From: Sistotremastrum niveocremeum HHB9708
Taxonomy: Eukaryota; Basidiomycota; Agaricomycetes; Sistotremastrales; Sistotremastraceae
DNA: 57,302 nucleotides
Direction: 5' to 3'
NCBI GenBank assembly: GCA_001630475.1
Contig: KV419431.1
Coordinates: 54,845-112,146 of the forward strand
Position 1 is the first letter of the stretch, and every line of letters begins with the position of its first letter. Positions 1 through 57,302 of this stretch are shown in pieces. A model generated the notes under the pieces. It did no database searches. It had not been told where the DNA came from and saw nothing but the letters and a program-made list of their open reading frames with translations. The position numbers and the translations under genes are program-made.

Positions 1-77
1 CCTTGCTTAGTAAGCAGGTACCTTGCCAGGTATACCTGCGGGTACCTGTTTTTTGCCTGGACTCGTGTTAAACCTTA
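1..77. mobile_element. End of a transposon-like element at the left edge of the array
   Basis: The first 77 bases are dense in the hexamer GGTACC and variants (GGTACCTTGCCAGG, GGTATACCTG, GGGTACCTG), a degenerate subterminal-repeat pattern like that of hAT-type element ends elsewhere in this window. From about position 78 the sequence aligns with the inside of a normal array unit: GCGGGTCTGATTTCAGTGATCTGCGGAGGCG resembles the stretch near 43,535. The array is therefore probably interrupted here by an element whose bulk lies off the window. No target duplication can be tested with one end. Confidence 0.35.
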
Positions 78-1479
78 TGCGGGTCTGATTTCAGTGATCT
101 GCGGAGGCGAATTTCCTCATGATTTTCGTTGAGCTCGAGACCTATAAATTTGTGATTTATGTCGTTCTCTGTGTATGATATTATACCGATCACGACACCT
201 TCGACATCACTTGCCATGCAATTTCCCAACTTCAATCGCTGAATTTTCCAGAGAACATCAACAACAACAAACAAGCTCCCTCGCCGCCAACGACGTCCTC
301 GACGACTGCCTCAACTAGATTCTGTCTCTCAACATCAAGCAAGCTCAAAATTTCTTCCACCAAATCTCTCAGGTCAACTCATTGGACCAACCGGGGAGTA
401 TACATGAACCGAAGAACAATCGTCCGACCCTGAAGAAAATAAGCGCTCAAGCGGCGAACGACATCGAGCTCGAGGCTGCATTCCGACGAAAGTTTGTCTT
501 ACTGTATTGGAAATTCATCTGGATCCTCTGCACTGGCAATCAAACTTTTCTCTCTGGTTACATTTGAACCCGCCGGCATACGTCTCAGTACTCATCCTGG
601 ATCGCTCCAATCAGGGATCGCAACGTTCTCGGTGGCATCGAAGCATCTCCCAGAAAGGCTCCAGCCACTGAAATACCACGACACATCACTCGATCGATTG
701 GAAGACTCACGACAAACCTCAGTGCATCAAACAGCCATTGAATCGATCACAAGTGTAAGTTACAGCCAGCTCGAATGTGGATTTTGAGTGTATGATGACA
801 GGGATGCGAGATGAGCAGCAAAGAGGTCGTTCTTAGAGTTGTGTTTTCGTGGGCTGGAAGCCTGGAACCAGTGCGTCCTGATTTATTTCCAAGCCGTCCG
901 CAATCGCTGACTGACTTGCATCAATCTTTCTGTGCTCAGATTTTATAGACCGGAATCAACTATTCGGTGCTCTCGTAATCGACGGCCAACGGACAGCACG
1001 ATGGCTGTTCTGATTCCGGATCACTTTCTATGACACGAAATTCTTCTTCGGCGAATTTCTTCTGAGAAGACACCCGAAGCCTTTTCTGTTCTCTGCTCAT
1101 CGACTTGCATCGGACTCTCACCAATCCGACTCTCACCAATGCGTTCTCAGCAGCTCATCAGGACTTCAAAGTACGATGATCAAGTCATTCTTCGTCTTTC
1201 CGACCTCAGACCCGCCGTCTTCCATTGTGCTCTCACTATCAATTCGGCTGAAGTTTTCTCATAATTTTGCTCTTCCGCTCGGTACATTTACTCTCTTAGA
1301 CTGTCTATCACTCTGCATAATCAGACGGCGCTTACGTCTCGAATTTACTACTGTCCTTGTATTTCACATTTCTGCGCCAACTTCACAGTAATACATTCAG
1401 TTCGGGTTTTGAAATATGCTGAGAAAATTGTGAAAATATTTGAGCGGATCGACGAGCCGTGCTTGACAGTTGACACCAT
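78..1479. repeat. Intergenic array block downstream of gene A
   Basis: This stretch is 3' of gene A and holds no gene I can support. It belongs to a family of intergenic blocks repeated with many indels downstream of genes A, B, C, D, E, G and H. Landmarks are the box at 433-474 (AATAAGCGCTCAAGCGGCGA and following), a middle part near 660-790 (CACTCGATCGATTGGA, CAGCCAGCTCGA), and a late part near 1168-1215 (GTACGATGATCAAG, TTCTTCGTCTTTCCGACC). Short open frames occur on both strands, but they shift between copies, so I read it as duplicated non-coding or decayed DNA. Confidence 0.6.
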
Positions 1480-4400
1480 TCAGTCTTCTCCATTGGCGTT
1501 CTCTAAAGCTGGCGACTGAGCGAAAACGGCCTGTGAATTTGAAGGGAGTGGTGAATTCAATTCAGACTCGGACGACGCGATCATGGGCGAAGGGTGGGTA
1601 AGGGTGAGCATGGGAATATCAGACTCTGGATTGGGGAAAGTGGCAGGGTCGGAATTGATATCTTCAAGAGCTGCGGAAGGGTTGTCGGCAGAAGGGGTGA
1701 GGAGAGGGTCTGGTTGTGAGGAATCGCTGGGAATCGGGGTTTGAGACGGATAGTGAGATGAAGATGCTGGTTGAAAAGATGTAGAGGCGATTGCGCCGGT
1801 GGGAGGAGAAGAGAAAGAATTGAGTTCTGCGGTCACGGTTAATAGAATGCAGAGGAAAAGACGAGGATGACTCACCAGCTAATAGCTCACCGGCGCGAGA
1901 GCGAGTGACATTGTTCATGGGACACTGATAACCATACTTGTCGCAGAACTCGTAATCAACGCATTGCTCGAGGAATCGCCGGACAGCAGTGGAGTCTGAG
2001 ACTTGTGAGACGCCGAAGGAATTGAGATAGGCGATGATCGTGTCGCTAGTCTCCTTCCAGGTGCCATAATCTGGATGCCGAGAGATGTAGTCGATGAGTG
2101 GGGACAGATCAATGTCAGTCGGAGGAGGAGAGGCAAGAACGGAAAAGACTCGGGAGAGGGAGTATGGACCAAGTCTGGTCTGATCGACCGATTTGACGAA
2201 TTCATTGATTGCGCGTAGAATCTCATGTTTGCGATCCTTGACGACGGATTCGACAACATAAGAGTCGATGATATCTGGATACTGAATGAATGATTTGATG
2301 AGGTCGAGGTGATCGACGTGGGAGAGGATCCGCGTGACGTCATCTCTCTTTCCCTCACGAAGAAGGTAGGAGCAATGTTTCTGCGCCAAGTCAAAGATCC
2401 TCCACCGATCTCCCAAATTCCCCTTGTGTGTATACGAGCACAGAACTTCGGCAATGCATTCCTCAAATGGGAGAGCAGAGAGACCGCGGAGATCGGCGTT
2501 GTTTTCCCACAATGACATGGTCAAGAACTCCTCGCGGAATTCCTGTGGGTAGAATTGGAATTCCAGGAAAGACAGCATCAGTCCCTTTGTCAATCTGGGC
2601 CCCACAGTCTTCCAGTTTTCTCTGGTGTAGGTGACAAAGTGCCTGAAACGGTCTTTGAGCGTCTCCTGGACCCTGACTGATGTGTCTGCAGCGTTCGACC
2701 GACTCGCTGCCTTCTCCACCGGATCCGCCAATCTCCTCCCATTCTCGAACCATTGGATATACGAGAACGATCCCATCGCGCGTTCCAACAACTTTGGATC
2801 GCTCGCTTCCGCAATCAACTCCATGAACGCGCCAATTAACTTCTGCTCATCACTGAGGTTCAACCCAACCCTCCATCTCCTGATCAGCATCCCACACACC
2901 CACAACGGACTACTGATCACCTGAACGGCATAAAGAAGCATCCGCATGCGAAGTGGGATTTCCTTGAATTCTCCCCTCAGGGCGTGGAAGCTTTCAAAGA
3001 CTCGGAATCGATCTCTGACATGAAGTCGTATCCCCCTAGCCTCGTCAAAAACGAATGAAAGGTGATAAGAGTTATTCATCCTCGCCGATAATAGCGTCAT
3101 CAACCCGTCAAAACAGAGGCTCATGCTTCTAACTCCCTGATAAAGCAGCCTGCTGAATGGTCCTCCGAACGGTGACGCTTCGTACAACAACGCATGTGTT
3201 GTCGCTCCGAGCACCACGACCAAGATACCAGAGGAGAGGACGACGCCAACTATCCAGGCTGCAAAGATCCGAGGCGTGCTCTTCTCAAACGATCCGCTGA
3301 GATTCAGAATCTGATATAGCAGGCCAGTCATGAAGAGGCCGATCGACCAGAGAAGCAGGATGTGAAGTCCTTCGACAAGATAGCCCAGCCAGCGCTTAGC
3401 AAGATCTTCTCGAGCGATATGACGGAGTAGTCGTTCTTTGTAAGTGTTGCCGAGCGGTCTGGTGGTCAACTTGCTCATCCATTGACGCCCGAGCACTGAT
3501 AGCACAGCGTTCAGGATCTAATACTTGATCAATATCTCCCGTCCTTCCTTTTTTTATGGAATCAACTGACAGCAACGATGAGCGCCAAGGAATACAGAAT
3601 AAAAACATCTTGCGCTGATGTTTTGGGCACAGGGGGTGGAGAATCGGTCGGATTTCCGGGGGAGTTATTGGAGGAGGGGAAGAGATTCTGTGTAGCGGGG
3701 ACGACAAACGCGGTGAGAACGGCAGAGAATAGAGCAATCTGAAATATGATCGTCACCAACCAGTCTGCGTATTATAGATGAATCGCACTCACGAATACTA
3801 GAGAAACATCCATTCTTTTTATCCACTCGTCAACTTCCTCTTTCGTCCGAGCCATCGCTATCTCGAACAAAGCCGTGCACGTCGATTCGTCCTCCATAGG
3901 TTTCAAATCGTACGGTTGGTCATCTAGCATCAACAATGACAATAAGTTCCTTGAACTATCCTCCGATAAAAAACTGACCCTTGATTGCATCTCTGATCAA
4001 AAGGTCGAATTTCTTTCCGTGGTCTACCAACGTGTCTTTCACAGACTGCAAAATGTCGCGCAGCGTCATGATGGTCTCAGATACGGAATCCTTCGACGGG
4101 GTCTCCACTGGCGCTTCACCGTCAACGGTCCCTATACCGCCGATCTCGTGGATTTCAGTAGGGTCATCTTGTAGACCCAAGGTGCCTTCCTGCTGAAAAA
4201 TTTTGGCCGTGGTTCCATTGTCTGCGAGATCTACCGCTGGCTTTTCAAGGCTCGGTTCCTGAGACCCGGGGTGAGGTTGGACTTCACGAACTGGAGCGAC
4301 GGTGGCTTGGGAGTGCGACATGACAGAACCCGTATCACTCGTCCCTTCTTGAGGAGCACGAAGTTTTGAGATATCGGCTGCTGCTTTCACAACAATACAC

Positions 4401-4688
4401 GAATGGATTCAACGAACCTTGCGACTTATTCGTAAGCAACGCGGCCATTGTCTCCTGTTGCACATTGAGCGCTCGTCTCATGTCCTTCATCACCTCCCGC
4501 TGCTCCTCCAACATAAGATTCTGCCTTTCCGACGTGGCATTTTGGTCTTCGATCAACTTGATCAGTCGATTAAACAAGGGAGTGTCGAAAAGATCGGCCG
4601 ACGCCCCGAAACTAGGTGTCTGAGGTGTGGGAGTGGCTTGAGGTGTGTGTGGAATATTGGGCTCGGGGGGATCTGGATGAGTGGACAT
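1480..4688 (-). CDS. DUF6535-family multi-pass membrane protein, copy A
   Basis: Predicted exons on the minus strand are 4688-4418, 4347-3979, 3923-3793, 3738-3571, 3517-1876 and 1826-1480. They stay in phase and give about 975 aa. Exon 1 carries DTPLFNRLIKLIEDQNATS and a charged helix. Exon 2 ends HGKKFDLLIRDAIKG. Exons 3-5 carry the DUF6535 domain: a Cys/Glu-rich lead (DESTCTALFEIA, EEVDEWIKRMDVSLVF), a membrane segment IALFSAVLTAFVVPATQNLF, a second ending in VLGRQWMSKL, then two more (LHILLLWSIGLFMTGLLYQ and IFAAWIVGVVLSSGILVVVL). A possible fifth lies near LLYAVQVISSPLWV. The rest is soluble and helical. The last exon is Ser/Pro-rich and ends SPALENANGED. The family is known only as a domain of unknown function. 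Exon 2's acceptor is the least certain junction. The 3' 708 bp are identical to copy B. Confidence 0.85.
1675..2382. repeat. 708-bp perfect repeat shared with copy B (gene-conversion tract, copy A side)
   Basis: Every base from 1675 to 2382 matches 8217-8924 (constant offset 6542), checked line by line. The tract runs through the end of the long exon, the 49-nt last intron and the start of the tail exon. Immediately outside it the two genes differ at many positions. Silent sites and the intron are identical, which points to recent conversion or unequal exchange rather than protein-level constraint. Confidence 0.95.
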
Positions 4689-4805
4689 GACGGACGAGCG
4701 GGGAACACGAGCACTGGTACGACTCGGAGGGATGGGAGAGGGGGCTCGAGAGGACGTGGCACCATCTGCTCGCAGCGGTATTATGAAGGCCGCGGTGAGG
4801 CCACT

Positions 4806-4853
4806 ATGTTACCGTTGCCTCATGTGTCGCTTCTGTAGGGTTCTTTGGCCAAT
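4806..4853 (-). promoter_or_regulatory. Shared upstream regulatory block, copy A
   Basis: About 118 bp upstream of the copy A start codon lies ATGTTACCGTTGCCTCATG (4806-4824, plus-strand reading). It is a two-mismatch version of the palindrome ATGGTACCAT followed by GCCTCATG, found in front of most array genes. A CCAAT box follows at 4849-4853. Conservation across paralogs whose surroundings have drifted suggests a transcription-factor site. Direct evidence of binding is absent. Confidence 0.5.
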
Positions 4854-4887
4854 GGCGTTGTTTTCGTCGAGCGTCTTGTCCGACGAG

Positions 4888-5160
4888 CACAGCCTTGGTG
4901 TGAACCGTGCCTCGAGGTGCGATAGATATCTGAGATAGCGAAAGAAATTGTTTGAGTCTATAGAATATCATGTGTGAGTCGGACGCACCTTGTCCAAGAG
5001 ATTTGAAAGAGGTCTCAGTTGGAAAGATTTTGCTTCCGTTGGAGCCTGAGAAGCGCGTGCCTGGAAAAACGTTCCCACGCTTCTGCTCGTCGTTCTTCAC
5101 GATGAGCGATATCCATAGGTTGGATGTTCTGCGCTTGCACGACTTCTTCAAGTGATTTTA
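4888..5160 (-). other. Conserved 5' leader block with exon-like splice sites, copy A
   Basis: The block starts with CACAGCCTTGGTGTGAA at 4888 and extends upstream. Equivalents precede copies B, D and G. On the minus strand each has a short segment with splice-like edges: an acceptor-like CACCAAG before GCTGTGCTCGT, and a donor CAAG/GTGCGTCC after a short open stretch (TETSFKSLGQG in A). Further upstream a start-like ATGAAATGGCAGAGCATCCA is present in B and D. It could be a spliced 5' untranslated leader, or a remnant of a small upstream gene. Frames are not kept in all copies. Confidence 0.35.
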
Positions 5161-5209
5161 CTCTGGATTGTGATCAAAGAGATTTCCCGCTTATTGGACA
5201 TCGATAAGA

Positions 5210-5742
5210 GTGACATGGCTTCTAAATGTTTCGGATGACGTTGACGGGCTGCTGGTGAGTCGACGTTACACGGATATCTTGGAAAGATTCAGGTCACTTT
5301 TTCTCCCATTCATATCAGAGGAATCTCTATCTCGAGATGACCTACGACTGTCCATCAAATCGTCTAGTTTGTTAACAAGACGCGTCCTGTCCCACCGCGC
5401 CATCCTCATCTGCCAAATCTGACGTGGACCTTGATTCGAGCTCTTCAACGTTTTGGATCTTGCATTGCGGATATGCGAGGACATTGACCACTTGGCAGAA
5501 GATATAAGGAGACCAAATTCGAACGGATGTCGGTTTCGGTTATCACGAGAGCTCAGGATGGGATATATCGGTCTACTGCCAGGTGCGTCCTCTGTGCTCT
5601 TTTCTCTCGTTTGAGACCTGACAAGTCACATCACCAACAGCATATGCGGAGCCGCTTCTGTAAGACTCGTTTGCCATTCGGATGATTCACATCTGCATCG
5701 TGATTTACGTCGACATCAAAATCTTCAAGTTATGCTCAGAGA
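5210..5742 (+). pseudogene. Decayed plus-strand gene remnant with one recognisable intron, unit A
   Basis: Related blocks occur upstream of A, B, D and G. All keep an intron-like stretch running from GGTGCG to CATCACCAACAG (about 5582-5640 here) with similar flanks: GAACGGATGTCGGTTTCGG before and a VCHS-coding stretch after. Copy B keeps the longest frame after the intron, with CHSYGPIYAGRNS. In unit A the frame breaks after that point. The product is not recognised. The tail of this block overlaps a minus-strand remnant, so the coding strand of the shared part is uncertain. Confidence 0.35.
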
Positions 5743-6320
5743 TTATTTACGCATTCCAATCTGCTTCATCAAGCTTTTGACCAGGACATAGCCCTCTGAA
5801 TTGCCAACTTCTGTGCTCAGGTACCCCCCTCGTCCCACGAGAGTCTGATAAGCGCCATCCAGTCTCGATGGTTCATTACCACCTCCTCGACTTTCCGCCA
5901 GAAAGATCGCGATATTAGTCCCGCTTCTCTTTCCCTCTTTCCTCCTAACACCGTTAACTTCATGTCTCAGAAGCCTTGGAGCACTATGAAACAAAGGTAC
6001 TCTGCGACACCTCCCCGAAGCATCATCGATTCACGCCATTGACGGATCATCTCCTTCGCAAATGCCAAAGAAGCGTTGTTCTCCTGTCGTGCAATTATTC
6101 CCGGCGAAGAACTTGATACATTGTCCTTCCGTCCGTCATCTTTGGAAAACGTGGCGCGCTCGTATCTGGACCTATCTCTCATCTGACGAAAGCGGAAGCC
6201 GAAAGTCAGCTCAATACATTCAATACGTTCTAGCGGTCTCATTTCTTGGCGAATCGACCGTCCTTCTGCGCTTCGATGGAATCTGTGTCGGCCAAGAAAT
6301 CGCTTCGTCGAATATTCTGT
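5743..6320 (-). pseudogene. Remnant of an unknown small gene, unit A
   Basis: Minus-strand frames here align in protein space with blocks upstream of B, D and G. Landmarks in order are DEAISWP, FRFRQMRDRSRYERATFSKDDGR, ENNASLAF, MIRQW, then after an intron-like break FLAESRGGG and RLDGAYQTLVGRGG. The frame is interrupted between the parts, and the splice donor expected after VLQGF is not a GT, so this copy is probably dead. I do not recognise the family. Agreement of frame between copies argues that a real protein-coding gene was once part of the duplicated unit. Confidence 0.4.
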
Positions 6321-8021
6321 AAACGTGCATAGCTCTCCTCAGAATCACCTCAGTCTTCGAATCAAGATTTTCTTGCACTATACCTCCACCTTGAGCAATG
6401 GATTCTTATCCTTTGTGTCGGCATGGACTCACTGCTTCAGCGCAACCAACTTCTGTATCTTCGAAGACAGACCAAGAGCCAGCGCAAATCAAGATACTGC
6501 TGTGATACAAGTCTGGCGACACGCTGAGTACGTTCATTCGTTATTGAACCGGACACCAATTCACAAATATGGAGAGCTAGATCGAGAATCGAGGGATGGC
6601 ACGGTTCGTATTGTTTTCATGTGGGATACGGAGCCATAATTTTTCGAGGATGATTTTTGGTGACTGCGAACTTGGCCGTTTCTCAGTGCTCATAATATCC
6701 TTGCCTGTGTAATTCGATCGTATACCAAACACGACATCTCTCAAACTACTTGTGAAGGATATTCTCTCTCCATCGCTCGATTTACCAGAGGCACCGACAA
6801 AGCTAAACAAGCTCCCTCGAGATCGTCGACGGCGACGGCCTCAGCCAGATCGTTTCTCTCAATATCAATCAAGGCCAAAAATTCTTCCATCAATTCTCTC
6901 AGGTCAACTCATCGGACGAACCGGGGGATCGCTTATGATCATATGAACCGAAGAACAAGTGTCCGAGACGGAGAAAATAAGCGCCCAAGCGGCGAACGAC
7001 ATCGAGCTCAAGATCTCGTCTTGACAGTACTGGAATTCAAATTTCAAGATGGAGCCAATTTTTGACCAGCGAGTGTCTTGCTATCTTGGAAAAATAATCT
7101 GGATATTCTCTGGCGAGCGATCTTTTCTCTCCGCTTACATTCGAACTCGCCGGCTCGCGTTTCTCGTATCCGTCCAGGATATTCAAGATCAGGACTCGCA
7201 CAGCTGTTGGTGTCATTCAAGTTTTTCCCAGGATGGACTCGGCTTCTGAAACACCACGCTACATCACTCGATCGATTAGAGGACTGGCGGCAAAACTCAG
7301 TGCATCAAACAGCCGCTGATTCGAAAAATTACAGCCAGCTCGAGTGTGGATCTTGGGCGTGCGATGGCAGGGATGCGAGACGAGCAGTAAAGAGGTTGAT
7401 TTTAGAGGAGTGTTTTTGTGGGCTGGAAGCCTGGAACCAGTGCGTCTTGATTTATTTCACCGCCGGTCTCAATCGCCGATTGACTTGCATCTATTTTTCT
7501 GTACTCAGTCTGATAGACCCGAATCAACGCTCCGGTACTCTCGTAGTCAACGGAGAACTGACAGCCCGATGGCTGTTACTCTGGCACGAAATTCTTCTTT
7601 GCCGAAATTATTCTTGAGAAGATACTCAATCTCTTTTGTGTTATTGGGCATTTATCGACTTGCATCATACCCTCACCGACCCGTATTCAGCTGCTCACCG
7701 GGACTCAAAGAAGTACGATGATCAGACCAGTCTTCGTCTTCCCGGTCTCAGGCACGACGTCTTCCATTACGACCTCACTCTGTACTCACTTCCCAATTGC
7801 CTGAATTTTCGTCTTTTTCTTTGTCATCCGCTCTCTACATTCACTCTCTCGGACTTTCTGTCGTTCTCATTGGTCAAAGACGGTGTTTGTCTCGACTTTA
7901 AACTGCTGTATTTCGCGGTAGTGAAATACACAATAATGGGACTATTTCGGCATTTGAAGTATGGTTCATGTACGAAAGTCGTCAAAATTGTTAAGCAAAA
8001 CGATGAGCCGAGCTAGACACG
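6321..8021. repeat. Intergenic array block between unit A remnants and gene B
   Basis: This is the repeated 3' intergenic block of the array. Around 6460-6530 is a stretch (GCGCAAATCAAGATACTGCTGTGATACAAGTCTGGCGACACGC) that recurs near 13,045, 19,290 and 43,410 and could encode the peptide VWRHAE in one frame. The AATAAGCGCCCAAGCGGCGA box is at 6971-7013. A late conserved part with GAAGTACGATGATCAGA lies near 7708. A 179-codon frame at 7078-7617 (plus) is not kept in sister blocks, so I do not call it a gene. Confidence 0.5.
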
Positions 8022-11000
8022 TCAGTCTTCTCTGTCGGCATTCTCTAAAGCTGGCGACTGAGCAAAAACGGCCTGGGAATCTGAACGGAGGGGTGGATCG
8101 GATTGAGACTCGGAGGACGAGATAACGGGTGGGGGACGATTGAGAGCAGTCAAGGGAATATCAGAGCCTGGGTCAGCGAAAGGGTTAATGCTAGGATTGA
8201 TATTTTCTGGAGCTAAGGAAGGGTTGTCGGCAGAAGGGGTGAGGAGAGGGTCTGGTTGTGAGGAATCGCTGGGAATCGGGGTTTGAGACGGATAGTGAGA
8301 TGAAGATGCTGGTTGAAAAGATGTAGAGGCGATTGCGCCGGTGGGAGGAGAAGAGAAAGAATTGAGTTCTGCGGTCACGGTTAATAGAATGCAGAGGAAA
8401 AGACGAGGATGACTCACCAGCTAATAGCTCACCGGCGCGAGAGCGAGTGACATTGTTCATGGGACACTGATAACCATACTTGTCGCAGAACTCGTAATCA
8501 ACGCATTGCTCGAGGAATCGCCGGACAGCAGTGGAGTCTGAGACTTGTGAGACGCCGAAGGAATTGAGATAGGCGATGATCGTGTCGCTAGTCTCCTTCC
8601 AGGTGCCATAATCTGGATGCCGAGAGATGTAGTCGATGAGTGGGGACAGATCAATGTCAGTCGGAGGAGGAGAGGCAAGAACGGAAAAGACTCGGGAGAG
8701 GGAGTATGGACCAAGTCTGGTCTGATCGACCGATTTGACGAATTCATTGATTGCGCGTAGAATCTCATGTTTGCGATCCTTGACGACGGATTCGACAACA
8801 TAAGAGTCGATGATATCTGGATACTGAATGAATGATTTGATGAGGTCGAGGTGATCGACGTGGGAGAGGATCCGCGTGACGTCATCTCTCTTTCCCTCAC
8901 GAAGAAGGTAGGAGCAATGTTTCTCCGCCAAGTAAAAGATTGTCTGGCGATCTCCCAACTTCCCCTCGTGGTTATACGAGCACAACACACGGGCGACGCA
9001 TTCCTCCAATGGGAGAAGAGCGAGAGGACGGAGATCGGTGTTGTCTGCTCTGAATGACGCGTAGTAGACCTCAGCGATGAATCGGTCGGCTAAAGGACAG
9101 ACGCTGGCAAGGACTTGGATCTGCTTCGGAGTGATCTCCTTTGATTTTTCGTTCTGATACCTGACAAACTGAGTCATCCGCGCGCTGAGTGTCTCACGCA
9201 CTCGGACTGAGGTATCCGTTGCCGTCAGTCGATTCCACGTCTTCTTTAACTGATCTGCAGTTCCCTCCCCATTCTTGAACCACTCGACATACGAGAATGA
9301 TCCTACCGCTCGTTCCAATAACTTTGGGTCGCTCGCTTCCGCTATCAAGTCCATGAACGCGCCAACCAGCTTTCCTTTCTTCTCCGTATCAAATTTCACT
9401 CTCCACTCCTCAATCAAGAAACACGACAACCACATGGGAATCATTGTCAGAAATACCAGCACGGCTATCATAAAGTCCCAGGGTATCCAACCGATACGTG
9501 CCTTCAACCATCCGCTCCAATCCTCGAACAGCAGGGCTGCCACTGTGTCAAAGAGTTTGCTTAGCAGCTTGATGATTTTGATAAGGAGCTTGCTGAACGG
9601 CCCTCCAAACGGCGAAACTTCATAGAGTAGGGCATGTATCGTCGCTGCCGCTACCACTGCAAGGATAACCGAAGAAAACGAGAGTCCGACTTTCCATGCG
9701 ATTAGCAACCTAGGTGCGTCTTCATTGAACGACCCTGCTAAATTTCGAAGTTGATATAGCAGGGCTGTCATGAATAGTCCAATAGATCCTAGAAGGATAA
9801 TGTGGAGGCCCTCGACGAGGATCCTCAGCCACCGTTTGGCCAATGCTTCGCGAGCCAGATGGCGCAGTAGCCGTTCCCTGTAAGTCGAACCCTCTGGCCG
9901 TGTCGTCAGTTTGCTCATCCATTGACGGCCGAGCACAGAGAGTACAGCGTCAAGGATCTGAACCGTAATCAGTCATTCAGTCCTGTTCTTTGAGAAAATC
10001 GCGAGATGCAGCACCGATAAGATAAGCGCCAGATAGAAGAGAATGCATACGTTCTGTGCCGAGATATCTGGCAGCGGAGGTGGGACATTTGTTGTGCTAT
10101 CGGGATTACTGGAAGACGGAGAGAGGGCTTGGACGGCCGGAACGAGAAATGCGGTGAGCACGGCCGAGAATAACGCAATCTAGTATGTTAATCGTCATAT
10201 CCACGTTTCGTTCCCTTTCAGATCAACATAACTCACAAAGACCAGCGACACATCCATCCTTTTTACCCATTCATCTACTTCTTCTTTCGTTCTCGCCATC
10301 GCTATCTCGAATAGCGCAGTACACGTTGATTCATCCTCCATCGGCTTCAAATCGTATGGCTGATCATCTGGATTCACCATACAAACTCATGTTCAGTGTA
10401 CCTCAGAATATCTTGAATGAAATCTCGTACCTTTTATTGCATCCCTGATCAACACATCAAACTTCTTTCCGTGGTCGACTAGCGTTTCTTTTATGTTCTT
10501 CATCATGTCGTGCAGCATCATGACTGCCTCATGGAAAGGATCTTTTGAAGATTCCTCCGCCAGAGCTTCGGCGACTGCTTCATCGAGTGCTTCCCCGTTA
10601 TCAACCTGGCGACTTGCGGCCGGATCCTCTGGGGGACTCGAAGCCTGATCGTCTCGAACAATATCGGCATGCGAAGTATCATTCGCAATATTATGAAGTG
10701 ATATAGGGCTACCGAGAGTTGGTTCCTGGGTGCTTTGAGTCGTATGAGGTTCGATTACGCCAATGTGAGACTCCAAGGCGGCTTGAGATGTTTGTATATT
10801 TGGCTGGACGGGATGCGATTCTCTCTTTGTTTCTGTATGATCACTTACATCTCAGCTTCTCATTATACAGCATCAGACGAAAGAGAAACCGCGCACCTGC
10901 CGATTTCGTTGTGAGCAACGCAACCATCGTCTCCCGCTGTTCCTCAAACGCCCTCCTCATATCCTTCATCACTTCTCGCTGATCTTCCATGACCTTGTGC

Positions 11001-11206
11001 TGTTCTTCTATCATCACATTCTGCTTTTCCAGAGCCTCTCGTTGCGCCAGTGATGTCGCATTTTGGTCCTCAATCAGTTTTATGAGGCGATTGAACGTCG
11101 GTGTATCGAAGGGATCAGCCGCCGCAGCCGGATTGGGTATGTGAAAGCTGAAGATTGGAGGATTGACTGGAATAGCCGGATCGGGAGGTACAGGAGGTGG
11201 AGACAT
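8022..11206 (-). CDS. DUF6535-family multi-pass membrane protein, copy B
   Basis: Predicted exons are 11206-10897, 10781-10431, 10367-10237, 10179-10015, 9957-8418 and 8368-8022. They stay in phase and give about 947 aa. Exon 1 has DPFDTPTFNRLIKLIEDQNATS and a glutamine/glutamate-rich helix likely to form a coiled coil. Exon 2 ends HGKKFDVLIRDAIKG. The DUF6535 part has IALFSAVLTAFLVPAVQ, VLGRQWMSKL and HIILLGSIGLFMTALLYQL. A further segment WDFMIAVLVFLTMIPMWL resembles copies D and G, not A. The region after ATDTSVRVRETL (EKSKEITPKQIQVLASVCPL) matches copy E, while the 3' 708 bp are identical to A, so the gene is a mosaic. It ends SPALENADRED. Function is unknown; a membrane location is inferred. 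Confidence 0.85.
8217..8924. repeat. 708-bp perfect repeat shared with copy A (gene-conversion tract, copy B side)
   Basis: Partner of 1675-2382, with no mismatch or indel. The first differing base on the left is at 8216 (A against C at 1674) and on the right at 8925 (C against G at 2383). Beyond these points the two genes diverge quickly. Confidence 0.95.
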
Positions 11207-11318
11207 GGTGGACGATGAGTCGAAGTAGCAGATGTGGAGGGAGAAGGGAGACGGGGTTCAAGAGAAGGTGTCAGCATTTGCTTGCACTGAGTATTATGAA
11301 GGCCGCGGTGAGGCCACT

Positions 11319-11366
11319 ATGTTACCATCGCCTCATGTGTCGCTTCTGTAGGGTTCTTTGGCCAAT
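11319..11366 (-). promoter_or_regulatory. Shared upstream regulatory block, copy B
   Basis: ATGTTACCATCGCCTCATG at 11319-11337 is one mismatch from the palindrome ATGGTACCAT plus GCCTCATG. It lies 113 bp upstream of the start. A CCAAT box is at 11362-11366. Confidence 0.5.
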
Positions 11367-11400
11367 AGCGTTGTTTTCGTCCAGCGTCTTGTCCGACGAG

Positions 11401-11675
11401 CACAGCCTTGGTGTGAACCGTGCCTCGAGGTGCGATAGATATCTGAGATAGCAAAAGAAATTGTTTGAGTCTATATAATATCATGTGTGAGTTGGACACA
11501 CCTTGCTCCAAGGATTTGAACGAGGTTTCAGTTGGAAAGAATTTGCTTCCGTTCGAGGTCGAAGCTGTCGAAGCCAAGGTCGAAACGCGTACCTGAAATG
11601 TTCTCACGCTTCTGCTCGTCCTCACTATCAGTGACGTCTATAGGTTGGATGCTCTGCCATTTCATGATTCCTGCG
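11401..11675 (-). other. Conserved 5' leader block, copy B
   Basis: Begins CACAGCCTTGGTGTGAA at 11401 and resembles the block upstream of copy A closely. On the minus strand the distal end reads as an ATG-started exon (MKWQSIQPIDVTDSEDEQ) followed by a GTACGC donor, making this the best candidate for a spliced leader exon or small upstream gene. Sister copies A, D and G have GCACGC at the same donor. Confidence 0.35.
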
Positions 11676-11734
11676 AGTGATATCAGTCTGTGTTGACATC
11701 AAAGAGAGCTTCTCGGTTATTGGATGTCGACAAG

Positions 11735-12341
11735 ACCGCCAGGGCTTCGACAATTCTCGGATAACGCTCTGCTCCAACTATTTGCAGTCAGCCGGCGAGT
11801 CGATGTTGCGCAGATATCTTAGAAGACTCTAGATCGCCTCTTCCTCTCAGTCAAATAAAGGAACATTTTCTGCAAGATTACTAAAAGGTGTCTATCAAAT
11901 CGTCTTGTTCTTGATACGCCTCCTCTCTCACCGCACTATCCTCGTCGCCCACATCTGACGTGGACCTTGATTTGAGCTCTTCAACGTTCGAGATTTCTGG
12001 GTCATGGATGTGCGAGGATCTTGATAACTTAGGAGGCATTTACTGCGACGAAATTTGGACGGATGTCGGTTTTGGGTATTGTAATAGCTCAGGGTGGACA
12101 TATCAGTCTGCTGCTAGGTGCGTTCTCTGCTTTGCTTTGCTTTCGTTTGAAATGTGACAAAATACATCACCAACAGCATGCCCGGAAACACCTTTGTAGG
12201 ATCCGTTTGCCATTCATATGGTCCCATATATGCAGGACGCAACTCACGCAAGACGGCTCGCTCACGCCTGGCAGTCAACGCCGACGTCAAAATCCTCAAG
12301 TCATGGTCAGGAATTTCGTATGCTTTCCAACATGCTTAGTC
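11735..12341 (+). pseudogene. Decayed plus-strand gene remnant with one recognisable intron, unit B
   Basis: Sister of the block at 5210. The intron-like stretch runs about 12117-12177 (GTGCGTTCTC to CACCAACAG). The following frame is open to a stop at about 12339 and contains SVCHSYGPIYAGRN and ADVKILKSWSG. The upstream part has in-frame stops near 11,880, so the gene is broken. Product unknown. Confidence 0.35.
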
Positions 12342-12960
12342 ACGCTTTTGATTAGACTATTGACCTCTAAACTACCACCTTCTTCGCTGTGGGTGTACCC
12401 TTGTTCCACCAGTCTCTGATAAGCGCCGTCCAGTCTCGGTGGCTCATCACCACCTCGTCGACTTTCCGCCAGAAAGATTGCGGTATTAGTCCTGCGTTTC
12501 CTCTCCGCTTGACACGGCCTACATGCGTTATCAGAAACCTTCGAACGACTCGAAGCTAAGATCCCCTATGACGTCCTCACCGAAGCTTATCACTTCACGC
12601 CATTGACGAACCACCAATTTCACAACTGTCAAAAGACATTGTGCTCCTGCATTGGGATAGATACCCTGTGAAGTCTTTGATACAATACCCTTCCGTCCGT
12701 CGTCTTCGTCGAAAATCTGGCCTGCACGTATCTGGACTGACCTTGACATGCGACGAAAGCGGAAGCTTAAACTTTGCTCGAGATATTCGCGACATTCTAG
12801 GCACTCGAATCTTTGGATGGCCCTGCCGTCAGTCTGCGCTTGGCCCTTATCCAAAGCGGCCAAGAAGTCGCTTCGTCGGATATTCTGTCAACGTGTATAA
12901 TGCTCTGCAGTGTCGCTTCAGGCGCTGTTCATCAGGTCAAAATAATCGTGCTCCATTACA
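12342..12960 (-). pseudogene. Remnant of an unknown small gene, unit B
   Basis: Sister of the minus-strand remnant at 5743. The 3' part is well kept: FLAESRRGGDEPPRLDGAYQ and LVEQGYTHSEEGG, running to a stop near 12,300. It is preceded by an intron-like GTTTCTG...ACGCAG stretch, then FRFRRMSRSVQIRAG, FDEDDGRKG and VVRQWRE. A frame break remains near the 5' end (RISDEATSWP is followed by a stop). This is the best preserved copy of the 3' portion. Family not recognised. Confidence 0.4.
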
Positions 12961-14601
12961 CCGGTCGTTATTGTATTCATAGGTGTCCGTTCCATGATGG
13001 ACTTCACTGCTTCGGCTCCCTCATCGCCGGTATTTTCGAAGAAAGGTCACGGGCAAGCGCAGATTCAAGATAATGCTGTGATACAACTCTGGCGACAAGC
13101 TGAGTATGTTCGTGCCGCTCTTTGAACGGAAAGAAACCAGCAAAGATCTATACCTGGATCAAGAGTTGAAGGAATGTACGGAGCGAGTCTGATCCATTCT
13201 ATGATCGACAGAGACGTATTTTTGAGAAGAATATTTGGTGAATCTGAACTTGAAGCTTCCTTATCGATCGTAATATCCTTCTCCACGTGTGGATATATAC
13301 CGGACATGTCATCTTTCGAGTTACAGCTATCTTTCTGTGTTCAGCGTTTGGTTTACAGAGAGCTCGAGCATCAACATGAACAAACAAGCTCCCTGGACTC
13401 GCCAACGCCACCCTCGACGACGGCCTCAACCAGAGTCTGTCTATCAACATCCATCAAGCTCAAAATTTCTTCTATGTATTTTCTTAGCTCACTTCATTGG
13501 ACCAACCGGGGATTGCTTATAAGCCCAAGAACAAGCATTCGAGACCGAAGATAATAAGCGCTCACCCGGCGAACCTCTCGAGCTCGAGGCCTCATTCTGA
13601 CGGCATTGGATTCGAAGATAGAGCCGTCTTTGACGAAAGTGTGTCTCATTGTATCGGAAAATTTATCTCGATCCTCTGCACTGGCAATCAAATCTTTTTT
13701 CTCGGCTTACATCTGAACATCTCGGCTCGCGTTTCTCGTATCCGTCCTGGATAGTCAGGCGAAGGACTCGGACAGATCTCGGTGGCATCCAAGGATTTTC
13801 CAGAATGGCTCTGACTCTCGACATATCGAGACAGATCACTCGATCGATTATAGGACTGGCGGCAAGATCGAGTGTATCAAACAACCCGCTCGACTCGTCA
13901 TGGCTTGAGGGACAGGGGTGATTTGAATCTGGATCTTGGGAGGATGATGGGAGGAATGCGAGGTGAGAGCCGTGGTTTTGTGGACTCAAACTCGTACGTC
14001 TCACCTATCTCGATTCTGTTACCAAATCACTGACACTGAATTGCATCTACAGTACTATACTGTACTCATATTCCACAGACCTGAATCAACTCTTGAGCGC
14101 TCTTCCGATTGACGGTCAACTGACAGCACGTTGACTCTCTTGATTCCGAATCAGTTTCCAGGACGCGAAATTTTTTCTGGGGCGGTAACCGTTCTTGAGA
14201 AGATACTCAATCCCCTTTCTGTTATCTGCTCATCGACTTGCATCATGCTCTCACCAATGCATCTTCAACTCACCGGGACTCAACGAAGCATCAGAGTCAG
14301 AACATTCTTCTTCTTCCCGGTCTTAGGCACGACCTCTTCCGTTACGATCTCATTACAAGATTGGCTGAACTTTTTTAACATTTTTTGGTCTTCTGGTCGC
14401 TACATTTATTGTCTCGGCCTGTCCGTCGCTCTCAATTCTCAAAAACGGCGGGTTCGTCTTGGATTGATTACTGTCTGATACAGTTTGCACCCAATACACA
14501 ATACCACATTCATTTCGGCATTGATAATATGTTAAGAAAGTCGTGAGAATATTCCAGCGGATTGATGAACCGAGCTAGACACTGCCAGACATCAATCAGT
14601 C
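12961..14601. repeat. Intergenic array block downstream of gene C
   Basis: Repeated intergenic block. It contains the GCGCAGATTCAAGATAATGCTG stretch near 13,050, the box at 13546-13588 (ATAATAAGCGCTCACCCGGCGA), and the late block near 14,280 (ACTCAACGAAGCATCAG). No gene is supported on either strand. Confidence 0.5.
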
Positions 14602-17582
14602 TTATTTACGGGCATTCTCTAAAGCTGGCGACTGAGCGAAAACGGCCCGTGAATCTGAGGGGAACGGTGGATCGGATTCAGACTCAGACGATGCAATCAT
14701 GTGTGGAGGGGGAGTAAGGGTGAGCATGGGAATATCAGAGTCTGAATTTGCAAAAGTGGCAGGGTCGGCATTGATATCTTCAGGAGCTGGGGAAAGGGAG
14801 TGAGCAGGAGAAATGAGCGGACGGTCTGGCTGTGAGGCATCGTTGGGAGGCGAGGTGTGAGACGCAGAGCGGGACGCTGATGCTGGCTGCTTGGATGTAG
14901 AGGCGATTGCGCCAGTGGCAGGAGAAGAGAGGCGATCGAGTTCTGCGGGTAGGGTCAATAGGATGTAGAGGCAGAGACGAAGACGACTCACCTGCTAAGA
15001 GATCGCGGGCATGAGCACGAGTTCCATCACTATTGAAACACCGATGGCCGTCCTCATCGCGGACTTCTGTATCAACACATCGCTGGAGGAATCGACGGAC
15101 AGCAGCGGATTCGGAAATTCGTGAGACACCAAGGGAAGTGAGGTAGCCGATGATCGTGGAGCTAGTCGTACTCCAAGTTTTATAGTGTGGATGCCGAGAG
15201 ATGTAGACGATGAGTGGGGACAGATCGATGTCAGTCGGAGGAGGATAAGCGAGAATGCAAAATACTTGGGAGAGGGACTGAGGACCCAGTCTGGACTGAT
15301 CGACCTCTTTAACGAACTCATTGATTTCGCGGAGAAGTTCGTGTCTGCCATCTTTGACAATGAATTTGACAAGAGAATAGGTGATTGCATGCGGGTTCTG
15401 AATGAATGATTTGATGAGGTCGAGTCGATCGACGTGGGAGAGGATCCACGTGACGTCATCTTCTTTTCCCTCACGAAGAAGGTCGTGGCAATGTCTCTGC
15501 GCAAAGTCAAAGATGCTCGTCCGATCTCCCAACTTCCCCTTGTGGTTATACGAACACAACACCCGGGCTATGCATTCCTCGAATGGGAGAGCAGCGAGGG
15601 GGCGGAGATCGGCGTTGGCATCCTTTCCCAAGGCCAACAAAATCTCATCACGAAAATCTCGTGGGTACGCTTGGAAGTGGTGGAAGTTTTGCACCAAATC
15701 CTTTGCCATCCCGTCGCCCACCATTCCCAAGTTGTTCCCAAACCCAAAGGGCGTAAACTGCATAGCCCGCGCCCTGATCGTCTCCCGAACACGAACCGAG
15801 GTGTCAGTTGCGGTCAATCGATTGTAAGTTTTCTCCAACTGAGCTACGTCTCCTTTTCCATCCTCGAACCACTCTTTATAGGAGAAAGACGCAATTGCCC
15901 TTTCAATTAGTTGTGGGTCGCTGGCTTCTGCGATGAGCTCAAAATACACCAGGATCATGATACTCTTGTCATCCACTTCCATTTTGGCTCTCCGTTGATC
16001 GATCAAAAGCGACGCACACCATAGAGGGAAGAGGATGCCCCATCCGAGCATTAGGAGCAGTCGTTCTGAAGGTAGGCAGTTGATTCGCTTCCTCAGCCAA
16101 GGGGTTATACACGACCGATTCGACCAGCGCACGCAGGATTCAAACATGGCGCTCATCATCTTCATCAGCCCAAGTAACAGCTTGCTGAAAGTTCCCCCGA
16201 AAGGCGATGCCGCGTATACTAGTGCGTGTATCGTCGCACCCAACATCACAACAACGATGACCAACGAAAGGATAACGCCAACCGCCCACGCCGCTTTGAT
16301 CCTTGGTGCGTTTTGGTCAAAAGAGCCGCTCAGGTTGAAGATTTGATAAAGCAGCCCGGTCATAAATAACCCGATGGACCATAGGAGCAGGATGTGAAGT
16401 CCCTCGACAAGATACCTCAGCCAGCGCTTGGCCAACCTCTCGCGTTCCAGATGTCGCAAGAGTCGTGCTTTGTACGTTGATCCTTCTGGAATGCTCCTCA
16501 ACTTGCTCATCCATTGACGGCCGAGGACAGATAGAACGGCATCCAGAATCTAACGCGGCCCTGTCAATTTCCGTGCATTTCTGACCAATCAATCAACTCA
16601 CCGCAAGAATTAGCGCCAGGTAATACAAGATACACACGTCTTGTGCGGATATATCTGGTAACGGAGGAGCAGAGGTTGGGTCGGTCTGAGTATTGTTTGT
16701 GGTGGGGAAGAGGTTCTGAGTTGCGGGGACGACAAAGGCAGTGAGTACGGCAGAGAACAGTGCGATCTGTGCTCCCATCGGTGAGTCTCTCATTGTTCCT
16801 CAGTCGGTAAGCTGCTACTTACGAAGACCAACGAATTGTCCATCCTCTGAATCCAGCGATCTACCTCTTCTTTAGTCTTTGACATGGCCATCTCGAATAG
16901 AGCCGTACATGTCGATTCGTCATCTATCGCTTTCTGCTCGTACGGTTGATCGTCTAGAGCACACTGTCAGTCACCCCGGAGAACCTTTCTGGGTGACGAA
17001 CCTTTGATAGCGTCCCGAGTCAGGATATCAAATTTCTTCCCATGTTCCAGCAACGTATCTTTTATGCTGACTAGTGTATCTTTGACGCTGTCGACCACTG
17101 CACTTTTTTGCTGGCCGGCTGCGCCCATCTGATTTCTCGGAGCATATCTTGTCGAACCATTATATTCCCAGGATCTTAATGAGTCTCTGTCGTCATCCGT
17201 ATCCTCAGAGGATGTTTCAACGTGATCTATCAATCATATTAAATTCCAGAATACTCAAAAAATATTCTCACGAACCCCGATTGTTACCTCGTGCCATCGA
17301 CCTGACACTGAGGGTCTCTTCAAGACGTTCCATGACTCTTTTAACTCCCTTCAATATCTCTCTCTGTTCTTTCGCAGTGACGTTCTGTTCTTGAATTATT
17401 CCGATCAACTGATGGAATAGGGGCGTGTCATGAACGTCTAGCGCCGGCGTTGAAGTGAATGCAGGAACCGGATTCCGGAATTCCCGGTCCCTCGTTTCGT
17501 CTGACAGAGGGAAATATTCAGCGGCAGAATGGAGAGGAGGCATCGACTTTGTGCCGTGGTAGAAGAGAAGGAAAAGAGACAC
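14602..17582 (-). CDS. DUF6535-family multi-pass membrane protein, copy C
   Basis: The first exon starts at 17582 or, more like its paralogs, at the second ATG at 17543 (MPPLHSAAEYFPL). It carries DVHDTPLFHQLIGIIQEQNVT, a variant shared only with copy H. Exon 2 is short (about 17230-17003) and ends HGKKFDILTRDAIKG. The DUF6535 exons follow, then the long exon from 16549 to 14992 (VLGRQWMSKL, LHILLLWSIGLFMTGLLYQI) and the tail exon 14942-14602, separated by the conserved 49-nt intron. The central segment after VRETIRARAMQFTPFG is private to this copy. The tail stops early (ENARK) and lacks the usual acidic end. Probably functional; role unknown. Confidence 0.8.
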
Positions 17583-17703
17583 GGAGGAAAGAGGGGAATG
17601 CTGGATGGGAGTATTTGTGGGATGGAGGCTCGAGTTGATGCACTTGAGCAGCCAATGAAGGGAGGCTCTTCAGCGCTATGACAGCACCCCAGGTACTACG
17701 ACC

Positions 17704-17722
17704 ATGATACCATCGCCTCATG
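17704..17722 (-). promoter_or_regulatory. Shared upstream palindrome block, copy C
   Basis: ATGATACCATCGCCTCATG, one mismatch from ATGGTACCAT plus GCCTCATG. It is 122 bp upstream of the first in-frame ATG (17582), or 161 bp from 17543. No clear CCAAT box follows. Confidence 0.45.
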
Positions 17723-20700
17723 TTATCTCCTTGCTTCGACGTCGTTCGTATCAGTGTCTTCACTGATAGACACAGCATCCGTGAGAGCTGCTGTGCGTGC
17801 CTGCAAGTATTTGTAAAAATCAATTTGTTTCTTCATCTGAAGCCTACGAAGAATTTTCTGAAACACGTTCTCGAAGATATAATATTCTGAAATTGAAGCT
17901 CAAAACATCTCACCATTTGCAAGTTTCCGAAGCACAATTTTTGTTGCCCTTTCGTCAGAATGGTGAAGTCGTGCCTGATTCCGGCATCTTCCGATGCGCT
18001 TCTTCATCGCCTTCAACGACGCCAGGAGCTCGATCCATCTGTCAATGTCATAAATGGCTTCTCAATTGACGGAGATTTACGATTCATGCCTATTCTTACT
18101 CGTCCGCAACATTTCCATGAGGCTTCTTTGGCGCTATTGATCAACTGATCTCCACCACGAGTCGCCGGCGCTTATTGGATGTGGCATTATGGACGGCCTA
18201 CTCATCCTCTTCAACTTCTTGTTCAACGGCCTCTCTTCTGCAACTATCCATCACTACAACCTCTGAGTCTCGCACACCTTATGATTTCAAGCGCTTCGCT
18301 CGAGTGCTGATTCTGTGATCTGTCTTTCAAATTTTCGCAGTTTTTCTCGTCGATGCGCAGAAGATCTGTATCTGAACGACCTAGTAGTCAATGATCGAAA
18401 GCGATCAACCTTGATGGCATTCGGAGGAGCAACTAGAGCGGACATAAGCGAGAAGATATACAAGTTGGAAAGCTAAGGATGTCGGCGGTGCGTGGCCTCG
18501 AGGTGCGTAAATTCTTGTACCCTCCATCAACAAAACTGACGACGTGGATAGATAGATCCGCCGGATATGAATATGAAGTATCCATTTCCCTTTGTTAGTT
18601 CCCTCTTCTTGAATTTTCGTATCGGCGGATTGAGAACCGAATAAAGCCTCAAGATTTGATACCGCCTTCTCACAACAATGCCAACATCCAGGCAAAGAAT
18701 CACCGACGAAAGCCTTCAAACAGAGCAAAGGTGTGATGACAGGTCTGTTCTTTCTGATAGCTCATCCATGCTTATTAGCAACCTTTCCCTTCTCTACTGC
18801 ATCCGTCGCATTGGCAGCTGCACTCGAACGTCTCAGTGATTCAAAGGTTCGCATCGACATCACTCCCTGATGTCAAGACCAGACCTATTCTTACCCCTAT
18901 TGTCTTGTCTTCGACGATTTTCTCATCGCAGTCTTCGTCCCTCTTTATTCACGACTTCCTTTCGTAACTAAACAGTATTCAAGCCGCATCATATCTCTCT
19001 TCTTTTTCGTGCGCACATCATGCTTCTCAAGAGTCTTAGACACCGAACCCACATGCTCATTAACCAACACTTCTCGCAAGCGCACAAATCCATCTGTCAT
19101 GTCACCAACTGGGCTTCTTTGACTGTCTCTCGCTGCATCTCAAACCCTCAAAAGCTCCGCTTCCAATATCTCCGATCGAACATGAGTCTTCGAACCGCAC
19201 AATGAACACACATTCAATGTCGTGGCTATCCAACGCTCTGCTTCGGCCCATTCGACTTCTGTATCTCCAATAAAAAAGACCAAGCAAGAGCCACCGCAGA
19301 TCAAGAAACTGCTGGAATACAACTCTGGCGACATGCTGCTTGCATCCGTGTCGTTATTGAAGCGTATCGCAAAGAACAGATCGAGAGCAAGATCAAAAGT
19401 CGGGGAATGTACGGGGCGAATCTGATTTGGCTGGTCTTCGGAGGCGGTTTTCCTCGTGGTTTTTGTCGAGTTTGAGTCCTCATGCATCATGATTGGTGAT
19501 AATGTCTCTCTGTATAATGATACACTCATCACGAAACCTCACAAGTTACTGGACTTGCCGTGCAATTTCCTCGCTCGATTTTTCAGCGAGTATAAACAAA
19601 GACAAATAAGCTCCCTCATCAACGACCTCCTCGACGACGGCCATGGCAAGAGACATAACTCACCATCATTCAAGCGCAAAATCTCGTCTATTAATGTCGG
19701 ATCTCGAGATCACTTCAGTGGACTACCCGGGGAATTTCTTTTGAACCGAAGAACAAGCGTCCGAGACTGAAGAAAACAAGCGCTCAAGCGGCGAACGATA
19801 TCGAGCTCGAGATCTCGTCTTGACATGGTTAGACTTCAAATTCAAGATAGAGGCTGATTTGTATTGAAGAATCTCGGAACATTGTCTGAAATCTCGTGGC
19901 TTTTTTTCCAGTGGCAATCGAAACTTTTCTCTCCTCCTACGTCTGAACTCGCCCGTCAGAGACTCCACTACTCTTGACCCTTGCTGCATATCGAGAATCA
20001 GGACTCGCACAGTGCTCGGTGGCATCCAGGTATCGCCCAGAATGAGATAGGTCTATGAAATACCAAGACACATCACTCGACCGATTGGAGGATTTACGGC
20101 AAGATCGAGAGCATCAAACGACCGTCTCGACTGGTCATGGCTGGAGGGACAGAGTTGATTTGAATGTGGATCTTGGGAGGATGATGGGAGAAACGCGAGG
20201 TGAGCGAGTCGAGAGTCGTGGTCTTGGGTGCTGAAGCCCGTACGTCTCACTTATCTCGGTCCCGTTCTCAATCGCTGACTGACTTGCATCTATTAGTCTG
20301 TATTCAGTTTTATTGACCCGAATTAACTCTCTGGTGCACTCGTAATCGACGGCGAACGGGCAGTGCGATGGCTATTCTGATCGCGAATCAGTTTCTATGA
20401 CACGAAATTTCTTCTTTGGCGGAAACCGTTCTTGAGAAGATACCTAAGCCCCTTTGTGTTATTGTTTTCTCCTCGACTTGCATTATACTCTCCCCCATAC
20501 ATTCTCAGCTGCTCATCGGGACTTCAAAGTACGATGATCAACAGATTCTCTTTCCTCGTGATCTCAGGCATGACGTCTTGTATTCGATTCTTGTGAGGCC
20601 TCTTCCAAATTGGCTCAACTTTTGTCATGCTTTGCGTCTTCAATTCGCTAAATATATCTCCTTGTCCTGTCCATCGCTCTCAGCAATCCGAGTCGAAGAC

Positions 20701-21297
20701 GGCGCGTTCGTCTTGAATTCACTGCTGTATTTCAGTCTCCGCCGAATACAGTTGATACACAATACTGGATTCTTTCTGGGATTGAAATATGCTGAGCAGC
20801 CTGCAACAATATTCGAGATTCCAGGTAGTCTACAGAGCCTATTCTGAATCCCTTCTGTTTTCCATGCCATGGAGGTTCTCCTTCCCTCGTGACAAGAATC
20901 TATGTCCGCTCCTGACTGTGCCTCCGTTGTTTTGAATCTTACTGCTTCGAGGCGCTCTTAACCGCTCACTGGTGCTCCGATATATCCAATCAAATTGATC
21001 ACTTCCTTCCCAATCTCAAGCGCGACGTCTCATATTGCTCTTTCTCGAAGACTCTTTCAGATCAGCTAATTTTGTGTCAGAAATTTCCAATTATGCTCGT
21101 CCCATTGGGTCTCTTGTACTGCTCAACCCCTCTCAATACTCAAAGACGGCGCGTTTGTCTCGGAATTATACTGCTGTATTTCACAGTTAACGTCGAATAA
21201 CACAAAATACATGTAATATATACATCCTGGCTCTTGAAATATGCTAGGAAATTTGTGAAAATATTTGAGCGGATCGACGAAACGTGCTCAAAACCTT
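17723..21297. repeat. Long intergenic region between genes C and D
   Basis: The first part (17,723-19,200) differs from the A, B, D and G flanks but shares pieces with the region upstream of E: a stretch near 17,965-18,040 matches around 31,105-31,170 in a plus-strand frame (SCLIPASSDALLHRL against SLNPAFAALLPLSRR). It has no intact gene. From about 19,285 the usual intergenic block returns, with an AGAGCCACCGCAGATCAAGAAACTGCTG stretch, the box at 19768-19810 and the late block near 20,525. Short frames at 18405-18728 and 19140-19532 (minus) have no support from sister copies. Confidence 0.45.
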
Positions 21298-24200
21298 TCA
21301 GTCTTCTCTGTCGGCATTCTCTAAAGCTGATGACTGGTCAAAGGCTTCACGCGAATTTGAAGCAAGGGGTTGATTGAATTCGGAAACGGACGACAAGCGA
21401 ACGGGTTGGGGACGATGAACTTGAAGCGTTGTTATGGGAATCTCACGGCGTGAATCAGGCGAGAGGACAGCATCAGTATCAATATTTTCTGAAGCTGGGG
21501 AAGGGGAGAGGAGAGAGTCCGGCTGCGAGGCATTATTTAGAGGCAGGTTGTGGGATAGATAGTCCCACGGTGATGCTGGCCGGTTGGTGGCGATTGCGCT
21601 GGTGGGAGGAAAGGAGAGGGAATTGAGTTCTGTGGGTACGATCAATAGAATGCGGAGGAAGAGACAAGGATGACTTACCTGCTAACAGATCGCGGGCACG
21701 ATCGTGAGTTTCATCACTGGTCTCATGCCGAGAGCGAAATTCTGTATCGACGCATTGTTCGAGGAATCGACGGACGGGAGTAGAGTCTGAGATTCGCGAG
21801 AGGGGGAAGGAAATCAGATAGGCAATGATTGTGGCGCTATTTCCTCGCCAAGTGTGCCAGTATGGATGTCGAGAGAAGTAGTCGATGAACGGGGACAGGT
21901 CGATGTCAGTTGGAGGAGGAGAAGCGAGAACGGCAAAGACTTGGGAGAGGGACCAAAGACCAAGTTTTGACTGATCAATAGTTTTGACAAAATCGTTGAT
22001 TCCGCGGAGTATTTCGTGTTTGCGGTCCTTGACAATGATTTCAATTACAGAAGAGTAGAAGCTATCTGGACACTGAATGATTGATTTGACGAGGTCGAGT
22101 TGATCGACGCTTGAGAGGATCCGCGTCACGTCATCGACCTTTCCATCCTGAAGAAGGATGGCGCAATGTTTCTCCGCCCAGTGAAAGATCCTCCCTCGAT
22201 TTTCCAACTTTCCCTCGTAGTGATACTCGTCACGGTGGTTATACGAGCACAACACCTGGGCGATGCATTCCTCGAACGGGAGCACAGAGAGACTGCGCAA
22301 GTTGGCGTTGCCTGGTTGGAACGATGTAGACAAGAATTCATTTCTGAATTCTTCTGGCCAGGATTGAAATGCTGGAAAAGATTGAATGAGCTCCTTTGTC
22401 ATGCCTGATCCCATGCGCCTCCAGTTTTCCTTGCCGTAGGGAATGAATTGCTTCGCTCGAGCTTTGAGCGTCTCTCGGACCCGGACCGAGGTGTCAGTCG
22501 CCAATAGCCGATTCTCCGCCTTCTCCAACTGATCTGCCGCTCTCTTCCCATCCTTGAACCATTTAACATACGAGAACGACCCTACCACTCGTTCCACAAG
22601 TTTTGGATCGCTCGCTTCAGCAATCAAGTCCATCAATGCGCAAAGCAACTTCTTCTTATCCCTTGTATCGAATTTCACTCTCCACCTAACCAGGAGATAC
22701 GACAGCCACAGGGGACCGTTGTCAGAATTATGAAGACAAAAATGATAAGTTTCCAGGGTATCCAACTGGTACGTTCCTGGGACCCGTCGCTCAAATGATC
22801 CAGCAGGTCCGTCACCGACGAAAAAAAATTGCTTAACAGCTTGACGAATTTGAAAAGCAGCTTGCTGAACGGCCCCCCAAACGGCGATACTTCATAGAAC
22901 AGAGCATGTATCGCCGCCGCCGCCACTACCGCAAGGATAATCGAAGAAAGCGACATGCCTACTTTCCATGTAATCATCAACCTTGGCGCGGCCTCGTCGA
23001 ATGACCCTGCCAGGTTTCGAAGCTGATATAGCAGGCCTGTCATGAATAGGCCGATAGATGCCAGAAGGATGATATGGAGGCCTTCCACGAGAATCCTTAG
23101 CCATCGCTTAGCGAGTGCCTCCCGGGCTAGATGGCGCAGTAATCTTTCCCTGTAAGTGGATCCCTCTGGCCGGGTTGTCAGCTTGCTCATCCACTGACGG
23201 CCAAGCACGGACAGCACGGCGTCCAAAATCTGAGCCAACTTCAGCTTCAATATTTCAGGCTTGTGCCTGCTGAGATTCGCGTACCGCCAGAATCAGAGCT
23301 AAAAAGTGCAGTATGCAGACATTCTGCAACGATATGTCGGGAAGTGGAGGAGGAGAGTCTGATTGACTACTGGACGACGGAAAGAGATTTTGAATCGCCG
23401 GAATGAGGAATGCAGTGAGTACAGCAGAGAACAGCGCGATCTAGGGTTTCAACCAATTAAATGTTTGCCTCCTTCAGAGTGATGCAACGTACGAAGACCA
23501 GCGAAACATCCATTCGCTTTATCCATTCGTCCACCTGTTCTTTCGTCCGTGTCATCGCTATCTCAAATAGAGCCGTACAAGTTGATTCGTCTTCTACTGG
23601 CTTCTCGTCGTACGGCTGATCGTCTACGCGTGAACGTCAGCTTTATTGTTAAACGATGAGCTACTTGGCATGTACCCTTAAGAGCATCTCGGATTAAGAC
23701 ATTCAATTTCGAACCGTGATCCAATAGGGTTTCCTTGATGCTCTTCATAGTCTCATTCAATATCATGATCGCATCATGAACATGACCTTTCGAAGAATTG
23801 GAGTCCGATGGTGCGGGTTCACTCGCGTCTTCCACACCCGTATTGATCACGACCTCTGGACCAGCCGATTCTGACAATACTTCAGTTACTACATCCTCGG
23901 CCTTCTCGTGATTCAAATCGCCGGATTGTGTGATGGAAGTGGAGACTGCGCCCGTCACTGACAATGTCAGAGGATTGGGCGATGGAGGTTGTTGGTGAGG
24001 ATCCTGAGAGACGTCTCTCGCTACGAGTACGGGACGACTTGGCTCTTGACTCGGCTGCGCAGCAGTTGTTTGGACTGCGTGTTCTGATTTACAACATTTA
24101 ACCCGCTTTTTGAGCAGACTAAAAATGATCTGAAATTAAACGAACCTTTCGGTCTGATTTCCAACGTAGCATCGACCGGGTCCTTTATTTGGATGTGCCG

Positions 24201-24476
24201 AGCGTCCAAGGCTCGCCTCATGTCTTTCATCACCTCCCGCTGTTCTTCTAGGACTTGATTTTGGGCTTGTAGCATCATGTTCTGCTTCTCTAAGGCCTCT
24301 CGTTGCGCTTCTGAAGTCGCATTCTGTTCTTCGATTAGTCTGATCAACCGATTGAACATCGGTGTATCGAAGGGATCAGCTGCTGCTGCCAGAATGGACG
24401 GTGGAGCGTAGGTTATAGGTATGAAATCGATTGTGGAATGTTGGTGTGGATCAGGAGGATCTGGATGGGCGGACAT
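21298..24476 (-). pseudogene. DUF6535-family gene, copy D, with a frameshift
   Basis: The plan matches the other copies. Exon 1 starts at 24476 (DPFDTPMFNRLIRLIEEQNATS, long glutamine-rich helix). Exon 2 ends HGSKLNVLIRDALKG. Then come the DUF6535 exons, the long exon and a tail ending SPALENADRED-like (here SSALENADRED). In the long exon the frame breaks at about 22711-22717. Compared with B (ACATGGGAATCATTGTC) the same place in D has ACAGGGGACCGTTGTC, one base shorter. Translation therefore passes from ILTTVP into a wrong frame and stops 11 residues later; the correct frame resumes with LWLSYLLVRWRVKFD. Everything else is open. This is either a recently dead gene or a sequencing error at a G run. 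The N-terminal and middle parts resemble B. Confidence 0.75.
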
Positions 24477-24572
24477 GGTGGGTGATGAGTAGGAGGGTGA
24501 TGAGAGAGGGGTTCCAAGAGAGGATCGTCTCGTTACATCCTGCGTGCATCCATTATACTGAACGACCTAGGT

Positions 24573-24890
24573 AATGCCACTGTGGCAGCACTTTCTCTTT
24601 GACCAATAGCATCGGCTTCGTCGTCTTCTTGCCACAGCCTTCGTGTGAATGGTGCCTTGATGTACAATAAATGTCGGGAATATCGAGATAAATTGATTCC
24701 ACCAAGGGAGTCGCTTTTGACTGACCCGCACCTTGTCTTTCGCATGATTTGGAGGAGGAGCCGCTTGAATAAATTTGCTTCCGTTCGAGCTTGAAACGCG
24801 TGCCTGAGATGACGTTCCCACGCTCTTACTGTCGTTCTCCACGATCAGCGACGTCCATAGGTGGATGCTCTGCCATTTCACGGTTTCTTG
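24573..24890 (-). promoter_or_regulatory. Upstream block of copy D
   Basis: The palindrome is replaced by TGCCACTGTGGCA near 24,575, itself an imperfect palindrome. A CCAAT box lies at 24603-24607 and the CACAGCCTTCGTGTGAA box begins at 24633. Farther out is the leader-like block beginning ATGAAATGGCAGAGCATCCA on the minus strand (near 24,880), as in copy B. Confidence 0.4.
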
Positions 24891-24949
24891 AAGTGATCTT
24901 ATTCTGGATTGGCATCAAAGAGGGTTACTCGCTTATTGGATCCCGAAAA

Positions 24950-25488
24950 GACTGACATGGCTTCTACAATTCTTGGCAACTCTCGGATGAGTGTCATTAT
25001 CTGCAGGCTGCTCGTGTCGATGTGGCAGATTCCTGGGAAGACTTCAGTCCTGTTTGCCTCTTGATCATATCATGTCAATCTTAGTCTGAAGATCGCACAT
25101 CGCTTCGAACCAAAATCTCGTCTTGTTCCTATACACGTCCTATCCCGCCGCTACCAGCGGCAGCCTCGTCATGGAGAGGATATCGCCTCAAGCTCTAAGA
25201 TGTGAGACGGCATTAATGAGTTGAGAAGAGATAGACAGGAATGAAATTGGAGTGGATGTCGGTTATGGATGCAGGCATTCGGTGTAATGGCAGGTGCGTC
25301 TTGCCCATCTTTTCTCCTGTAGAACTTAACTTCACTAACAAGCCACCAACAGCATGGGCGAAGCCACCCCTGTGGAATTTATTTGCCATTCCTATTATCA
25401 CACCTCTTCAGGACGCAAGACGGTTTGGTCACGCTTTCCAGTCAAAGCCGACTTCAAAAGATTCAAGATATCATAAGGAATCCTGCTA
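24950..25488 (+). pseudogene. Decayed plus-strand gene remnant, unit D
   Basis: Sister of the blocks at 5210 and 11735. An ATGGCTTCTACAATTCTTGG start-like sequence is at about 24956. The intron-like stretch runs about 25292-25352 (GTGCGTCTTG to CACCAACAG), followed by SMGEATPVEFICHSY. The upstream frame is closed by stops. Product unknown. Confidence 0.3.
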
Positions 25489-26128
25489 ACGTCCCAACCT
25501 GTTTAATGGTAATCAAGCTTTTGACCAGGATATCGACCTTCGAACTGCCATCTTTCCCGCTGCGGATATACCATCGTTCCACCAGACTCTGATAAGGACC
25601 TACCAGTCTCCCATGGTTCACCTCAAGTTAGCTCTCAAGTTTCCGCCAGCACGATCACGATGTTAGTTTTGTGTTTTCTTCTCTCTTACCCCGTGACTCT
25701 GCTTACATGCCTTCCCAGACAGCTTCAAACGATAGGAAAGCAAAGTGCCTTAAGAGGTCCTCATTGTACCATCTCAACGTTAAGCCATCGCTGGATCATC
25801 CGCTCGGTAAGTGCCATAAAAACGTTGCTCTGTTGTACTGCGATAGATAGGCTGTCAAGAACATCAAAATACCCATCCGTCCGGCCCCTTCATCCGAAAT
25901 CTGCGTCGCAAGTATTTGGGCCCTACACGTACCTCGACGTCTGACGAAAGCAGCAGCTGAAAATTTGCTCAAGCCATTAACGATACTCAAAGCTATCTCA
26001 TCTCTTGGCGGCTCTTTAACCCTTTTGCCCTCTGAAGCTATCCAGCCCGGCCAAGAAATCGTCTCGTCGATTATTCGGTTAACTTGCACAGTTATCTTCG
26101 GCACCGTCTGGTCACATCTCAAGCACAA
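25480..26128 (-). pseudogene. Remnant of an unknown small gene, unit D
   Basis: Longest version of the 5' part of the minus-strand remnant. One open frame runs from VNRIIDETISWPGWIASEG through FVRRRGTCRAQILATQISDEG to YNRATFLWHLPSG. The 3' part then reads GRLVGPYQSLVERWYIRSG and VDILVKSLITIKQVG. A stop separates the two parts. Compared with units A and B the same reading frame is kept over most of the length, supporting an ancestral coding gene. No family recognised. Confidence 0.4.
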
Positions 26129-27800
26129 AAACTCGCCCTGAAGTGTGGTTGACGTCTTTACTGGATTTATTATCCTTGAGTTCCGTGATGGACCCAGAGC
26201 TGCCTATACTCTATGTCTGATCCAGGAAAGGAAGACCCAAAGTCGCTAGGTCTGTCAACATACTAGTACAACCCGGGAGACGCGGCGATTACTCTACTGT
26301 CATATCCAAAGCCTGCAGTAAACTATCAAGATCAAGACTCAACATACGAATCTGAAAATGACCTGAGTTTAACTCGTGTGGTCCACGGAGACGGCTTTTT
26401 CGATAGTAATATGTGATGAATTGAGCTTGAATCTTCCTTATTGATTGTGATATCATTCTCTCCGTCGGATCACATACCGATCATGACACCTTCGGAATCA
26501 CTCCTGAAGCAATTTCCTGACTTCATCGTTTGATTCACCAGAGAGCATCAACAATGACAAACAAGCTTCCTCGCCGTCGATGACATCGATCACGACCTGA
26601 ACCAGAACCTGTCTCTCAAACATCATTCAGAATCAAGCTCAAGATTTTTTCTATCAATTACCTCAGGTCAACTCGTTGGACCAACCGGGGAATTGGTTAT
26701 GCATCAAAACACAAGCATCCGAGACTGAAGAAAATAAGCGCCCAGAGCGGCCGAACGACATCAGCTCGTGGCCTCGTCTTGACAGTGCTGGACTTCGATT
26801 TCAAGAAAAAGATAAAGCCCTTCTTGATCAAAGAGTTTCCGACCATCGTCAACAATTTATCTGGATATTTCTGGCGATCAAATCTTTTCTCTCCGATTAC
26901 AACTCAACCCACCCGCTAGCGTCTCCAGGATCCATCCTGGATATTCCTGATGGGTCCGATCAGGAATCGCAACGTTCTCGGCGGCACCAAGGTATCTCCC
27001 ATAAAAGCTCCAAATTTGAAAATACCACGCCATACTCGATCGATTAGAGGACTCACGGCAAACTTCAGCGCATCGAAAAGCCGTCGGATCGATCAAAAAG
27101 TTACAGCCAGCTCGAGTGTGGATTTTGGGCGTGTGATGGCAGGGATGGGTCATGAGCAGTAAAGAGGTCGATGTTAAAGGGTGTTTTTGTGGGATGGAAT
27201 ACGTACGTCCTGATTTATTCTGAAAGCCGTTAATCGCTGACTGACTTGCATCGATCATTCTGTATCAGATTTCATAGACCTGAATCAACTGTTCGGTACT
27301 CTCGTAATCCACGGCGAATTGACAGCCCGATTGTCGTCCTGATCCCCAATCTCTCCCTTGATCACGAATTCTCTTCTTTAGCGGAAACCTTTCTTGAGAC
27401 GATACCCAAGCCCTTTTGTGTTATTGTTCTCGCGTTGACTTGAATCATGCTCCCAACAACGCACCGTCGACTACCCACGGGGATTCAAAGAAGTACGATG
27501 GTCAGAACGTTCTTCGTCATCCCGACCTCAGACGCGACCTCTTCCATCGCGATCTTCCATCCAATTCGACCGAAGTGTTGTCATAATTTCGCTCTTCCGC
27601 TCGCTACATTTAGTCTCTTGGACTGTCTATCGCTCTCATTAATCAAAGACTGCGTTTGTCTCGACTTTAAACTGCTGTCATTCGCAGTAGTCAAATACAC
27701 GATAATGGATACATTTCGGCATTTGAAGTATGGTTCACGTAAGAAAGTCGTCAAAAGTTCAAAATTGTTAAGTGGAACGATGAACCGTCCTAGACACTAG
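26129..27800. repeat. Intergenic array block downstream of gene E
   Basis: Repeated intergenic block with the box at 26726-26770 (AAAATAAGCGCCCAGAGCGG) and the late block near 27,485 (CAAAGAAGTACGATGGTCAGAACG). It ends just before the copy E stop. No gene is supported. Confidence 0.5.
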
Positions 27801-30747
27801 TCAGTCTTCTTTGTGGGCATTCTCTAAAGCCGGCGACTGGTCAAACACTGCTTGCGAATCTAGAGCGATGGACGGCTCAGATTCAGATTTGGACGACGCA
27901 ATCATGGGTGGAGGGTGATTAAGGGTGAGCATGGGAATAGCAGAGTCTGGATCTGCTGAAGGAACGGTATCGAGATCGACGTGTGCAGGAGCTGGGGCAG
28001 GGGAGTGGGCGGAAGGAGAGGGAAGAGGGGATGGCTGTGGTGCATCGTTGGGGGTCGGTGCGTGGGACAGAGAGGGAGATGGTGATGCTGGTGAAATTGA
28101 TGCAGAGGCGATTGCGACGGTGAGAGGAAAAGAGAGGGAATCGAGTTCTGCAGGCACGGTCAATAGACTGCAGAGGAGGAGCTTAGGATGACTCACCTGC
28201 TAAAAGATCGCGGGCGCGGGCGCGAGTGTCGTCGTCCATGGAACGCTGATAGCCGTCCTCATCGCGGAATTCGTTATCAACGCATCTCTGAAGGAATCGA
28301 CGAACAGTAGTAGGGTCTGAGAATTGTGAGAGGGGAAAGGAGTTGAGATAGGCGATGATCGCGTCGCTGGTCTGATCCCAAGTGGCCCAGCGTGGATGTC
28401 GAGAGAGATAGTCGATGTGCGGGCATAGATCGAGGTCAGTCGGAGGAGGAGAAACGAGAACGGAAAAGACACGGGAGAGGGAGAAGGAATCAAGTTTGGA
28501 CTCATCGACCTCTTTAACGAATTCGTTGATTTTGCGGAGAATCTCGTGCTTGCGGTCCTTAACAATGAATTCCACGACAGAAGGCCAGACGCCACGTGGA
28601 GACTGAGTGAATGAATAGATGAGGTCGAGTCGATCGACGTGGGAGAGGATCCGCGTGACGTCATCTTCTCTTCCCATCCGAAGAAGGTCGACGCAATGAC
28701 TCTCCGCTAAGAAAAAGATTTCCGTCCGATCTCCCAACTCCCCCTTGTGGTTATACGAGCACAACACTTGGGCAACGCTTTCCTCAAATGGGAGAAGAGA
28801 GAGGGGGCGGAGATCGGCATTGTCTGCCTTGAATGACGCGGAGTAGACCTCAGCGGTAAATCGGTCGGCTAAGGGACAGGCATTGGCAAGGACTCTGATC
28901 TGTTCCCAAGTGATCACCGTCGATTTTTCGTGATGATACTTGACAAATTGATCCATTCGCGCTCTCAGCGTCTCCCGCACTCGAACTGAGGTGTCCGTCG
29001 CCGTCAGTCGATTCCACGTCTTCTTCAACTGATCTGCCATTCCGTCGCCACTCTTGAACCATTCTACATACGAGAATGACCCGACCGCTCTTTCCAACAA
29101 CTTCGGATCGCTCGCTTCAGCAATCAGGCCCATATAAGTCGTAAGAAGCTTTTCTTCGTCATCCAGTTCCAGCTCGAGTCTCCACACATCGACGAGTTGT
29201 GATGAAAGCCACAAAGGACCTGCAATGAGTCGTCCAAGAAATGGCAGAATGTTCCGAAATAAGCGCCGTCGGTTCTTGCAACGGTTGTCCAACCTTTTCG
29301 CGGCATCCTCGATTCGTTCCATCCACGGCTCGAAAAATCCGGCCATTCTCTTCGCAGCTAGGAAGATGAGTCTGCTAAACGGCCCTCCGAAAGGTGAAGC
29401 TTCATAGATCAGAGCATGCAATGTTGCACCCAGGACAACCCCAAGGATGCTCAGCGAAAGCAGCAATCCCAAGCACCACGTCGCCAACAATCTCGGTGCC
29501 CGGTCTTCAAATGATCCACTCAGATTCCAAAGTTGATAGAGAAGACCGGATACGAACAGCCCGATGGACCACAGCAGGATGACGTGAAGGCCCTCGACGA
29601 GATATCGCAGCCAGCGTTTTGCCAATCTCTCCCGTTCGAGATGGCGCAGCAGTCGTTCTTTATAGGTTCCTCCTTCTGGCCGGTTCGTTAATTTACTCAT
29701 CCATTGACGCCCTAACACAGATAACACAGCATCCAATATCTGAGTGACCAGTTTGTCAATTTCCAACATCTATCCGGTCATTCTAACTCACCGCGAGAAT
29801 GAGCGCCAAGTAATACGACACACATACATTCTCAGCAGACACTTTCGGGAGCGGGGGTGGAAGATCGGTTGGATTTCCTGGAGTATTGTTGGAGGATGGG
29901 AAAAGATTCTGTGTCGCTGGGACAACAAAAGCGGTGAGTACCGCCGAAAATAATGCAATCTACAATCATATCACTGACGATGTTCGCACAGACTCCACAA
30001 ATATACTCACAAATACTAGCGAGACATCCATCCTCTTTATCCACTCGTCCACCTCCTCCTTCGTCTTCGTCATTGCCATCTCAAACAAAGCCGTACAGGT
30101 CGACTCGTCGTCCAATTCCTTCTGATCGTATGGCTGATCATCTAGCGCCCGATGTCAATTCAACCTCGATTTGGTCAAAATGCGAATTACCTTTGATAGC
30201 GTCTCGAATCAAGATATCAAACTTCTTCCCGTGATCAAGGAGCGTATCCTTCATATTTCCCAGCGTATCCTTGACGGTTTCGATCACAGTACTCAGTCGC
30301 TGGAGCGTTTCGTTGACCGGACTTCTCGGTGATTCCATTTTCAAGTCTCCACCCATTTGAACCGACGATGGACGTCCACCACTCATCTCAACATCAGCCT
30401 CTTCCTGGAAGTCTGTGAATACTCCATCAGGGTTGACCAATCATGCACGTTGCGGACAACCGACCTTTCACGACACCTTTTCCTTTCCCATTCATCTGCC
30501 GTCCGAGATTCTCCACTGCTCTCCTGATGTCCAGTATTGCCTCTTTTTGCTCCTGAAAAGACTTGTGATGGATTTCCGATCTCGCGTTCTGCTCTTTGAC
30601 GAGGCTAACCAACTGTCTGAATATCGGCGTGTCGAAAGGATCCGCGTTCAAGACTGCGCCGGATGGTGTTTCTATTGCATTTGGCGGTGCGTCTTCAGAC
30701 TCTCTTAATTCGCTGCTGAATGGAACCGTCTGTGGGAAGGTCGACAT
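27801..30747 (-). CDS. DUF6535-family multi-pass membrane protein, copy E
   Basis: Exon 1 from 30747 (MSTFPQ) has DPFDTPIFRQLVSLVKEQNA and a short helix. Exon 2 ends HGKKFDILIRDAIKG. The DUF6535 exons carry IALFSAVLTAFVVPATQNLF and LHVILLWSIGLFVSGLLYQL. The long exon (about 29,740-28,200) resembles H at its 5' side (FFEPWMERIEDAAKRLDNR) but B in its middle (EKSTVITWEQIRVLANACPL). The tail exon, to 27801, ends SPALENAHKED. The last intron contains an in-frame stop right after LLAGESS, unlike six sister copies. Intact as read. Role unknown. Confidence 0.85.
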
Positions 30748-30840
30748 GGGGGAGTGGTGGAGCAGGGAAGTGGGGTGAAAGAAAGCTAGGTCGATGCGTC
30801 GATTGATGGCTATGGAGATGAAGACCCTAGTGCAACGACT

Positions 30841-30850
30841 ATGGTACCAT
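30841..30850 (-). promoter_or_regulatory. Palindrome ATGGTACCAT upstream of copy E
   Basis: Perfect 10-bp palindrome, 94 bp upstream of the start, followed by CACCTCA in place of GCCTCATG. The CACAGCC box is reduced to GCACCGCATTCGTGGG near 30,917. Confidence 0.5.
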
Positions 30851-32502
30851 CACCTCAACACCTTCCTTTCTCGAACAAGAACCTCTCATTCTTCTCAGCG
30901 TCTCCTCTGACGTGCACCGCATTCGTGGGATTTATGCCTTCAATCTGCTGAAAATCATATTTTATTTTTGTTGTACCGAAAACTCTGGAGGAAAATCCCG
31001 GTGTGATTGGAGAGCCACGTTCCTTGATTTGAAAGCGTCTCAGATGCATAGTAGCGCGCAAGATCATGCAATTATTTATTCGTCGTCGACTCCAGTTCTG
31101 CGAGCCTGAATCCGGCATTTGCCGCGCTTCTTCCTCTTTCTCGTCGTGTCATGGCAGCAGGTCTGTCTCGTGAAGCTTGGGGTATCTGGCGCCCAATCAT
31201 TAAGATTGAACGGAAAACTAAAGCGAACGCATAGAGAATCTGTCCCCGCAAAATCACTGTGCTACCAGCTCAAATGCCACCACCTATCGGCGCTTATTCT
31301 TTCTGGGATAAACCTCGTTATCGTTGGACGGCCTCTTCCCTTGATAGAAATCCCTAAGACGAAATTATGCTCTTGCACATGCTTTGACATCCCGCCGTCC
31401 CAAAAGGCCTATTCGATTTCGCATCTGCCTCACAATTATTCGGCATTCTTTCCTCCAGCCGAATAAGGCCCTACCTTCAAAACCCTTCGCGACCAGCTTT
31501 CCATCTTGAGTGGACCAGCTTTATGGAGGTTCAAGGCGAAACTTATGGATATTGATGAAGAAAGATGGGTGGCTTCTACGTGCGTAGCTATTCATCGTGC
31601 CGTCTATCTAGAGAACTAACGGCATCAAGAGCTCGACTGAAGCTATTGATATGAAGACTTGGATCGGCGCTGCTTGCAATGGCCACATAACCTAAAGCTC
31701 TCTGTACGGTCTTAAGTCAACTAAGGTGTCTGAAAATGAGTGGCCTCCGTGTACGTGGCTTCATCGTTGACACTTCAGTCAGATCACTCACACGACGATC
31801 CAACACTCTAGTTCTCTCTCCTCCTCAATAATACGTCTTGATATCTCTCCCAGTCTCTCCGTGTCGAGCGAATCCTCAACCATATTGTATCCGTCGCGTC
31901 CGCTTTTCGACACATCCCCTTCTCGTCTCAGTTCATCACTCGATCAACGAAGTGGCATTAGCTGCTGACGGGATCCAGTTCTTGACGTGTATGTAATGGT
32001 GAAAGAGATGTAGAGAGACGAGGGAGTAAGCATTTGCTGGGTGATTATTGACGAATATCGCGAGGGACAAACGTGCGTAACCCATACCTCTATTTGAATG
32101 CCCCCCATGATGACATGAGATGTCTTTCAGCATCTTCGAGTTCTATCGTGCCATCTCAAGAGACTTCAACGGCATCTCAGGATCGCGAGCCCAAAGCAAA
32201 CTTACTCCGAAGACCCTTACGTCGCTGTCTCTATGAGACCGCAATCGTCGACGAATTCATTGTCGATCCCGAACGAAGGTGCGTCTTGCTCTCACCTCCT
32301 GGATCCTTACCTCGTGCTAATTTATCATTTCAGCTCGACGTATACGTCTAATCGGATATGCCGCAAGCTTGACTACCTACAGCAAGTCAGAGATCCCAAC
32401 CGCGCATCTGTGCTTACAGCGACGCAATTCTGACGATCGCTTCGCACTACTCTCTTCCGCCCGTCAAATTGTCTCAACAAGCTATCCTCGTTCAGTCGAG
32501 TC
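30851..32502. other. Intergenic region upstream of gene E, no clear gene
   Basis: It shares a short block with the region upstream of C (31,105-31,170). Intron-like pieces with plausible plus-strand splice signals occur at about 32,130 (TTTCAG) and 32,279-32,334 (GTGCGTCTTGC to CATTTCAG), suggesting another decayed plus-strand gene like those in units A, B, D and G. The standard box and late block seen in other units are missing here. Confidence 0.35.
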
Positions 32503-33305
32503 ATGGATCACCAACATCAAATCATTGATGCTGGCGCCGAGCTAGAATCAAGGATATGTTCTTATCTCGAGTTCTGGGCGAAGACGAAAATAGACCATCT
32601 GCCCAGGTTGATGCAGCCAAACCTCCAAGCTTTCGAGAAGGCCTTGCTCGTTCACCTCGACCTGAGATTTGCGAAAGAAGAATTCTGGTGCGTCGATGAT
32701 GTCATATTAATGTATCGCTCAAAGTTGACGAACCAGACAGAGGCGTGGTCTGAGATAAGTTCTCTTGCTTGTGCACTTTCCCGGCCGTATCTGGCGCGGA
32801 GCTCGGTTTGATTCACAACCTACAAAATCAACTGTACGACAATCTTCTTAGCAAACTCTATCTGAGTCCTAGTACTGCCAATCAAGCAAGTATTCTCGAG
32901 GAACATCGACGCTGACGCCTATTGTGAGGGAGCAAGTCACGGTGCTTTCAACATGCGTTCAATGCAAATTTCATTGTTTTGACCCCGTCTTCGGCACTCT
33001 GAAGGCTATGAATCCCCGCTCGTGATTTCAGCTCGAGTCATGTCGAACGAAGTGTATATCAATTGGGGAATGAAGACCCGGACGGGGCAAGGCGGATCCT
33101 ACAGGCTTGGCTGAAAGACCCTCGGAATACTCGAGAAGGATGGATCGTTCCTCTCAATTGGAAGCTGCACATGATGGAGTGGAGTGGAGTGAGGCTATCT
33201 AGTCTTGAGAAAATAGTGGAAACTAATTTCATTCGCCGTTATCTCGCCCTTTTCTGGCCTAATGTCTCGGCTGCAGTATGTTTGGATGAAGGGAACGATA
33301 TATGA
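32503..33305 (+). CDS. Possible small unknown gene between E and F
   Basis: Two open stretches look coding: 32503-32690 (starting MDHQHQIIDAGAELESRICS, ending near FAKEEFW at a GTGCGTCGATG donor) and about 33030-33305 (GNEDPDGARRILQAWLKDPR, ending CLDEGNDI and a stop), with a TTTCAG acceptor near 33,030. The interval between them has no conserved coding sequence and would be a long intron for this genome. I recognise no family. It lies tail to tail with gene F and occupies the place where other units hold the repeated intergenic block. It may be a remnant. Confidence 0.3.
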
Positions 33306-33494
33306 AGTTTATCGTGGTGAATGTCTTGAAATGTAACGCCTTGCCCGCGTTCCGGCGTTCTCGGCCAATCTCGAATTTGTGATACTAAATGATATTATGA
33401 TCAACCTCAAAGGAGTGGATTGGATATGCGGAGAAGACGAAAAAATGAGTTTTCTTCGACTGCTCACGAAGAGACATATCGCAACTTCAAGAAA

Positions 33495-36400
33495 TTAAGC
33501 CTCGATATGGGCTCTGCCTTTCTCTAAGGTCGGCGCGATGTCGAAGATAGGGTCCGAGGTGGATGTGACAGATGCGACGGGAGGTGGTAGTGCTAGTGAA
33601 AAATAGTGCATCGGAATTGCAGGCGGCTTGAGATTGTTGGAAGGGTCAGATGTTGTGATCTTCTCATGGTTGCGCGCGTCGGGCAAGGCAGAGATATCGA
33701 TGGGGATCCCTATAATTGAGGATTGAGGTGAGTGTGGTGCTGAATGCGGAGAGCTGGGTTGCGAGGGTGAGGCAGGAAGGGAGGAATAGGCGTTGGCATC
33801 TTGCAGTGGTTCGTGATTGTCGATGGGAGAAGTAGGAATACGGCCGTCGAGAACTGCTAGGACGTGAGTGAGGAGGGATGAAAAGATGAGCGCGACGTAC
33901 TGTCTAGAAGAGTCTGAGCTTCTCTGCAGATTCTGATCTTGGCTTCATCGTTGGTCTCTTCCCAAAGATTAAATGAGGACGTATCGCGAGAACCTGGATC
34001 GATACAAAGACGGAGGAAGCGACGGACAGCAGCAGACTTGGAGACTTGTGAGACGCTGAAGGAGTTGAGATAGGCGATGATTGCGTCACTCGTCTTCTCC
34101 CAAGTGAGAAAGTGTGGATGTCGAGAGATGTAGTTGATGAGTGGGGACAGATCGATATCTGTCGGAGGAGGAGAAGCAAGAACGACAAAGACTTGGGAGA
34201 GGGACTGAGGATCAAGTCTGGAATCATCGACGGTTTGGACGAATTCATTGATTTCGCGTAGAATCTCGTGTTCGTGATCCTTGACAATGAATTCGACAAC
34301 GGAAGTGGAGACGTGATTTGGATGCTGAATGTATGATGTGGTGAGGTCGAGTCGATCGACGTGGGAGAGGATCCGCGTTACGTCATCGACCTTGCCCACC
34401 CAAAGAAGATTTCTGCAATGTTTTTCCGCCAAGTCCAAGATCTTCCCCCGATCTCCCAACTTCCCCTTGTGGTTATACGAGCACAACACTCGGGCAACGC
34501 ATTCCTCAAAAGGGAGAGCAGAGAGAGGTCGGAGATCGGAGTTGTCTGGTTCAAACGCAACCTCCGATAAGGAATTCCCGAAACGTGCTGGGTATGAATG
34601 AACGGCAAGGAAGGACCGGACGTGGTCCCTGGTGAGCCGCTCTCCCATATCTCTCAACTGTTGACTGTCAGGGGGTACGAACTGCTTGGCACGAGCTCTG
34701 AGCGTCTCTCGGACTCGGACGGATGTGTCAGTCGCCAGCAGCCGATTCTCTACCTTCTCCAACTGATCTGCCTTTCCCTCCCCATTCTCGAACCATTCTA
34801 CGTACGAGAACGACCCTACCGCTTTTTCCAACAGCTTCGGATCGCTCGCTTCCGCCATCAAGTCCATGAACACTCCAATCAGTTTCCCTCGATCGTCTTG
34901 GTACAGCTCAACTCTCCACCTCTTGACCAGCATCCAACACAACCACATTGGGCTTGTGAGGACCTGGACAGCAAGAAGCAATGTTTCAGCCTGGAATGGG
35001 ATTGATTGGAAGGCCTGTCTTAGTTCGCGAAGGGTCTCTGGGCGCTTGCTTTCATCTCTCCAAAATGACCAAGTCAACTCTGAGTGATACAAGTCACGCA
35101 TCAATCCAAAGATTTGCCCCGTCAACGCGACGAAAAGGCCGGTCCCGCCTTCTGCTGCCTTGTAAAGCAGCTTACTGAATGGTCCACCAAACGGTGAGAC
35201 TTCGTACACCAGTGCGTGGGTCGTTGCTGCCAACACAACAAGCAGGATACCGGAGGAGAGGACGACGCCAACTATCCACGCAGCAAAGATCCTAGGTGTG
35301 CTTCTCTCGAATGATCCGCTGAGATTAAGGATTTGATATAGCAGGCCAGTCATGAAGAGACCGATAGACCATAGCAGGAGTATGTGAAGTCCGTCGACAA
35401 GAACTCCGAGCCAGCGTTTAGCCAGTTCTTCACGAGCAATGTGACGCAAGAGTCGTTCTCTATACGTGCTGCCTACGGGTCTGGTCGTCAACTTGCTCAT
35501 CCATTGACGACCGAGAACAGAGAGCACGGCGTCCAAGATCTATGTTCTTGTAAGTATTACCGTCGCTGACCTGATTGTTCAATCTACTCACGGCAAGGAT
35601 CAGAGCCAAATAGTATAAAATGCACACGTTTTGAGCTGACGTGTTGGGGACTGGTGGAGGGGAGTCGGTTGGGATGCCGGGCGTATTATTGGATGAAGGA
35701 AATAGGTTTTGGGTGGCAGGGACAACAAACGCGGTGAGCACGGCTGAGAACAACGCAATCTGTGAGTCGAGATAAGTCAATACATTGGGCCCATTGAGAG
35801 AACGCCGCTTACAAAGACCAACGAAACATCCATTCTTTTGATCCATTCGTCGACTTCTTCTTTCGTCCGGGCTACGGCGATTTCAAATAAGGCCGTGCAT
35901 GTCGACTCATCGTCCAGGGGTTTGTGATCGTACGGTTGGTCATCTGATCAGGCCTATCAGTTGACTCTAATGTACGGTTCATTTCACCGACCTTTAATCG
36001 CATCTTTGATCAATACGTCCAATTTACTCCCGTGCTGAGAAAGGACTTCTTTGACGCTTTTAAGAAGTCCAATGACCTCGTTAATGGGATTTGGAGGTGC
36101 GGCTGCCCGCATTTGGTCGGGTTCTCCAAGGACTACGTCGGACACGTTCTGGGACTCAGATGGAACCGTGTCACTTTGCCTATTGATACCCGAGAGAGCG
36201 CCGGGCATATCGGCGGCGGCTTCGCCTGATTGATGGACCGTTAAGCTACGAGGGTGCGCAGACGTTGTCGATGGAGCGTCAGATGTAGTCGATAGAGCAG
36301 GGGACGAGGTCCTGTCAGACCCGCGGATGCCACGAGCAACCTCGTTCACAGCCTTTCGAACATTGGCTGTGATATAGAATTAGACACCTCCAGGGGTACA

Positions 36401-36723
36401 CTGCACAAAACCAACGCACCTTTCAATTGTCTTCTTGTCGAACCTTTCAGGAACTTGCTTTGCTTCCTCAACGATTTTTTAACGTCCTTCATCACACCTC
36501 TGAGATCCTCCAGTACTTTGAGCTGCTCATTGGCTGTGGCACAGTGTTCTTTTGTCGTGGTATTCTGCTCCTTGACCAAATCGATCAGGATATTGAAGGC
36601 TGGCGTGTTTTGAATGTCTCGAAGAGCGGGAAGAGGTAGATTCGTCGAGAACGCCGATGATGTCGTTGGATGGGATTCAGTGTCGAGTCGTTCGAGATTC
36701 GAACGCTCCGTGGGCAGCGACAT
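33495..36723 (-). CDS. DUF6535-family multi-pass membrane protein, copy F (divergent tail)
   Basis: The start is MSLPTERSNLERLD at 36723, matching the MS starts of its sisters; an in-frame ATG upstream at 36804 is less likely. Exon 1 has DIQNTPAFNILIDLVKEQNTT. Exon 2 ends HGSKLDVLIKDAIKG. The DUF6535 part resembles A (FERSTPRIFAAWIVGVVLSS). The middle after VRETLRARAKQFVP resembles H (GERLTRDHVRSFLAVHSYPA). The 3' end is different: the long exon ends ICREAQTLLD, an intron begins GTACGTCGCGC, and the last exon, about 33857-33495, is a Ser/Pro-rich tail ending TLEKGRAHIEA, only weakly like SPALENAHKED. Intact as read. Function unknown. Confidence 0.8.
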
Positions 36724-36830
36724 GATGACTGGCGAGTCGAGGGTAAGAGGCAGAAGATGATGGGGGGTAAGTCGAAGAGCGGACCAAGTGCATCCGTCGA
36801 GCATTTCGAAGGACCCTTGGTGATACCACT

Positions 36831-36840
36831 ATGGTACCAT
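36831..36840 (-). promoter_or_regulatory. Palindrome ATGGTACCAT upstream of copy F
   Basis: Perfect palindrome 108 bp upstream of the start, with CATTGCCTCGTG about 17 bp further on. A CACAGCCTTCGTGGG box lies at about 36913. Confidence 0.5.
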
Positions 36841-38343
36841 TGCACAACCATTGCCTCGTGCCTGATCTTCTCCCCTTGTCGCCTGCAGTTTCAGCTCAGT
36901 TCATCGAAAAGACACAGCCTTCGTGGGGGTCGTGCCTTGTTTAACGTAGCCGCCGTCTGGGTAAAAATTATTTCTTGATCATCGTCAGCGGAAGACACGA
37001 TTGTCACTGATGGTTCTGGATATAGCTTAGTATGTTGTAGGATAGCAATTCCATCAAACATGACTCACAATTTGCGGGGAGAACGTGCTATACTCGTGTT
37101 ACTGGTGATTCGAGCTGTACTAGACTGGGCATCAACAAGGGCAAACAAAGCTTCCTCGCCAACGTCAACGACGTCGATCATGACAAGATTCTGTTCTTCT
37201 ACATTGATTCAGTTCGCCGATATTTCTTCAAAGCCTCTCATATTACCGCGTTTGACCTACCTGCCAATCATCTCGGCGAAGGACGAAGAACTGAGACGAA
37301 GAAATAAGCGCCGAGCGCGGCCGAACGACATCGAGTCCTCATTCTGACAGCATTGGACTTGAAATTTCAAGATAGAGCCCCTTTTTGGATCAAAAAGTGT
37401 CTTACTATCTTGGAAAATTATCTGGATGTTCTATACTGGCAATCTATTCTTTTCTCTCGGCTTACATTTGAACTACTCAGCTCGCTTTTCTCGTATCCGT
37501 CCTGGATATTCAGGATCAGGACTCGCAACGTTCTCGGCGGCATCCAAGTATCTCCCACACTAGCTCCAGCTTCTAAAATACCACACCACATTACTCGATC
37601 AATTGGAAGACTCGTGGCAAAATTCAGTGCATCAAAAGCCGATCAAAAGTTACATACAGCTCGAGTGTGGGTTTTGGGTATGTGATGGCAGGGATGCGAG
37701 ACGAGCAGCAAAGAGGTCGATTTTTGAGTCGTGTTTTTGTGGTGGAAGCCTGGAATTAGTGCGTCTTGATTTATTTCGAAGCCGTTCTCAATCGCTGACT
37801 GAGTTGCATCTTTCGTTCTGTAGTCAGATTTTATAGACCCGAATCAACTTTCTGGTGCTCTCGTAATTTACGGCGAATTGACAGCCCCATGGCCATTCTG
37901 ATCGCCAATTGTCTCCCTCGATCACGAAATCTCTTCTTTGGCGGAAACCGTTCTTGAGAAGAAACCTTAGCCATTTTCTGTTATTGGCTGGCAATGGCTG
38001 CTCATCGGCTTGCGTCATGCTCTCACCAATGCGTCGTTGACTACTCACGAGGGTTCAAAAAGCAGGATGGTCAGAACATTCGACGTCTTCCCGGTATCAA
38101 GCACGTCTTCCATTAGGAGCTCACTTCCAAATCGACTAGTCTTTTGTCATCTTTTTGGGCTTCTGTGGGTTAAAATCACTTTCTTGTTCTGACAATCTTC
38201 AGACAGCGCGTTCGTCTCCAATTAATTGCTATATTTCACAATTTGTGCCTAATACTTTACACATCAATGAATTCATTGTGGGTCTGAAATATGCTAACAG
38301 AGTCGTGATAATATTCGAGATCCCCACTTGATGAAGCGATCCA
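36841..38343. repeat. Intergenic array block between F and G
   Basis: Short intergenic region; the remnant genes seen upstream of A, B, D and G are absent. The block downstream of G has the box at 37295-37340 (GAAATAAGCGCCGAGCGCGG) and a late part near 38,050-38,100 (GGTTCAAAAAGCAGGATGGTCAGAAC). No gene supported. Confidence 0.5.
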
Positions 38344-41300
38344 TCAGTCCTTGTTGTGCGCATTCTCCAGAGCTGGCGAATGGTCAAACGCTGCCCGGGA
38401 ATCTGCAGCCATGGGTGGCTCAAATTCAGACTCGGAAGACGAGATAATGGGCGGAGGGTGATCAAGGACGAGCATGGGATTATTCATATCAGAGTTTGGA
38501 TCTGCCAAAGTGAGAGCGTGGACCTCGACATTTTCTGGAGCTGGGGCGGCAGGTGAGTCGGCAGGATGGGGGACGAGAGGGTCTGGCTGCGGGGAATCGT
38601 TGGGAGTCGGGTTGTGTGATGGAGATGCTGTTTGGATGGATGTAGAGGCGATTGCGCCGGTGGGAGGAGAAGCGAGGGAATCGAGTTCTGCGGGTACGGT
38701 TAATAGAATGCACAGGAAGAGACGAAGATGACTTACCTGCTAACAGATCGTGGGCTCGAGCGCGGTTTTCATCACTAGTGAAGCACCAACCGCCGCCTTC
38801 GTCGCAAAATTCGTCAACGCATTGCTTGAGGAATCGACGGACAGTACTAGGGTCTGACAATTGTGAGACGCTGAAGGAAGCGAGATAGCGGATGATAGCG
38901 TCGCTAGTCTGCCTCCAAGTGCCATAGACTGGACGGCTAGAGAAGTAGTCAATGAGAGGGGATAGATCGACGTCAGGAGGAGGAGGGGAAGCGAGAATGA
39001 GAAAGACTTTGGACAGGGAGAAAGAACCAAGTCTGGACTGATCAACAATTTTGACAAAGTCGTTGATTCCGCGGAGTATTTCGGGTTTGCGATCCTTGAC
39101 GATGAATTCAACGAGAGAAGAGTAGATGGAACCATGTGGGAACTGAATGAATGATTTGATGAGGTCGAGTCGATCGACGTGGGAGAGGATCCGCGTGACG
39201 TCATCTTCCTTTCCCTCACGAAGAAGGTTTCTACAATGTTTCTGCGCCAAGTGAAAGACCTTCATCCGATCTCCCAACTTCCCCTGGTGGTTGTATGAGC
39301 ACAACACTCGGGCCACGAATTCCTCGAATGGGAGAGCAGAGAGACCGCGAAGATCGGCGTTGTCTTGTCGGAACGATGTAGACAAGAATTCCTTTCTGAA
39401 TTGTTCTGGGTAGGATTGGAATTCAAGCAAAGCCTGGACCAATCCCTTTGTCAACTTGGGGCCCATAGTCTTCCAGTTTCCTTGGGTATACGTGACAAAG
39501 CGTGTGAAACGGGCTCTGAGCGTCTCTCGGACTCGGACTGACGTATCAGTTGCCATCAGTCGATTTTCCGTCTTCTCCAACTGATCCGCTGTGACCTCCC
39601 TATCCTCGAACCATTCAACATACGAGAACGAGCCTACCGCGCGTTCTAACAACTTAGGATCGCTGGCTTCCGCGATCAAGTCCATGAAAGCGCCAACCAG
39701 CTTCTCTTTATCCTTCGTATCAAAATTCACTCTCCAATCCTCGATCAGGAGATACGACAACAACAGGGGGGCCATTGTCAGAAATACCACCACGCCTATG
39801 ATAGGGCCCCAGGGTATCCAACCGCCGCATTCATCCAACCACTTGGTCAAATTAAGCAGCCGGTCCGTCACTATATTAGATAATTTGCTGAGTAGCTTGA
39901 TGATTTTGAGAAGGAGCTTGCTGAACGGTCCTCCGAACGGTGATACTTCATAGAGTAATGCGTGCATCGTCGCTGACATCACTGTTCCGAGGATGCCTAG
40001 GGAAAGGATGATGCCGAGCCCCCATGCGGCCAACAGTCTTGGTGCGTGTTCATCAAACGAGACTCCGAGATTCCAGAGCTGACAGAGCAGTCCGGTTACG
40101 AAGAGACCAATTGACCAGAGTAGGATGACGTGCAGGCCTTCGACAAGATAGCGAAGCAATCGCTTGGCGAGTCTCTCGCGTTCCAGGTGTCGTAAAAGCC
40201 GTTCTCTGTACGTGCTTCCCTCAGGCCGGTTGGTGAGTTTGCTCATCCATTGTCGGCCAAGCACTGATAGAACAGCGTCAAGTATCTAAGATTGCATCAG
40301 CATCTCTTCTTCTGTTTCTTCAAGCAAATGACGCACCGACAATATCAGCGCCAAGTAGAAAAGAACGCAGACGTTCTGAGCTGATATGTCTGGCAAAGGA
40401 GGAGGTGATATCGTCGTGCTATCGGGGGCACTAGTCGATGGGGATAGACTTTGGACAGCCGGTACGAGGAATGCAGTGAGTACAGCTGAGAACAGTGCAA
40501 TCTATCATTCGGGGTTTCACTCTCATCTCTCAATTTAGCTCAGTTGTCGTGACTCACAAAGACCAGCGACACGTCCATCCGTTTAATCCATTCATCGACT
40601 TCCTCCTTCGTCTTTGTCATTGCCATCTCAAACAATGCCGTGCAAGTGGCTTCGTCGTCGATCGCCTTTTGATCGTATGGTTGATCATCTAGCGCCTACT
40701 GTTAACTAGTCTCAATAGCTGTACTGTGCCGCGTACCTTTCTCGGCGTCTCGCGTTAAAATGTCGAATTTCTTTCCATGCGCAATCAGGGTGTCCTTTAC
40801 AGTCTCCATGGTCTTGCTTAATGATGAGAGGGTCTCGTAAATAGGATCTTTCGCGGTCTCCGCTGTTATCTCGATGCCTGGGTCTCCACCCGGATTGCTT
40901 ACGATACCGGCGTCTACTCGTAGCTCTGCAGATTCTTCAGCTCGATGATCTTCAGTATGGCCGACGTCTCGATCATCCGGTCCCATTGTCGAAGCGCGAA
41001 CCACCTGTGTCCACATTGGCATCTCATCAAACAACAGAGATGGCCGATCATCGTCAGGAAGAGGGACTTCCTCAGGAGCTATCGGCTTCGCAAAACCACT
41101 ATCATGACTGTCCTCTTCAACATCTGAGTTATCATATAAGTCACTGTGAGAACTAGTGAGAGATCGTACTTACCGTTCGGAATATCTCGTGTGGTCGATT
41201 TCCCGTGGTCTTCCAATGCCCTCCTCATGTCCTTCATGACTTCCGTTTGCTCTTTGAGCACTTCCTTCTGCTCTTCCAGGGCATTTCTCTGTTCTTTCAC

Positions 41301-41462
41301 CGTGACACTGAGCTCCTCGATTAAGCCAATCAAACGATTAAAAAGCGGCGTGTCGAAAGGATCAATGGTGGGCGCTGATGACGACGCCGGCGCTTGCGAA
41401 GCCGAGATAGGTGATTCAGAAGTGAGGCTCGGTGGATGTGGGGGCTCTGGTGGCGTCGACAT
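38344..41462 (-). CDS. DUF6535-family multi-pass membrane protein, copy G
   Basis: Exon 1 from 41462 has DPFDTPLFNRLIGLIEELSVT and a glutamate/lysine-rich helix likely to be a coiled coil. Exon 2 ends HGKKFDILTRDAEKG. The DUF6535 exons and the long exon (about 40,290-38,750) follow. The first third of the long exon resembles E and H (RPEGSTYRERLLRHLERERL), the middle resembles B and D (WIPWGPIIGVVVFLTMAP), and the next segment resembles A (GNWKTMGPKLTKGLVQALLE). The last intron has the usual 49-nt form (GTAAGTCATC to ACCCGCAG). The tail exon ends SPALENAHNKD with a stop at 38344-38346. Intact as read; function unknown. Confidence 0.85.
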
Positions 41463-41586
41463 TGGTGGAGACGATCAGATGTTGGGGGAAGGGGACAAGG
41501 GTGGTGGTGGGAGAGGAGAGTGAAGAGGAGGGTGTTCGATGCGTCCATCGAGCGACATGAAGCTTGAAGACCTGGGTGCGTTCATC

Positions 41587-41625
41587 ATGGTACCATTGCC
41601 TCATGTACCTGGTTCCTTGACCAAT
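41587..41625 (-). promoter_or_regulatory. Shared upstream regulatory block, copy G
   Basis: ATGGTACCATTGCCTCATG at 41587-41605 is the perfect form of the shared motif. It is 125 bp upstream of the start. CCAAT is at 41621-41625. The CACAGCCTTCGTGTGAA box begins at 41658. Confidence 0.55.
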
Positions 41626-41657
41626 AGAAAAATTCGTTGAGTGTCTTGTCTGACGGG

Positions 41658-41935
41658 CACAGCCTTCGTGTGAACCGTGCCTCAACGTGCCATAAATACC
41701 TGAATTATGCAAAGGAATTATTGTAGTAAAGAAGATTATTCCTAAGTCGAAGCGCACCTTGTCCCAACAATTCGAAAGACGTCTCAGTTGAAAAGAATTT
41801 GCTTCCGTTCGAGATCGAAGCGCGTGTGTGTGTGTGTGTGTGTGCGTGCCTGAGATGATGTTCAAGTTCCCACGCTTCTGTTCGTCTTCACCATCAGGGA
41901 TGTCTATAGGCCGGATGCTCATTCGTTCCATGATT
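41658..41935 (-). other. Conserved 5' leader block, copy G, interrupted by a GT microsatellite
   Basis: Equivalent to the leader blocks of A, B and D, with a GTGCGCTTCG donor-like site near 41,757 and a distal exon-like piece (MERMSIRPIDIPDGEDEQKR). A GT dinucleotide run of about eleven units (41823-41844) lies in the candidate intron. Confidence 0.35.
41823..41844. repeat. GT microsatellite
   Basis: About eleven GT units between CGC and GCGTGCC. The sister blocks of A, B and D have only GCACGCG or GTACGCG at this place, so it expanded after duplication. Confidence 0.95.
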
Positions 41936-42004
41936 TCTTCAAGTGAAATGAATTTGGATTGACATCAAGGAGGGTTCCCCGCTCTTTGGGCGTCGACAAG
42001 ACTG

Positions 42005-42580
42005 AATGGCTTCTAGTACAACTTTCGGATGACGATCGCTGTCAGCCATTTGCAGTCTGCTGATGAATCGACTATGCGCAGATATCTTGAAAGAATTCGG
42101 GCCAGTTTCGCTGTCAATCACATCAAAGGAATCTTCATTTGGAGATCGCCTACAACGATCCATCAAATCGTCTTATTGTTCCTCAGACGCGTTCTCTCCC
42201 GCCGCACCCTCATCCGCCCAGTCCAATGTGGATATTGCTTCAAACTCTTGGACGAAAGACTTGATGATTGAAAAGGAGATAGGCGAGAATTGAGTTTGGA
42301 ACGGATGTCGGTTCTGGCTATCATGATAGCTCGGGTTTTGATAAATCCGTCCACCGTGAGGTGAGTCCTCTAGCCCCCTTTTCTTTCTTTTGGAATTTAA
42401 CGTGTCACTTTACCAACAGCATGTACGAAGACGCTTGTGCTGGATTAGCTGGCTTGCGTATGAACCCGCATTTTCTTGATGGTACACTAGCGCCTTCCCT
42501 TCAATATCGGTATCAGTCCTTCATCTTATCTGAGGGATCCCTTACTCGTCCCATCCTCAGCCTCTGGCCACGCTATTAAC
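42005..42580 (+). pseudogene. Decayed plus-strand gene remnant, unit G
   Basis: Fourth copy of the block seen at 5210, 11735 and 24950. It keeps a start-like ATGGCTTCTAGTACAAC, a frame with LQSADESTMRRYLERIRASF, and the intron-like stretch at about 42362-42420 (GTGAGTCCTC to TACCAACAG), followed by MYEDACAGLAGLRMNP. The frame closes at TGA soon after the start-like ATG. Product unknown. Confidence 0.35.
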
Positions 42581-42582
42581 AC

Positions 42583-43260
42583 TTACTTGGTCGGCTCCCA
42601 GCTGCAGGAGCACTGGTCCATCCGTCTGTAATAAGCGCCCAAGAGCGAAATGTTCTGCATGTGGTCTACCTCAAATTGTCCGATTACTCCCTCAACATCG
42701 TCATCTAATAGAAAGTATCGTTGATGTCGCATACCACTATGCGCAACGGTTTTCATATTGTCTATCTTCCCAAGCTGGACCTCGTCGACTCTGCGTAGTA
42801 CCATATCCACTTCACCGCCAACTAGAGCGTGTTCGACTCCCGTCAGCCTGCTTGCAATTTTCATCCTAGGCTTTATGCTCTTTTTGCGCTGCCGCCACTT
42901 TCTTCAGCTCTCAAAAACCTCCTATCGATACGAATTCAATCTGTCTTACCCTGTCTAACTCGTAGCATATCGGATCCAAGCCATCGATGTATCATCCGCT
43001 TCGTGATTCTACAACATGCGGTCTTGGCCTGTCTCAACCTTGACCTCCTCAGAACTTTATACGATAACTTATCGTCCACCATCTTCCGCGGGAATAGAGC
43101 GCATATCTGCATACACCCTCATATCTGACGCGAATGGAAGATGAAGAGCTAATCAAATCGATCTCGCCTTGGTTGGTATTGTCAACAGCTGGCGACCCTC
43201 CAAACCCTCTGTCCGCCTCGATAGGATGCGGCGGGGCCAAGAAAATTTCTAGTCAATTGC
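42583..43260 (-). pseudogene. Remnant of an unknown small gene, unit G
   Basis: Sister of the minus-strand remnants in units A, B and D, more decayed: VRYEGVCRYALYSRG, then KRMIHRWLGSDML, then ISLLGAYYRRMDQ align with their counterparts but lie in different frames with stops between. Not functional as read. Confidence 0.3.
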
Positions 43261-44986
43261 TCTGTCACTGTGCAAACTTTGCCTCGCAACCCTTCACTCA
43301 CCCTTAGTCGTCACCGTCAACTGCCCCTCCATCAACCTCATTCCCGTATCCTTTTGTTCCATGATGGACTCAATCCTTCGGCCCTTGCTTCAACCACTTG
43401 AAGAAAGATCAAGAGCCGACGCAGAGCGCATCATTGTAACAGAACTTTGGCGACACGCAGATCAAGTTTCTTTCATTCTCGAACCGAAATCAGCTAGGGA
43501 AGAGCAAGAGCAAGAGTCGAGGGGATGGCCGTGTACGGAGCGAGTCTGTTTTTTTTCCTGTTTGTGTGATCTACGGAGGCGGATTACCTGATGATTTTTG
43601 TTGAGTTTGAGTCCGCACAATTCATGATAATAGCTTCTCTGTATGATCTGTCAATGACGACATATCCCAAACCACTTGTCATGCAAGTTCATGTCTTCAT
43701 CTTGGTCTTCATCGTCCAAATTAACCTATGCTATCAACAAGGACAAACAAGCCGCCTTCGCCGACGACATCCTCGACGACGGTCACAACAATATATCCTG
43801 TCTCTCCCTCTCAATCAAGCTCACTGATTCTTCTGTGAAATCTCTCATAACACCTGATCGGACCTACCTGCCAATGACTTCAACGAAGAACAAGCATGCG
43901 AAAGCGAAGAAAATAAGCGCCGAGAGCGGCCGAACGACTCATCAAGCTCGAGATCTCGTCGCGACAGTGCTGGACTTCAATTTCAAGATAAAAGATAAAG
44001 TCTTTCTTGATCGAAGAGTGTCCGACCATCGTCAACAACTTATCTAGATATTATCTGGCGATCAAATCTTTTCTGTCCGCTTCCAACTGAACTCCTCGGC
44101 TGGCGTGTCTCGTATCCGTCCTGGATATTCAGGATCAGGACTCACACCGATCTCGCTGTCATCCAAAGAGCTCCCAGAATGGCTTCGACTTCTGAAATAC
44201 CACACCCCATCACTCGATCCACTGGAGAACTCGCGGCAAAATTCAGTACATCCAACAGCCGTGGAATCGATCAAACGTTACAGCCAGCTCGAGTGTGGAT
44301 TTTGGGCGTGTGATAGCAGGGATGCGAGATGAGCAGCAAAGAGGTCGAGCTTAGAGGAGTGTTTTTGTGGGTTGGAATTCGGAACCGGTGCGTCCTGATT
44401 TATTTCGAAGCTGTTCTCAATCGCTGACTGACTTGCATTGATCATTCTGTAGTCAGCTCTCATATTGAATCAATGCTCTGGTGCTCTCATAGTCAACGTC
44501 GGACCAAGAGCCCAATGGCTATTTTGAATTTCTGATCCCGAATCAGATTCTATGGCACGAGATCCTTCTCTGGCGAAATCCTTCTTGAGAAGATACTCGA
44601 ACCCTTTTCTGTTCTCTGCTCATCAACTTGTATCATGCTCTTACCATTGCACCGGCAAGCTGTTGCGGGGACTCAAAGAAGTACGATGGTCATAACATTC
44701 TTCGTCTTCCCGACCTCAGACACGACCTCTTGCATCGCGATCTTACATCCAAATCGACTAATCTTTCGTCATATTTTTGGTCATCTGCTCTCTACATTTA
44801 CTCTCTCGGACTATCTCTCGCTCTCATTAGTCAAAGACGGCGTTTGTCCCGACTTTAAACTGCTGTATTTCGCAGTAGTCAAATACACGATAATGGATCC
44901 ATTTCGGCATTTGAAGAATGGTGCATGTAAGAAGTCAAAAAATTTAAGCGGCACGATGAACTGTAGTAGACACAGTCTGACACACG
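43261..44986. repeat. Intergenic array block downstream of gene H
   Basis: Contains a plus-strand frame at 43361-43560 (RSRADAERIIVTELWRHADQ) related to the stretches near 6,470, 13,045 and 19,290. The box is at 43905-43950 and the late block near 44,675-44,720. The frame at 44635-45090 (plus) overlaps the H tail exon and is not kept in sister blocks. No gene called. Confidence 0.5.
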
Positions 44987-47880
44987 TCAGTCTTCTTTGT
45001 GGGCATTCTCTAAAGCTGACGACTGGTCAAACGCTGCGTGCAAGTTTGAAGCGAGGGATGGATCAGATACAGGATCGGGAGCATGATTGAGGATGGTCAT
45101 GGGAATACCAGCGTCTGAATCTATGAAAGTGGCGGGATCGTAATGGATATCTTCAGGAGCTGCGGAAGGGAACTCGATGGTAGGAGAGAGCAGATGATCC
45201 GGCTGAGAGGCATTGCTGAGAAGTCGTGCGTTGGATGGGGAGTGAGATGGCGATGCTGGTTGGTTGGATGTGGAGGCGATTGCAGCCGTGGGAGGAGAGA
45301 TGGAATCGAGTTCTGCAGGCACGGTCAATAGAATGCAGAGGAAGAGACGAGGACGACTCACCCGCTAACAGCTTGTGGGCACGAACGCGAGTATCATAAC
45401 TGGTGAAATACCGAACGCCGTCCTCTTCTTGGAATTCGTAATCAACGCATCGCTGAAGGAATCGACGACCAGTCGTAGGGTCTGAGAATTGTGAGAGGGG
45501 GAAAGAATTCAGATAGCCGATGATTGTGTCGTTAGTCTCATTCCAAGTGCAAGGGTGTGGATGTTGAGAGAGATAGTCGATGTGCGGGCATAGATCGAGG
45601 TCAGTCGGAGGAGGAGAAGCGAGAACGACAAAGATACGGGAGAGGGACCAACGACCAAGTCTGGACGGATCGCATGTTTTGACAAATTGATTGGTTTCGC
45701 GGAGAAGCTCGTGCTTGCAATCCTTGACAATGAATTCGACAAGAGAAGAGTAGATGTAGTGTGGATACTGAATGAATGAGTTGATAAGGTCGAGTCGATC
45801 GACGTGGGAGAGGATCCGCGTGACGTCATCCCTCTTTCCCTCCCAAAGAAGGTTTGTGCAATGATTCTCCGCCAAGTCAAAGATTTCCTCCCGATGTCCC
45901 AACTTTCCCTTGTGGTTATACGAGCACAACACTCGGGCTACGCATTCCTCAAATGGGAGAGCAGCGAGGGGTCGGAGATCGGCGTTGTCTGGTTTGAAGG
46001 CATCCGCCACCAGCGAGTCGCGAAAGTACTGGGGGTATGAATGAATGGCACAGAAGAACTGCATTAGCTCTGTTGTGAGTCTCTCTCCCAGTACCTTGAT
46101 CTCCCATCTGTCAGAAGGCACAAATTGCCTGGCTCGAGCTGTGAGCGTCTCTCGTACCCGCAGTGACGTGTCCGTCGCTGTTAGTCGATCCCATGTCTTC
46201 TTCATTCGCGCGAGCTCCTCCTGACTTTGATCTCGATTCTGGAACCAGTCCACGTACGAAAACGAGGCTACGGCTCTTTCCAACAGTTTTGGATCACTCG
46301 CTTCTGCAATGAGATCCATGTACGTGGTAAGAAGCCGGTCCCTATCATTCAAGTTCAGCTGAACTCTCCACGCGTCTACCAGCTTGGATGACATCCACAA
46401 TGGACCGCCAATGACTCTTCCAACAGATGGAAGGATCCGTCGAAACGGCTTTCTTCTTGTTTTGTATCTGCTGTCCAACCGTCTCGCCGCCTCCGCTACT
46501 CGTTCCATCCAAGGCTCGAAAGATGCAGCCATTCTCTTCGCAGCTAAGAAGATCAGTCTGCTAAACGGACCTCCGAAAGGTGAAGCTTCATAGATCAGAG
46601 CATGGAACGTTGCACCCAGCACAACCCCAAGGATGCTCAGCGAAAGTAGCAGTCCCAGGACCCACGTTGCCAACAATCTCGGTGCGCGGTCTTCAAATGA
46701 TCCACTCAGATTCCAAAGTTGATAGAGAAGGCCAGAGACGAATAGCCCGATAGAGCACAGCAGGATCACGTGAAGGCCTTCAACGAGATATCTCAGCCAT
46801 CGCTTGGCCAATCTCTCTCGTTCGATATGGCGCAGAAGGCGTTCTCGATAGGTCCCTCCCTCTGGTCGGTTGGTCAATTTACTCATCCATTGACGACCGA
46901 GGACAGATAGCACGGCATCCAATATCTGTGTCACCTTCAAGTCAGTCGCCGATATCAGAATTGTCTATCGGACTCACCGCGAGAATGAGCGCCAGGTAAT
47001 ACGACACACAAACATTCTCTGCAGACACTTTCGGGAGCGGGGGCGGAGCGTCTGTGGGATTTCCAGGGGTGTTGTTGGAAGACGGGAATAGATTCTGCGT
47101 CGCTGGGACAACAAAGGCAGTGAGTACTGCCGAAAACAAGGCAATCTGTAGTCCTATTACTGACGATGTTAGCACAGCTTCCACAAAGGTACTCACAAAT
47201 ACCAAGGACACATCCATCCTCTTTATCCACTCATCCACCTCCTCCTTCGTCTTAGTCATCGCCATCTCAAATAGTGCAGTGCACGTCGATTCGTCGTCCA
47301 ATCCCTTCTGATCGTACGGTTGATCATCTAGCGCCCGCCGTAAATTCACGGCAAAGTAGCAATCCAGGCCACCGACCTTTAATCGCATCTCTAATCAAGA
47401 TATCGAATTTTTTGCCATGGTCGAGCAAAGTGTCCTTCATATTTCCAAGAGTCTCTTTTACACTCTCCATGGCGCTACTGAGGCGCTGGAGAGTGTCGTG
47501 CATTCGATTTCTGGCTAGCTCAGTCGGTGATACCTCAATGTCCGGTTTCGTCACTGGATGTTCCTCGGCATCCGTGTCGCTAGACGAAGTTCCACGATTG
47601 TCTATCAAGACATCCTCAACTCCGAAAATAACCAACGAAGATTCTGACAAACCTTTCTCGTTATCCAGCCTCCTTGCAGTCTTTTCTTCAAGACGTTCTA
47701 GGGCACTTTTCATTCCCTGCATGATTTCTTTTTGCGCCTTCGCCGTCTCATTTTGCTCTTTGATTATTCCGATCAGCTGATGGAACAGCGGTGTGTCGTG
47801 GACGTCGGGCGCGGGCTTCGACGGCGGATTGTCGAGCTCGGAGATTTGTTGGTCTTCTGGATGAGTGGAGGATGTTGACA
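44987..47880 (-). CDS. DUF6535-family multi-pass membrane protein, copy H (array end, promoter lost)
   Basis: Starts at 47880 (MSTSSTHPEDQQ). It has DVHDTPLFHQLIGIIKEQNET like copy C, then reads without a stop to HGKKFDILIRDAIKG. A stretch 47602-47652 (GTTTGTCAG to CTTGATAG, 51 nt) has intron signals but is a multiple of three. The DUF6535 exons follow (EEVDEWIKRMDVSLVF, IALFSAVLTAFVVPATQNLF), then the long exon (about 46,930-45,370), similar to E at its 5' side and F in its middle (GERLTTELMQFFCAIHSYP), and a tail ending SALENAHKED. Some 70 bp upstream of the ATG the sequence turns into a poly-G run and transposon-related DNA; none of the shared promoter motifs is present. The reading frame is intact, but expression is doubtful. 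Confidence 0.8.
47602..47652 (-). other. Candidate 51-nt in-frame intron in copy H
   Basis: Minus-strand GTTTGTCAG...GATGTCTTGATAG with no stop in frame. Sister genes have an intron between the first two exons, so this could be spliced out or retained without a frame change, giving two proteins differing by 17 residues. Confidence 0.45.
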
Positions 47881-48756
47881 TGGGGATGCGAAAGACTGGA
47901 TAGAGGCGAGAAGGGGTTGAAATGCAGGACAGTGGATAAGTCAGAAAGAGGGGGGGGGGGGGGGAGAAGTCCCTCATGCCGGTCGGAAAGTCGAGTTTAT
48001 GACTGCTCAGGGTGCGTCAAGGGGTTTCCAGTCCCGCATCCGAGGACCGAGGGTTCCCGTACGCGGAGCGGGTACCCCACTGAGACCCACCCCCCTTTAA
48101 CCCCGGTATATCCGATGCCGCGCTCAAGCCGAGTCATGCCGAAGATTTGCCGAGTGCCGAAAGAGATGCCGTGAGCTCCCACGACCGCTATTGGCTCCTC
48201 CACGCGGGACCACGCCTGCGGCTACGAGGACAGATGTGCTCTGCTAGAGCGCGAAGTGTAAGTGACGCGAGTACTAGGATCAAATGCGACACAGAATTCT
48301 CATGAATCTAGTACAACATGCTTATCATATTCGTCTTTTGTTTCCTACGAGTCTCTCTACGTGTTTTTCTTCGCTCTTTTGGCAGGTCGCATATTCGGAT
48401 CATCACAGGCATCGCAATACCAGGACTCTGAAGACGAGAACAGCCCCATGCAGTTGATGTGGAACTGGAGGGGCGATACCAGAGATCAGTAAGAGACGAG
48501 GGGAGATTGGCACCGACGTACGTATCGTGTCTCACAACTTTTCGACTGGCATCTAATCACGTTTTCTCCAGTCCGAATTTCTTCTTCCGTTACGGTTTTT
48601 TGGCAGGCACACATATTGAAGAGATCTCGATATCGAGCGGTGGATGTACGAGTATTTCGCTTTGGCCGAGTCGCTGTGGGTCCACTAACGTTAGAAGTCG
48701 AAGGAAGTGCTACAATGTAAACAGGTGAGTCAATCTCTTTGGATCCATCCACCGTT
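47881..48756. other. Junction between the array and the transposase segment
   Basis: Contains a run of 15 G at 47950-47964, then GC-rich repeat-like DNA at 48011-48165. The latter has GGGTGCGTCAAGGGGTTT (48010-48027), CCCGTACGCGGAGC (48056-48069) followed by GGGTACCCC, and a stretch of CCGA/CGGCA repeats (48128-48165). From 48,240 to 48,730 short plus-strand frames occur, but I cannot support a gene. Confidence 0.5.
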
Positions 48757-51700
48757 TCACATACCGGCTTCATTATCATCTACAGATACTCCTGGATTCC
48801 CCGTTGAGTGATGCGTAGAAGATACTGCTGGATCTCCGTTGATTTCCTCGTCAGGCGCCCCGGTCTCCGTCTCTGTCTCGTCTCCGATATCCATCTCATC
48901 CTCGCGTTCCCCACTTTCCGCACCGGCTGCCCCATCATCGTTGTCGCTATGGCTCACTTCGGAGCCCTGTTCCTCATGAGATGATACATCTGTATCGCTA
49001 CGGTCCTCCATCTCTTCCTCCACCTCGGCTAGGGAAGTCGAACGGGAGGCCTTAACTCTGCCGTCGCGAGGTTTCTGGCTGGCGCTGGATCTGTGGAAGG
49101 TATGTTAGTTTCTGATAACGGACCGATCTGAACTCACTTTTCGGTCCCCGCTAAACTTGAACTATGGGCAGCGGAGATTCGAAGTGTTGGGGCAGGCTTT
49201 GATTTTTGTACCCGTCCTTTACCTCGATCTTCGTAAGCCTTCTTCATGCGATCCTTTTCTTCCTGAGTAATCTCATACTTCGACCTATAGTGTTCCGCAT
49301 CGACTTGGTGATCCCGGCGCAAATGAGCTTCAAGCGAGTATTTCCAGACCAAAGGGGCGTCAGCGGGGCATACGGGGCACTTTAATGGTACGTTGGAGCA
49401 GGGTGACCGTTTGCTCGATTTAGCTGCATACTCATACTTGAACGACTCGATCCCTCCAACCCGAAAGATGCGACAACCGACACATCGCGGGACATCAAGC
49501 TGTTCTTTTTTCTGGGTTCCACTGGCCTTCCGAAAGACGAGATGACACGTAGGGAGAGGTTTCAAGCATCCGCCGCAGACTGGTATTTTGCGATCAAAGT
49601 TAGGATCGTGCAGAACATGTGAGCCCATGTGAGAGACCACAGCCTGAACACTCTGCCAGTTAATTTGCGGAGGTGATGGACAGTAATCACAGTGATTGTT
49701 ATCGTCGTCCTCGGGTATTTCATTGCCGTCGCTTTCCAAGACAAAGCAAGCTTCATCTGTAGAATCATCAGCTCTACGTATATTTAGGAATGTTAATATA
49801 TATGCTCTCACCGTCATGATTGCGATAAGGAAAGGTTGGTGTTTGCTTCACAACGGGAAGATGTTTGACATCGCCGGGCGCCATGGTGTCGTGCATAGTG
49901 GCTCCGATTGCACGAAGTTCATCGCTGCGAAAGAGGTATGTTGGCGGAAATGTATTGACACTGGTAGGAGGGTTGATGGGATGGATGAATCGTCCACTAG
50001 TGTTTATAGTGCCCTCGAACTGCTGGCTCCATGACCAGTCGCTCGCAGTAGCATCGACACTCTCAGATGTCGACGTAGGGAGGATTTGTAATATCTGCAG
50101 AGTCGCACTGATGGATGGCTCACGCAGCAAAGCCAGATCGATTGAATCCACGGTTGATTGCCCGTTCTTCAATGAAATAACTTGCCCAATAGCCAGGAAG
50201 ACAATATCGTTAACAGTCACGAGCGTGGCTACCGGATCGTTGAAAGAGAGAATGGGACCACCAAAAAGAGAGTCGTTATCGATGATGCCGTTTCGAGTTG
50301 GAGGGGTGGTGGCATAGCGGCTGATTTGGGCTACACGTTTTAATCGGTCGGTGGAGTTAGGGCTTGAGTAATATTTAGACCACTCTCGAAGAATGCGAGC
50401 TTTGTTGATCTTCTTGTCATTGAGAGTAATATACGACCTGTCATTGCCACCTCCAGCATCGTCAGCTCCAGCAAGATCCTCGAGATCGATTTCATTGGCC
50501 AAGGCGACCTCATGCTCCGGTGCCTTTTCGAGAGGCGGACCCGTGCGATTCTCATCCAAATCTTCCTCATCATCATCATCTCCTTCAGAGGCCACCTCGC
50601 CGGTTCGTTTGAGTATTGGTTGGCCAAATGGTTGGAGGATGTTGATGTTTTGATTTGCATAGAAATGTTCCCATTGAATCCGAGTTTGCAGGTCAACCAA
50701 GTTAATTGCTGCACGGCGTTGTCCCTCTCGCCAGGACGTTAGTGGAGTTGCGTTGGCGACTTGGACATCACCTGTCCAAGACCCGGGATTTATATGATCA
50801 GCTTGACGATGAACATCGCCTCGGGTCGAAAAAGCGGGGAGGTTTAGACGACGAGGAACCCGATCCCATTCTGGATAAGCTGCGAGGATTTCGGAGGCGG
50901 TTCCAGAATCACTAAGCCTCCAGCCAAGCTGCAAGAGATCCGGATTACTATCGTTCCCCGTGATAGTGCGAACGATTCCAAATAGAACCTCGAGGCGATC
51001 CGTACCCATGAGTATCAGGTAGAAAAGCCCTTTTGGATCGTATACTTTCATCTTTGCGACGCAGAAGAACGCATTTTTGATCATTATCATGGTATCGGCG
51101 TACAATTGCACAGGCATGAAGAGAGCCCGGGCATGATTCTGAGTGTAAAGCGCCAGAAGCATGTGAGCAGCAGTGCTTAGATGAGAGAGTTGTTCGGACA
51201 ATGACATGTCAATGGATGTGTATGGCGCCAGTAACTGCCCAAAGAGTTTCCCCAGTATATTAAGGGCCCGCCGATTCCGTGCGAATGCAGGTTTTTCCAA
51301 GACCTGTGATGCGGTTGGTGGCTTTAACAAATAAATCTCTTTGAGGAGATTATAAGCCAGAACAACATCCTGTTTGTCATCAGGATTGAGGAGGGAATGG
51401 ATGCGATCTTCTTTGAGTCCTTCAAGATGGAAATGAGACGAGAGGGTGCTGCGGTTGATGTGCACACCGTCGACTTGGAGACCTTTCGCACGCAGAAGCA
51501 AGTTGCGGAAGCGTTTGAAGACGTGCTTGTAGTCTTTGTCTCCTGTGAGGTCGTCCTTCCCGACATTCAGATCCAATAGTGTGAGGGGAGAGAGTAATGG
51601 GTAGATGGGAGAGGTGTCGGATAGCGGTGATTGCATGGTGAGAATATTGAAGGAAAGGCCTCGTCTCGATTCTCCATCCGATGCGACACACATGACATAG

Positions 51701-53934
51701 CCCTGCAGCTGATCTGCAGCTTTCCCGCATGCTGTGATTGCGTTCTCAATAAGTTTGACGTGTGTGTCCCCTTTTTCAGTTTTGCAAGTGCCTGAAATCC
51801 CAATTGGCCGGCCAGCGTACACTCGGGTATCACCTGACATCGCACCTAGACAAACGACTGTTGCCTGAAAAATTCATCAGAAAGGATTAATTGACCAACA
51901 GTATTAGAGACTCACTTCGTTTGCCATCACAGCACGACCATCTGCAAAATTGTCGAAAAGCTGATGGGCGTCATCTATCGATGTAAATTCTCGTGGTGTT
52001 TCGGAGGCGTGTTCTCGTGCAACACCAATGATACGATTGGTTGAAGAGTCATATCTTATCCTCTTTTCAACAGCAATCTCATCGAACTGGATGACATAAC
52101 CAAAGCCCCGGGTACCTGGCTTCTTGACGGGAGCATCGGTTCGGATGAGATCTGAAGCGAACATCCGGCCAATGTTCTTTACGTATTCGGCGACAGTAGG
52201 GATCAAATGGCTGATCTCTAAGCGTTCGACAGGCATGCGTCTTCTCACTGTCGACACTGATGGCAACCCCAACGCACGATTGGCGATCCCCAAAGACCGA
52301 GGTCCACCAAACTTCCACAGCAGCCATCCCAGCAGAATCTCGCGCTCTTCGATACTCTTGGGCTTGTAGAGACCAATCGCCGCTTTCTCCAAGGACATCA
52401 CCATCGCTCGCACGCTCGAACCCCGTTTCACTGCTGTCCTCACCAGCGCGCTGACTCGAACCCCCTTCCCACTTGCAATCGCCATCACCAGCCTCTTTCC
52501 ATCTTCAATTTGCTGAGCACGATGAAGAAGTGCGCGTTTGTCGTTGAGCTTCAGGAGTCGCAGGAGGTTGATACGCGCTACCTTGCGAGCGATGATAGCG
52601 AGGAGTCCGGCGATTGATTGATAGTGGTGTGGTGCGTTCTCGTGAACTCCTGTCTTTATACGTTCTAATATGCCCACTAGTATTGAGTGCTTTCGCAGTC
52701 GTATACAAGCATCGCAGGCGCTGGCCCCATCTGGCATGAATTCGTCGCAAGACCACGATCGCAGGAACATCCGAGACCGAATGATGTAGACATCCCAAGG
52801 AGTTTCGTGGTTGACATGCATGGCAAATGGGTAGATGATGTATGGGTTTTGGCCGGGTGGGAATACGATGAGGATTCCAGGGCATCGCTTGTGAGACTTT
52901 GTTTTCTTTGTTTTGATATGGAAGGCGACCGTTTTGCGAACAGGCATGTTATTCTCGTCTAACAGGTCGACGTCGATTGGGGCTTCGTCGGTGGTCGGTG
53001 CATCTACGTCGATGATCGGCTGGCCAGTCTGACCACCCACCGAGAGCGCACCGACAGTACCATTCTCTGATTGCCGGCCCCTGTCAAGGTTCGTCAATAC
53101 ACTCCCACGAGATATGAACATTGCCACTCACATGCTTATCATAGCCTCAACAAGCCGCGATATCTTGCCTTCCAAGACATTAGACTCAATATGCCTGCCA
53201 GCCAGGAATTCGGTGAGCATTTGATAAAAGCCCTCAATTCCGTCGTCACCCGAGTGAATATAGGGTTTAATCGATTCGATTGAGATGTCGCTGCCGCACA
53301 ACCGGTTCAATTTGCGATCTAGAAGCTCCCACACAGTTATATTGTCCGTGTGTGCCTCATTGACCAGTGCGGTATATGTCATCCCCATCCCCTTCGCGTT
53401 CATGTCTGCTGGTTTCTTTGCATCTGGAGGCGATGCAGGAAGCTGCCGCATAGCTCTTTTAAAAGAGGTAAGTACCCCATTCGTCTCCTGAGATGGTGTT
53501 TGATTTTTGACCGGCTCGTTGCAGGCAGCCATTGATGTCGACGAGCCTGATCCTCCAGCATCAGGATTATTTGAACAGGGTTCAGATAATTCTTTTACTA
53601 GGGTGCTCTCTTCGTCCGGAATGATGATTGGATCAAGGGGTGTTAGGATGGGAGTGTGAGTGGGTGGCGGAGTGGGTGGCACGGGCTTCGCTTTTCTTTT
53701 GAAAAGGGATAGGAGAAGGGTCGGTTGAATTCCTTTTTTTGATTTGTTCTGTTCTTGACGTTTGCGACAGCCCTCTGATCCCATGTGGGTTTTCAGGTTA
53801 TATGCATCTGCCTTGGGATTTGACCGCTTGATAGGTGCACCACACAACGGGCATTTTCCATCATCGGTGAGCGTGTATATTATTTCTTCGGATTCACTCT
53901 GCCCCAACCTGACATCAGCACTGCTTAACGCCAC
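48757..53934 (-). CDS. P-element/THAP9-like DDE transposase with zinc fingers
   Basis: Predicted minus-strand exons are 53934-53132, 53080-51916, 51864-49812, 49756 to about 49136, and about 49090-48757. Introns are near 51-55 nt and in phase, giving roughly 1600 aa. The N-terminus has a zinc finger (CPLCG ... HMGSEGC). A second Cys cluster is CDEF...CDACIRLRKH. The transposase core shows FDEIAVEKRIRYD (first acidic residue region of the RNase H fold), YVMCVASDGESRR (second), and DRLEVLFGIVRTITGNDSNP (the conserved C-terminal motif of P-element-type transposases), then WDRVPRRLNLP. Zn-binding CGGCLKP, CVGCRIF and CPVCPAD...HLRRDH close the protein before an acidic tail (ETETETGAPDEE). I recognise this layout from large Agaricomycete transposon proteins; the P-element assignment is by motif only. 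The frame is intact. Confidence 0.65.
49757..49811 (-). other. Intron 3 of the transposase gene
   Basis: 55 nt, GTGAGAGC to GATTCTACAG. Splicing joins FPYRNHD to DEACFVLESDGNE in frame. Confidence 0.65.
51865..51915 (-). other. Intron 2 of the transposase gene
   Basis: 51 nt, GTGAGTCTC to ATTTTTCAG. Splicing joins RAVMANE to ATVVCLGAMSGDTR in frame, a continuous hydrophobic strand of the catalytic domain. Confidence 0.75.
53081..53131 (-). other. Intron 1 of the transposase gene
   Basis: 51 nt, GTGAGTGGC to CCTTGACAG. Removing it joins LVEAMISM to GRQSENGTVG in frame. Without splicing a stop follows ISM at once. Confidence 0.7.
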
Positions 53935-54573
53935 TAGGTTCGCATTTACTCACGTTCGAGGCCATGTTCAGGGAGAAGAAGACCGCCCAGTATGGCAAGA
54001 GCGAGTCGAGGCGACGATGAAAAACTTCGCGGTGTGACGTAACGCACCGAAAACAAGTTTCTTAAGTCATATTTGGTCATGTAATATCATATACGAGCTC
54101 TTAGATACATTAATATATGAAAAATATGACCTGATTTAGAGGGGTACCCGTACGCGGAGCCGACCCCTCAGCGGACCCCCACCCCCTGACCCCTGTATCC
54201 GGAGTTAACGGTCCGCAAACCCCTTGGGGTGCGTTGTTCAAGCGCGACGGAAGCACTTGAGCCATTCGGCAATGATAACATCGAATGGCGGCCACCTCTC
54301 ATCTTTCATTTCTGTAACGTACATATGAGCGTCTTGCTTGACCTAAACGGATATTCAAACCTGAAAATTTTGCCTGTCATCCGATAATGATATCGCTCGT
54401 CTCTGAAAATCCACATCTGGAGTCTTGTTAATCATACCCTCGCGCATCCACATTTCTGAACAAGATTTTAGCGCAGATTTTCGGCCTCACAGACAAGTTG
54501 ACAGTTGAAGCTTTGAAATCGTAGGTGCTTTCGGCATTTTCCGTGCTTCCTTCGATCAACTGTCAGTGTCAAC
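53935..54573. other. Region between the transposase gene and the hAT-like cluster
   Basis: AT-rich to 54,140, with a small inverted pair GTCATATTT near 54,067 and AAATATGAC near 54,122. Then comes the GC-rich repeat block (54141-54260) that mirrors 48.0-48.16 kb. The rest shows no gene. Confidence 0.45.
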
Positions 54574-54942
54574 TAGTGATGCCAAGGTTCGGTTCGAGAA
54601 CCGTTCCGAACCGGGTTTGAACTGAACTGAACCAGAGTTCAGTTCAAGTTCGAGTTCAGTTCAGGTCTGGGACCAAGTGGTTCAGTTCATGGTTCAGGTC
54701 TTTGGCCAGGCACCTGAACCGAGTTCAAACTGAACTGAACCATGAACCCATCCCAAAATAATATGTCAAGTATTATGCCAAATGTGTTCAAAAAATGTAT
54801 TTTCTGATGAATTATCAAGGATGGTAACAGCTATAGGTATATATTATAGATCCTGTACACTATATTAGCTCCCAAGATGCCAGAAGAATATTATGTTAGG
54901 CCTGTGAGTCTTGATATAGGAGGTACAATCAAGGGACACAGT
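54574..54942. mobile_element. Left end of an outer hAT-like element
   Basis: Starts TAGTGATGCCAAGGTTCGG, with the TAGTG start typical of the other hAT-like element here. About 150 bp follow, dense in GAACC/GGTTC and GAACTGAACTGAACC repeats in both orientations, as in transposase-binding subterminal regions. No matching right end is seen in the window. The second element is inserted downstream, so the outer one may be nested and extend beyond 57,302. Confidence 0.45.
54935..54942. repeat. Target-site duplication, left copy
   Basis: GACACAGT immediately before the left inverted end; identical to 57211-57218. Confidence 0.85.
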
Positions 54943-57210
54943 TAGTGTTCGGAAGTCCGGTCACCGCGACCGAAAATGACCGGCGACTGCAACCGGACCG
55001 ACGCGGTCGCGACCGGACCCGCGGTTGCGGTTACGCCGTTTTTCTGACGGTTGCGGTTGGCGGTCAGTCGAACTCTTGAAAACTGCGACAACCGGTCGTG
55101 ACCGGTCGCGACCGGTCACGACCGATAGAATAACACGGTACATACCTGATGAGAATCACACAGAAGAATATGAATGTAGAGCTTGATATCTTGTCATTTG
55201 CACGCAATATGAATTTAGTGAGGGTGATGTGAGGCGAACTGATTCGACATGGCAGCTTTCGATACACTCGGTGTCTATGGAAATAAAGAACGAGCTGAGC
55301 AAACGCAACCGGAATCAGTGATCGACTGACGTCGAAGAAGATCGACGACGCACCATGAAATAACCCATACACGCTCAAGAAACCCTCATTATCGCGTCTG
55401 ACAAAACCTCAGATCACCATCTCTCCCTCCTCTATATTGAACCGGATTCACCATTCTCAGACCCTCTGCAATCGACAAGATCCGAGATCACGTTACATGG
55501 TAGCGCGGAGAGAGCAGGTGGTATGTGGTAGATCGAGGAGCGAAGAAGCAGAGATGACCGATATCACTCATATGAGAGGAAGTACGAGAGGCACGAGAAA
55601 AGAAAAACAAGGGAGCCCAAGGCTGCGCGATCGTTTCGGAAGGCCGGAGACGTCGCCCAGCTTGAGAGAAGACATTGCGAGAATTCGGTGAGAACGGCGA
55701 GGCATCTTGAAGGAGATTCAGCCTTTCTCGTGAGAATTGGCGTGACGACTACACTGGCATAGTTTGACACAAGAACTTCACGACTTGATGCATCTGGATG
55801 CTCGGGCTCTGAGGACGTGTTGGCGGAGTTTGGATTCGACATCGAGAATTGCAGGCGCTCACTGTGTCGCTGCCATGGTCGCTGCTCAGCTCGTGTTTCC
55901 GTCTTCGTGCCTCTTCCACGTACCTCCAAAAGTAGTCGGCCTGGATTTGTCGTCGTGAGGTGAATATGGGGCAGGACGTGCTGTATTGCGAAACGTGAGT
56001 TCGTTTCCTCCGATTCCGATTCCGCTGCTAATGGCTGACTCTGCCATTCGCTCGTGCTTGGCCTCGTCGAGCATTGGATGATGCTCGAGCTGCGTCTCTT
56101 CGAATCCTCGTGACTGCGGAGGCAGAATAGATCAGAGAAAAGTGGGTCGCAGACAGTAAGTCAAATTTTGCCTTTCAATCGTTCGACCAGTACGCTGACA
56201 CCGTGATCTCTCCTTTCTCGGGCAACAACCGTTCATGATATACGATTCACGTCGTCCCTCCCTCATTCCGTCGTCATGCGCTCCATTCTCAAAGAACTCC
56301 ACCACTTTCTCAACAATGAAACCCTCGTTCTGTTAACAACAGCTCAAGCCTTCGAGCCGAATGACGAAGGCCCGCTCATTCACTCTCCACTCTCCACCCC
56401 TTCGCCCCCTTTCCCAATCCCACCCAATTCTCTCTCACGTCACGACTTGTCTCCCAAATCCACCGTCCATAACGAGTCAACCACTGAAGAACGATGGAGA
56501 CGTCCGCACTCGACTCTGAGATTAGGATTCAGGATGAGCGGATAGCGACTCGGATGTGCTGACTACATTGAGTTACTGAGAGACAATCGTCAAGGTGCGT
56601 GTGTTATGCATATTCTTTTTCTCGACATATGCTAACGTTTGATGTATTCTTTTCTTCGAAGCTGTGTCTGGGGAGACAACGCGCATCTTGCCCGATACCG
56701 TCCGTCCGTCCTTTCAATCGTACCTTCGCTATCGAACTCCGCTGACTTACGATTGCTATCGTCCGCATACCTATCAAGACAAAACTCAAACATACTTGAC
56801 ACTCATTTCGCCGCTCCGATGTCAAAGGTACGAATGGTGGCAAGAATGGTGGTGAAGCTTCGACTCGGACGTGTTGCAACTAGGTTGTGGCGCGGGGGAT
56901 ATGACATGTAACAGGCGAAGGATGTGATTGCGAGTGCATTACATGCACGATGCTAGCTCTGTACATAGCTTTGTATCAACAGTATTGACTCTTTCTTCTT
57001 GTGTTGCAAGGACAGTCACCGGTTGGGTGACCGGTCTTGATTGCAACCGGTCTCACAACCGCAACCGGACCATAGACCGCCGGTCATGACTGTAGACCGC
57101 GGTCACGGTTGCCGGTCGAGCCAAATCGGTGCGACCGGCAACCGATACCGGTTTCCGGTCGGCGCCTGCGGCGGGCCAGGGTCCGGTCCTGACCGGACCT
57201 CGGAACACTA
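54943..57210. mobile_element. hAT-like non-autonomous DNA transposon, 2268 bp
   Basis: The ends are inverted repeats of 21 bp with two mismatches: TAGTGTTCGGAAGTCCGG at the left, TAGTGTTCCGAGGTCCGG read inward from the right. They are flanked by a perfect 8-bp duplication GACACAGT. An 8-bp duplication with a TA-start end is typical of the hAT superfamily. Both subterminal regions (54,950-55,130 and 57,015-57,200) are packed with ACCGG/CCGGT motifs in both orientations, probably transposase-binding sites. The interior has only short frames (55437-55691 plus, 55564-55929 minus, 56276-56545 plus) with no transposase motif, so it would need help in trans. The near-perfect ends and duplication suggest recent movement. 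Confidence 0.85.
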
Positions 57211-57218
57211 GACACAGT
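57211..57218. repeat. Target-site duplication, right copy
   Basis: GACACAGT immediately after the right inverted end; partner of 54935-54942. Confidence 0.85.
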
Positions 57219-57302
57219 GTTGTTGGTACCCTAGAAATGTTGATACAGTATAGCTTGTGGCATAGATGAAGTAACAGAATATGCTTTGGTGAGAAGTAAT
57301 GC
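57219..57302. other. Last bases, probably interior of the outer element
   Basis: If the outer element starting at 54574 is real, this AT-rich stretch is its interior. Nothing else seen. Confidence 0.3.

Follow-up and report, generated by a model that had tools for sequence, protein, structure and literature searches.

Partial gene conversion in tandem arrays has been described for the amino-acid transporter genes of trypanosomatids (PMC1810246), in which a short identical stretch (151 bp) lies near the 3′ end of tandem duplicates, trees conflict, and the family also shows concerted evolution. In the HNWD/het-d/het-e family of the fungus Podospora, members exchange one part of the protein, an array of WD repeats that has codon positions under positive selection and functions in allorecognition, and the remainder follows a separate history (PMC1805685). 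Non-allelic gene conversion has been traced through trees of gene segments in another fungal multigene family, the wtf genes of fission yeasts, which are meiotic drivers (PMC9562144). At RPP8 in Arabidopsis, population samples showed that sequence exchange among paralogues increases variation and reshuffles it, the tandem pair exchanging little and a distant pair much (PMC6771003).

The locus that we describe belongs to a fungal genome (Sistotremastrum niveocremeum HHB9708, contig KV419431.1), in which tandem genes of the DUF6535 family (PF20153) carry at their 3′ end two copies of a 708-nt tract. Because tandem copies are well known to convert one another, the tract taken alone is ordinary, and its mechanism is of a known kind. 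What the locus adds is a sharp switch of neutral sites from saturated to young inside one exon, close to a predicted domain boundary, which singles out the C-terminal domain as what the close copies apparently trade and means that whole-sequence trees of such genes can mislead. The organism and the gene differ from the trypanosomatid case, the tract is longer and includes an intron, and neutral sites compared along the gene show a module that evolves separately from the rest. In contrast to the HNWD genes, the exchanged part is a predicted non-repeat helical domain whose pN/pS stays under 1 over the windows analysed, and the NACHT and WD-repeat domains of the HNWD type are absent, with only DUF6535 above the cut-off in seven ORFs from copies A, B, and C and their surroundings. 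The likeness to wtf is in the conversion pattern, and our evidence comes from one genome, unlike that for RPP8. A literature search, for which subscription papers were mostly outside reach, found no paper on gene conversion in DUF6535 genes; the term itself was found in one paper, as a row of an expression table (PMC12387923).

The DUF6535 array and its shared tract

The window, by which we mean the whole 57,302-nt stretch analysed, contains no N, and its copies stand head-to-tail on the minus strand at a spacing of 4.8-6.7 kb. Three of them match the DUF6535 profile with 38.7-40.4 bits (Pfam cut-off, 23.9) in partial matches over exon 5, and the genome holds at least 151 DUF6535 matches, counted as exon pieces, of this very large and uncharacterised fungal family. 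Gene A (1480-4688) is a full gene model of six exons (4688-4418, 4380-3979, 3923-3793, 3738-3571, 3517-1876, and 1826-1480) that encodes a 986-aa DUF6535 protein. For gene B, the spliced frame was followed from the start of exon 5 (9957) to the stop codon (8022), with the remaining 5′ exons upstream. Codon comparison of the copies places exon 5 of the others at 14993-16549 (C), 28198-29739 (E), 33902-35539 (F), 38738-40285 (G), and 45363-46925 (H). Copy D (21533-23292) has its exon 5 split between two frames, with ORFs at 22675-23292 and 21533-22891, and was for this reason excluded from the codon analyses.

Direct comparison, an exact-run scan, and a permutation test locate the tract at 1675-2382 in A and 8217-8924 in B. 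As the original prediction had claimed, the two are identical at 708 of 708 bases and end at mismatches on both sides (C/A at 1674/8216 and G/C at 2383/8925). The flank divergence that it described is also present: at equal offset, A and B differ at 52 of 195 positions on the left (1480-1674, 73.3% identity) and at 22 of 100 on the right (2383-2482, 78.0% identity). The tract comprises the last part of exon 5, the first part of exon 6, and the 49-nt intron between them. This intron 5, which had been predicted, proves to be real (1827-1875 in A, 8369-8417 in B; GT-AG on the minus strand) and is the same sequence in both genes. The claimed identity of silent sites holds as well: over the 168 codons of exon 5 that the tract includes, none of the 119 synonymous or 385 nonsynonymous sites differs. 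Among the seven window copies compared (D excluded), the remaining 20 pairs have dS values of 0.34-0.65 there.

An unequal crossover or a recent tandem duplication of the unit might leave two genes alike, and unequal crossover produces a head-to-tail layout like the one seen here; at some time the array probably expanded by this route. A single crossover or duplication, however, makes the entire unit identical and creates no more than one border, whereas the A/B identity is bounded at both ends of a 708-nt tract and A and B diverge by 0.47-0.60 in introns 2-4. Two close crossovers would look the same as conversion. As the origin of the tract itself, we consider crossover or duplication very unlikely.

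Probable conversion between A and B

A GENECONV-like test over 17 copies and 1516 polymorphic sites found that A and B share 558 consecutive polymorphic sites, with a score of 186.6 against a top score over all pairs of 20.2 in 2000 permutations of site order. In the right-flank tree, a clade of A and B is rejected (lnL lower by 88.96, p-AU 1.1e-35); copy q was omitted from both trees and copy n from the right-flank tree. The PHI test with 14 copies (B, q, and n omitted) is significant for three regions, each at 0 of 500 permutations. Diverged homologous flanks bound the tract on both sides, and the identity reaches neutral sites, both synonymous and intronic. Interlocus gene conversion behind the A/B tract is strongly supported, and the earlier reading of a recent conversion is borne out by the unchanged synonymous sites, the permutation score, and the conflict of the right-flank tree. 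The further claim of an actively exchanging array stands in part. Exchange extends beyond the A/B pair, as indicated by other exact tracts, PHI, and young 3′ neutral sites, but "actively" is only bounded: 0 of 708 differences sets a 95% upper limit of 0.42% divergence, which is a bound and gives no date.

We interpret the tract as a recent interlocus (ectopic) conversion between tandem DUF6535 paralogues and as one event in a recurrent exchange of the 3′ module, and put the probability of this reading at roughly 0.88. In this view, a break in one copy would have been mended with the other as homologous template and no crossover would have persisted, which would leave a bounded identity of 708 nt with the old sequence kept on both sides.

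The right edge in B bears on direction. A second tract adjoins the first there (8913-9158), with 8913-9135 identical to copy J (C38:42931-43153) and 8935-9158 identical to copy d (C41:16171-16394). Because this J/d-type tract overlaps the A/B tract by 12 nt, B is a mosaic. Over the 50 nt left of 8913, J equals d at 49 positions and B equals A at 50, with B equal to J at 43 and to d at 44. J and d remain alike over the border while B switches to A, and B is therefore the likelier recipient. From this single border, we judge that B (8217-8924) probably received the sequence and that A (1675-2382) probably donated it. If the J/d-type tract of B is the younger, a longer original A/B tract may have been trimmed, and the edge would then be silent on A/B direction.

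The same edge weighs on the concern that the assembly filled or collapsed the tract of one copy with the sequence of the other. The family is repetitive and there are odd assembly places nearby, namely, an unmerged 2336-nt contig overlap (C108:1-2336 equals C111:8573-10908) and a 98.3% palindrome at C41:6668-8167. Against an artefact stand the window free of N and the frames and splice sites of A and B, which are intact to the stop codons at 1480 and 8022. The other copies are about 24% different in the tract region, so reads would seldom be confused, and several independent artefacts would be required to account for the mosaic edge of B against two copies and for the similar tracts shared by other pairs. 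We regard an artefact as unlikely.

Neutral divergence along the genes

The 3′ module of A (1480-2500, minus strand), which comprises the predicted C-terminal helical domain and the tail, has low neutral divergence among close copies, with a boundary near 2500-2530. It adjoins a poorly conserved stretch (2501-2640, minus strand), likely an edge of homology, where fourfold divergence jumps to saturation; mean pair identity is 0.51 in 2501-2600 and 0.64 in 2601-2700. At neutral sites, the copies diverge less in the 3′ module than elsewhere in these genes. Fourfold divergence among six close window copies (B and D and codon columns 300-344, counted from 0, omitted) is 796/1263 (0.63) in 5′ exon 5 versus 280/1086 (0.26) in the 3′ part, a contrast reached by 0 of 10000 column permutations. 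Intron 5 diverges by 0.28 among the window copies and 0.26 among 16 copies, and introns 2-4 by 0.63-0.66.

For distant DUF6535 pairs (5′ amino-acid identity 0.3-0.5), we used 35 of 47 ORFs, namely those with long profile coverage plus two that were shorter, and kept only pairs sharing at least 100 codons in the 5′ part. Fourfold divergence in these pairs is 0.58-0.63 in 1876-2274 and 0.49-0.51 in 2275-2500. Since the close copies show the 3′ drop and distant DUF6535 genes are without it over most of the module, the module appears to be exchanged recurrently among close copies. Deep constraint on the 3′ DNA was rejected for 1876-2274, where the distant genes are near saturation, and only in part for 2275-2500; the latter stretch is lowered even in distant pairs, and local constraint or codon bias may therefore contribute. 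The 5′ and 3′ distances are partly correlated (r 0.14-0.19, nominal p 0.012-0.041; block 5a, 20-copy set), one block pair in the six window copies gives r 0.64 (p 0.006), and the four pairs with the smallest 5′ distances have a 3′ part scarcely younger than the 5′ part (fourfold divergence 0.13 vs 0.16). Recurrent conversion would swap and homogenise mainly the 3′ module, that is, the C-terminal helical domain, intron 5, and the tail, and would stop near position 2500 of A, where similarity collapses and its loss may act as the barrier.

Identity might instead be preserved by strong purifying selection or by a second reading frame. Copies A, B, and C each have 190-210 codons without a stop in the +1 frame, divergence in the tract region is almost equal across codon positions, and the seven copies hold 15 stops in this frame versus 45.3 expected (0 of 200 with codons drawn from the whole of exon 5), a control that gives extremes in both directions in other regions and frames too and is applied to related, hence non-independent, copies. 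With local codon usage, however, the stop depletion is gone in 7 of 7 copies (p 0.178-0.788 with a local pool and 0.058-0.846 by within-gene permutation), and intron 5 diverges at the pace of third positions (0.28 vs 0.29); dual coding was rejected on these grounds. Between other pairs, 23-24% of positions differ over the exon-5 portion of this region, which shows that the sequence need not be identical, and preservation by selection or by a second frame is extremely improbable. Positive selection in the exchanged domain was also rejected: mean pN/pS is below 1 in every exon-5 window, with window means of 0.54-0.76 in the 3′ part.

The C-terminal domain and further exact tracts

The structure of the exchanged domain is predicted with a pLDDT of 90.8. 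A Foldseek search gave no match at E ≤0.001 among 539 matches with E up to 10, in which the helical-repeat folds of importin alpha and catenin recur weakly; a longer model (pLDDT 62.9) gave none at E ≤0.001 among 425, and a sequence profile against the PDB gave 3 matches with E ≤1, the best of them at 0.078. We offer tentatively, as a rather doubtful extension, that the C-terminal helical domain could be an exchangeable cassette joined by conversion to old N-terminal, probably membrane, parts, with new receptor-like combinations arising. A sequence-poor hinge near exon-5 codon 335 would then bound frequent conversion, and the C-terminal domains would be drawn from a shared pool. If so, new combinations would arise continually, as in the repertoires of fungal non-self recognition.

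The exact-run scan, which covered C38 apart from stretches reading N (1-4868, 44413-54844, and 112147-114088), found 15 exact runs of at least 100 nt, the A/B tract among them. Further mismatch-free tracts join c and d (512 nt), B and J (223 nt), B and d (224 nt), and C and d (207 and 147 nt). The C/d tracts lie downstream of copy C exon 5, in the last-exon region, where 14581-14727 and 14729-14935 equal stretches of copy d on C41. The c/d tract sits in the middle of exon 5, and exact tracts thus also occur outside the 3′ module. Other exact runs measure 560 nt (C38/C108), 348 and 168 nt (C38:114903/117131), and 275 nt (C38:21951/26100).

Identical tract in copies A and B and probable exchange across the array

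The window carries eight head-to-tail gene copies on the minus strand, spaced at 4.8 to 6.7 kb, and DUF6535 (PF20153) scores above the Pfam cut-off in the three copies we scanned. Gene A (1480..4688) gives a clean model of six exons encoding 986 aa. As the original prediction held, positions 1675-2382 of copy A are identical to 8217-8924 of copy B (708/708 bases), the bases immediately beyond both ends differ, and the flanks have diverged, with identities of 73.3% (left, 195 bases) and 78.0% (right, 100 bases). The tract runs from exon 5 (its final 507 nt) across intron 5 (49 nt, 1827-1875) into exon 6 (its initial 152 nt) and does not reach the stop codons, which are at 1480 in A and 8022 in B. 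Silent sites, also predicted to be unchanged, show 0/119 synonymous differences in the exon-5 part, together with 0/385 nonsynonymous ones, while in the same part dS is 0.34-0.65 and dN 0.20-0.35 for the 20 remaining pairs that can be formed from seven window copies. Over the remaining exon 5, A and B stand at dS 1.46 and dN 0.40. The absence of differences in 708 bases bounds A-B divergence at 0.42% (95%).

A permutation test used an alignment of 17 copies that is polymorphic at 1516 sites. The A/B run covers 558 of these sites and scores 186.6; the highest score reached by any pair across 2000 permutations is 20.2. The trees conflict: in the right flank, a sister relationship of A and B is rejected (lnL deficit 88.96, p-AU 1.1e-35), with A placed beside F on unsure support (78/65) and B grouped with copies D, I, and e (94/95); the tract tree of 15 different sequences is nearly star-like, with 2/12 inner branches starred. 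The observation itself is confirmed, and its interpretation as gene conversion is supported overall.

The further claim of an exchanging array extends beyond A and B, as seen from exact tracts in other pairs and from a PHI signal that persists in a set of 14 copies lacking B, q, and n (3′ part, middle, and whole stretch, 0/500 permutations each). An exact-match scan of C38:1-142000 (the contig holding the window, at 54845-112146), C41:1-30000, C108, C111, and a 10-kb segment from each of C42 and C19, with N runs excluded, gave tracts of 207, 147, 111, and 101 nt between C and the C41 copy d, 201 and 171 nt between d and J (a C38 copy outside the window), and 512 nt between d and another C41 copy, c, the last outside the 3′ module. 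Exact runs of 560, 348, 275, and 168 nt also occur elsewhere on C38 and C108. A and B share an extra 70-nt run at 4870 and 11383, upstream of the gene. The identical contig ends C108:1-2336 and C111:8573-10908 (2336 nt), where the two contigs probably join, were excluded from the tract list as a contig overlap; with these set aside, none of the exact instances seen is longer than the A/B tract. We infer that exchange has recurred.

Mosaic edge of B and probable direction of transfer

B 8913-9135 matches J (C38:42931-43153) exactly, and B 8935-9158 matches d (C41:16171-16394) exactly; B therefore changes over 12 nt from A-type sequence to the J/d type. Across 50 nt on the left side of the switch point (8913), agreement is 49 for J/d, 50 for A/B, 43 for B/J, and 44 for B/d, so J and d are alike across the border and it is B that departs from them to A. 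The simplest reading of these sequences is that A overwrote B. In the other order, a younger J/d-type tract may have shortened a longer A/B tract; whichever came first, B is the recipient of sequence at least once. Such tracts arise through repair of a broken copy from a paralogue. On the A-to-B direction, which we infer from the edge, a broken B would have been repaired from A, leaving a bounded tract. The low-similarity stretch 2501-2640 would halt such copying.

Young 3′ module

The 3′ module consists of the predicted C-terminal helical domain, intron 5, and the tail of the gene (1480 to ~2500 in A). Across the six window copies A, C, E, F, G, and H, every block between 3517 and ~2530 has a fourfold divergence of 0.57-0.82; the value then falls to 0.25 in 2443-2527 and 0.09 in 2359-2443 before climbing unevenly to 0.50 in 1876-1942. 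The totals are 796/1263 in the first 300 columns vs 280/1086 in columns from 345 onward (counted from 0), a contrast equaled in 0/10000 column permutations. Introns 2, 3, and 4 diverge by 0.63, 0.64, and 0.66 (27 pairs among the eight window copies, not counting A-B), and inner intron 5 by 0.28 (20 pairs, seven window copies) or 0.26 (119 pairs, 16 copies). Compared with the six window copies, the 3′ part stands at 0.21-0.32 for the C41 and C111 copies plus two more from C38, at 0.36-0.44 for those on C42 and C19 and three other C38 copies, and at 0.58-0.65 for five more distant DUF6535 genes, while the 5′ part gives 0.51-0.74 for close, intermediate, and distant copies alike. Pairs with 5′ amino acid identity of 0.5-0.8 have a fourfold divergence of 0.32-0.33 at 1876-2274, regardless of 5′ distance. 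Taken together, the fourfold, intron, and copy comparisons indicate that the common history of the 3′ module is more recent than that of the remainder of these genes.

Other results stand against or beside exchange limited to this module. Mantel correlations of 5′ and 3′ distances are weak yet present in a 20-copy set (r 0.11-0.20, nominal p <0.05 in 3/6) and near zero in a 13-copy set (r -0.07 to 0.12), and one block pair in six window copies reaches r 0.64 (p 0.006). For the four pairs with the most similar 5′ parts, divergence is barely lower in the 3′ part than in the 5′ part (0.13 vs 0.16). Block 2275-2500 is slower than the remainder even in distant pairs (0.49-0.51), and the divergence minimum, at the right edge of the A/B tract, may mark an exchange start site or a constrained element.

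Along exon 5 (1876-3517), third-position composition over seven copies switches: C rises from 0.25 in the 5′ part to 0.40 in the 3′ part, and G falls from 0.33 to 0.16. The spacer that follows the genes (501-1479 and homologues) has a mean pair identity of 0.61-0.69 per 100-nt block; because this exceeds that of introns 2-4, the exchanged block may extend past the gene. Windowed blastn found no DNA counterpart in other copies for two stretches of gene A: 2821-3120, a hypervariable middle region that differs in length between copies, and 4021-4440, a fast-evolving region at the N-terminal end.

Encoded domain, known systems, and neighboring sequence

A compact helical domain is predicted for the final 230 residues of exon 5 (mean pLDDT 90.8, pTM 0.87, seven window copies), and in a longer model the confident part begins near residue 320, close to the neutral-divergence switch near residue 335. 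Structure and sequence-profile searches gave no confident match to any solved structure; the weak recurrent matches are to helical repeats. These matches at most hint that the exchanged domain may serve in binding.

Earlier reports describe cases close in kind to the present one: partial conversion within tandem arrays (PMC1810246), sequence exchange between recognition genes of fungi (PMC1805685), RPP8 (PMC6771003), and wtf (PMC9562144). The kind of event is already known. Assignment to the HNWD genes was rejected, as the HNWD features tested were not found in the present genes.

Across the genome (34,710,156 bases, 111 contigs), there are at least 151 exon-level DUF6535 matches on many contigs and at least 151 matches to the C-terminal part (202-residue query), both counted as pieces rather than genes. 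The DUF6535 genes and the short introns indicate a fungal genome, and what is known of that family suggests a mushroom-type basidiomycete. C19:550352-552623 and C91:27379-29650 have scores equal to each other, both for DUF6535 and for the C-terminal domain, and represent either a recent duplicate or an unmerged contig. Exon 5 of copy D (21533-23292) is divided over two frames, which could reflect pseudogenization or a misreading of this stretch. On the minus strand at 49134-53949, four long ORFs (237, 699, 407, and 273 aa) with Cys/His-rich stretches recognized by eye had no Pfam match at E 0.01; they are possibly a mobile element. Finally, C41:6668-8167 is a 1.5-kb stretch that is its own reverse complement at 98.3% and ends where the DNA match of copy c starts (8166), reflecting either a genuine inverted duplication or an error of assembly.
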